A stretch of 36,151 nucleotides of DNA, taken from the NCBI GenBank assembly GCA_015661205.1, contig JACVXV010000006.1, positions 1 through 36,151 of the forward strand. The letters are read 5' to 3'. Numbering within the stretch: the first letter of the stretch is position 1; every line of letters starts with the position of its first letter. Below the pieces are notes generated by a model. It did not search any database, was not told the origin of the DNA, and saw nothing but the letters and a program-made list of their open reading frames with translations. The stretch is from Candidatus Brocadiaceae bacterium. GTDB lineage: Bacteria > Planctomycetota > Brocadiia > Brocadiales > Brocadiaceae. A program made the translations under genes and the position numbers. Positions 1 through 36,151 of the stretch are shown one piece after another.

Positions 1-244
1 CGAAAACAAGCTCTAAATGTAAGCCAGGCTTTACAGAGGCTATTTCGCGGCGATGTGCCTGTCTTTGCTGGCTAGCAGGAATTGTATTTGAAAATACGCG
101 GAGTAGTTACCAATATTCTGTGATGAGAAACCCGCCTTGTAAATTTCTACCAACCAAACTCGCTTTATTATGAATACGCGGTAGTTCATCGTATTGAAAT
201 TCCTACACATCCAGTTGCTTCGGTATTAAATGGTTCGTTACTAT

Positions 245-269
245 GGTAGGGCAAGCGTCCCCGCTTGTC
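245..269. repeat. Short palindromic repeat, copy 1
   Basis: A TAGGG motif is followed by a hairpin with arms CAAGCG and CGCTTG (252-257 and 262-267). It resembles, in the pattern TAGGG-YARGC-spacer-GCYT, the elements at 1501 and 17181 read on the other strand. It lies just downstream of the 90-residue gene. It is likely a diverged member of a dispersed palindromic family; the match is only partial. Confidence 0.4.
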
Positions 270-279
270 ATCATACATG

Positions 280-552
280 TTAGGCGAGGTTGGTGTCCTC
301 GGTTAGCTCGTAGAGGCCGCCCCCCTCATGCCGGAGCTTGCCCTGTTTCACGAGTTCTTCCCACACCTCTTTCGGGTAACTGTTTGGCGGGCGAATAGCC
401 ACAATGCCGGAATGTTTTCCACCAGTAAGAGCGCCGCCGCCGAGTCTTGATTCGGCGTCGAGCCGCGTCAGTCTGAGGCGTTTTCTGAACGTCTTGAGCG
501 CTTGTTTGAGGGAATCCGGTGTTATTAAGTCCTTTGGCGTGTCGTCACCCAT
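280..552 (-). CDS. Small hypothetical protein, 90 aa
   Basis: Family not recognised. The start is ATG at 552, chosen because AACAGGAGAAACACG lies directly upstream and gives a good ribosome binding site. The same frame stays open to 873, but that upstream part has no such site and reads like non-coding sequence. The product is soluble and charged: an acidic N-terminus, a basic helix around residues 20-36 (TFRKRLRLTRLDAESRL), a glycine-rich turn, then GIVAIRPPNSYPKEVWEEL and an acidic tail. No signal peptide or membrane segment is visible. The stop codon sits inside the string GCCTAAC. The neighbouring sequence on both sides is non-coding, so the context says nothing about function. Confidence 0.55.
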   Translation of the reverse strand: MGDDTPKDLITPDSLKQALKTFRKRLRLTRLDAESRLGGGALTGGKHSGIVAIRPPNSYPKEVWEELVKQGKLRHEGGGLYELTEDTNLA

Positions 553-1106
553 CGTGTTTCTCCTGTTAATGGTTTTTCCAAAAAACGGCATTGTTGCCAT
601 TTGGTCTTGAAGAATGGGGAAAGAAATTGGGGTCGCATCCAGACAACGGACTCTTGAATAACATACGCGGCGACGTTGGGGAGCATTCCCAGTTTTTGTA
701 AGCTCTTGATCCCGGTGGGGCTTTTGATGACAGCCAGGCATCCATTGCCGGGACGTATAGCCACAATCCCGTGGTCCCGTGGTAACGGCTGAAAATGTCA
801 AACAGCCGGTCGTCTCTACGGAGCTAAAATCCTGGCAGACACTCCCACCGATAAATCGGTAGGCTATTTCCACCTATCCCTCCGGGACAAAACGCAAATT
901 TACCATAATTGGAAATGCTCCCACTCCGTTGCGTCAAATAAGAAAAAATAGTACAAGCCCTTATCCAAATGCGACACCCTCTGTCTTCATCTCATGCCGG
1001 AGAAAATAGAATTCTTTTTGACCTGTATTATTCATAAATCTTTTCTCATGCATACGGGATTTGATGGATAATTCAGGATAGCGGCAGAGGTTTTTCAGGC
1101 CGCACA
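553..1106. other. Intergenic, no supported gene
   Basis: I see no convincing gene here. One minus-strand open frame (about 788 to 525) encodes the words GIVAIRP and then an unremarkable 60-residue stretch. It shares GIVAIRP with the 90-residue gene and overlaps its start, so it may be an old duplicated fragment. A perfect small palindrome, ACCGAT-AA-ATCGGT, lies at 847-860. The rest is AT-rich and without recognisable signals. Confidence 0.4.
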
Positions 1107-1208
1107 TCAGGTCTTCTTTTTGGCCTTTTTTTCTGCTCTCTTTTCTTTGATGGTCTTAGTAGCCTTCTTTTTCTTTTCCTCTTTACGAGCGCCTGTTCCT
1201 TTACTCAT
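1107..1208 (-). CDS. Tiny lysine-rich basic protein, 33 aa
   Basis: This open frame starts with ATG at 1208 behind GGAAGGAGAAGCATA, a strong ribosome binding site, and ends with TGA. The 33 residues begin MSKGTGARKEEKKKK and end KAKKKT. Sixteen of them are lysine, with two arginines and five glutamates, and there are no aromatic or cysteine residues. Small Lys-rich proteins starting MSKG are known from many bacteria as uncharacterised proteins; nucleic-acid binding is a guess from charge alone. A TATAAT hexamer lies about 20 bases upstream (1229-1234). The strong ribosome site and clean frame argue that it is real. Confidence 0.6.
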   Translation of the reverse strand: MSKGTGARKEEKKKKATKTIKEKRAEKKAKKKT

Positions 1209-1228
1209 TATGCTTCTCCTTCCTACCT

Positions 1229-1234
1229 ATTATA
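1229..1234 (-). promoter_or_regulatory. Candidate -10 box for the 33-aa gene
   Basis: TATAAT on the minus strand, about 20 bases before the ATG at 1208. No good -35 hexamer stands 16-18 bases upstream, so this is a weak call. Confidence 0.3.
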
Positions 1235-1500
1235 GATGGACTGATTAGGAAATTCATATTTCCACGTAAGGCCATAATAAAGCATAAATGAGCGATATTG
1301 CAAGGGTTTTTAATTTTTTTCCGGCAAAGCTGGCTATTCGGCGGTTCTTTTCATTAAATCCTTATTGTTTATAGGTATAGGACATTGCTTGCCTTTAACA
1401 TTCACATTCTCCCACGGGAAAATATCTTCCACCACTTCCATGACAACAACTCACCCATTGGTTCCGCTACTATTCCCTGCAGAAACCTAAGCAAGAAGAA

Positions 1501-1532
1501 GGTAGGCAATGCCTACCCTACTTGTAGAAATA
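1501..1532. repeat. Short palindromic repeat, copy 2
   Basis: The hairpin GGTAGGC-AAT-GCCTACC (1501-1517) is followed by CCTAC and GAAATAAAAAA, which runs into the terminator at 1533. The unit at 17179 has the same order of parts (AGGC-RAT-GCCT, CCCTRC, GAAATAAAAAA). This suggests one dispersed element placed next to two different terminators. Confidence 0.5.
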
Positions 1533-1574
1533 AAAAAACCTCCCGCAAAGATCAAGCCTTGCGGGAGGTTTTTT
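1533..1574. terminator. Rho-independent terminator after multicopper oxidase
   Basis: The perfect 16-base arms AAAAAACCTCCCGCAA and TTGCGGGAGGTTTTTT flank a 10-base loop. The stem has a GC-rich core and U-tracts on either strand, so it can work in both directions. It starts 20 bases past the stop of the multicopper oxidase gene and should end that transcript. Confidence 0.92.
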
Positions 1575-1594
1575 GTTGATTCAACTTTTGGACA

Positions 1595-2863
1595 TTAATG
1601 TTCCAACGGATTGTACGGTTTCCCTTTTACCGGTGTTTCGGCCTGTTCCGGTTTGGTTCTGCTTTTTACGTCAAAAATCGTTAAAGCTCCCATAGGATAC
1701 TTACCCGTTGATACCATTCCCCGGAGGTTATGGTCGTGCATGATCGTGATGCCTGCGCCTAAATTGCAAGACAGGCACTTCTTTTGGCTTGCAAAATGAG
1801 GAATTCTCACGAGGACGTCTATTCTTTCTCCACTCGCAATGCACAGCGTGTCTTTCTCATACGAACTCTTTAATTTCCTGCCATCCAATGCAATAACTTC
1901 CATGTGATATCCATGAGGATGGAATGCAAAGACATGGTCGGCGCCGATGGCCATGAAACGGATAAGCACCGTTTCGTCCTCATAAGCGACGATCCTGGAA
2001 CGCGGGTCGTTTATTGTAGAGCGTGGATGAAAAAGGTTATCGGTAAACGTCCTTCCATTAATTAAAAAATAGTCCGCCTTCCAATCCTGTAGTCCATGAA
2101 CCACCCCTGATTCCTGTAATTGCTCATTGGCCGTGGAAGACAACTCGCTCACAAAAAGCGTATAGTCCCTATCATACTTATATCCGTATGCAGTCTTTGT
2201 TCTGTCCTGGTGAATAATCAAGGGGAAGTACATACCTGCCAGGATATGATTAAAACTATCCACATGGCAATGTGCCATAAAAGAACCTTCGTACTGCGGT
2301 GTTATTACATAGGTAAATGACATATGCTCCAAAACCGGATCTACGGGAAGAGATGGCACACCGTCTACTGCCGGTGTTAAATCCAAACCATGGAAGTGAA
2401 TGGTATGCGCTACATGGTTGACCCCTGAGTGTTCATTTGCATAATGCATCCCCGTGTTGTGCAACGTTATGCGCGCCTTCTCGCCAACAAAAAGATGGAC
2501 AGGGTCGCTAGGAACCTTTACCGGCTCCAGCAATCGCTCCACTTCTTCCTTCGTTTTCACCTCGCCCACGTTCTTGAAACTACCCTTTGCATGGGTGTAG
2601 CCAAAAACCCACACTAACTCCCCATTAGTCATCTCTAGGTAACCATCTGTTGTGTACAGATGGTATTCCCATACCCCATCTTTACCCCGGTCACCAAGTA
2701 CGTCTCCATTTGTCACGTTCGCCAACTCTTGCTCTTCCTGGCTCAAAACCCACGTCTCGGCCGGTTTTGCCTCTTCCGCAAAAAGCCGGGACGGAATGGC
2801 AGATGCCGTAGCCCCGATCAACAACGAAATAGCAGACATACTAATTAACTTTTTTAAACCCAT
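1595..2863 (-). CDS. Two-domain multicopper oxidase, exported
   Basis: Likely a periplasmic copper oxidase or reductase, 422 aa from ATG 2863, chosen for the AAGGGGG site six bases upstream. Residues 1-29 form a signal peptide (hydrophobic core about 9-22, ending LFA). Two cupredoxin domains follow. Domain 1 carries HTIHFHG (153-159) and AHCHVDSFNHILAGM (197-211), giving a type 1 copper set of Cys199, His206 and Met211 plus type 2/3 histidines. Domain 2 carries FHPHGYH (314-320) and HDHNLRGM (376-383), which has Asp377 where a type 1 Cys would be. So only domain 1 seems to hold type 1 copper. CLSCN near 363 is not a heme motif. Laccase-like oxidase and copper nitrite-reductase-like roles cannot be separated here. 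It is a single gene between its own promoter and terminator. Confidence 0.85.
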   Translation of the reverse strand: MGLKKLISMSAISLLIGATASAIPSRLFAEEAKPAETWVLSQEEQELANVTNGDVLGDRGKDGVWEYHLYTTDGYLEMTNGELVWVFGYTHAKGSFKNVGEVKTKEEVERLLEPVKVPSDPVHLFVGEKARITLHNTGMHYANEHSGVNHVAHTIHFHGLDLTPAVDGVPSLPVDPVLEHMSFTYVITPQYEGSFMAHCHVDSFNHILAGMYFPLIIHQDRTKTAYGYKYDRDYTLFVSELSSTANEQLQESGVVHGLQDWKADYFLINGRTFTDNLFHPRSTINDPRSRIVAYEDETVLIRFMAIGADHVFAFHPHGYHMEVIALDGRKLKSSYEKDTLCIASGERIDVLVRIPHFASQKKCLSCNLGAGITIMHDHNLRGMVSTGKYPMGALTIFDVKSRTKPEQAETPVKGKPYNPLEH

Positions 2864-2913
2864 GTCTTTCCCCCTTCGCAAAGTGAAATAATTTCAATAT
2901 AACAATGCATTCT

Positions 2914-2941
2914 ATTATACAAAAATTGCACCAAATGTAAA
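2914..2941 (-). promoter_or_regulatory. Sigma70-type promoter for multicopper oxidase
   Basis: On the minus strand TTTACA (2941-2936) stands 16 bases before a perfect TATAAT (2919-2914). Transcription would start near 2907, leaving a leader of about 45 bases before ATG 2863. Confidence 0.55.
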
Positions 2942-2981
2942 GTTTTTTTCCAAAGCGTTTGACGCTCTATTTTGAAAATGA

Positions 2982-3554
2982 TTACTTCACCACGACTGCT
3001 TTTTCGATTATCACCGTGGATGCCGGGACGTCACGAAATCCTGACTTTGTCGTGGTAGGAAGATTTTCTATCACATCAACGTTGTTCATACCTTCCACCA
3101 CCTTGCCAAAGACGCAATAACCCCAGGTATCCTGTGTTTTTCCCTTGTTATCGAGGAAACCATTATCCACGGTATTGATAAAGAATTGCGCTGTGGCCGA
3201 ATGGGGATTGCTCGTTCTCGCCATGGCTACTGTGCCGCGCAGGTTCTTCAGTCCGTTATCGGCCTCGTTGGCAATGGGTTCCTGTGTCGGTTTCTGACGC
3301 ATGTCTTGTGTAAAACCACCACCCTGCACCATGAATTTCTTGATCACCCGATGAAAAATCGTGCCATCAAAAAACCCGTCTTGTACGTATTGGAGAAAAT
3401 TCTCCACGGTTTTCGGGGCGGCCTTCTGATCGAGTTCCAGGACAATAACGCCACGGTTCGTTTCCATGCGAACACGCGGATTTTGGGCGTCAGCCCATAC
3501 GGAGTGCGTCATACACAATACGGCAACAACAAGCATACCAATGATTTTTTTCAA
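2982..3554 (-). CDS. Cyclophilin-type peptidyl-prolyl isomerase, exported
   Basis: Catalyses cis-trans isomerisation of proline peptide bonds, probably in folding of exported proteins. I place the start at TTG 3554 because AAGGAGAACCATC precedes it and the product then begins with a proper signal peptide (MKKIIGMLVVAVLCM, cleavage near Ala21-Asp-Ala23). The frame upstream to 3620 lacks support. The mature protein of about 167 residues is one cyclophilin domain: TNRGVIVLELD, TVENFLQYVQDGFFDGTIFHRV, FMVQGGGF, TVAMART and TAQFFINTVDN are the standard blocks, with the catalytic Arg in FHRV. No close operon partner: about 290 bases separate it from the regulator upstream, and the oxidase downstream has its own promoter. 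Confidence 0.9.
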   Translation of the reverse strand: MKKIIGMLVVAVLCMTHSVWADAQNPRVRMETNRGVIVLELDQKAAPKTVENFLQYVQDGFFDGTIFHRVIKKFMVQGGGFTQDMRQKPTQEPIANEADNGLKNLRGTVAMARTSNPHSATAQFFINTVDNGFLDNKGKTQDTWGYCVFGKVVEGMNNVDVIENLPTTTKSGFRDVPASTVIIEKAVVVK

Positions 3555-3842
3555 GATGGTTCTCCTTATTTTCTGATTAATGAGTGAACTATGCCACTTG
3601 CCGTGAAGGTATTGGTTCACGGTGCAAGTGATCCCATAACAAGCAACGATGCTACGATTTTCTTACATTACCGGCAAAACCTACGAAGTGTTTTGCCGCA
3701 GTTATCTTCATTTACGGCTAAAATACTCCACGATTTCATTTTTCTCAATTGTGGTATTATAATCATCTTTATCGTAATTATAAACCTTAAATTCTTTTAA
3801 AGTCTGGTTGGGAAAATCGGGACGATAATGCCATGACAGCAA

Positions 3843-4487
3843 TCAGCCGTTGTTGCCGCCAATGGGTGTCGTACCTAACGGTTCGTCATCTTCTTCATCC
3901 AGGAAGTACGATATCTTGACATTAAGAGATGAGGATAATTTGTCCAGGGTGGTAAGAGACGCGGCGATTTGGCCATTTTCTATCTGTGACAACAAGCTTG
4001 GCGACAAACCGGTGCGGTCTGCCAACTGTTTTTGGGTAATCTTTTTACTTTTCCTTAGAAATTTCAATTTTTTTCCTACGGAGCTTTTAAGCCTGTCTTT
4101 CGAACTTCCAATAAGGCAGTAGGTTTTTTGCGCATTACCCAGCGCCTTTCGCAGGTCGTTTAAGTCGAATGGTTTCTTCAAATAATCGAACGCATCAAGC
4201 TTCATCGTCTCAACGGCGCTTTTAAAGGTAGGGTAACCAGTCAGGACAATGACACAAATATTGCTGAATTTCGCTTTTATTTCCTTAAGCAATTCCGTGC
4301 CGCTGATACGCGGCATTTTCAGGTCCAGGATAACGATGTGAAATTTTTCCCGTTCCAGCGTAGCAACAGCGTCCATCGGCGTCGTAATGCCTTTTACCTG
4401 GTACCCTTCGTCGGATAGGAATTTTGTTAAGTACAGGTTATAGTCCGTGTCGTCATCCACCACTAAAATTTTTATCCCTCTATCCAT
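3843..4487 (-). CDS. Response regulator, REC plus XRE-type HTH
   Basis: A 214-residue regulator. Residues 5-120 are a receiver domain with Asp11, Asp12, phospho-acceptor Asp55, Thr83 and Lys104 all present. Residues about 138-195 are an XRE/Cro-type helix-turn-helix (KKITQKQLADRTGLSPSLLSQIENG), followed by an acidic tail. Receivers joined to XRE domains are much rarer than those joined to winged-helix or NarL-type domains. ATG 4487 lies inside the last codons of the histidine kinase gene (8-base overlap), so the two are translationally coupled and almost certainly a two-component pair. Target genes are unknown; the cyclophilin and multicopper oxidase downstream are candidates by position only. 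Confidence 0.88.
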   Translation of the reverse strand: MDRGIKILVVDDDTDYNLYLTKFLSDEGYQVKGITTPMDAVATLEREKFHIVILDLKMPRISGTELLKEIKAKFSNICVIVLTGYPTFKSAVETMKLDAFDYLKKPFDLNDLRKALGNAQKTYCLIGSSKDRLKSSVGKKLKFLRKSKKITQKQLADRTGLSPSLLSQIENGQIAASLTTLDKLSSSLNVKISYFLDEEDDEPLGTTPIGGNNG

Positions 4488-6861
4488 GAACTATCGCCTT
4501 TCTAAAATCAACCGGCAAATTAATGTTGAATGTCGTTCCCTTACCCAGTTTGCTTTTTGCATAAATCATTCCATGGTGCCTTTCTATAATCCCATAGGTG
4601 ATAGATAACCCCAGCCCCGTCCCCTTTCCTACCTCTTTTGTGGTAAAGAAAGGGTCAAATATTTTAGAAAGATATTCTTCTGGAATGCCCAGTCCCGTAT
4701 CTTTAAAACAGATGTGTATCATATTTTCCTCTTTCTGAGAGGTAGTTATCGACACGGTATCGCCTTCGCCCGTTGCGTCATCCGCATTAATCAGCAAATT
4801 CATAAATATCTGCTGCAACTGCTCTGCGAAACCCTGTATCTTTGGGAGAGTGGTAGAAAGTTTTAAGACGATTTTTTTGTTTTTTACGGTAAATTGCTCG
4901 ACAATAAGGGACACGGTGTTTTTAATCAGTTCGTTAATATTAATGAGCCTTGGGCGCTCGTTGCCTTCAAAATGGGATAGATACAGCAAGGAATCAACGG
5001 TTTTTTCTATACGTTTGGTTACCTTCTGCATCGTTTTGAATTCTTTAACGTTCCCACGCACGAAGACGTCCTCCTTTTCCAGGAAGCCCTGTATCATACC
5101 GGACAGCACCGCAAGTGGTGTATTAATTTCATGGGCAACACCGGCTGCAAGCCTTCCAATGGAGATCAACCGGTCGGAATGCATCAGCAGTTGCTGAAGC
5201 TTTTTCTCCCGTTCCTCTTCTTGTTTCCTCGACGTAACGTCCTGAATCACCTCCAATACCTGCACAACATTTCCCTCTTTATCAAAAATCGGCGAGCTGA
5301 TTATATTGCAATACTTTTTCTTGTGATGTTGGTTGACGACCATGCGTTCCACCTGGTTTACCTTCCCCGTATTGAATACCTTTACAGAAGGACAATCCTT
5401 GGGAACGGAAGGGAAATGGCAGTACGTTTCAAAACAGGTGTGATTCAGGATTTGAGCGCCTAGCGGATGATTTTCTATAAGCCTCTTATTAGCCCAGCAT
5501 ATTTTATTGTCCCTGTCAATCACCATGAGGTCTACCCCTATTTCACTAACGATATTGTCCAGCTTTTGCTTTTCTTCCGTTAATTCCACCTCCAGATGTT
5601 TCCTTTTCGTAATGTCTCTGAAATGCGCCAGCAGGTACAAGACGTTGCCGCCCTCTTTTACTACCGCAATATCCAGTTCCATAACCAGCGTTTGACGTCC
5701 CTTGTTGATAACCTCTACCTCCGTTGTTTCCGCTTTATTATGTACCGCCTTAGCAAGGAGATCGGGGATAATTCTTTTTGATTGCCTGGGGCATAAATCA
5801 TAAATATAAGCGCCCAGGAGTTCTTCGGTTTTATACCCAATAATCTTTTCTTCACATTGATTCACCATGAGTATTTTTCCGTTCAAATCCATCATCATCA
5901 TGGAATCCGTAGCGTTGTTGAAAAACGCCTTATAGCGCTCTTCCGACGCCTTGATACGGTTGAATAGTTTGGTGTTTTCGAGGGCAATGGCAATTTGTGG
6001 CGCTATTTGCCAGAGGTAATAGCAACTTTGTTCATTAAAGATTCCTTGCTCTTCACTGCGAAAAGCAATCGCTCCAAGCACGTCGCCCTTGTATATAAGA
6101 GGAAATCCGAGCCTTGAACGAACCCCTTCCTTGTGCAGCACCTTATCCGTCCAAAAACGGCCTTTTTCCGTATTGTCCACAACAACAGGCTCGCCGGTCT
6201 TGATAATTTCCTCCAGGAGGCTGCCCGCCAGTGGAAAAGATTCCCCTTCTTTGATTTCGCTGAAACTGAGCGGTTCGGTTGAGGTAAAAACCTGAAACCA
6301 TTGTCCCTGTTCGTTGGAAATAATGATAGAGGCGCGGTCAAAGGGGATAATCTTTTTTAACTCACTACACACCGTCGAAAAACTTTCTCGAATGTCCAAA
6401 CTGGTGGCAATGATTTTATTGATATTGCTGATAATTTCATTTTCAATCAACGTTTTTTTCAGGCTGGCTTCCAGTTGTTGCTTATAAAGGGACTTCTCAA
6501 TGGTCTTTTTTAAATAATCGGGGTCGAATGGCTTCAAAATATAATCGACCGTATCCATACAGAGTGAATTGATTACAGCTTTTATATCATGCTGACCGAT
6601 CATTACCAGCATAATGGTCTTTGGAGCAACGGCCTGTATTTTATTGATGAGCGAAAGCTCCTCTGCATCGGCTGAGGCCAGGTCAATGATCACTAAATCA
6701 ATGGCGTGCTTGTCCAGGGCGTGAACAGCGTTCTCCCCCTTCGATACCGTATAAACAGCATATCCATTTTCTTCCAGGAGGCCTTTGAGGGATATACACA
6801 TCAATTTATCATGATTGATAAGTAGTATGTGGTATTTTTTTTGAGTTAACATTTTTTCCAT
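4480..6861 (-). CDS. Multi-sensor histidine kinase, REC-GAF-PAS-PAS-HK
   Basis: A cytoplasmic sensor kinase of 793 residues with no membrane segment. Order: receiver-like domain (about 8-125), GAF (about 150-300), PAS (about 310-430), second PAS (about 435-555), HisKA with the H-box GRLAAGVAHEINTPL, then HATPase with NLLINADDA, DTGLGIPEEYLSKIFDPFFTT and GTGLGLS. The N-terminal receiver keeps Asp60 and Lys110 but has INHD in place of the usual acidic pair and Ile where Thr/Ser is expected, so its phosphorylation is doubtful. GAF and PAS domains imply a small-molecule or redox signal, not identifiable here. Its end overlaps the REC-XRE gene. A good promoter lies about 50 bases upstream; there is no strong ribosome site before ATG 6861. 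Confidence 0.9.
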   Translation of the reverse strand: MEKMLTQKKYHILLINHDKLMCISLKGLLEENGYAVYTVSKGENAVHALDKHAIDLVIIDLASADAEELSLINKIQAVAPKTIMLVMIGQHDIKAVINSLCMDTVDYILKPFDPDYLKKTIEKSLYKQQLEASLKKTLIENEIISNINKIIATSLDIRESFSTVCSELKKIIPFDRASIIISNEQGQWFQVFTSTEPLSFSEIKEGESFPLAGSLLEEIIKTGEPVVVDNTEKGRFWTDKVLHKEGVRSRLGFPLIYKGDVLGAIAFRSEEQGIFNEQSCYYLWQIAPQIAIALENTKLFNRIKASEERYKAFFNNATDSMMMMDLNGKILMVNQCEEKIIGYKTEELLGAYIYDLCPRQSKRIIPDLLAKAVHNKAETTEVEVINKGRQTLVMELDIAVVKEGGNVLYLLAHFRDITKRKHLEVELTEEKQKLDNIVSEIGVDLMVIDRDNKICWANKRLIENHPLGAQILNHTCFETYCHFPSVPKDCPSVKVFNTGKVNQVERMVVNQHHKKKYCNIISSPIFDKEGNVVQVLEVIQDVTSRKQEEEREKKLQQLLMHSDRLISIGRLAAGVAHEINTPLAVLSGMIQGFLEKEDVFVRGNVKEFKTMQKVTKRIEKTVDSLLYLSHFEGNERPRLININELIKNTVSLIVEQFTVKNKKIVLKLSTTLPKIQGFAEQLQQIFMNLLINADDATGEGDTVSITTSQKEENMIHICFKDTGLGIPEEYLSKIFDPFFTTKEVGKGTGLGLSITYGIIERHHGMIYAKSKLGKGTTFNINLPVDFRKAIVHG

Positions 6862-6911
6862 GATACTTTGCCGTAAATAGAGGAGTGGACAAACCTTATT
6901 AGCGTTGAGTA

Positions 6912-6940
6912 ATACTAATATTATAGAAAATTTATGTCAA
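6912..6940 (-). promoter_or_regulatory. Sigma70-type promoter for kinase-regulator pair
   Basis: On the minus strand a perfect TTGACA (6940-6935) is followed after 17 bases by TAGTAT (6917-6912). Start would be near 6905, some 45 bases before the kinase ATG. A second TATAAT lies inside the spacer but at only 9 bases from TTGACA. Confidence 0.55.
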
Positions 6941-6990
6941 GAACAATTCATAATCCCAGTGTAGAGCGACGTGCATTTTGTCTTTGCAGA

Positions 6991-7692
6991 TTAGTGGATG
7001 AGTTCTTTGGGGATGCTGATGTCTGTTACGACGACTTCTCCCGTATGCGTCGGACCTTCGTTTAGGTAAAACCCCTTTTTGCTTACCGCAAAAGTCACCG
7101 TCTTTGTGGCCTTAATAGCAGTCCCTAACACCTCGCCGGTATTGGCGTCAAGCCCCGACGGGATATCGACTGAGATAATTGGCTTGCGCGAGTCATTCGT
7201 TGCATTAATAAGGGTTCTAAATGGTTCTCTTACCTCCCCTGAAAGTCCCGTTCCAAAGAGCGCATCGATGATAACGTCATAGCCGCGTAATTCCTTTGCT
7301 AGATTTTCTATCGCGGCAATATCGGGCAATTCCTGAACGGGAATCTTCATTTTGAGAAGGATTTGCAGGTTTATAGCGGCGTCCCCTTCTTTCAAAATAT
7401 CGGAAATGTTTGCAACGACAAAGACCGTGACGGAAATGCCGCTATTATGAAGGTGCCGTGCGATAACGTACCCATCGCCGCCGTTGTTTCCCTTGCCGCA
7501 AAGGACGACCACCTTCCGCGCGCCGGGGAGGTTTTCTGTCTGCGGCGGACGTGCCTGTTGCAGCATACCCATCGCCTCCCCGGCCACGTTCCTTCCCGCA
7601 TTTTCCATAAGAATGATGCCGGGAATCAGGTACTCTTCTATCGCCTTTCTATCCAACACCCGCATCTCTTCGCGTGTAAATGGCCTTTTCAT
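6991..7692 (-). CDS. nnrE: NAD(P)H-hydrate epimerase, stand-alone YjeF_N domain
   Basis: Repairs damaged nicotinamide cofactors by interconverting the R and S forms of NAD(P)HX. The 233-residue product is a single YjeF N-terminal domain: TREEMRVLDRKAIEEY, GIILMENAGRNVA, VVLCGKGNNGGDGYVIARHL (split here as the nucleotide site around residues 62-82), DALFGTGLSGEV and VDIPSGLDANTGEV are all recognisable. The C-terminal ADP/ATP-dependent dehydratase half found in fused forms is absent, so that partner must be encoded elsewhere. ATG 7692 is preferred over TTG 7701. It follows mtnP with only about ten bases between, so the two are co-transcribed. Confidence 0.92.
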   Translation of the reverse strand: MKRPFTREEMRVLDRKAIEEYLIPGIILMENAGRNVAGEAMGMLQQARPPQTENLPGARKVVVLCGKGNNGGDGYVIARHLHNSGISVTVFVVANISDILKEGDAAINLQILLKMKIPVQELPDIAAIENLAKELRGYDVIIDALFGTGLSGEVREPFRTLINATNDSRKPIISVDIPSGLDANTGEVLGTAIKATKTVTFAVSKKGFYLNEGPTHTGEVVVTDISIPKELIH

Positions 7693-7701
7693 GTTACCCA
7701 A

Positions 7702-8565
7702 CTATTTGAGATATTTGCCGAAGATAACGTCCAGCTTTTTTTTGGTATTTTCCGGGATTTTATCTTTGTGGGTAACAATGGCGTTTTGAGACGCCGTTGC
7801 GCAGGCGCACGTCCTTTCTTTCGGGATGGTTGGAATGACGGTTTTTAATATGCGCTTCGCCATTTCCGCATTTTTATTTAAATTGCCGATAATCATTTCG
7901 AGCGTTACCGGCTCTTCCTCGACGCGCCAGCAATCGTAGTCCGTTGACATAGCGAGTGTGCTGTAGCAAATCTCCGCCTCCCTTGCCAGCTTTGCCTCCT
8001 GGAGATTTGTCATGCCGATAATGCTGACCCCCCACTGGCGGTACACATTGGATTCCGCGCGGGTAGAAAAGAGGGGGCCTTCCATGCATAGGTACGTGCC
8101 GCCCTTGTGGACGCGTGCGCCTACGGATTTGGCGGCGTGATGTAATTTGTCTGCAAGCGTTTCGCACACGGGGTCTGCAAAACTCACGTGGCCGACAATG
8201 CCTTCCCCAAAGAAGGTACTGATCCTGCCCCGTGTCCTATCGAAGAATTGATCAGGAATGACGATATCTAAGGGCTTAATCTCCTCCTTCATACTACCAA
8301 CGGCGCTTACCGCAATAATATGCCCCGCCCCCAGCTTTTTCATTGCATAAATGTTCGCGCGGAAATTAAGCTCGGAAGGCAGGATGGTGTGTCCCTTTCC
8401 ATGCCTGGGCAAAAAAGCCACCTGACGGCCTTCCAGCGTGCCGACGGTAAAGCTGTCGGAAGGCATACCGAAGGGGGTATCGACTGAAACGGATTGTATG
8501 TCTTTAATACCTTCGATATTATAAAGTCCGCTGCCTCCAATGATGCCGATCAATTGATTCGCCAT
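7702..8565 (-). CDS. mtnP: S-methyl-5'-thioadenosine phosphorylase
   Basis: Splits methylthioadenosine with phosphate to adenine and methylthioribose 1-phosphate, in methionine salvage. The 287-residue product has the PNP/MTAP family blocks IGIIGGSGLYNI at the N-terminus, PRHGKGHTILPSELNFRANI (phosphate and substrate region), MEGPLFSTRAESNVYR and AMSTDYDCW, close to the known MTAP pattern. The length is normal. The tail has a cysteine-containing stretch (RTCACATAS) and a basic end. ATG 8565 follows AAGGAGAATCTACGAA. It is the first gene of a pair with nnrE. No clear promoter was seen in the 150 bases upstream. Confidence 0.93.
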   Translation of the reverse strand: MANQLIGIIGGSGLYNIEGIKDIQSVSVDTPFGMPSDSFTVGTLEGRQVAFLPRHGKGHTILPSELNFRANIYAMKKLGAGHIIAVSAVGSMKEEIKPLDIVIPDQFFDRTRGRISTFFGEGIVGHVSFADPVCETLADKLHHAAKSVGARVHKGGTYLCMEGPLFSTRAESNVYRQWGVSIIGMTNLQEAKLAREAEICYSTLAMSTDYDCWRVEEEPVTLEMIIGNLNKNAEMAKRILKTVIPTIPKERTCACATASQNAIVTHKDKIPENTKKKLDVIFGKYLK

Positions 8566-8719
8566 TTCGTAGATTCTCCTTAAATATTTTTGATAAATTG
8601 CAAAGGTTTTCTCAGTGTTTTAATCCTTCACTACGTCATCTGACGTGCCTGTATTCTACCAGCATTTCCAAGGCATTCAACGGAATTTAGTCCTTTTAGT
8701 CAAAAGCGCTGGTTTCGGG

Positions 8720-8914
8720 TCAGGAGGAGCGACTGGTTAGCCCTTGAAAAACTGAAGCGGAATTATCATTAGGTAATTTATTAGCCTGGTAAAGAGAAAA
8801 CTTAGTTGCCAGTCTTTTTGTATATTCAATTTTTTCTTGAGCAGTCATATCCCTGCAGTTTTGATAGTTCTCATCTCGAATTTTTCTGACCAATTCAACC
8901 GATTTAAGACTCAT
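8720..8914 (-). CDS. Small hypothetical protein, 64 aa
   Basis: A short charged soluble protein starting MSLKSVELVRKIRDENYQ with an internal MTAQEKIEYTKRLATKF. This pattern (E/K-rich helix with VRKIRD..Y..) is common in small orphan proteins that sit beside toxin genes, but no toxin gene lies next to it here and I do not assign a function. GAGAGG stands about ten bases before ATG 8914. The last residues (GLTSRSS) are encoded by GGGCTAACCAGTCGCTCC, which looks like the beginning of a cassette-type recombination site, so the original gene may have had a different end. It lies at the left border of the decayed accessory stretch. Confidence 0.5.
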   Translation of the reverse strand: MSLKSVELVRKIRDENYQNCRDMTAQEKIEYTKRLATKFSLYQANKLPNDNSASVFQGLTSRSS

Positions 8915-9398
8915 AATGAACAGCCTCTCTTGGGGAAAATATCTCTATTGAGTTCGAACCTTCGAGGAGGTTTACATTATCAAACCTCTGTGTTTTTTTC
9001 ATAATGGCCTATTCTTACTCGTACTATTTCTCTGCCAAATCATTATGAACTAACGATTATGCTTCGAGGTGTGGAGGCCTTAGTGTCGTGTCCCTCCAAA
9101 ACTAATTTGTGTTTAAGTATGAGGTTTCGTACTTGTTTTACTTGATAAGGCTCTGCTTTTGAACCCTTCGGTTTCAGATGAAACGTTCTCAAATAACGGA
9201 ACTTCTTTTGATGAAAAGATTTCGAGCCAAATCACCATGTTTTGGGGCAGGTGGAGCGTTGTGTTAGTATAAGATTTTAGGTAATTTTAACTTATTCCTT
9301 TAAAAAACTCTTTACAAAAGGTAAAGAAAGTATAATAATAACGAAGATTCTTTAATAGGTGAACGTCGGCTTCATGCCGTGTGTTCGAGAAATTGAAC
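8915..9398. other. Intergenic 484 bases, no gene seen
   Basis: AT-rich sequence without a supported coding frame. A small hairpin GAGGTTT / AAACCTC lies near 8970-8990. The right end contains one arm of the inverted repeat that closes the DUF3800 gene. It may contain remnants of lost genes, but none is readable. Confidence 0.4.
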
Positions 9399-9418
9399 CT
9401 AGCCTACTAAAGAATCTT
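9344..9418. repeat. Imperfect inverted repeat at end of DUF3800 gene
   Basis: AAGATTCTTTAATAGG (9344-9359) and CCTACTAAAGAATCTT (9403-9418) are inverted copies with one mismatch. Between them is a small CGGC-TTCAT-GCCG hairpin. The right arm overlaps the last codons of the DUF3800 gene. It could fold as a 3'-end structure in mRNA or mark a recombination or insertion boundary. Confidence 0.6.
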
Positions 9419-10211
9419 TTCTTTTACTCACCGTCAATACATTTCTACTATCATAGTATACACCGTAGTCCTTGAATCGTTTATCGTCCAAATCAATGAT
9501 TCTTATAAATTTTTCTCTAAGATAGTTAAAGTACCGATCTTCATGTCTTTCATACAATCTTTGCAACGCCCATAGAAAATAGTCGATAACTTGTAGACAA
9601 GGTTCATTGGATGGATAGTTTGAAGATACTTGATGAAGCGAATGGACAGTTTTACCGGATGTTTTTTCAAAGTTTCTTATTGCTTTTGATAATTCACGAA
9701 AAAGCATTTTGTTTCTATCAGACTTCCCCCTTCTGGCAAATGTAACATAATTCTCTTCAGCAGAATGCAGCCTATCCTTAAAAATTCTTTTTACACATGA
9801 ATCATAGATGCTGTTTTGATTATATTTCCAGGTCTTGTCATATTGGTTTTGCTTTTGAACCATTTTGAGGATACTCTTCTTTCTTCGAACAATGCCGTAA
9901 ACCTTGATGTCCATTGAGGAAATTAGTTTATAAACATCTTTCCGAACCTCCGGGCAATCATCCTTTGCATGAAATGACAATTTTGTTTTTGAATGGAAAG
10001 AAGGAATGTCCTTCAGGTAAGAATCAGAGAGTAATTCGGATCTTAAATCGTCAAGCCTCTTTCTTACATCATGAGGATTGGTTATATGAGCCACCCCTAA
10101 AATAAAATAACTCGAACAGCCTTCCTGCCCAATCAACACACTACCTCTCTTGTTGAATAAAGTTAAATCTCCAGCTTCATCTACAAAGTAATATCTTTTT
10201 GATTCTTTCAT
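9399..10211 (-). CDS. DUF3800 domain protein
   Basis: A 270-residue protein of the DUF3800 family, which is frequent in mobile and defence-related regions and whose biochemical role is not established; a nuclease-like fold has been suggested for relatives. It begins with the typical YYFVDEAGDLTLF (acidic Asp/Glu pair near the N-terminus), has FHAKDDCPEVRKDVY in the middle and a C-terminal block QVIDYFLWALQRLYERHEDRYFNYL. I prefer ATG 10211 to the longer frame start at 10271: family members begin with this YFVDE block, and the extra 20 residues are encoded by cassette-site-like DNA. No ribosome site is strong. Codon use is AT-richer than in the housekeeping genes. No partner gene is adjacent. 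Confidence 0.8.
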   Translation of the reverse strand: MKESKRYYFVDEAGDLTLFNKRGSVLIGQEGCSSYFILGVAHITNPHDVRKRLDDLRSELLSDSYLKDIPSFHSKTKLSFHAKDDCPEVRKDVYKLISSMDIKVYGIVRRKKSILKMVQKQNQYDKTWKYNQNSIYDSCVKRIFKDRLHSAEENYVTFARRGKSDRNKMLFRELSKAIRNFEKTSGKTVHSLHQVSSNYPSNEPCLQVIDYFLWALQRLYERHEDRYFNYLREKFIRIIDLDDKRFKDYGVYYDSRNVLTVSKRKDSLVG

Positions 10212-10313
10212 AACGTCAATGGCTTTCTGACGATAAAACTCCGACGCGGCTCTGACGAAGCGAAGCGGCACGGCATCCTTTGTGTCGCGTCCCTCTTGAT
10301 CACTTTGTTAGGC
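10208..10313 (-). other. attC-like cassette junction candidate
   Basis: Read on the minus strand, GCCTAAC (10313-10307, matching RYYYAAC) spans the stop of the HicB remnant. It is followed by AAAGTGATCAAGAGGGACGCG, a sequence style typical of integron attC sites, then a region with inverted GACGCG/CGCGTC. It ends at GTTATGA (10214-10208), a poor fit to GTTRRRY, which contains the DUF3800 ATG. The length of 106 bases fits attC sites. The inner L-boxes do not pair convincingly, so this may be a decayed site. Confidence 0.3.
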
Positions 10314-10460
10314 GTACATCAGCTTTCCTTTAGGCGGCGGAATTGGCCGCTTCAATTCTTTTGCAGTCTCGATCCACTCTTGTATAACCACCTCAACATT
10401 CGAAAGGGCTTCCTGGTAAGTATTTCCATCAACGCTGTAGGGGGTGCCGCAAGTGAATGA
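10308..10460 (-). pseudogene. HicB-type antitoxin C-terminal remnant
   Basis: Only the C-terminal third of a HicB-family antitoxin is left: NTYQEALSNVEVVIQEWIE followed by TAKELKRPIPPPKGKLMYA and TAA. The catalytically inert HicB core fold and the start are missing, and no hicA toxin is adjacent. Just upstream, the frame reads TPYSVDG, which fits the tail of an HNH nuclease (HPPYSVD) better than HicB. So the gene is a join between an HNH tail and a HicB tail. It ends in a cassette-like site. Confidence 0.65.
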
Positions 10461-10806
10461 CCGCATGACAGTTGGCACAAACAGGGCGTAGGTCGTTGAT
10501 TGGGTCAATGACGTACTCCTCGCCAATGGACGCGAGCGGCTTCAAATGGTTTGAATTACTCGCATCAACACAATGACGGCAGATACCGTGGACAAAACTC
10601 CCATCTGCCAACCAGACAAGTAGTTCGTTGGGATCAGACGAACAGATTTTCTGGCTTGCCGTCAATGAATACAGCTTTCCTCGTGACTCATTAACCACTC
10701 CATCCCAAAAATGGCTGCCAATATGGTGGCAGCCGACATGATGCAAGAGATAGCTTCCCTTCCCTTTTTGCGCGAGAAAGAATCCATCTGGATTTTCTAG
10801 TCGCCA
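10429..10806 (-). pseudogene. HNH endonuclease remnant, frameshifted
   Basis: The open frame (from the TAA near 10812 to the stop at 10429) has no convincing start: it enters as KWRLENPDGFFLAQKGKG, so the 5' part is missing or shifted. It contains HHVGCHHIGSHFW and the C-terminal HNH core: His in NHLKPL, then DLRPVCANCHAVIHLRHP with the Asn and final His and two zinc-type cysteines. After HLRHP the frame ends quickly in LQR-stop. An indel in the CCCCC run at about 10438-10443 would restore PPYSVD, the usual ending of this nuclease type. It then runs into the HicB tail. I take it as a decayed gene. Confidence 0.6.
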
Positions 10807-10975
10807 CTTTTACAGAAATGTTATGAAAACTCCGGCATTTTAAAAAATCGCACGCAGGAAAGCAACCTTTATTTGATATATCTTATTATTTTATAAACAC
10901 TTATGGTGTTTCACTCTATAAATTTCAGGACTGGCCACTCCCTGATTAAAATGGATATTTCTCATTTCTTACATG

Positions 10976-11704
10976 TTATTTCGTGGTTAAATCTATCTTT
11001 TGTATATTTTTTGTTTGAGCAAAAAATATACAACCCCCATCATATAAATATTCATCGGAAAGACAGACAATCTCAAGTCCAAGATTCAATAAGTGTTCTT
11101 TTAGCCGCTGTCCGTCCTCATGCAGCTCAATATTTCCGTTAAAAAATATGTTTTTCTCCCATACACCGGCAGCGCCCCCGATAAAGCCATTCTTATGATC
11201 CCGTATGCGTATCTCTTCCGGATGAAAATAAATACAGGATAATCCCTTTCTTAACAATACCTTTTCTATTCCCCTGTCAGAAGTGACATAGTTGTTTCCG
11301 TACAAATGGACAAGGCTGCATCGTGTATAGGCCTGAGACAACTGAATAAACTCTTTCTCTCTGTTTATTTCTAAAATTACCGGATCGGTATATCCCGGTT
11401 TGTGAAATAAGAAATCAGGCGTAGCCAGGCAGTTATACTGGACGCTGTTGCCGAACTCATTCCCTACATCCATTTTTCCTTTCAGGTAGGCAATACTATA
11501 GCGCTCTAAAAACTTGAATAACACTGCCGGTGCGTTTGGGGCAACCACAAGGTGGTCTTTATCCTGGTAGAGGAAAATATCCGGATGCCCCGAAATGGAA
11601 TCGTAAGTCAATTCGTTCGTTTGAAACGCAAAGACGTCCTCAACGTATTCCTTTAACGTGGTGATCACCCTTTTCGACGATCGGGAATCAATTATCGCAA
11701 ACAT
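10976..11704 (-). CDS. DUF6873 (GME-fold-like) protein
   Basis: A 242-residue soluble protein that I match by memory to the DUF6873 family, described as having the fold of guanidino-group modifying enzymes. Telling blocks are SGHPDIFLYQDKDHLVVAPNAP, QAYTRCSLVHLYGNNYVTSDRGIEKVL, GFIGGAAGVWEKNIFFNGNIE and a C-terminal CLSDEYLYDGGCIFF. Cys225 in DGGC stands about where these enzymes carry the nucleophile, but I cannot confirm the full catalytic set. Its ATG lies within the last codons of the radical SAM gene (17-base overlap), which implies translational coupling and a joint function. The same pair of families occurs in Firmicutes as far as I recall. Substrate unknown. Confidence 0.65.
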   Translation of the reverse strand: MFAIIDSRSSKRVITTLKEYVEDVFAFQTNELTYDSISGHPDIFLYQDKDHLVVAPNAPAVLFKFLERYSIAYLKGKMDVGNEFGNSVQYNCLATPDFLFHKPGYTDPVILEINREKEFIQLSQAYTRCSLVHLYGNNYVTSDRGIEKVLLRKGLSCIYFHPEEIRIRDHKNGFIGGAAGVWEKNIFFNGNIELHEDGQRLKEHLLNLGLEIVCLSDEYLYDGGCIFFAQTKNIQKIDLTTK

Positions 11705-12692
11705 CTATTTGATACTGAGAAAATGTATGGTTACCTATAAACTGGACAGTATACCCCATTGATTGCAATTGCGTTTTGTTGGCCTGCTTATACCCTATGG
11801 CATAATGCATCTGCTTATCGGAAACAGATATCCTGATGTTATTCGAGGTATTTCCTTTCAGTTTGGCATGAATGATCTCTTCCCATATCTTTGCCATAAC
11901 CATTTCCTTAAAAGAAGGATGAAATGGCCCGTCTATCAGTGATTTTCCGGCAACGAGTTCATCGGAAGGGTGGAGTCCCATCCGTATGACGGATACATTG
12001 TTCCTTTCAAATATACGCACGATATCCTTTGTCCACTCTACCGCCTGTACAAGTGATAACGGAATGTACTTCCCCTCCCTATACCGCTTTTCCAGGGCAG
12101 TTCCCTTCACAATAATTGCGGGATAAATCCTCGTATTACGAGCGCCGAATGAAACGATATCGTTGGCCGTTTGAATAGACCGCTCATAACTGTCTTCCGG
12201 CAGACCTATCATCATCTGGAGACCCAGTTCGAAACCATATGCGCAGATCATTCGGGAGGCATTTTGAATATCTTTGGGGGTATGCCCGCGTCCTGATTGA
12301 TGTAAGACTTCCTGGCAGGTGGACTGTGCACCCAGCTCAACGGTCGTTACGCCGTACTTTTTCAGCAATTCAAGGATGGTTTCATTGATATAATCGGGTC
12401 TGGTTGACAATCTGACGCCTGATACCCTCCCGGTTTTTACAAACACAAAGGCCTCTTTCAGATACTGTTCCTGCAAATCAACAGGTATTCCCGTAAAACT
12501 CCCGCCAAAAAAGGCGATGTTTATGATTCTGTTTCCGGGCATTGTTTCAAGGTATTGCTCGACAATATGCCGAATCTCTTTGGGCTGCGGGATGGAATGT
12601 GTTCCGCTGATTTTCGACTGATTGCAAAAAACACATTGGTGCGGGCAGGCAAGCTCCGGGATAAAGATAGGAATATTAGAATGTTTTTTCAC
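11688..12692 (-). CDS. Elp3-like radical SAM protein, no acetyltransferase domain
   Basis: A 334-residue radical SAM enzyme. Cys16, Cys20 and Cys23 in ELACPHQCVFCNQ form the CX3CX2C cluster motif, GGSFTGIP supplies the SAM-binding glycines, and VRLSTRPDYI, VELGAQS and GLPEDSYERS follow the Elp3/COG1243-type order. The C-terminal GNAT acetyltransferase domain of true Elp3 is absent; instead about 60 residues end in HTFSQYQIDVCDN. The start is GTG 12692 behind GAGGATATA. It overlaps the DUF6873 gene and follows the activase by about 60 bases. Related proteins may act on tRNA or on small molecules; I do not assign a reaction. Confidence 0.8.
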   Translation of the reverse strand: MKKHSNIPIFIPELACPHQCVFCNQSKISGTHSIPQPKEIRHIVEQYLETMPGNRIINIAFFGGSFTGIPVDLQEQYLKEAFVFVKTGRVSGVRLSTRPDYINETILELLKKYGVTTVELGAQSTCQEVLHQSGRGHTPKDIQNASRMICAYGFELGLQMMIGLPEDSYERSIQTANDIVSFGARNTRIYPAIIVKGTALEKRYREGKYIPLSLVQAVEWTKDIVRIFERNNVSVIRMGLHPSDELVAGKSLIDGPFHPSFKEMVMAKIWEEIIHAKLKGNTSNNIRISVSDKQMHYAIGYKQANKTQLQSMGYTVQFIGNHTFSQYQIDVCDN

Positions 12693-12754
12693 TATATCCT
12701 CGCAAAAGGACGCCCCTCCTCATAAGCACCGGGAATTACCTTGCGCTTACCTTA

Positions 12755-15700
12755 TCAGTGGCTAGCGACCATCTGGCGTGTGCTGTTTGCTTTATCGTGT
12801 GGCTTGCGGATCGACTTGTTTGGTTTTTTTGAACTCAGCCTGCCTTCCATCCTTTGATACGCCTGGTGCATAAACGCCTCCAGCCTGGTTTCCTCGTTCG
12901 TCTGCTCCTGGCCGTCAAAGGACAATTTCAGGCACGGTATTCCGTAATAATCCTTCTGGAATTTCTCAAGCACACCGTTCACCACGGTACCCGGCATACA
13001 GTGGAAGGGGATTACGTTGACAATTCCGTCGTACCCATGCTCAACATATTCAACCACTTTTCCCATACTAAGCACCGGATCGCCCCTGTAGGAGTCGTCA
13101 ATGTACGGTTTTCCCTTTTTGATAAGGTCTTTGATAGAGGCGTCTTTCAGGAAGTGCCTGATCCTTCCCTTAAATACCCTGGTTAGCTTGTAGGCGTCAT
13201 ACCGTTGAACTATGTCGGAGATGATTTCACCGAGAAGCCCCTTGTAATTCTTCTCAAAGCGACACGATTCTCTTCGGCAATGGGCAATGTAGTTAATCCA
13301 TTCCCCGAAAGGAGGAATGAACACCTCGCCCCCCAATCGTTCTATGCTTTTTGTAAGGAAATTGTTTGCATAATCGTTGCATCGGACGTACGTCTCGCCA
13401 ATAACGCCTATCAGCGGACGCGGCTTGCTCCGATCCACCTTTATCTTTATAAATGCGTCCCGCGCCTCACGGGCAGGCACAACCAAACCCAGGTTTTTCT
13501 CCAGCGCCAGTTCTGCTTTTTGCACGAAGGTTTCGTAAACGGCGTCCGTCTCACCCTTGTTCAATTCATAAGGCCTCGTTTCCCTTTGCATTTTCTGCAA
13601 AAGATCGATGTAGACAATCCCATTCCATGACAATTTGCGGAAATGGGTGCCGAGGTTCTTGGTGTCTTCATTGTAGTTTTCTTCCTGGTCCAAGGTGTAT
13701 ATCGGCACGTTTGAAAACCCAAGATCGTCCAACACGATGCGTTGAAATTTATTGTATTGCCCGAACCGGCACGGACCGGAGGCGGTGGCCATAAGGAATG
13801 CGCTCGCTTCAGGATCAAAATCAGGGCTTAACGCCTTTTTCACGATATCCCCCGTGGTAAGGATCGCGGGATAGCATTCCTTGCCCGAAGTAAACTTTCG
13901 TCCAACGTCCACCGTTTGCTTGTTTGCCATAGGAAGCGCCTCGGCCAATACGCCATGGGCCCTCATAGCAGAGGCAATCATCCTGCCGTGGTCGCACATG
14001 TACGGCACGTAAAGCTTGCGTTTCTTAGTTGCCGGCAACGAGCGGAGGGGTACATCAGTTCTTATCCGCTTACCATTGTTCACCAGTTTTACGTTCTTAA
14101 GGCTGTCAATGAAGGCCTCGCACCGGGTTATCGCCCCAACGTCCGAGCTGTGCTCATCGATTTCTATCGTTAAACAGGGTTTTCCCTCTAATTCTTTGAT
14201 AAAAAACTTTGTTATAAACGAGTCGGGGCCGCAGCCGAAGTTGGTGATGTATAAGGGGAAAAGCCGCTTGTCTTTGGCAATGATTTTGGCCGCCGCAAGG
14301 AACTTCTGCCCCGTCTTCCAGTACATATTCGGGTAATCGTGGGCAACCGCCTCGATATCAAGCGTTAAAAAATCCAACGGTATGGTTAAGACCCCTAAAT
14401 CCCTCAATTTCTCAGGGAGACCCAGGTTCATACCCGTATCGCACCCGTTGTATGACCGGCTGATGAGGACAAAGGCCTTTTCGTTTTCACCCAGTTTTTC
14501 CAGCACCTCTTTTCCCCGCGCCTCCAAATTTCTGTTAAACGTTTTTAAGGCCTCGTTCGCCGTTTTGATGGCCGCAGTAACAACCGCGCCGCTCTTCCCC
14601 ATGCCTTTCGCCATTTGGCGAAGCGTTTCGTTGACCGACTCCTCACCATATTCAAAGTGGATAACCGGCGACAACACTTCAAACTTTCTGTCCGTAAAGT
14701 CAATGGCCGAACGCACAAGATACGGTATGCACTGCACGTAAGGACACGCATACGAGTGCGAAAGCTTTGAACTGGCGTGTGACAGGTTAATAACGCTTGG
14801 CAGGAAGAGATAATCAATTTCCTTCTCAAGCATGTCAATCACGTGTCCATGCGCCACTTTTATGGGGAAGCAGGTTTCTGCCGTGATTACTTCCACGCCA
14901 TTGTAGACAATGTCTTTATTCGTATCGCTTGAAGTGACGACCTCGAACCCCAATTCGGTAAAAAAAGCCTTCCACATCGGATAAAAGTCGTGAAAAGTGG
15001 AAACCTGTGGAATGCCGACCTTCTTGCCCGTAGGATGATCAGGCTTGCTCTTCTTATAGGTGTTGAAAAGCCCGTCCTTCCGCTCCTTGAAAAGCCGGGG
15101 CAGGTGGCGTCCCTTTTTCAAAGTTCTTTCGTCGTCAAACTTTCCGCAACGGCTCCCGTAATGGAGCGGATTTTCCCCGTCAATCGTGACCTTCCTGATC
15201 TCGCAGATGTTCGAACAGTCCTTGCAAACGAAGGAAGACAGATCGTACCGTTTGTGCCGGAGATCGAACCCCTTGAATCGTGATTTATCCCACGTCTTCT
15301 CCTCCATGGCGATAATGGCGGAACCGATGGCGCCCATAATATCATGGTGGGGAGGGACGATGACTTTTTTGCCCGTCACCTTTTCAAAGGCAGCCTTTAC
15401 GCCGCGATTGGCAGCCACGCCCCCCTGAAAGAATATCGTATTCCCGATTTTCCGGTCTTCGACAACCCTATTGATGAAGTTTAACACCACGGAATAGCTC
15501 AGACCGGCAAGCAGGTCGTCTTTCGACGTCCCGCGCTGCTGGTGGTGGTTAAGGTCAGATTCCATAAAAACGGTGCACCGTTCTCCAAGATGTGATGGAC
15601 AGCACGACGAAAGCGCCCGATTGCTGAACTCGCCCTTGATGCTTACACTGAGCTTCTCCGCCTGCTCCTCCAGAAAAGACCCTGTGCCGGCGGCGCACAC

Positions 15701-17029
15701 CTTGTTCATGGCAAAGTCCACGATAGCGCCGTTTTCCAGCCGTATAAACTTGGAGTCCTGCCCGCCGATTTCAAAAATGGTATCTACGTTTTTATCCACA
15801 TTGGCTGCGGCAGTGGCATGGGCGGTAATTTCGTTCTTTGCAATATCGGCGCCGATGAAATCGCCCGTAAGATAGCGCCCGGAGCCGGTCGTACCTGCCC
15901 CGCAGACGTTTACCTTGTCCCCAACCTCAAGACCCACTTCATAAAGCCCCTGTTTTACCGCCTCAAGCGGCCTTCCGGCCGTCATGAGATACCGGCGGGA
16001 CAGGATGTTTTTGTCCTTGTCGATAACGACGATATTCGTACTGATGGAGCCGACGTCAACCCCGACGTAAGCCTCCACCTTTTCGCCTTCCGCAATGGCA
16101 TGAACGCCATCGACGATAGGGTAATGTTCCGCCCGCAGCGGTTCAAGGTTGGAAGTCTTTGCGCCACGTTCCCGCAGATACTCTTCAACCTCTTTGAGAC
16201 CCCGGTAGGGTGTATGAAGTTCTTTGTCGATAATGGTAAACGCTGCGCCGAGCGCCCCCATTACCTTGAAATATTTGGGGATAATTAATTCTTCCGGCTT
16301 AAGCTCCAGTGTGTCCAAAAAGGCTTTTACCATACCAACGTTGGCGGCAACTCCCCCTTGAAAAACGATGGGCTTGGTAAATTCCTTTCCCTTTCCGATG
16401 TTGCTTTTAAAATTCCTTGCCATCGCGTAGCAAAGCCCCGCCACAATGTCGTACACCGGCGTGCCTTCCTGCTGAAGGTGGATCATGTCCGTCTTAGCAA
16501 ACACACTGCATCGCCCGGCGATACGCGGCGGATTTTTTGATTTCAGGGACAGTTCTCCGAACTCATTTTCTATGGAGACTCCAAGCCGGGTGGCCTGCTG
16601 GTCTAAAAAGGAACCCGTGCCGGCGGCGCACATCGTGTTCATGGAGAAATCGGCCACCTTTATTTGCTTTGTGGTCTCGTCCTGCTCAATGAGCATCAGT
16701 TTTGAGTCCTCGCCGCCAATCTCAATAATGGTCCTGGCTTCCGGATGCAGGGTTGTCGCCGCCTTGCTATGCGCGACAACCTCGTTAACAAAAGCAATAT
16801 TCATTAATTCGGACACCATTTTTCCACCGGTACCCGTTATAGCGATACCGTCAATGTCGTCAATATGGGTACGGTTAAACATCTCTTTTAAAACGAGAAG
16901 AAATATTTCTACCGTCTGGCCATGCGTCCGAACGTAGTGATTCTCCAAAATCTCCTTATTTTCATTAATGAGTACCGATTTTACGCTCACCGAGCCGATA
17001 TCCAGCCCGATATATTTTTTCTGTGACAT
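12755..17029 (-). CDS. Tandem acyl-CoA dehydratase activase-type ATPase/Fe-S protein
   Basis: A 1424-residue fused protein. Module 1 (about 1-300) and module 2 (about 325-600) are both ASKHA ATPases of the HgdC/BcrA activator type: IGLDIGSVSVKSV, EIGGEDSKL, CAAGTGSFLDQQ and GRCSVFAKTD in the first; VGVDVGSISTN, EIGGQDSKF, CAAGTGSFLEEQ and ERCTVFMESD in the second. Each keeps both cysteines that bind the subunit-bridging [4Fe-4S] cluster. A Cys-bearing linker (CKDCSNICEIR), a DUF2229 region (GIPQVSTFHDFYPMWKAFF) and an HgdB/D-like C-terminal part rich in cysteines follow. Family members drive very low-potential electron transfer with ATP; this fused type has no proven substrate. ATG 17029 is favoured by AGGAATAAG over the ATG at 17050. 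Its own candidate promoter lies upstream, and the HAO-like transcript ends before it. Confidence 0.88.
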   Translation of the reverse strand: MSQKKYIGLDIGSVSVKSVLINENKEILENHYVRTHGQTVEIFLLVLKEMFNRTHIDDIDGIAITGTGGKMVSELMNIAFVNEVVAHSKAATTLHPEARTIIEIGGEDSKLMLIEQDETTKQIKVADFSMNTMCAAGTGSFLDQQATRLGVSIENEFGELSLKSKNPPRIAGRCSVFAKTDMIHLQQEGTPVYDIVAGLCYAMARNFKSNIGKGKEFTKPIVFQGGVAANVGMVKAFLDTLELKPEELIIPKYFKVMGALGAAFTIIDKELHTPYRGLKEVEEYLRERGAKTSNLEPLRAEHYPIVDGVHAIAEGEKVEAYVGVDVGSISTNIVVIDKDKNILSRRYLMTAGRPLEAVKQGLYEVGLEVGDKVNVCGAGTTGSGRYLTGDFIGADIAKNEITAHATAAANVDKNVDTIFEIGGQDSKFIRLENGAIVDFAMNKVCAAGTGSFLEEQAEKLSVSIKGEFSNRALSSCCPSHLGERCTVFMESDLNHHQQRGTSKDDLLAGLSYSVVLNFINRVVEDRKIGNTIFFQGGVAANRGVKAAFEKVTGKKVIVPPHHDIMGAIGSAIIAMEEKTWDKSRFKGFDLRHKRYDLSSFVCKDCSNICEIRKVTIDGENPLHYGSRCGKFDDERTLKKGRHLPRLFKERKDGLFNTYKKSKPDHPTGKKVGIPQVSTFHDFYPMWKAFFTELGFEVVTSSDTNKDIVYNGVEVITAETCFPIKVAHGHVIDMLEKEIDYLFLPSVINLSHASSKLSHSYACPYVQCIPYLVRSAIDFTDRKFEVLSPVIHFEYGEESVNETLRQMAKGMGKSGAVVTAAIKTANEALKTFNRNLEARGKEVLEKLGENEKAFVLISRSYNGCDTGMNLGLPEKLRDLGVLTIPLDFLTLDIEAVAHDYPNMYWKTGQKFLAAAKIIAKDKRLFPLYITNFGCGPDSFITKFFIKELEGKPCLTIEIDEHSSDVGAITRCEAFIDSLKNVKLVNNGKRIRTDVPLRSLPATKKRKLYVPYMCDHGRMIASAMRAHGVLAEALPMANKQTVDVGRKFTSGKECYPAILTTGDIVKKALSPDFDPEASAFLMATASGPCRFGQYNKFQRIVLDDLGFSNVPIYTLDQEENYNEDTKNLGTHFRKLSWNGIVYIDLLQKMQRETRPYELNKGETDAVYETFVQKAELALEKNLGLVVPAREARDAFIKIKVDRSKPRPLIGVIGETYVRCNDYANNFLTKSIERLGGEVFIPPFGEWINYIAHCRRESCRFEKNYKGLLGEIISDIVQRYDAYKLTRVFKGRIRHFLKDASIKDLIKKGKPYIDDSYRGDPVLSMGKVVEYVEHGYDGIVNVIPFHCMPGTVVNGVLEKFQKDYYGIPCLKLSFDGQEQTNEETRLEAFMHQAYQRMEGRLSSKKPNKSIRKPHDKANSTRQMVASH

Positions 17030-17128
17030 AGTCTTATTCCTACTTTCCATTATCTAATGTATTGCCCTGCAATATCTTCTTTAATCTCTTGTGTAAGTCT
17101 TTTATGAACTACAAACAAATATCGTTAT

Positions 17129-17156
17129 ATTTTACCACCCGTTTCGAATATTTCAA
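17129..17156 (-). promoter_or_regulatory. Candidate promoter for tandem activase
   Basis: On the minus strand TTGAAA (17156-17151) stands 16 bases before TAAAAT (17134-17129), ten of twelve consensus positions. It lies between the HAO terminator and the activase start, leaving a leader of about 95 bases. Confidence 0.45.
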
Positions 17157-17178
17157 CATATAAGCAATACAAGTAAAA

Positions 17179-17211
17179 TACAGGCGATGCCTGCCCTGCA
17201 TGGGGGGAAAT
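17179..17211. repeat. Short palindromic repeat, copy 3
   Basis: The hairpin CAGGC-GAT-GCCTG is followed by CCCTGC and GGAAATAAAAAA, running into the terminator at 17212. The order of parts matches copy 2 at 1501-1532. Confidence 0.5.
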
Positions 17212-17250
17212 AAAAAAGGCTTAATCTGTTTTAAGGATTAAGCCTTTTTT
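17212..17250. terminator. Rho-independent terminator after HAO-like gene
   Basis: Perfect 15-base arms AAAAAAGGCTTAATC and GATTAAGCCTTTTTT surround a 9-base loop, with U-tracts on both strands. It lies 46 bases beyond the stop of the HAO-like gene and separates that transcript from the activase. Confidence 0.9.
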
Positions 17251-17296
17251 GGTTTTTCCTAACTGTCTGTTCCGCAAGGGAACGCTTGTAGGCGCG

Positions 17297-19144
17297 TTAT
17301 TCGGCCAGGCAAGGTTCTCCTGCATGATTACATGCGGCCTTATCCGTGTCGCCCGGCTTCCTCTTCCAACCTAAAAGTAAATCGGTATATTCCCCATGCT
17401 TCCAGAAGTCATAGGCCTTGTGTTTTATGCCAACCTTGTCTTCCAGGGTTTTTATTCTTCTCAATCTGCTTGCTTCGGCCTTGATTTGAATGAGCCAACG
17501 GTCTTGCAAGAAGGCGCCCTTTCCATACGTTGCCCCGTACATCGCACCATGCGCCATAGCCTTGTATACGGCATTGGTTATGTAAACTAGTAACTCAAAC
17601 GACGTGCGCTCTATATCGGAGACATTAAACATCCTTCCTTCACCACCCAACAAGCTGAAGGTATAATGTCCCGCATAATCGGGGGCAAGATCATTTGGCA
17701 TGGGGTCCAGCAGGCCTTCATTGTAAAGATCCGTTACTATCTTCATCGCCTCACGCCATTTCGTAAAGCTGACCTTTATCGCTTCATCCATAGCCTCCAA
17801 CTGGTCTGTCGCAAAACGTGGCGAATGGCACCCCTTGCAAGTATTGATCCAGTTTTGTCTGGCTTCCTTATATTTGGGAGCGCCCCTGTCTACGAGGGAG
17901 GTTCCCATGTGGCTGTTAATTGTTGACGACTTTTGAGCGTTGTGTTCACCATCTTTCATGTGACAGTACGCACAGGTCGGGACTTTATAGTTTGCAGGCT
18001 TCAGGGGCTTGGTCCAGTCCCATGAGTGCTGCTCTGACTCGTAAATCATCCCGTGATACGATTCCCTGTACATCTCGTATTCGTAATGGTCCAAACCCGT
18101 ATGGCAAATACCGCAGTTATTGGGTTTTCTTGCCTCAGCAAGTGAAAAATCATGTCTTGTGTGGCATCCGTCACACCGGTTTTCGGCAATGCCGTGGCAC
18201 GTGGCGCAGGCAGTCACCTCCGCCGCGGGTTTTGATATCTGCCAGCTAGCCTCCACCACGCCTACATGAAATGCATGCGTATGTGAACCGGTCTTGCCGG
18301 AGCGATGCCCTGCTGTCTGTTCCTTATGACACTCTCCGCAATGCTTCCAGGAAGGCATGTACAACTGCTGATGGTTGCTTCCGTGGCATTTATTACAGCC
18401 AACAACACCCTTTTCGGTGGTTGCGTGTTTGCTCTTTCTCCACTGGGCTACAATGCCGGGCGTCTGCACGGTATGGCACATAACGCACTCTTCATGTTTG
18501 AATTCGCCGGCAACGGACGTAATGGGCGTATAATAGTGGTCAGGGTCATACCATCTGATAATTGGTAGAAAATTGAACAACTTTCCAAATTTGCCTTCAC
18601 CGGGAAACACCTCTTCCGGCTGCGTATAGGTCGCCGTTAAACCTCCATGGTAAAGGTCTCCGGAGTTATCCGGGCCGATCTTTTCTTTGGTAAGTTCTGA
18701 GATGATCTGTTGGATTGTCCTTTTATCTTTTGAACGAAAGATCACTTCGTCTTTTTTTACCGCAGGCGTTTTTTCCTCGGCATCCGGTTTTTTCACATCG
18801 ACTGCCAACTTTTCTTCCGCAACTACCGGCTTCTTCTCTTCAACTGCCAGCTTTTTCTCCTCAATTGCAGGTTTCTTCTCCTCTACTGCCGGTTTTTTTT
18901 CCTCAACCATTGGCTGAGAAGACACCGTAATGGAACCGTCCGACGATTTCTTCTCCATGGACGCCGGTGAGCCCACAGCCTGTGTAGACGCAGATTCTGC
19001 GGCTGGCGCAGACTTTGGCGCCGCTACCGGTGGAGTGCCTACCGCCTCCTTTTTTGCCTCACCAGGCGCGTCACAAAAAGCGCCAGTACTACCAAACAAG
19101 GCAAATGCTACCACAGAAACCACACCAATTATCCCCTTGTTCAT
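17297..19144 (-). CDS. Octaheme HAO-like cytochrome with Lys/Glu-rich extension
   Basis: An exported multiheme cytochrome of 615 residues. Residues 1-24 form a signal peptide. Eight CXXCH sites begin at Cys220, 250, 269, 313, 324, 344, 391 and 436, the number and crowding typical of the hydroxylamine oxidoreductase family; YEMYRESYHGM between hemes 6 and 7 and the helical C-terminus also fit. HAO-family members oxidise hydroxylamine or hydrazine or reduce nitrite, depending on whether a C-terminal Tyr cross-links the catalytic heme; tyrosines at 521, 527, 536 and 540 are candidates, but only an alignment can decide. Residues 25-135 are unusual: Ala/Pro-rich, then repeats of the type VEEKKPA. 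ATG 19144 has AAGGAGAACGGGAG. Last gene of a five-gene set, in the anammoxosome or periplasm by inference. Confidence 0.88.
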   Translation of the reverse strand: MNKGIIGVVSVVAFALFGSTGAFCDAPGEAKKEAVGTPPVAAPKSAPAAESASTQAVGSPASMEKKSSDGSITVSSQPMVEEKKPAVEEKKPAIEEKKLAVEEKKPVVAEEKLAVDVKKPDAEEKTPAVKKDEVIFRSKDKRTIQQIISELTKEKIGPDNSGDLYHGGLTATYTQPEEVFPGEGKFGKLFNFLPIIRWYDPDHYYTPITSVAGEFKHEECVMCHTVQTPGIVAQWRKSKHATTEKGVVGCNKCHGSNHQQLYMPSWKHCGECHKEQTAGHRSGKTGSHTHAFHVGVVEASWQISKPAAEVTACATCHGIAENRCDGCHTRHDFSLAEARKPNNCGICHTGLDHYEYEMYRESYHGMIYESEQHSWDWTKPLKPANYKVPTCAYCHMKDGEHNAQKSSTINSHMGTSLVDRGAPKYKEARQNWINTCKGCHSPRFATDQLEAMDEAIKVSFTKWREAMKIVTDLYNEGLLDPMPNDLAPDYAGHYTFSLLGGEGRMFNVSDIERTSFELLVYITNAVYKAMAHGAMYGATYGKGAFLQDRWLIQIKAEASRLRRIKTLEDKVGIKHKAYDFWKHGEYTDLLLGWKRKPGDTDKAACNHAGEPCLAE

Positions 19145-19181
19145 CTCCCGTTCTCCTTCCTATTGAATAAGCTTCAACAGA

Positions 19182-19194
19182 TGTAACTGTTACA
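19182..19194. promoter_or_regulatory. Palindrome upstream of HAO-like gene
   Basis: The perfect inverted repeat TGTAAC-T-GTTACA lies about 40 bases before the cytochrome ATG. It has the size of a small operator half-site pair. A protein binding here is inference. Confidence 0.3.
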
Positions 19195-19207
19195 CACTAC
19201 TAATCCA

Positions 19208-19225
19208 ACCACATCGTGATGTGGT
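19208..19225. promoter_or_regulatory. Hairpin between DUF2249 and HAO-like genes
   Basis: ACCACATC-GT-GATGTGGT has 8-base arms and begins two bases after the DUF2249 stop. With no U-tract it is not a terminator. It could be an operator or an mRNA structure setting the expression ratio of the two genes. Confidence 0.35.
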
Positions 19226-19226
19226 G

Positions 19227-19463
19227 TTAATTCTTCGTGATTTCTACCTTCCAGATGTCCGGTCCCTGTTCCACGTATTTCCAGTTCATTTGTCCCGTTC
19301 GTTCCGCATCCAATTGATACTTCAGCGGCTTAGGGTCGTGGTCGTTTATCAATACCATCAGCTCACCCTTTTTCAAGCCGTCGAAGGTATTAAAAATCTT
19401 TGGGTGTCTTTCTCTGGGTATAATATTTCTCACATCAAGTACAACAGGCTGGGCTTTGCTCAT
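19227..19463 (-). CDS. DUF2249 domain protein
   Basis: A 78-residue single-domain protein. PVVLDVRNIIPRERHPKIF, FDGLKKGELMVLINDHDPKPL and a C-terminal WKVEITKN are the DUF2249 pattern (a small TusA-like alpha/beta fold). The domain is often encoded with hemerythrins, hybrid-cluster proteins or nitric-oxide related genes, but its reaction is not known. The His-Asp pair in NDHDP is the conserved feature. AAGGA stands seven bases before ATG 19463. It lies between the cupin and the HAO-like gene in the same direction, which ties it by position to nitrogen-oxide chemistry. Confidence 0.8.
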   Translation of the reverse strand: MSKAQPVVLDVRNIIPRERHPKIFNTFDGLKKGELMVLINDHDPKPLKYQLDAERTGQMNWKYVEQGPDIWKVEITKN

Positions 19464-19559
19464 AATGATTCCTTTTAGATTAGTTCAACAGTTATGGTTA
19501 TTTAACGTTTTTAATAATAAGGTTGGTAAGTATTCACCGGAAAGAGAAGCGCTCTATCG

Positions 19560-19862
19560 CTATCCTACGCTAATGGCCAGAACAACCATTCTTTCTATGC
19601 ACTTCATCCCACGTGAAACGCCTTCCTGGGCAATGATGATGGTGTCTTTTTCCATATCAACCTTCTTGTCGTCAAGGTAGAAAACGCCCTTGCCCTCTTT
19701 CACGTAGAAAATGCCGATGCTGTGTCCGCCGTGGGGAGGTATTTCCTGCCCCGGCTCCATACAGATAAGGGGCATCTTCACCTTTGGAGAAGCAAATAGG
19801 ATGTTTGGAATAAAGTGTTCTTTATTGAACTGTATTTTTTCTTTTAAACGTATCGGTTCCAA
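19560..19862 (-). CDS. Small cupin-like protein
   Basis: A 100-residue single cupin domain. Motif 1 is recognisable as PGQEIPPHGGHSIGIFYVKEGKG with two histidines, but the glutamate usually following them is absent. Motif 2 (TIIIAQEGVSRGM) lacks the usual Pro and His. Metal binding may therefore be altered or lost, and a binding or sensing role is as likely as catalysis. The start is TTG 19862, one base after the stop of the DUF1858 gene. The upstream AGGAGG within that gene's end supports it, and all of the cupin strand order is kept. It is evidently translated together with the DUF1858 gene. Confidence 0.75.
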   Translation of the reverse strand: MEPIRLKEKIQFNKEHFIPNILFASPKVKMPLICMEPGQEIPPHGGHSIGIFYVKEGKGVFYLDDKKVDMEKDTIIIAQEGVSRGMKCIERMVVLAISVG

Positions 19863-19863
19863 G

Positions 19864-20094
19864 TTATTTCTTAACCTCCTCTTGTTTTGATGCTGCTTCG
19901 TTCAACTCCTTCACAAACTTATCAACGTCGGTGCTGTGCATCATGCAGGCAAGATTGATGTCTTCCGTTCCAAACGAAGGGCAGTCAAAGCACCCTTTCC
20001 CGAAATATTTTGCGAAAACCGCCTTTGTGGCGGGATATTTTTTTGTTACCTCACCCGTGCTCATTTTCTTTGTGATGACAATTCCACTGCTCAT
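19864..20094 (-). CDS. DUF1858 redox-disulfide domain protein
   Basis: A 76-residue protein with the DUF1858 domain, known also as the hybrid-cluster-protein-associated redox disulfide domain. Diagnostic parts are EVTKKYPATKAVFAKYFGKGCFDCPSF, with the CFDC pair, then EDINLACMMHSTDVDKFVKELN. The two Cys of CXXC could form a disulfide or bind metal. The start is ATG 20094 behind GAGGAGATGGGATT; the frame upstream to 20136 lies in a hairpin and is not used. No hybrid-cluster protein is in the window; here the domain sits with a radical SAM protein and an octaheme cytochrome instead. Confidence 0.82.
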   Translation of the reverse strand: MSSGIVITKKMSTGEVTKKYPATKAVFAKYFGKGCFDCPSFGTEDINLACMMHSTDVDKFVKELNEAASKQEEVKK

Positions 20095-20134
20095 AATCCC
20101 ATCTCCTCTACCAATAAAAACACCTCTGAAGTGC

Positions 20135-20195
20135 AACGGTGCTTTGCACCGTTAAACGACGGAAGGACAGCCCTATCGGCTGATTCCTCTGCCGT
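20135..20195. promoter_or_regulatory. Two consecutive intergenic hairpins
   Basis: Between the radical SAM and DUF1858 genes are AACGGTGC-TTT-GCACCGTT (20135-20153) and an imperfect longer stem 20159-20195 built from ACGG, AGGA and CAGCC pairs. Neither has a U-tract. They may stabilise or process the mRNA, lowering or raising downstream expression. Confidence 0.45.
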
Positions 20196-21436
20196 TAACT
20201 AACCCCTGCCAGGGAAACTTCCTGATCCGCCATTTCAATGGGCGCAATGTCTTCAATCCTTACCGGCAAACGGACGTCTTTGGGGAGCGGATCAATGTAC
20301 TTCTTCCGGTACGCCTTGCTTTGCATACGGCAGGTAGGATATCTCTTGCTAAAGTCGGGATGGGATACCATCTTCTTCCATATCTCCTGAATCGACATAT
20401 CCCGCACGTTTCCGAAGTTAATCGGGTTAAAATCACAGGGATTGATGTCGCCGTACGCCGTCATGTAAAATTGCGATTGCGCCCCGTAGCACCCTACGCC
20501 TCTGGGGGAGTTGATAATCGACATGCAGTTTATCCCCATTGGGTGGTCCATTTCGTGATACTTTTTTGTAATGGCGATCAGTTGCTTCCTGTCTTCAGCC
20601 GTCAATATTTTGGATGCATCTTTCAAAAACCGGCCGGAGGGTATGCAATCAAAGATTGTTACCTCCGAAAATCCCTGTTCTTGCGCAATCTTCAGAAGTT
20701 TTTCCACCTTTCCCGTCTTGATGCTCTCCGTAGTCGCATACGTCGATATCCCCGTCAGGATTCCGGCCTTTCTACACCGTTCTGCCCCTGCAAACGCCTT
20801 TTGATAGCAGCCGGGCACCGCCCTGAATTCGTTGTGCAGTTCCGGTTCGCTGCTGTCTATTGAAATGTTCAATGAAAATAATCCTGCCTCAGCAAGTCTT
20901 TTCACGTTCTCTTCCGTCAGGAGCAGGCCGTTGGTGAATATCATCGAGATGGCCTTGGTTTTATCCACGTAGCGAATCAAATCGTAGAGGTCTTCTCTCA
21001 GCATGGGTTCGCCGCCCACGTAGATAATCAGGCTTGCTCCCAGGTCCAACGCCCCATCGACAACCGTCTTTATTTCTTCCACCGTAAGGTCTTTTTTGGT
21101 GGCGTCAATAAAGGGGTCCGCGCTACAGTGGATGCACTGGCACTGGCATTTATGGGTTATCGCCAGATTGGCGGTAACGGGAAACGCCATCTTCTGCAGC
21201 ATCATCCTCAATTTTCTTTCAAGGAAGCGCATGCCCGCCTGGCTTGGAAACGGCGGATTATAGAGGTTATACACCTGCATGCCGTTAACTTTTGCAATAA
21301 CTTTCAGTGAGTTGACTTTTTCGAAAAACTGATCAATGTATTGCTGCAACATCGGACCCAGCACGCCGCCCGCTTTTCCAACAATTTTGCCGTCTCTGAT
21401 ATCAGCTTCTATATGTAAAAAATCAAACGATGCCAT
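20195..21436 (-). CDS. Radical SAM/SPASM protein of the HAO set
   Basis: A 413-residue radical SAM protein. Residues 1-80 are an unusual N-terminal region; Cys97, Cys101 and Cys104 (CQCQCIHC) form the CX3CX2C cluster site, with GGEP at 141-144 for SAM binding. The C-terminal SPASM-type region has Cys304, Cys316, Cys334 (GDINPCDFNPINFGNV) and Cys369 as likely ligands of one or more extra clusters. SPASM enzymes modify peptides or proteins; NirJ-type relatives act in heme d1 synthesis. Either role would suit a neighbour of a P460-type cytochrome, but this is inference. ATG 21436 has GGGAGGAGTAAAC. It begins 17 bases after the GnnA-like gene, so it may belong to the lipid A operon transcript. 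Confidence 0.85.
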   Translation of the reverse strand: MASFDFLHIEADIRDGKIVGKAGGVLGPMLQQYIDQFFEKVNSLKVIAKVNGMQVYNLYNPPFPSQAGMRFLERKLRMMLQKMAFPVTANLAITHKCQCQCIHCSADPFIDATKKDLTVEEIKTVVDGALDLGASLIIYVGGEPMLREDLYDLIRYVDKTKAISMIFTNGLLLTEENVKRLAEAGLFSLNISIDSSEPELHNEFRAVPGCYQKAFAGAERCRKAGILTGISTYATTESIKTGKVEKLLKIAQEQGFSEVTIFDCIPSGRFLKDASKILTAEDRKQLIAITKKYHEMDHPMGINCMSIINSPRGVGCYGAQSQFYMTAYGDINPCDFNPINFGNVRDMSIQEIWKKMVSHPDFSKRYPTCRMQSKAYRKKYIDPLPKDVRLPVRIEDIAPIEMADQEVSLAGVS

Positions 21437-21453
21437 GTTTACTCCTCCCTACT

Positions 21454-22467
21454 TCACGTTTGGACTGATTTGAGATTCTTCTCTATTTCTAACAAAACAT
21501 TATTCGCAACTTCTATAGCCTTCAAACCGTCTTCGCCGGAGACGAGAGGCTCTTTGTGTTCCACAATGCACTGCACAAACGATTCGAGTTCTTTTTTGAG
21601 CGGCTCGTAATCATCCATCTTGATATGCTCGATCTTCAGTAAATCACCGAAGACGTAGCTTTTTAAATCGGCAATGGACGACACGTCCATGCCTGCAATG
21701 TTTAACGCATTCAGCGTCAGTTCCGGAGACTTTTTATATATTAATGCTTCTTTTTTCTGATAATCAATAGAAATATAGGAATCTTCGGAAAACAATCTCA
21801 TCTTACGCATCGGCGTAAGGGAGACCCTGCTTGCCGTGACGTTTGCCACGCACCCGTTGGCAAACTGAAAGCGGACGTTGGCAATGTCTTCTTTATCCGA
21901 TATGACGTTGACGCCTACGGCGTCGATTTTTTTTATCTGGGAGCCCGTTATGTTCAGGATGATATCGATATCGTGTATCATCAGGTCCAGCACGACTCCA
22001 ATATCCGCAGACCGGAAGGTAAACGGGCTTAGCCGGTGGCATTCAATAAATTTGGGTTTAATGGCAAGTTTTCTAAACGCGCTGATCGCCGGATTAAAAC
22101 GTTCGATATATCCCGCCTGCAGCACCAATCCCTTTGATTTGCTAATATCGATTAATTCCTGCGCCTCCGATACAGTACCCGTCATCGGTTTTTCAATCAT
22201 AACGTGAATTCCATTTTGAAGGAATTCCTTTGCGACGGCATAATGGGATTTGGTCGGCACGGCGATACTTACCGCGGATACCCTGCCAATCACGTCCCGG
22301 TAATGCATGAACGCACGGGTGTTATGCATTTTGGCAATGCCTTCCGCCTGTTTCTGCCGTAAGTCAACGACGCCAATCAGGTCAACACCGGGAGTTCCGG
22401 CATAAACCCTTGCGTGTTCCTTCCCCAAATGTCCGACGCCAATAACGGCAACTTTTAATTTCTGCAT
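21454..22467 (-). CDS. Gfo/Idh/MocA oxidoreductase, GnnA-like
   Basis: A 337-residue NAD(P)-dependent sugar oxidoreductase: Rossmann start VAVIGVGHLGKEHARVY, the family signature MIEKPMTGTVSEAQELI and HDIDIILNI in the substrate domain. Placement right after lpxA is the hallmark of UDP-GlcNAc 3-dehydrogenase GnnA, which with the aminotransferase GnnB makes the 3-amino sugar for amide-linked lipid A. GnnB is not in this window, so the call rests on family and position. ATG 22467 is chosen; the lpxA stop lies immediately upstream, so translation is coupled. The radical SAM gene follows after 17 bases. Confidence 0.75.
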   Translation of the reverse strand: MQKLKVAVIGVGHLGKEHARVYAGTPGVDLIGVVDLRQKQAEGIAKMHNTRAFMHYRDVIGRVSAVSIAVPTKSHYAVAKEFLQNGIHVMIEKPMTGTVSEAQELIDISKSKGLVLQAGYIERFNPAISAFRKLAIKPKFIECHRLSPFTFRSADIGVVLDLMIHDIDIILNITGSQIKKIDAVGVNVISDKEDIANVRFQFANGCVANVTASRVSLTPMRKMRLFSEDSYISIDYQKKEALIYKKSPELTLNALNIAGMDVSSIADLKSYVFGDLLKIEHIKMDDYEPLKKELESFVQCIVEHKEPLVSGEDGLKAIEVANNVLLEIEKNLKSVQT

Positions 22468-22469
22468 GA

Positions 22470-23291
22470 TCAATTATTCATCTTTGGTTCCAGACACCGT
22501 AAAGACTCCCGATATCTACCCAGTTTACCCTTATCAACGTTTCTCAAGAATGTGAGAAGGTATTTGACTTCCGGAATGACACCCGGCTGGTTTTCCAATT
22601 CGTCCAGGATTTTGGCCCTGTTAAGTTCAGAGGAACGAAACAATTTTAAAAAGGCTTGTTTTATCTCGTCTATTTGCTCTCCCGAAAACCCTTCTCTTTC
22701 CAGGCCAACAACGTTCACCTGACGGATTTTAGCGGGGTGCCCTTCAATGATAACGTACGGCGGAACGTCCTGCACAATCCTGGTATGGCCTCCCACGTAG
22801 GAGTATCGCCCAATCGTTGCAAACGGCTGTATGCCAACCAGCCCCATTAATTTCGCGCCCCGCTCTACCATGATATGCCCACCCAATAAAACACCATTGG
22901 CCAGGAGGACGTTGTCCTCAATAATGCAATCATGGGCAACGTGTGTGCACGCCATGAAGAAATTGTTGTTACCGATTACCGTCTTTCCACCGCCCCCGGC
23001 AGTCCCTGCATTGATGGTCGCACACTCCCTCACCACGTTGTTATCGCCCATAATAAGGTACGTGCGCTCGCCCCGGTACTTAAGGTCCTGCGGTTCCGCA
23101 CCCAGCACGGTATTCGGGTGGATAACGTTGTTTTTCCCTAGCGTCGTGAATCCCGTGACGGTGACGTGGTTTTTAATAATGGTGCCGTCCCCAATGGTGG
23201 CGTTTTTATCAACTATAGAGAAAGGCCCGATTTCAACGTCCTTGCCCAAACAGGCATCCGGATGCACGATTGCCGACTTATGTATTTTCAT
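22470..23291 (-). CDS. lpxA: UDP-N-acetylglucosamine acyltransferase LpxA
   Basis: First step of lipid A synthesis: transfers a 3-hydroxyacyl chain from ACP to the 3-position of the UDP-sugar, in the cytoplasm. The 273-residue product (ATG 23291, MKIHKSAIVHP) is a left-handed beta-helix of hexapeptide repeats with a helical C-terminal tail. THVAHDC holds the catalytic His120, matching His125 of the E. coli enzyme. The length is normal. The frame extends upstream into lpxC, but that part is not LpxA. If the next gene is really GnnA, the natural acceptor would be the 3-amino sugar and the product an amide. Confidence 0.94.
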   Translation of the reverse strand: MKIHKSAIVHPDACLGKDVEIGPFSIVDKNATIGDGTIIKNHVTVTGFTTLGKNNVIHPNTVLGAEPQDLKYRGERTYLIMGDNNVVRECATINAGTAGGGGKTVIGNNNFFMACTHVAHDCIIEDNVLLANGVLLGGHIMVERGAKLMGLVGIQPFATIGRYSYVGGHTRIVQDVPPYVIIEGHPAKIRQVNVVGLEREGFSGEQIDEIKQAFLKLFRSSELNRAKILDELENQPGVIPEVKYLLTFLRNVDKGKLGRYRESLRCLEPKMNN

Positions 23292-23346
23292 CCCATTTTC
23301 CCTTAATTTCCAGCGATACCATTCCACTTGGCCGGTTATCAGTCTG

Positions 23347-24210
23347 TTACCGGTGCATCGCAATCGTGGCAATTTTTTCTGCCATCTGTACGTTCAATGA
23401 ATGCCCGGATCTATGAGCGACAATGTGTCCCTGAATTGCCATATTGGACAGATAAAGATCTCCCATAAGGTCAAGTATCTTGTGTCTCACCAGTTCGTCT
23501 GGAAATCGCAATTCCGCCGGTTTTCCGGAGATGGGTTTTGTCATCTCCCCGTTCTCATGAATAAGGATACTATTGTCATCGGTAACCCCTTTGCCCAGTC
23601 CCAGTTTCTTAAACTCTTCGACGTAGGTGCTAAGGCCGAACGTCCTGGCCGACATAATTTCCCTGCGAAAACTATCTTCCGTAAACAGTATCTCGCAGCT
23701 TTGCTTTTTTGCAAAAGAACCGTTAAAATCAAGGGTGTAAGAAAGAACAAGTCCCTTTTCAGACGGCAACGCCTTGATGCTCGCTTGCCCGCTGTTGACC
23801 ATAATCGGTGTTTTGACGATAAAAACCTTGCGTTCGCCTTTCTGCTCAACAACACCTGCTTTGCCCAGGAGGTTTAGAAACAAAAGGGCGCTTCCGTCTC
23901 CTGCGGGGACTTCCCGTCCATGAATTTCAACCTCCAGGTTGTCAATCCCCAGCACCGCTAACGCAGCCATAAGGTGCTCTACGCTCTCGACCTCCGCTTC
24001 CGCATCTTTTAAGCAGACGTGCTTGTTGTCACCGAACAGGCGTTTCACGTGGGCAGCGACCTTCGGGCATCCCGGCAAATCCACACGAGTAAAAAACATA
24101 CCCGAGTTGAGCGACGCCGGTTTGAAGCAGAGGCTGGAGCTTTCACCCCGAAACATGCCGATGCCGGAATACCGTATTTCCCTGCCAATAGTCTTTTGTG
24201 TATCGTGCAC
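23347..24210 (-). CDS. lpxC: UDP-3-O-acyl-GlcNAc deacetylase LpxC
   Basis: Zinc-dependent committed step of lipid A synthesis. In 287 residues the zinc ligands His79, His243 and Asp247 are present (ESVEHLMAAL, VRHKILDLMGDL), with Glu78 as general base and His270 in HRSGHS, in step with E. coli Glu78, His79, His238, Asp242 and His265. Not fused to FabZ, unlike in several related groups. The start GTG 24210 lies four bases beyond the ompH stop. lpxA follows after about 55 bases. lpxD, which normally stands between ompH and lpxC or lpxA, is absent from the window. Confidence 0.95.
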   Translation of the reverse strand: MHDTQKTIGREIRYSGIGMFRGESSSLCFKPASLNSGMFFTRVDLPGCPKVAAHVKRLFGDNKHVCLKDAEAEVESVEHLMAALAVLGIDNLEVEIHGREVPAGDGSALLFLNLLGKAGVVEQKGERKVFIVKTPIMVNSGQASIKALPSEKGLVLSYTLDFNGSFAKKQSCEILFTEDSFRREIMSARTFGLSTYVEEFKKLGLGKGVTDDNSILIHENGEMTKPISGKPAELRFPDELVRHKILDLMGDLYLSNMAIQGHIVAHRSGHSLNVQMAEKIATIAMHR

Positions 24211-24214
24211 GATA

Positions 24215-24874
24215 CTACTTTCCCTTGCTCACTTCTGCATATTTCTTGTTTAAGCTATCAATCACGCGGCTTGTCAGTTCCACCGCATCGGAATTATACA
24301 ACACCGCTTTGATTCCAACTTTAAACTGTAATTCAGAAATTCCTCCGCCCTGCAATTCCGGCTCTTCTTTTTTTATAATCAGGTCATATTGTTCCCGCTT
24401 GCCGATTTCTTCCACTTCTTTGCAGACCTCTGTGTAAAGACCCTCAAAGTAGCTCTTGTACTTCTTCACCAGGTTTTTTTCCGCAAATTTTGCAAAAGAC
24501 TCCAACTCCATATTCTTTTTTTCAAAGGTTTCTTCATCCTTTTTTCTCGCTTCGCTTCCCAAGTCCATAAGTTGTATCTTCTCACTTAGAGCCACCAGTT
24601 CTTTCTTTTTATCATTAATGCTTTTTTGGTACTGGGCCTCTTGTTCTTTCAGTTGAGTGTCACACTTCTTCCGTTTCTCATACTTTGAAAATACGTCATT
24701 TAAGTCAACCACCCCTATTTTTAACGCTTTCACAGAAGTCGCATCCGCACCCACAACCTGCTTCGGAAAACTATTCACGACAAACAGGGACAAACACACA
24801 ACACCTACAAATGCATAAATGAACGCCCTGTTGTTTCTTTTATCATTAGTCTTATACAAATCTTTTCGTTTCAT
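24215..24874 (-). CDS. ompH: OmpH/Skp-family periplasmic chaperone
   Basis: Holds unfolded outer-membrane proteins in the periplasm on their way to BamA. The 219-residue product has a basic N-terminus, a hydrophobic signal or anchor segment at about 18-36, then KIGVVDLNDVFSKYEKRK and a long charged coiled coil (about 65-165), the tentacle region of Skp proteins, ending in a short beta part. Somewhat longer than E. coli Skp (161). ATG 24874 begins three bases after the bamA stop, with GGAGGC supplied by the end of bamA, so the two are coupled. Confidence 0.88.
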   Translation of the reverse strand: MKRKDLYKTNDKRNNRAFIYAFVGVVCLSLFVVNSFPKQVVGADATSVKALKIGVVDLNDVFSKYEKRKKCDTQLKEQEAQYQKSINDKKKELVALSEKIQLMDLGSEARKKDEETFEKKNMELESFAKFAEKNLVKKYKSYFEGLYTEVCKEVEEIGKREQYDLIIKKEEPELQGGGISELQFKVGIKAVLYNSDAVELTSRVIDSLNKKYAEVSKGK

Positions 24875-24876
24875 AA

Positions 24877-27261
24877 TCAGTAGCCTCCACCGCCTCCAAA
24901 ATTAAATGAAAATGCCTGTACTTCATCCATATCCTCTTTAAGAACAGGGATACCATAGTCTATTGCTATAGTAGAACGGCCGAGAAAGGGGACGTTCAAC
25001 CTCAAGCCGAGTCCGGTAGCCAGTCTGAATTTGTCAAAATTAATGTCACTCATATCCCTATCGGCCTTTCCGGTATCAACAAATACCGCCATACGGATGA
25101 TGTCTTTATAAATAGGAACAAGATATTCCGCATTCATTAACATCAATAAATTACCACCAATTTGATCTCCCGTAACCTCATCAACCGGAGACACGCCACG
25201 ATAATTAAAACCCCTGAGCGACCCGTAACCACCCGCATAAAATCTTTCAAAGATTGGAATGCCGTTTTCGGTGGTCGGCTGCAAAACACCGAAGGTTCCC
25301 CCATAAGCAACAACGTGTTTTCCCCATTTTGGCACTTCCATAACGGTAGTATACTTTGTTGACTTTATGGTATATTTGGCAAGGTCTACGTCCATCCCTG
25401 AAAATTCTAATGCTGATTCACCATCATACCCACGCGTCGGCATGTAAATGTTGTCAGTCTTCATCATATTTGCCGATAGGGTAATGGCTGATTTCAAGTA
25501 GCTGCCTTCCGCATCCAATACGTCCTTCGGGATAGCTTCCAGCGAATCAAATCTACGGCTATCGATATCAATATAATTGAACTCAGGGCTAAGCCGCACA
25601 AAAAAGTCCCTCTGGATTTCCCTGCCAACGGTCACCCTGGAACCCATGCTTTGCTGCTGATAGAGACGATACCATCTCAAGTAATCAAAGAGGCTTGCTC
25701 CGGCGCTGTACGGAGAATCAAAAACGGACGGATTCGTTAACGACGCCATGATTTCCGTTCTTTCAAAACCGGGGCTAAACCGCAACGTCAGTATTTCTCC
25801 ACCCCCGCGGAAGGCATTACCTGCCAGAAAATCATCCCAGCTTTTAGGCAGATCGGTAACGTCGAAGTTTCTATCGGTATATGAAATATCGCCAAATGCA
25901 CCGACATTGGCGCCATAACCGCCGCCAAATCTGAGCATGCCCGTTCGTCCTTCCTTCACGTCTATCAGCACGTTCTGCTGGTTTGGCTCGGAACCGGGTT
26001 CAAAATTAATACCAGCCGGCATACCGGATTCCATATCAAAATATCCGGTATTGGTAAGCCGCCGCTGTGTGTCACGTATCTTTTCGGTATCCAGCTTTTC
26101 ACCCGGATGAAACGTCACCTGCCTCCGGATAACGTTGTCACGTGTTTTATCATTTCCCGCTATCTTAACCTTTTCAATATAAGATCTATCCCTTTCCTCT
26201 ATTTTAAAAGAAACGTCAGCCTTTGCCTCTTCCGAACTAAAGGAATGCTTTTCTTTAATCGCGGCGCCGATATACCCTTGCTCTCCGTACGCCAGCCGTA
26301 TTTGATAGGTATCTTTATCAACCGCGTCCAGGAAGAAAGGACCACCTTCTTTCAACTTCAATTTCTGCTTTAATTCCTCATCGGTAAAAAGCGACTCTCC
26401 ATCAATTTCCAGGCTCCGCACATAATATCTTTCACCCTCCTTTACGTGGAAGGTGATAAACATCTCACTATTATCTTCGCTATAGGTCATCTCCCATCCG
26501 ATATCGACGTCCAACCACCCGTTATTCATGTAGTACTCTTTTACTTTTTCGACGTCTGACTCAAACTTATTCGTTTCGAATCTACCCGGGAAAATGAAAG
26601 AGGGGAAACGCTTTCGTTTCGTTTCCATCTGCTTGCGGAGTTTTCTCTGCGTAAGTCCGGTGTTTCCCTGAAAGTCAATCATGGCAACGCGAACCTTCGG
26701 ACCCTCGTCGATGTTGAAAGTCAATACCGTCTTTCCGTCCACCGTCTGGGCTTCTGCTTTAATCTGTACGCGGCAAAAGCATTTCTTGATGTACAATTCA
26801 CGAATCTTTTCTTCATCGAGCTTGAGGAGATACGGTTTCAAATAATCTCCCTGCTTTATCTCAATTTGTTTTTTCAGCTTCTTGGTCTTGATTTTTTTGT
26901 TCCCTTGAAACTGTATTTCATCGATTACCGCCCGCTCAACAACGAGAAATGCAAGCTTTACCCCATCCTCCAACTCTTCAATCTCTATTTCAATATTATC
27001 AAAGAACCCCAACGACCATATAGCGTCCACGTCACGGCTTATGAGCTGCGAATCAAAGGGGTCGCCTTCTTTCACACTGATGCTGCCTCTTATGGCGGAG
27101 ACGCTGATCCTCTGGTTGCCCCTAAATTCAATCTTTTTTATGATGGGAACCGGGGGTTTCCTGTTTTCGGCATGAAGATTTTTTGCGTGCCCGAAATGTA
27201 AGGTGATAACAAGCGCAACAATCAACCCCACTACCCGTAATAAAATCCTGCACGCGTTCAT
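24877..27261 (-). CDS. bamA: Outer membrane assembly factor BamA
   Basis: Inserts beta-barrel proteins into the outer membrane. The 794-residue product has a signal segment (about 8-26), about five POTRA domains (from IKKIEFRGNQRISVSAIRG to roughly residue 430) and a 16-strand barrel, including GGGYGANVGAFGDISYTDRNF, the FYAGGYGSLRGFNYRGV block (VRGF-type motif in loop 6 region) and ATGLGLRLNVPF. The C-terminal beta-signal AFSFNFG is followed by GGGGY, whereas most barrels end at the aromatic residue. ATG 27261 overlaps the dnaB stop (ATGA), coupling replication and envelope genes. Confidence 0.95.
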   Translation of the reverse strand: MNACRILLRVVGLIVALVITLHFGHAKNLHAENRKPPVPIIKKIEFRGNQRISVSAIRGSISVKEGDPFDSQLISRDVDAIWSLGFFDNIEIEIEELEDGVKLAFLVVERAVIDEIQFQGNKKIKTKKLKKQIEIKQGDYLKPYLLKLDEEKIRELYIKKCFCRVQIKAEAQTVDGKTVLTFNIDEGPKVRVAMIDFQGNTGLTQRKLRKQMETKRKRFPSFIFPGRFETNKFESDVEKVKEYYMNNGWLDVDIGWEMTYSEDNSEMFITFHVKEGERYYVRSLEIDGESLFTDEELKQKLKLKEGGPFFLDAVDKDTYQIRLAYGEQGYIGAAIKEKHSFSSEEAKADVSFKIEERDRSYIEKVKIAGNDKTRDNVIRRQVTFHPGEKLDTEKIRDTQRRLTNTGYFDMESGMPAGINFEPGSEPNQQNVLIDVKEGRTGMLRFGGGYGANVGAFGDISYTDRNFDVTDLPKSWDDFLAGNAFRGGGEILTLRFSPGFERTEIMASLTNPSVFDSPYSAGASLFDYLRWYRLYQQQSMGSRVTVGREIQRDFFVRLSPEFNYIDIDSRRFDSLEAIPKDVLDAEGSYLKSAITLSANMMKTDNIYMPTRGYDGESALEFSGMDVDLAKYTIKSTKYTTVMEVPKWGKHVVAYGGTFGVLQPTTENGIPIFERFYAGGYGSLRGFNYRGVSPVDEVTGDQIGGNLLMLMNAEYLVPIYKDIIRMAVFVDTGKADRDMSDINFDKFRLATGLGLRLNVPFLGRSTIAIDYGIPVLKEDMDEVQAFSFNFGGGGGY

Positions 27262-28595
27262 TGGATACCTACGGATGCTAAGTTTTCGAACCGCATAAAC
27301 TGAGAAAGAAACGCCATTTTTACCACCCCTATCGGACCGTTTCTTTGTTTGGCAATGATCAGCTCTGCCGTACCGTCTTTTTTCTCAGGGTCGTAATAAT
27401 CCTCACGATGGAGGAGCATGATGACATCCGCATCTTGTTCTATCGACCCCGATTCACGCAGGTCAGACATGCGCGGCTTGTGGCCTTCCCTCGACTCAAC
27501 CGACCTGTTTAACTGCGACACGACGATTACGGGAATGGACAGCTCCCTGGCAAGGGATTTCATACCGCGGGAAATTATGGATATTTCCTGCTGGCGATTC
27601 TCCCCGCGTGACGCTTCCATTAATTGTAAATAATCAACAACCACAAGCTGAACGTCATACTGCGCCTTGAGCCTGCGCGCCTTTGCGCGCACCTCCAAAA
27701 CGGTAAGACCAGGCGTGTCATCAATAAAGATGGGCGCCTCCGAGAGTGAACCGAGGCCGTAGGAAAGGTCGCTCCACTGCTTGTCCTCCAAAAAACCACG
27801 CCTCAGTTTGTGAGCATCTATCCTGGCATGGGAACAAAGCATGTTTTGGGCAACCTGATGTGCCGACATTTCCAGGGAAAATAAGACGACGGGCTTTTTC
27901 TCAACGACCCCGACGTGCTCAATGATATTTAAAGCAAGGCTTGTCTTGCCCATGCTGGGCCTTGCAGCAACAATGATAAGCTCCGACGGCTGCAGGCCGC
28001 AGGTCATGTCGTCAAGATCATAAAAGCCCGTGGCCAATCCCGTCAGCCTGTTTTGCCTGTCATGTAAATTTTCAATCCGGTTGAAGGTTTCTTTTAGAAT
28101 TTCATTCAGCTTCGTGGACGCCGCATTAAACTTTTTCTGGGTAACGTCAAAGATAGACCGTTCAGCGGCATCCAGCAAGTTATCGGTATCAATAGATTCA
28201 TCAAATGATTGTCTCTGTATAGTTGCCGCGACTTCGATCAGGCTTCTTTTAATGGCCTTTTCGCGCACAATATTTGCATAGTATTCTACGTTTCCAATGG
28301 TCGGGACGGCGTCTTCCAGTTCAATCAGATATTCTACGCCGCCAACCTTCTCCAATAACGAACGCTTCTTCAACTCTTCCCGGAGAAGAACGAGGTCAAC
28401 CACCTGCCCCTTATCGTAGAGTTCCAGAACCGTCTGATACAGTTCCTGATGCGCCGTCTTGTAGAAACTTTGTTTGTTCACGAGAGGGATTACAACGTTT
28501 ATCACCTCGTTATCCAGCAACATCGCGCCCAAAACACTCATTTCCGCTTCGACACTCTGAGGCAGCGTGCGCTCAAGCAGTGATTCAACCACCAT
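27258..28595 (-). CDS. dnaB: Replicative DNA helicase DnaB
   Basis: Hexameric helicase that unwinds DNA at the fork. The 445-residue product is of usual length without an intein. An N-terminal domain (LPQSVEAEMSVLGAMLLDN) leads to the RecA-like core with Walker A ARPSMGKTSLALN, the Walker B region VQLVVVDYLQLM, SQLNRSVESR and the arginine-bearing KQRNGPIG near the end. ATG 28595 has GGAGAACGGTCA. It sits between rplI and bamA; the rpsF-ssb-rpsR-rplI-dnaB order is common in bacteria. Confidence 0.97.
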   Translation of the reverse strand: MVVESLLERTLPQSVEAEMSVLGAMLLDNEVINVVIPLVNKQSFYKTAHQELYQTVLELYDKGQVVDLVLLREELKKRSLLEKVGGVEYLIELEDAVPTIGNVEYYANIVREKAIKRSLIEVAATIQRQSFDESIDTDNLLDAAERSIFDVTQKKFNAASTKLNEILKETFNRIENLHDRQNRLTGLATGFYDLDDMTCGLQPSELIIVAARPSMGKTSLALNIIEHVGVVEKKPVVLFSLEMSAHQVAQNMLCSHARIDAHKLRRGFLEDKQWSDLSYGLGSLSEAPIFIDDTPGLTVLEVRAKARRLKAQYDVQLVVVDYLQLMEASRGENRQQEISIISRGMKSLARELSIPVIVVSQLNRSVESREGHKPRMSDLRESGSIEQDADVIMLLHREDYYDPEKKDGTAELIIAKQRNGPIGVVKMAFLSQFMRFENLASVGIQ

Positions 28596-28616
28596 TGACC
28601 GTTCTCCACAATGAAA

Positions 28617-29084
28617 TTATTCTTTTACCGGCTGACTAGACTCCTCGGCAACAACGGTCACCTTGCACTTCGTTTTCATTTCAATATTCAGCGCCACCGT
28701 AACGTCGAATACCCCACATGTTTTTATTGGGACATCCAGTAATACCATTTCCTCTTCTACCGGATACCCTTCCTTTGCCAACGCCTCGGCGATCATTGCA
28801 GACGAAATCGAACCGAATAGCCTGCCTTCTGCATTTGCCCTTGCCGTTATCGTACAAGAAGCGGCGGATATCTTTTCCAACACACCCTGCAACCTGTCTC
28901 TCTCTTCTTTCAGTAGCAGTTCCATCTTCATCTTTTCTTTTTCAATTTGCTTCAAATTGGCAGGGGTTACGCTTGTCGCCAACCCTTTGGGAAGCAGGAA
29001 ATTCCTTGCATATCCTTCCCGCACCTTTACCACGTCGCCGACCCTGCCAAGCTTGTCCACGTTTTTCTTCAACAACAATTCCAT
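28617..29084 (-). CDS. rplI: Ribosomal protein L9
   Basis: Large-subunit protein binding 23S rRNA. The 155 residues begin MELLLKKNVDKLGRVGDVVKVREGYARNFLLP, the N-terminal signature, then a long charged helix (about 42-80) and the C-terminal domain. ATG 29084 has AGAAGGGGGATTGTC; the frame upstream to 29108 lies in the short gap to rpsR. Tail slightly extended with an acidic end. Confidence 0.97.
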   Translation of the reverse strand: MELLLKKNVDKLGRVGDVVKVREGYARNFLLPKGLATSVTPANLKQIEKEKMKMELLLKEERDRLQGVLEKISAASCTITARANAEGRLFGSISSAMIAEALAKEGYPVEEEMVLLDVPIKTCGVFDVTVALNIEMKTKCKVTVVAEESSQPVKE

Positions 29085-29097
29085 GACAATCCCCCTT

Positions 29098-29319
29098 CTA
29101 CGCCACAAACGGAAGTAACGCCATAAATCTGGCTCTTTTAATAGAAAGCTTTACCGAATGCTGATGACGGGCGCAATTTCCCGAACGTTTTCTAGAAAAA
29201 AGCTTTCCCTGACTCGTTGTAAGCTTTTGCAAATTTTGCGTGTCCTTATAATCAATGTCATCTGCCCCCATTCTGCAAAATCGGCATTTGCTCGTTTTGT
29301 TAAACTGTTTTTTACTCAT
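29098..29319 (-). CDS. rpsR: Ribosomal protein S18
   Basis: Small-subunit protein that packs against S6. The 73 residues contain DIDYKDTQNLQKLT, GNCARHQHSVKLSIKRARFMALLPFV, the family core. CRFC near the N-terminus with Cys in NCARH makes a zinc-binding (C+) form. ATG 29319 has AAGGATAAAGACAC. Confidence 0.97.
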   Translation of the reverse strand: MSKKQFNKTSKCRFCRMGADDIDYKDTQNLQKLTTSQGKLFSRKRSGNCARHQHSVKLSIKRARFMALLPFVA

Positions 29320-29386
29320 GTGTCTTTATCCTTATCGTAAATTATCCTCTAAAACCATCGCCTGTTCCAGACAAACAGGCTGTACA

Positions 29387-29827
29387 TTAAAAAGGTATGT
29401 TTTCATTGTTAATGTCGAGATTAACATCTTCGGACATTACATCAGGCATTTTCCCGTCTTTTGGTAAACTACCCGATTCCCCTTCAGGCCGTTTCGCGGT
29501 GCCGCCTATGAATTGAAAATTATCCGCCACAACGCGGAGCGCGCTCCTTTTTTGCCCGTCTTTTGTTTCCCATTGATTGAACTGGAGCCGCCCTTCGATG
29601 AAGATCGGATTTCCTTTGCTAAAATACTCACCCACAACCTCGGCCCGACGCCCGAAAATACTAATATCGACATAACACACATCCTCTTTCTGCTCTCCAC
29701 TTTTAGCCGTCCACACCCGATTGGTCGCAATCCCGAAGCTTGCAACAGCCAACCCTGCAGGGGTATACCGCAATTCAGGGTCACGCGTAAGATTACCCAT
29801 AAGAAATACTTTATTAAGACTTGCCAT
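29387..29827 (-). CDS. ssb: Single-stranded DNA-binding protein
   Basis: Coats single-stranded DNA in replication and repair. The 146 residues begin [21 protein letters not shown], the OB-fold start; the fold extends to about residue 108 ([10 protein letters not shown]), followed by a short acidic flexible tail ending NENIPF, the tip that recruits partner proteins. ATG 29827 has GGAGCAAGGT. It lies between rpsF and rpsR, the usual place. Confidence 0.96.
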
Positions 29828-29932
29828 ACCTTGCTCCTTTTAAAAACCTTGATTATTGTAATTTTCACATATTTTTACAAGACTTCTTACCCGGTTTTCA
29901 AACCCCTCAGTACGGCCAACGGCTATGCGGTC

Positions 29933-30355
29933 CTAAACGTTATCCGTAACCTTGGCAGACACAACTTCTTCCGTCAACAAGCTTATCTCAGGAACCTCAA
30001 CAACTTCCTTTCCCACCACTACGGCAGGCGCTGCACCCTCAACCGGGACTATCTGTGACAACTCCTCAATCTTATCGTCCTTAACGATCAACGAGCGAAC
30101 AATGTAATCCGACAACTGGAAATCCCTTCTAAGCGTCGGAATAGCCGTACTCTTGGCATTAAAATGCACCAGTAAATACGTCCCACGCTTATGCCCTTTG
30201 ACCTTATACGCCAGTTTCTTTTCACCCCATTTTTCGGTCTTTAGAATCTCTGCCCCATTTTTATGCAAAATATCCTGAATGTGCTTAATTGCAGCATCCC
30301 ATTCTGTATTTGCACGTGCATTGTCAATTATAAACAGCGCTTCATACATCCTCAA
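29933..30355 (-). CDS. rpsF: Ribosomal protein S6
   Basis: Small-subunit protein paired with S18. The 140 residues begin with the family pattern MRxYE (MRMYEALFIID). The start is TTG 30355: AGGAGG stands about eight bases before it, and a start at the ATG two codons on would lose the conserved MR. EKWGEKKLAYKVKGHKRGTYLLVHF is the core. The tail is a Val/Glu-rich extension of about 30 residues. Confidence 0.94.
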   Translation of the reverse strand: MRMYEALFIIDNARANTEWDAAIKHIQDILHKNGAEILKTEKWGEKKLAYKVKGHKRGTYLLVHFNAKSTAIPTLRRDFQLSDYIVRSLIVKDDKIEELSQIVPVEGAAPAVVVGKEVVEVPEISLLTEEVVSAKVTDNV

Positions 30356-30401
30356 ATTTTCTTCCTCCTCTATTCAATAAAATATGCAGAAAAAAACAAC
30401 C

Positions 30402-30956
30402 TCAATTAAATGCGTTCATACACACTTCTACACCATCGAAAATCCATGTTTTTAACGCCTGGCAAGACTTATCAAGGGTTTCCTCTATCAGCGGATATTC
30501 TTCCTTTGAAAACCGGGATAGAACGTAATCGGCAGCGTCTCCCACAGCAGGACGTCCAATGCCCACCCGTAAGCGGGGAAATTCCCTGGATCCCAAAGAT
30601 GCAATAAGGGATTCTATACCCCGATGCCCGCCGGAACCACCGCTACGCCTTACCCGCAGCTTTCCTAAAGGCAAATCCAGGTCGTCACAGATAACTATGA
30701 TATCCTGCAGCGAAACCTTGTACATATCTGCGGCTTCTTTGACCGCGTGTCCGCTTAAATTCATAAACGTCTGTGGCTTTAACAGGACAATATCTTCCTG
30801 TGCTACCGATTTTTTGTAAAAGAGGGACTGGAGTTTTTTCTGTGCCAATCCCATTTCAAACAGTTGGGAAAGGTGGTCGATCACCATAAAACCCACGTTA
30901 TGTCTCGTCTTAACGTACTTTTCTCCCGGATTACCCAAACCGACTATGATCTTCAT
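30402..30956 (-). CDS. pth: Peptidyl-tRNA hydrolase
   Basis: Frees tRNA from dropped-off peptidyl-tRNA. The 184 residues from ATG 30956 begin MKIIVGLGNPGEKYVKTRHNVGF with Asn9 and catalytic His19; IVICDDLDLPLGKLRVR and GSGGHRGIESLI are the other conserved blocks. The frame upstream to 31001 overlaps rplY and is not used. It stands 13 bases after the rplY stop; the rplY-pth order is widespread. Confidence 0.96.
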   Translation of the reverse strand: MKIIVGLGNPGEKYVKTRHNVGFMVIDHLSQLFEMGLAQKKLQSLFYKKSVAQEDIVLLKPQTFMNLSGHAVKEAADMYKVSLQDIIVICDDLDLPLGKLRVRRSGGSGGHRGIESLIASLGSREFPRLRVGIGRPAVGDAADYVLSRFSKEEYPLIEETLDKSCQALKTWIFDGVEVCMNAFN

Positions 30957-30969
30957 TATCACAACAATG

Positions 30970-31614
30970 CTACGCCTTTTTCTCCGGTTCTCCCTCTTCA
31001 CCCTCTTTAGGCTTCTTGGTAATAACCTCCGGTTCCGCCAACAGTTCCTCTTCCGACGCCGCTATTACATCGGAAATCTGATGCACAGACGCAACAACGG
31101 TCTCCGGATCCGGCAGATATCGAATACCTTCCACTTGGGGAAGTTCTCTAACGTGAAGGGACTTGCCCAAACCTAACGACGATATGTTTACCTTTATCTT
31201 CTCCGGTATAACGGCAGGAAGACATTCTATTTCAACGGATTTCAACGTGTGCGTTAAAATACCGCCGTCTTTTACGCCGACAGGCTCTCCATACACCTCT
31301 ACTGATACCCGTAAATGAACCTTTTCGTCCAAATCAATCCTTGAGAAATCCACGTGATCAATCTTGTCGGAAAGATTGTCGTGCTGTACGTCCTTGATAA
31401 GAGCCGACTCTTTCTTGTTATCAAATGCCAGCCAAATCAACCTGGTTCTCGTCTGCAATAACCGCATAAAGTCAGTATCTTTCAACGAGAGCATGACATT
31501 GTCCTCTTTGTGACCGTATAATATCGCCGGTATTTGTCCGCTATCTCGCAATTTCCTCGCGGCCTTACTCCCTTTCGTCGTTCTTTTTTCTGCCTTCAAC
31601 TCTAAAATTTCCAT
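30970..31614 (-). CDS. rplY: Ribosomal protein L25, Ctc type
   Basis: 5S rRNA-binding protein of the long Ctc (TL5) form, 214 residues: an N-terminal L25 domain (about 1-95; RTTKGSKAARKLRDSGQIPAILYG) and a C-terminal beta domain (about 96-185; GVKDGGILTHTLKSVEIECLP), then a Glu/Lys-rich tail. ATG 31614 has GGGGAGTAGGATAG. It lies between prs and pth in the common gene order. Confidence 0.95.
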   Translation of the reverse strand: MEILELKAEKRTTKGSKAARKLRDSGQIPAILYGHKEDNVMLSLKDTDFMRLLQTRTRLIWLAFDNKKESALIKDVQHDNLSDKIDHVDFSRIDLDEKVHLRVSVEVYGEPVGVKDGGILTHTLKSVEIECLPAVIPEKIKVNISSLGLGKSLHVRELPQVEGIRYLPDPETVVASVHQISDVIAASEEELLAEPEVITKKPKEGEEGEPEKKA

Positions 31615-31642
31615 CTATCCTACTCCCCAAAACATAAAATTA

Positions 31643-32584
31643 TTAAACAAAGAGAGAACTCACGGACTCATGACGATGAATTCTCTTAATAGCATCCCCT
31701 AATAGCCCGGAAATCGTCAACACCTTAATCTTATCTCCAAGCCCCCTTACCTTGTCGCCAAGTGGAATGGTATCGGTCACAATAATCTCTTTAATCGGCG
31801 CGGCGGCCAACTTTTGTACGGCAGCCCCACAGAAAACCGGATGGGTAGTGCCTACGTAAATATCCTTTGCCCCACGGTCTTTCAGGACGTTTGCGGCCTG
31901 GGCAATAGATCCCCCCGTGGCTATCAAATCATCAATCATTACCACGTTCTTACCGCTAACGTCTCCTATAACAAACCCGACCTCCGTTTCCTCCGGACCG
32001 ACCCTTCGCTTGTCCACAATCGCCATCTTTATTCCCAATTTCTTGGAATAATTTCTCGCCAGTTTTATACCGCCAACGTCCGGGGTCACTACCACCAGGT
32101 CTTCCATGTTCATCGCTGCAAAATATTTCGAAATTACGGGAAAGGCCAGCAAGTGGTCCACGGGGATATCGAAGAAACCCTGTATCTGCGCCGCGTGCAG
32201 GTCTACGGTAAGCACACGGTCTGCCCCCGCTTCGGTAATGATATTTGCGGCCAACTTTGCCGTTATCGGCACCCGCCCCTCGTCTTTTCTGTCTTTTCTG
32301 GCGTATCCATAGTAGGGCAACACCGCCGTAATGCGCGAAGCGGATGCCCTCCGTAAGCAATCAATAAATATAAGTAACTCTACGAGATTTTCGTTCACGG
32401 GCGCACACGTCGGTTGCACCAAAAATACGTCGGATCCCCGAACGTCTTCATTCACCTTTATATCAATCTCTCCATCGGGGAAACGCCCCACATAAGCGTC
32501 CCCCAACCGGATTGAAAGATGTTCACAAATCTTCTTCGCAAGGTTGGGATTTGCATTTCCCGTAAATATTTTTAAATCGTTCAT
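31643..32584 (-). CDS. prs: Ribose-phosphate pyrophosphokinase
   Basis: Makes PRPP from ribose 5-phosphate and ATP. The 313 residues from ATG 32584 (MNDLKIFTGNAN) give the usual length; ATG 32611 nine codons upstream is possible but lacks family support, and AGAAGG precedes the chosen start. VDLHAAQIQGFFD and the PRPP loop VVMIDDLIATGGS are intact. It is directly downstream of glmU, a common pair. Confidence 0.96.
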   Translation of the reverse strand: MNDLKIFTGNANPNLAKKICEHLSIRLGDAYVGRFPDGEIDIKVNEDVRGSDVFLVQPTCAPVNENLVELLIFIDCLRRASASRITAVLPYYGYARKDRKDEGRVPITAKLAANIITEAGADRVLTVDLHAAQIQGFFDIPVDHLLAFPVISKYFAAMNMEDLVVVTPDVGGIKLARNYSKKLGIKMAIVDKRRVGPEETEVGFVIGDVSGKNVVMIDDLIATGGSIAQAANVLKDRGAKDIYVGTTHPVFCGAAVQKLAAAPIKEIIVTDTIPLGDKVRGLGDKIKVLTISGLLGDAIKRIHRHESVSSLFV

Positions 32585-32614
32585 ACCGTCAAGCCTTCTC
32601 TTATTATCCATAGT

Positions 32615-33604
32615 TTATCCGTAATCCTGTGAAAACCCCCCCGCCTTTTCAAATTCAGCCATATTTCTCACCTCAGCGTCGTCCCCGACCCTTGCGCCGG
32701 ATTGCACGTACGCAAAAGGCCCTATACGGCACCGCCGGCCAATTACCACGTTTTTACCGATGTAGGTAAAGGGATATATCTTCGTCCCCTCACCGATCTC
32801 CACGCAATTTTCAATAAAAGCGCTAGTGGTGTCTGCAATGATTATCCCACGGTCCATCAAAGAGCACAGAATTTCATTACGCCTTATTTGATTAACCTCC
32901 GCCAGTTCCCACTGGGTATTAATGCCCAGCACCTCGGCCGTATCTGTAACGGCAATACTTTCAACCCGCTTATCGCTTCGATAGAAAATCGAAATGATAT
33001 CGGTTAAATAATACTCCCCTTTTTTATTATGGGGGACGATTGCTTCAAGCCCAGCTAAAAGCGACGCCCCCTTAAAGCCATACATCCCAACGTTAATTTC
33101 ATTGATCTTTACCTCTTCCGCACTCGCCTCGCTTTCCTCCACAATGCCCTTGACGCGCCCTTGCGCATCGCGAGAAACCCGCCCGTATCCTTTTGGCCGC
33201 TCCAGATGGGCAGACAGCATCGTCACGTCAGCGTTCGACCCGGAATTTGCGTCTATCAGGACTCGCACTGTTTGCGGTTTAATCAACGGGGTGTCCCCAT
33301 TCAGCACAATAACGGTGTCCAATCCCCCCGTGAGAGCGGGTCTTGCACACATAACGGCGTGCGCCGTCCCCAATTGTTCGCGCTGTTCCGTTATTGTCAC
33401 GGGCAGACCCTGAAGGCTCTCCCTTACGATATCCCCCTTATCGCCAACAACTACAATGATTTTCGAAACACCAGCTTCCCGCACGGCGTTAACAACGCAC
33501 TCCAAGAGGGTGAATCCGCAAACAGTATGCAGCACCTTCGGTAACGGGGAGCGCATACGCGTCCCCTTCCCTGCGGCAAGAATAATTGCTGTGGTTTCTC
33601 CCAT
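32615..33604 (-). CDS. glmU: GlmU-type UDP-GlcNAc pyrophosphorylase, short form
   Basis: Forms UDP-N-acetylglucosamine from GlcNAc 1-phosphate and UTP. The N-terminal nucleotidyltransferase (about 1-230) is intact: AIILAAGKGTRM, PLPKVLHTV, EQLGTAHAV, VLNGDTPLI and GKGEYYLTDI-like EYYLTDI. The left-handed beta-helix begins but stops after GPFAYVQSGARVGDDAEVRNMAEFEKA; the full enzyme is about 450 residues, this one 329. The acetyltransferase active-site region is therefore missing, and acetylation of GlcN 1-phosphate must come from another protein. The protein ends at a clean stop just before prs. No good ribosome site is seen; the tRNA gene lies 46 bases upstream. Confidence 0.88.
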   Translation of the reverse strand: MGETTAIILAAGKGTRMRSPLPKVLHTVCGFTLLECVVNAVREAGVSKIIVVVGDKGDIVRESLQGLPVTITEQREQLGTAHAVMCARPALTGGLDTVIVLNGDTPLIKPQTVRVLIDANSGSNADVTMLSAHLERPKGYGRVSRDAQGRVKGIVEESEASAEEVKINEINVGMYGFKGASLLAGLEAIVPHNKKGEYYLTDIISIFYRSDKRVESIAVTDTAEVLGINTQWELAEVNQIRRNEILCSLMDRGIIIADTTSAFIENCVEIGEGTKIYPFTYIGKNVVIGRRCRIGPFAYVQSGARVGDDAEVRNMAEFEKAGGFSQDYG

Positions 33605-33649
33605 AGTTTATAACGGCGTCAAATTTTTCATATATCCCATAAAATATAA

Positions 33650-33723
33650 TGGCTACCCGGGGAGGACTCGAACCTCCAATGAGAGAACCAAAATCTCTAG
33701 TGTTACCATTACACCACCGGGTA
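33650..33723 (-). tRNA. tRNA-Gln (UUG), CCA encoded
   Basis: The minus strand folds as a cloverleaf: acceptor TACCCGG/CCGGGTA, D stem GTGT/ACAC, anticodon stem AGAGA/TCTCT with loop TTTTGGT (anticodon TTG, reading CAA), T stem GGAGG/CCTCC with loop TTCGAGT, discriminator G and encoded CCA at 33652-33650. It is on the same strand as, and just upstream of, glmU. Confidence 0.95.
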
Positions 33724-33787
33724 GCATTACTTTACGGGAAATTTTATCTACGCGAAAGACCCAACCCCGAACGGGTCTGAGAGACAC

Positions 33788-33855
33788 AAAAAGGAGAAAT
33801 GGAGAAGAAAGAACCGAACCGATGCCGTATTCTCTCTTCTCTATTTCTCCTTTTG
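33788..33855. repeat. Imperfect long hairpin, pyrimidine/purine arms
   Basis: AAAAAGGAGAAATGGAGAAG on the left pairs with CTTCTCTATTTCTCCTTTT on the right, nearly perfectly over about 24 bases. With T-runs at its ends it could act as a terminator in either direction. Confidence 0.6.
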
Positions 33856-33885
33856 CGACAGTTCAGCCGGTATAAAATAACGCTG

Positions 33886-33960
33886 GAAGACATCCCCCGC
33901 TTTACCGTGTGTTTTCAAAATCATCCCTTTAAAAAAGGGGTAAAACAGGGGGATGTCTTC
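33886..33960. repeat. Inverted repeat with 13-base perfect arms
   Basis: GAAGACATCCCCC (33886-33898) and GGGGGATGTCTTC (33948-33960) are perfect inverted copies; a further TTTACC/GGTAAA pair and an inner CCCTTTAAAAAAGGGG palindrome extend the fold. The CATCCCCC...GGGGGATG form is that of small dispersed, non-coding (MITE-like) elements. Confidence 0.6.
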
Positions 33961-34061
33961 AATTTAACCGCTACTACGCGAACCGTCACCTACTTAATAC
34001 TACACCATTTCTACCAAAAACATCACAAAATAATTCTCTCTTGAAACAAGAGCGCACTTTC

Positions 34062-35720
34062 CTAACCGTCCATCAATACCGCACCTTTATCAGCAGACGT
34101 CACACATTTAGCATATCGCGCCAACATCCCCTCCTTTATCCGCGGCTCCGGTGGAGTCCATTTTGCCCTACGCTCTGCCAGTATTTTTTCAGAAACGTTT
34201 AAATCCAACCGGCGTTGAGGAATATCTATGGAAATTTCATCGCCGTCTTCAATTAGTGCAATGGGTCCGCCGACCATCGCCTCCGGGGCAACGTGGCCGA
34301 TACACGGTCCCTGGGTGCCGCCGGAAAAACGCCCATCGGTAATTAACGCAACGGATTCACCCAGCCCCATACCGATAAGCGCCGCCGTAGGCGCCAGCAT
34401 TTCCCTCATACCGGGGCCGCCGCGTGGCCCTTCGTATCTGATAACCGCTACCATACCGCTTTTAACCTGCGAGTCCATGATGGCCTTCATCGCGTCTTCT
34501 TCGCTGTTAAACACCTTTGCAACGCCTTTATACTTCATCATGTTCGCGGATACCGCACTCTGTTTAACCACAGAGCCTTTTGGCGACAAACTCCCATACA
34601 AAACCGCGATTCCACCCTCTTTATGACAGGCATTTTCCTTTGCCCTGATGACGTCCTCATCACTGACTACCGCCGCCTTTGCAATTTCCTTCGTAGTAAA
34701 GCCGCTCACCGTAGGACAATCATGGATATCATCGTACAATCGCTTCATAACCGCCGGAATACCACCCGCATAATATAAATCCTCCAGCAGGTATTCTCCA
34801 CCCGGTTGAAGGCTTGCAATGTGGGGTGTTCTCGCGCTGATAGTATCGCACATCTTCAAATCAACAGCCACCTTTGCTTCTTTCGCAATGGCCGGGATGT
34901 GCAAACAAGAGTTGGTAGAACCGCCAAGCGCCATATCAACCATAATGGCATTTTCAAAGGCCTTTTGGGTCATAATCGATCTTGCGGTGACCCCCTTTTT
35001 AACAATCTCCACCACTTTTTGCCCACTCTGGTATGCAATCCTTTCTTTTTCAGCAGAAACGGCCAACGCCGCCGCGCACCTTGGGAGGGACATCCCTAAC
35101 GCCTCCGTCACACACGCCATAGTATTGGCGGTATAAAGCCCCTGGCAGGAACCAGCGCCCGGACAGGCTTCCATCTCAAGGCAGGACAACTCCTCATCCC
35201 CAATCTCCCCCTTACGCCTCCTACCAATGGCCTCGAAGGTATCTTTCACCAGGGACAGCTTTTGTTTTCCGTAACGGCCTGATATCATTGGACCGGCAGT
35301 AACCACAATACCCGGTATATCAATCCTGGCGATGCCCATTAACATGCCAGGCGTTATCTTATCGCAGTTTGTCAACATGATCAATCCGTCAAGACTGTGA
35401 GCGTTACATACGCACTCTATAATATCCGCAATAAGATCCCTCGATGCCAAAGAATAGCGCATCCCATCATGCCCCATCGCTATCCCATCACAAATGCCGG
35501 GAACGCCAAAAATGAAGCTAACACCTCCCCCTGCATGAATGCCCTTCTCGATAGCCCTTTCCAGCGGACGCATGTGTACGTGTCCTGGAATCAAATCAGT
35601 AAAGCTGCTGGCAATACCAATGAAAGGTTTGCCCATATCGCCTTTGCTCAAACCTGTAGCGTACAAAAGCGCCCGTGCCGGGACGCGTTCAAGTCCTTTG
35701 GTTATCTTATCACTCCGCAA
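34062..35720 (-). CDS. ilvD: Dihydroxy-acid dehydratase
   Basis: Iron-sulfur enzyme of valine, leucine and isoleucine synthesis that dehydrates dihydroxy acids to 2-keto acids. The 552 residues are of normal length and begin [19 protein letters not shown]. The cluster and active-site blocks are intact: [29 protein letters not shown], and [19 protein letters not shown] 35720 is the start because family members begin MRSDxIxKG; GAAAGG lies upstream. Single gene with its own strong promoter. Confidence 0.96.
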
Positions 35721-35777
35721 TTTCTCGCTTACCTTTCATTAGTATAAATAGACATTTTCGTAAAAGTAATCCCTATT

Positions 35778-35805
35778 ATTATAGCGAAAAGCTCAATGTT
35801 GTCAA
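35778..35805 (-). promoter_or_regulatory. Consensus sigma70-type promoter for ilvD
   Basis: Perfect TTGACA (35805-35800) and perfect TATAAT (35783-35778) on the minus strand, 16 bases apart. Start would be near 35771, about 50 bases before the TTG start. No attenuator-like leader peptide was seen. Confidence 0.75.
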
Positions 35806-35925
35806 ACTAAAACTCTTCCCTCGAACGCACATCAGACCACTTCTTAACTACTGTTTTTATAAAAATTTATGCTTCTAACGGCCACTTTTCCGATACAATC
35901 CCTTTTCGAAAACACCGCATCAATG

Positions 35926-36151
35926 ACTCTGTTGAAAAACCCTTATAATTGAAAGCCGATGGGAACCGTCGTTTTGGTTTTTAAAAAGCTAAAATGAGGC
36001 GATTTTCGATCAGAGACATAAATGAGTGATAAAACATGAAGAAAAAATGAGCTAACCCGACTTTCGCAATTCGCGCCCCAAAACGGTCATTTTTAGGCAT
36101 TCAACGCCTTGAAACCCTTGATTTTACTGGGGTGGATTTTCAAAAAGCCCT
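35926..36151. mobile_element. Possible insertion-sequence end, partial
   Basis: GACTCTGTTGAAAAACCC at about 35926 resembles terminal inverted repeats (GGGTTTTTCAACAGAGTC on the other strand) common to several transposase families. The remaining 200 bases are non-coding and end in TTTTCAAAAAGCCCT at the window edge. No transposase is present in the window. Confidence 0.3.

Follow-up and report, generated by a model that had tools for sequence, protein, structure and literature searches.

Gene content and conservation of the locus

Profile searches place five genes on the minus strand between positions 17297 and 21436 of the window, by which we mean the entire 36,151-nucleotide stretch of DNA analyzed here. 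In their order on this strand, they encode a radical SAM protein (RSAM), a DUF1858 protein, a cupin, a DUF2249 protein (the last three hereafter called the trio), and an eight-heme HAO-like cytochrome (OCC). The DUF1858 and cupin genes are separated by one base (19864 versus 19862), and the run ends at a long, A/T-flanked hairpin (17211 to 17251; -19.9 kcal/mol, z = -6.75, with no shuffled sequence scoring as well) that we predict to be the intrinsic terminator of the minus-strand unit. These results bear out the description given in a first-pass annotation, which had listed five same-strand genes, two of them one base apart, a strong terminator, an eight-heme HAO-like protein, and a SPASM-type radical SAM enzyme.

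Thirty of 33 Brocadiaceae genomes from 11 genera carry the five genes in this unbroken order, which excludes chance adjacency. The genes located 3′ of OCC vary among these genera while the five-gene order is unchanged. As a separate observation, one genome (G033) retains the trio but carries its OCC gene 2.7 Mb away.

Upstream of RSAM, the co-directional run continues unbroken through gfo, lpxA, lpxC, ompH, and bamA, with only 17 bp between gfo and RSAM in the window. Therefore, position 21436 is not a natural boundary of the unit. Across 29 loci, the gfo-RSAM gap has a median of -4, and the gap between RSAM and DUF1858 has a median of about 110 bp (range 32 to 1140). Based on these gap statistics, we propose that the RSAM-DUF1858 interval (20095 to 20194, minus strand) is the boundary between two modules, although a search of this gap for a conserved terminator or promoter found neither. 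Values for the DUF2249-OCC gap are unreliable because the N-termini of OCC proteins do not align.

A radical SAM protein in lipid A operons

The RSAM gene (20195 to 21436, minus strand) encodes a 413-amino-acid protein that matches the radical SAM (PF04055, 1.2e-21) and SPASM (PF13186, 1.2e-8) profiles. It carries the cluster site CxxxCxHC (C97, C101, and C104) and the auxiliary cysteines C316, C334, and C369, the last in the sequence C369-R-M-Q. All of these cysteines are invariant across phyla, consistent with membership in the radical SAM superfamily with a SPASM/twitch auxiliary domain, and mean column identity is 57% among 21 members from several phyla.

Neither the sequence nor the fold of RSAM names a substrate. 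The AlphaFold model has a pLDDT of 90, and the fold search returned generic matches only (SkfB, SuiB, BlsE, MoaA, PqqE, and viperin) that give no substrate hint. The best NCBIfam scores come from tetrapyrrole radical SAM models and fall far under the cut-offs, and assignments as AhbD (162 bits versus a cut-off of 500) or NirJ2 (138 bits versus 500) were rejected. Scalindua makes ladderanes, and a role for RSAM as a ladderane gene was set aside because Scalindua genomes of the genus g20 lack it. The ladderane candidates named in the available portion of one report are other radical SAM genes (PMC2649909).

RSAM closes a bamA-ompH-lpxC-lpxA-gfo operon, where it overlaps or abuts gfo. In the window, this operon comprises minus-strand genes for a BamA-like outer-membrane assembly protein (24877 to 27261), an OmpH/Skp-like periplasmic chaperone (24215 to 24874), an LpxC-like deacetylase (23347 to 24210), and an LpxA-like acyltransferase (22470 to 23372), all recognized by eye and from synteny. 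These are followed by a Gfo/Idh/MocA oxidoreductase gene (21454 to 22473) identified by profile search, which overlaps lpxA by 4 bp and whose product resembles UDP-GlcNAc 3-dehydrogenase at a score under the curated cut-off; gfo was found in 58 of 62 Brocadiales genomes. The complete arrangement bamA-ompH-lpxC-lpxA-gfo-RSAM recurs at 72 to 81% identity in three further families (f2, f3, and f4), with rpsB-tsf-pyrH-frr coming after RSAM in most of the loci read and with neither the trio nor OCC nearby.

The association of RSAM with lpx genes also extends to more distant organisms. Two loci from other Planctomycetota (L158 and L235) have the order lpxA-gfo-lpxB-RSAM, wherein RSAM and lpxB overlap by 4 bp, with LpxB identified by Pfam in the former and by eye in the latter. 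Genes of the lpx group also lie close to RSAM at three additional loci (L161, L164, and L166), and in one WS1 genome lpxK is immediately 5′ of RSAM. No lpx neighbors were seen for the Armatimonadota and myxococcal relatives.

RSAM is inherited apart from OCC

The first-pass annotation had suggested that the radical SAM protein modifies the cytochrome or its heme. In Kuenenia stuttgartiensis (G031), gfo is followed by DUF1858, cupin, DUF2249, and OCC, with RSAM missing; the HOX copy of this genome is indistinguishable from kustc1061 in our tree. Likewise, the 13 Scalindua genomes of the genus g20 have bam-lpx-gfo-rpsB without RSAM and carry the trio at another site. Conversely, other Brocadiales families carry RSAM without an adjacent trio or OCC, and 12 of the 15 non-Brocadiales RSAM carriers tested lack an HAO-like match at 1e-10. 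Outside Brocadiaceae (f1), the presence of RSAM and that of DUF2249 are anti-correlated (2/12/12/3; Fisher p = 0.0007), a value that counts genomes rather than independent losses and precedes phylogenetic correction.

RSAM tracks lipid A genes rather than OCC in its inheritance, and on this ground we reject modification of the cytochrome or its heme as its role. Thus, OCC is an unlikely target, and a more likely one is lipid A or some other precursor of the envelope. The expectation that homologues of the five genes stay together holds across Brocadiaceae and fails outside this family, which is the pattern that the first-pass annotation had itself named as counting against its idea. Overall, its interpretation is partly supported.

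OCC and the DUF1858-cupin-DUF2249 trio

The OCC gene (17297 to 19144, minus strand) encodes a 615-amino-acid orthologue of kusta0043 (PF13447, 1.1e-43). Eight CxxCH motifs lie within residues 220 to 436, as expected for the heme sites of HAO and HOX proteins, and Tyr540 lines up with Tyr467, the known heme-cross-linking residue of N. europaea HAO. Among the clade members read, only the relocated G033 copy lacks this tyrosine. The N-terminus has a hydrophobic segment, judged by eye to be lipoprotein-like in many members, and then a long linker rich in Lys, Glu, and Pro. OCC is related to HOX kustc1061 in the tree and is a paralogue of this hydroxylamine oxidase, and its clade includes the K. 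stuttgartiensis gene taken as kusta0043. Assignment as a hydrazine dehydrogenase of the kustd1340 type was rejected (NF052343, 443 bits versus a cut-off of 900). We interpret OCC as a putative hydroxylamine-to-NO oxidase whose gene adjoins a putative module for N-oxide sensing or protection. The available portions of two studies report a kusta0043 transcript and not its neighbors (PMC12053348, PMC4913261).

The trio begins with a hybrid-cluster-associated redox disulfide protein of about 76 amino acids (19864 to 20094, minus strand; PF08984, 1.5e-11; TIGR03980 above cut-off) that contains the motifs CFDC and ACMMH. Next are a small cupin_2 protein of 100 amino acids with a TTG start (19560 to 19862, minus strand; PF07883, 2.9e-8), in which visual inspection shows no clear second metal-binding motif of the canonical kind, and a single-domain DUF2249 protein of 78 amino acids (19227 to 19463, minus strand; PF10006, 2.3e-29). 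No export signal is evident in the trio proteins. In several genera, a second cupin copy adjoins the first.

Orthologues of the DUF2249 protein occur in 46 of 62 Brocadiales genomes (68 to 91% identical), and the trio is conserved in Brocadiaceae, the g20 Scalindua genus, and family f5. It is an older, independently conserved module. Its relatives tie DUF1858 and DUF2249 to nitric-oxide or N-oxide genes, in support of the first-pass annotation, which had placed the two domains around nitric-oxide genes: DUF2249 domains are found in hemerythrin fusions with cupin, ferredoxin, Crp, or Rrf2 neighbors, or adjoin DUF1858-NnrS.

A probable junction of two modules

Our preferred interpretation, which we hold to be probable though by no means assured, is that the locus is a stable junction between an RSAM module belonging to the lipid A operon and a putative N-oxide module formed by the trio and OCC. 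The 5′-deoxyadenosyl radical of RSAM would act on a precursor of lipid A or of the envelope, which may be a sugar derived from UDP-GlcNAc, rather than on the cytochrome. OCC, exported and probably membrane-tethered, would oxidize stray hydroxylamine to NO, and the N-oxides so formed may be handled by the trio as a redox-disulfide system for sensing, regulation, or protection, much like DrpA/DrpB from Thermus. The function proposed for the trio draws on gene neighborhoods and one distant experimental precedent. With regard to RSAM, it is conceivable, at a little under even chances, that its family comprises undescribed modifiers of lipid A or outer-membrane precursors that reside in Planctomycetota lipid A operons, adjoin lpxK in at least one WS1 genome, and were secondarily lost in K. 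stuttgartiensis and the g20 Scalindua genus.

The conservation of order in 30 of 33 genomes speaks against two modules, and selection may have acted to co-express the whole run, RSAM included. The same conservation, together with top RSAM profile scores from heme enzymes (AhbD and NirJ), would fit a single functional set in which RSAM modifies OCC or its heme and the small proteins carry electrons, sulfur, or a ligand. However, those scores fall well short of the NCBIfam cut-offs (162 of 500 bits), K. stuttgartiensis and the g20 Scalindua have OCCs and the trio with no RSAM, and genomes of Brocadiales and of other phyla carry RSAM without such neighbors, which makes a single set highly improbable.

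It is also rather unlikely, though the least so of the alternatives, that the trio and OCC are mutually unrelated and have simply stayed where they came to lie in the ancestor of Brocadiaceae, behind a housekeeping operon with strong expression. Most g20 Scalindua trios adjoin an aminotransferase gene and dnaA or other unrelated genes rather than OCC, OCC orthologues or HOX-like OCCs of family f3 have no trio, and the two are far apart in G033. Yet a HOX-like OCC of a different clade lies directly 5′ of the trio in two Scalindua genomes (L104 and L105), a DUF1858-NnrS-DUF1858 protein is encoded directly 5′ of an OCC of that same clade in genus g19, and the order has held over 11 genera despite differing genes 3′ of OCC. 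Another possibility is that the trio delivers a cofactor or sulfur for cytochrome or Fe-S maturation, with DUF2249 as a TusA-like carrier and DUF1858 as a disulfide donor, instead of serving in sensing or protection. The naming of TIGR03980 as a redox disulfide domain and the conserved CxxC of the trio DUF1858 agree with such delivery, but the 78-residue DUF2249 protein contains no cysteine, genomes of f2 and f3 have HAO-like OCCs with no DUF2249 match, and trio relatives keep company with NnrS, hemerythrin, and regulators. We consider delivery very unlikely.

Under the two-module interpretation, a tempting five-gene grouping is corrected into two questions, namely what RSAM does in a lipid A operon and whether the trio senses or guards against hydroxylamine and NO, which are central anammox intermediates. 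K. stuttgartiensis, which has lost RSAM, and K. hertensis, which retains it, offer a natural comparison that requires no genetics.

Comparison with known systems

Lipid A biosynthesis operons (bamA-ompH-lpx-gfo/gnnA-lpxB) are like the window in gene content and order, including the position at which RSAM abuts gfo or lpxB, and differ in the radical SAM gene itself. To our knowledge, no radical SAM enzyme is counted among the Raetz-pathway enzymes or placed in lipid A operons, and anammox bacteria have no reported lipid A modification; a literature search combining radical SAM with lpx turned up no paper in the collection covered. AhbD, NirJ, and related heme or d1-heme enzymes share with RSAM the radical SAM domain and the C-terminal auxiliary-cluster layout, but their context is heme, whereas that of RSAM is lipid A.

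HOX kustc1061 (PDB 4n4j) and kusta0043 have the eight CxxCH motifs, cross-linking tyrosine, and Hao_C end seen in OCC. Compared to the kustc1061 group, OCC is about 55 to 58% identical, has a long N-terminal linker, and adjoins the trio.

Nitric-oxide loci that encode DUF1858-NnrS or DUF2249-hemerythrin proteins present the same small domains as the trio in the company of N-oxide proteins, whereas the window set includes no NnrS, hemerythrin, or regulator. DUF2249 genes are also induced during haloarchaeal denitrification (PMC11218638). In Thermus thermophilus, drp mutants lose the nitrate control of nitrate reductase expression, and DrpB is a single DUF1858-DUF2249-DUF2249 protein encoded beside the nar operon (PMC6282519). 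This fused arrangement beside nar is not found in the window, where each domain is a protein of its own, a cupin accompanies them, and the neighbors are lpx genes and an octaheme cytochrome; the likeness to DrpA is by description. Nevertheless, the trio shares with the Drp pair, which is tied to nitrogen-oxide respiration, the combination of a DUF2249 protein and a DUF1858-containing partner.

Two modules joined at one locus

Five genes, for a radical SAM/SPASM-twitch protein (20195-21436), a DUF1858 protein (19864-20094), a cupin (19560-19862), a DUF2249 protein (19227-19463) and an octaheme HAO-like cytochrome (OCC; 17297-19144), lie in this order on the minus strand, with one base separating the DUF1858 and cupin genes. 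As the first-pass annotation had proposed, they end at a strong terminator, a hairpin at 17211-17251 that folds far more stably than shuffled sequences (z -6.75). Because the order is intact in 30 of 33 Brocadiaceae genomes from 11 genera, a chance arrangement is excluded. However, the proposed single gene set consists of two modules joined at their meeting point. Beyond the terminator are genes for a 1431-aa BadF/BcrA-type ATPase (12755-17050; DUF2229 and HGD-D domains, CoA-enzyme activase-like) and a second radical SAM protein (10976-12692; PF16199 C-terminal domain), the latter overlapping a DUF6873 gene.

The set lacks an upstream edge at 21436. The same-strand run extends through gfo (a Gfo/Idh/MocA oxidoreductase gene), lpxA, lpxC, ompH and bamA, with dnaB, L9 and ssb genes further upstream; of these five operon genes, gfo was assigned with Pfam in the window, the other four being named by eye and synteny. 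Across 29 loci, gfo and the radical SAM gene are about as tightly spaced (median -4 bp, range -4 to 23) as genes within the bam-lpx-gfo operon, whereas the gap between the radical SAM and DUF1858 genes is wide (median ~110 bp, range 32 to 1140), placing the natural boundary between these two genes. No conserved terminator was found in that gap across loci. In genome G042 (L135, 3698-4838), the gap spans ~1.1 kb, has a reading frame as well as a long hairpin, and may contain a mobile element.

A radical SAM enzyme among lipid A genes

The proper company of the radical SAM enzyme is the lipid A genes. In three other Brocadiales families (f2-f4, taking in Anammoxibacter, Scalindua sediminis/rubra and others), proteins 72-81% identical to that of the window are encoded by the terminal gene of bamA-ompH-lpxC-lpxA-gfo, followed in most loci read by rpsB-tsf-pyrH-frr (named by eye); neither the DUF1858-cupin-DUF2249 trio nor OCC is beside it in these loci. 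Among other Planctomycetota, L158 and L235 have it after lpxA-gfo-lpxB, overlapping by 4 bp, and lpx genes are nearby at L161, L164 and L166. In a WS1 genome, the preceding gene is lpxK. Since no lpx genes were seen beside Armatimonadota and myxococcal relatives, the link is strong in Planctomycetota only.

The enzyme had also been suggested to modify the cytochrome or its heme. Genome G031 is K. stuttgartiensis or a very near relative, as there is no tree distance between its hydroxylamine oxidase (HOX) copy and kustc1061. It lacks the radical SAM gene, and gfo is followed directly by DUF1858-cupin-DUF2249-OCC. Genus g20, likely Scalindua, has bam-lpx-gfo-rpsB without it in the three genomes read and carries the trio elsewhere. 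Among Brocadiales outside Brocadiaceae, radical SAM and DUF2249 genes occur together in 2 genomes, the former alone in 12, the latter alone in 12 and neither in 3 (Fisher p = 0.0007, ignoring phylogeny). An HAO-like match is absent from 12 of 15 non-Brocadiales genomes with the enzyme. Thus, it is inherited apart from the trio and OCC and is unlikely to modify the cytochrome.

Its invariant cysteines are consistent with a radical SAM site and one auxiliary cluster, and its structure model is confident (pLDDT 90). Sequence and fold gave no substrate hint, and fold-search matches were generic. An uncharacterised radical SAM enzyme within lipid A operons is the more surprising thread of this locus.

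The trio and the octaheme cytochrome

In g20 and family f5, DUF1858-cupin(-cupin)-DUF2249 forms an independent module; genus g19 keeps the cupin and DUF2249. In two g20 genomes (L104, L105), the gene immediately upstream of the trio encodes a HOX-like OCC from a sister clade, and in g19 the OCC of that clade is preceded by a DUF1858-NnrS-DUF1858 protein. In two g19 Scalindua genomes (L187, 5921-8269; L189, 5458-7887), this protein carries DUF1858/ScdA_N-type domains at its N-terminus and another DUF1858 at its C-terminus, with an NnrS-like membrane part between them, and the HOX-like cytochrome is directly downstream. DUF2249 relatives elsewhere in the phylum are hemerythrin fusions or lie near DUF1858-NnrS, Rrf2, Crp or cupin genes, and DUF2249 genes are induced in haloarchaeal denitrification (PMC11218638). 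Our best inference is a predicted N-oxide sensing or protective role for the trio. Outside the trio context, four f3 loci (L117, L118, L119, L123) have a frame of ~160-180 aa whose DUF1858 domain is 59-65% like that of the window.

We take the window OCC to be the orthologue of kusta0043, a kustc1061 paralogue, because lengths match (591-592 aa in PMC3482989 and PMC4913261; 591 aa for the G031 clade member) and because kustc1061 and the hydrazine dehydrogenases are already matched to other genes. The window OCC shares ~55-58% identity with the kustc1061 group, and its score falls short of the hydrazine dehydrogenase cut-off. In published work, kusta0043 transcript levels are about one tenth those of kustc1061 in one reactor (PMC4913261), and downregulation upon hydrazine exposure has been reported (PMC12053348).

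Many clade members have a lipoprotein-like N-terminal segment and a Lys/Glu/Pro-rich linker. The linker differs in length and sequence between species; in the window, an imperfect 21-bp tandem repeat (18801-18907) encodes its EEKKP-type repeats. Tyr540 of the window OCC is retained in all clade members read except that of G033, which lies 2.7 Mb from the trio. In this relocated OCC (L083, 6573-8255; L067), AMQGAA-GN replaces AMYGATYGKG, the sole such case in the clade. Tyr540 aligns with Tyr467 of N. europaea HAO, the heme-cross-linking residue.
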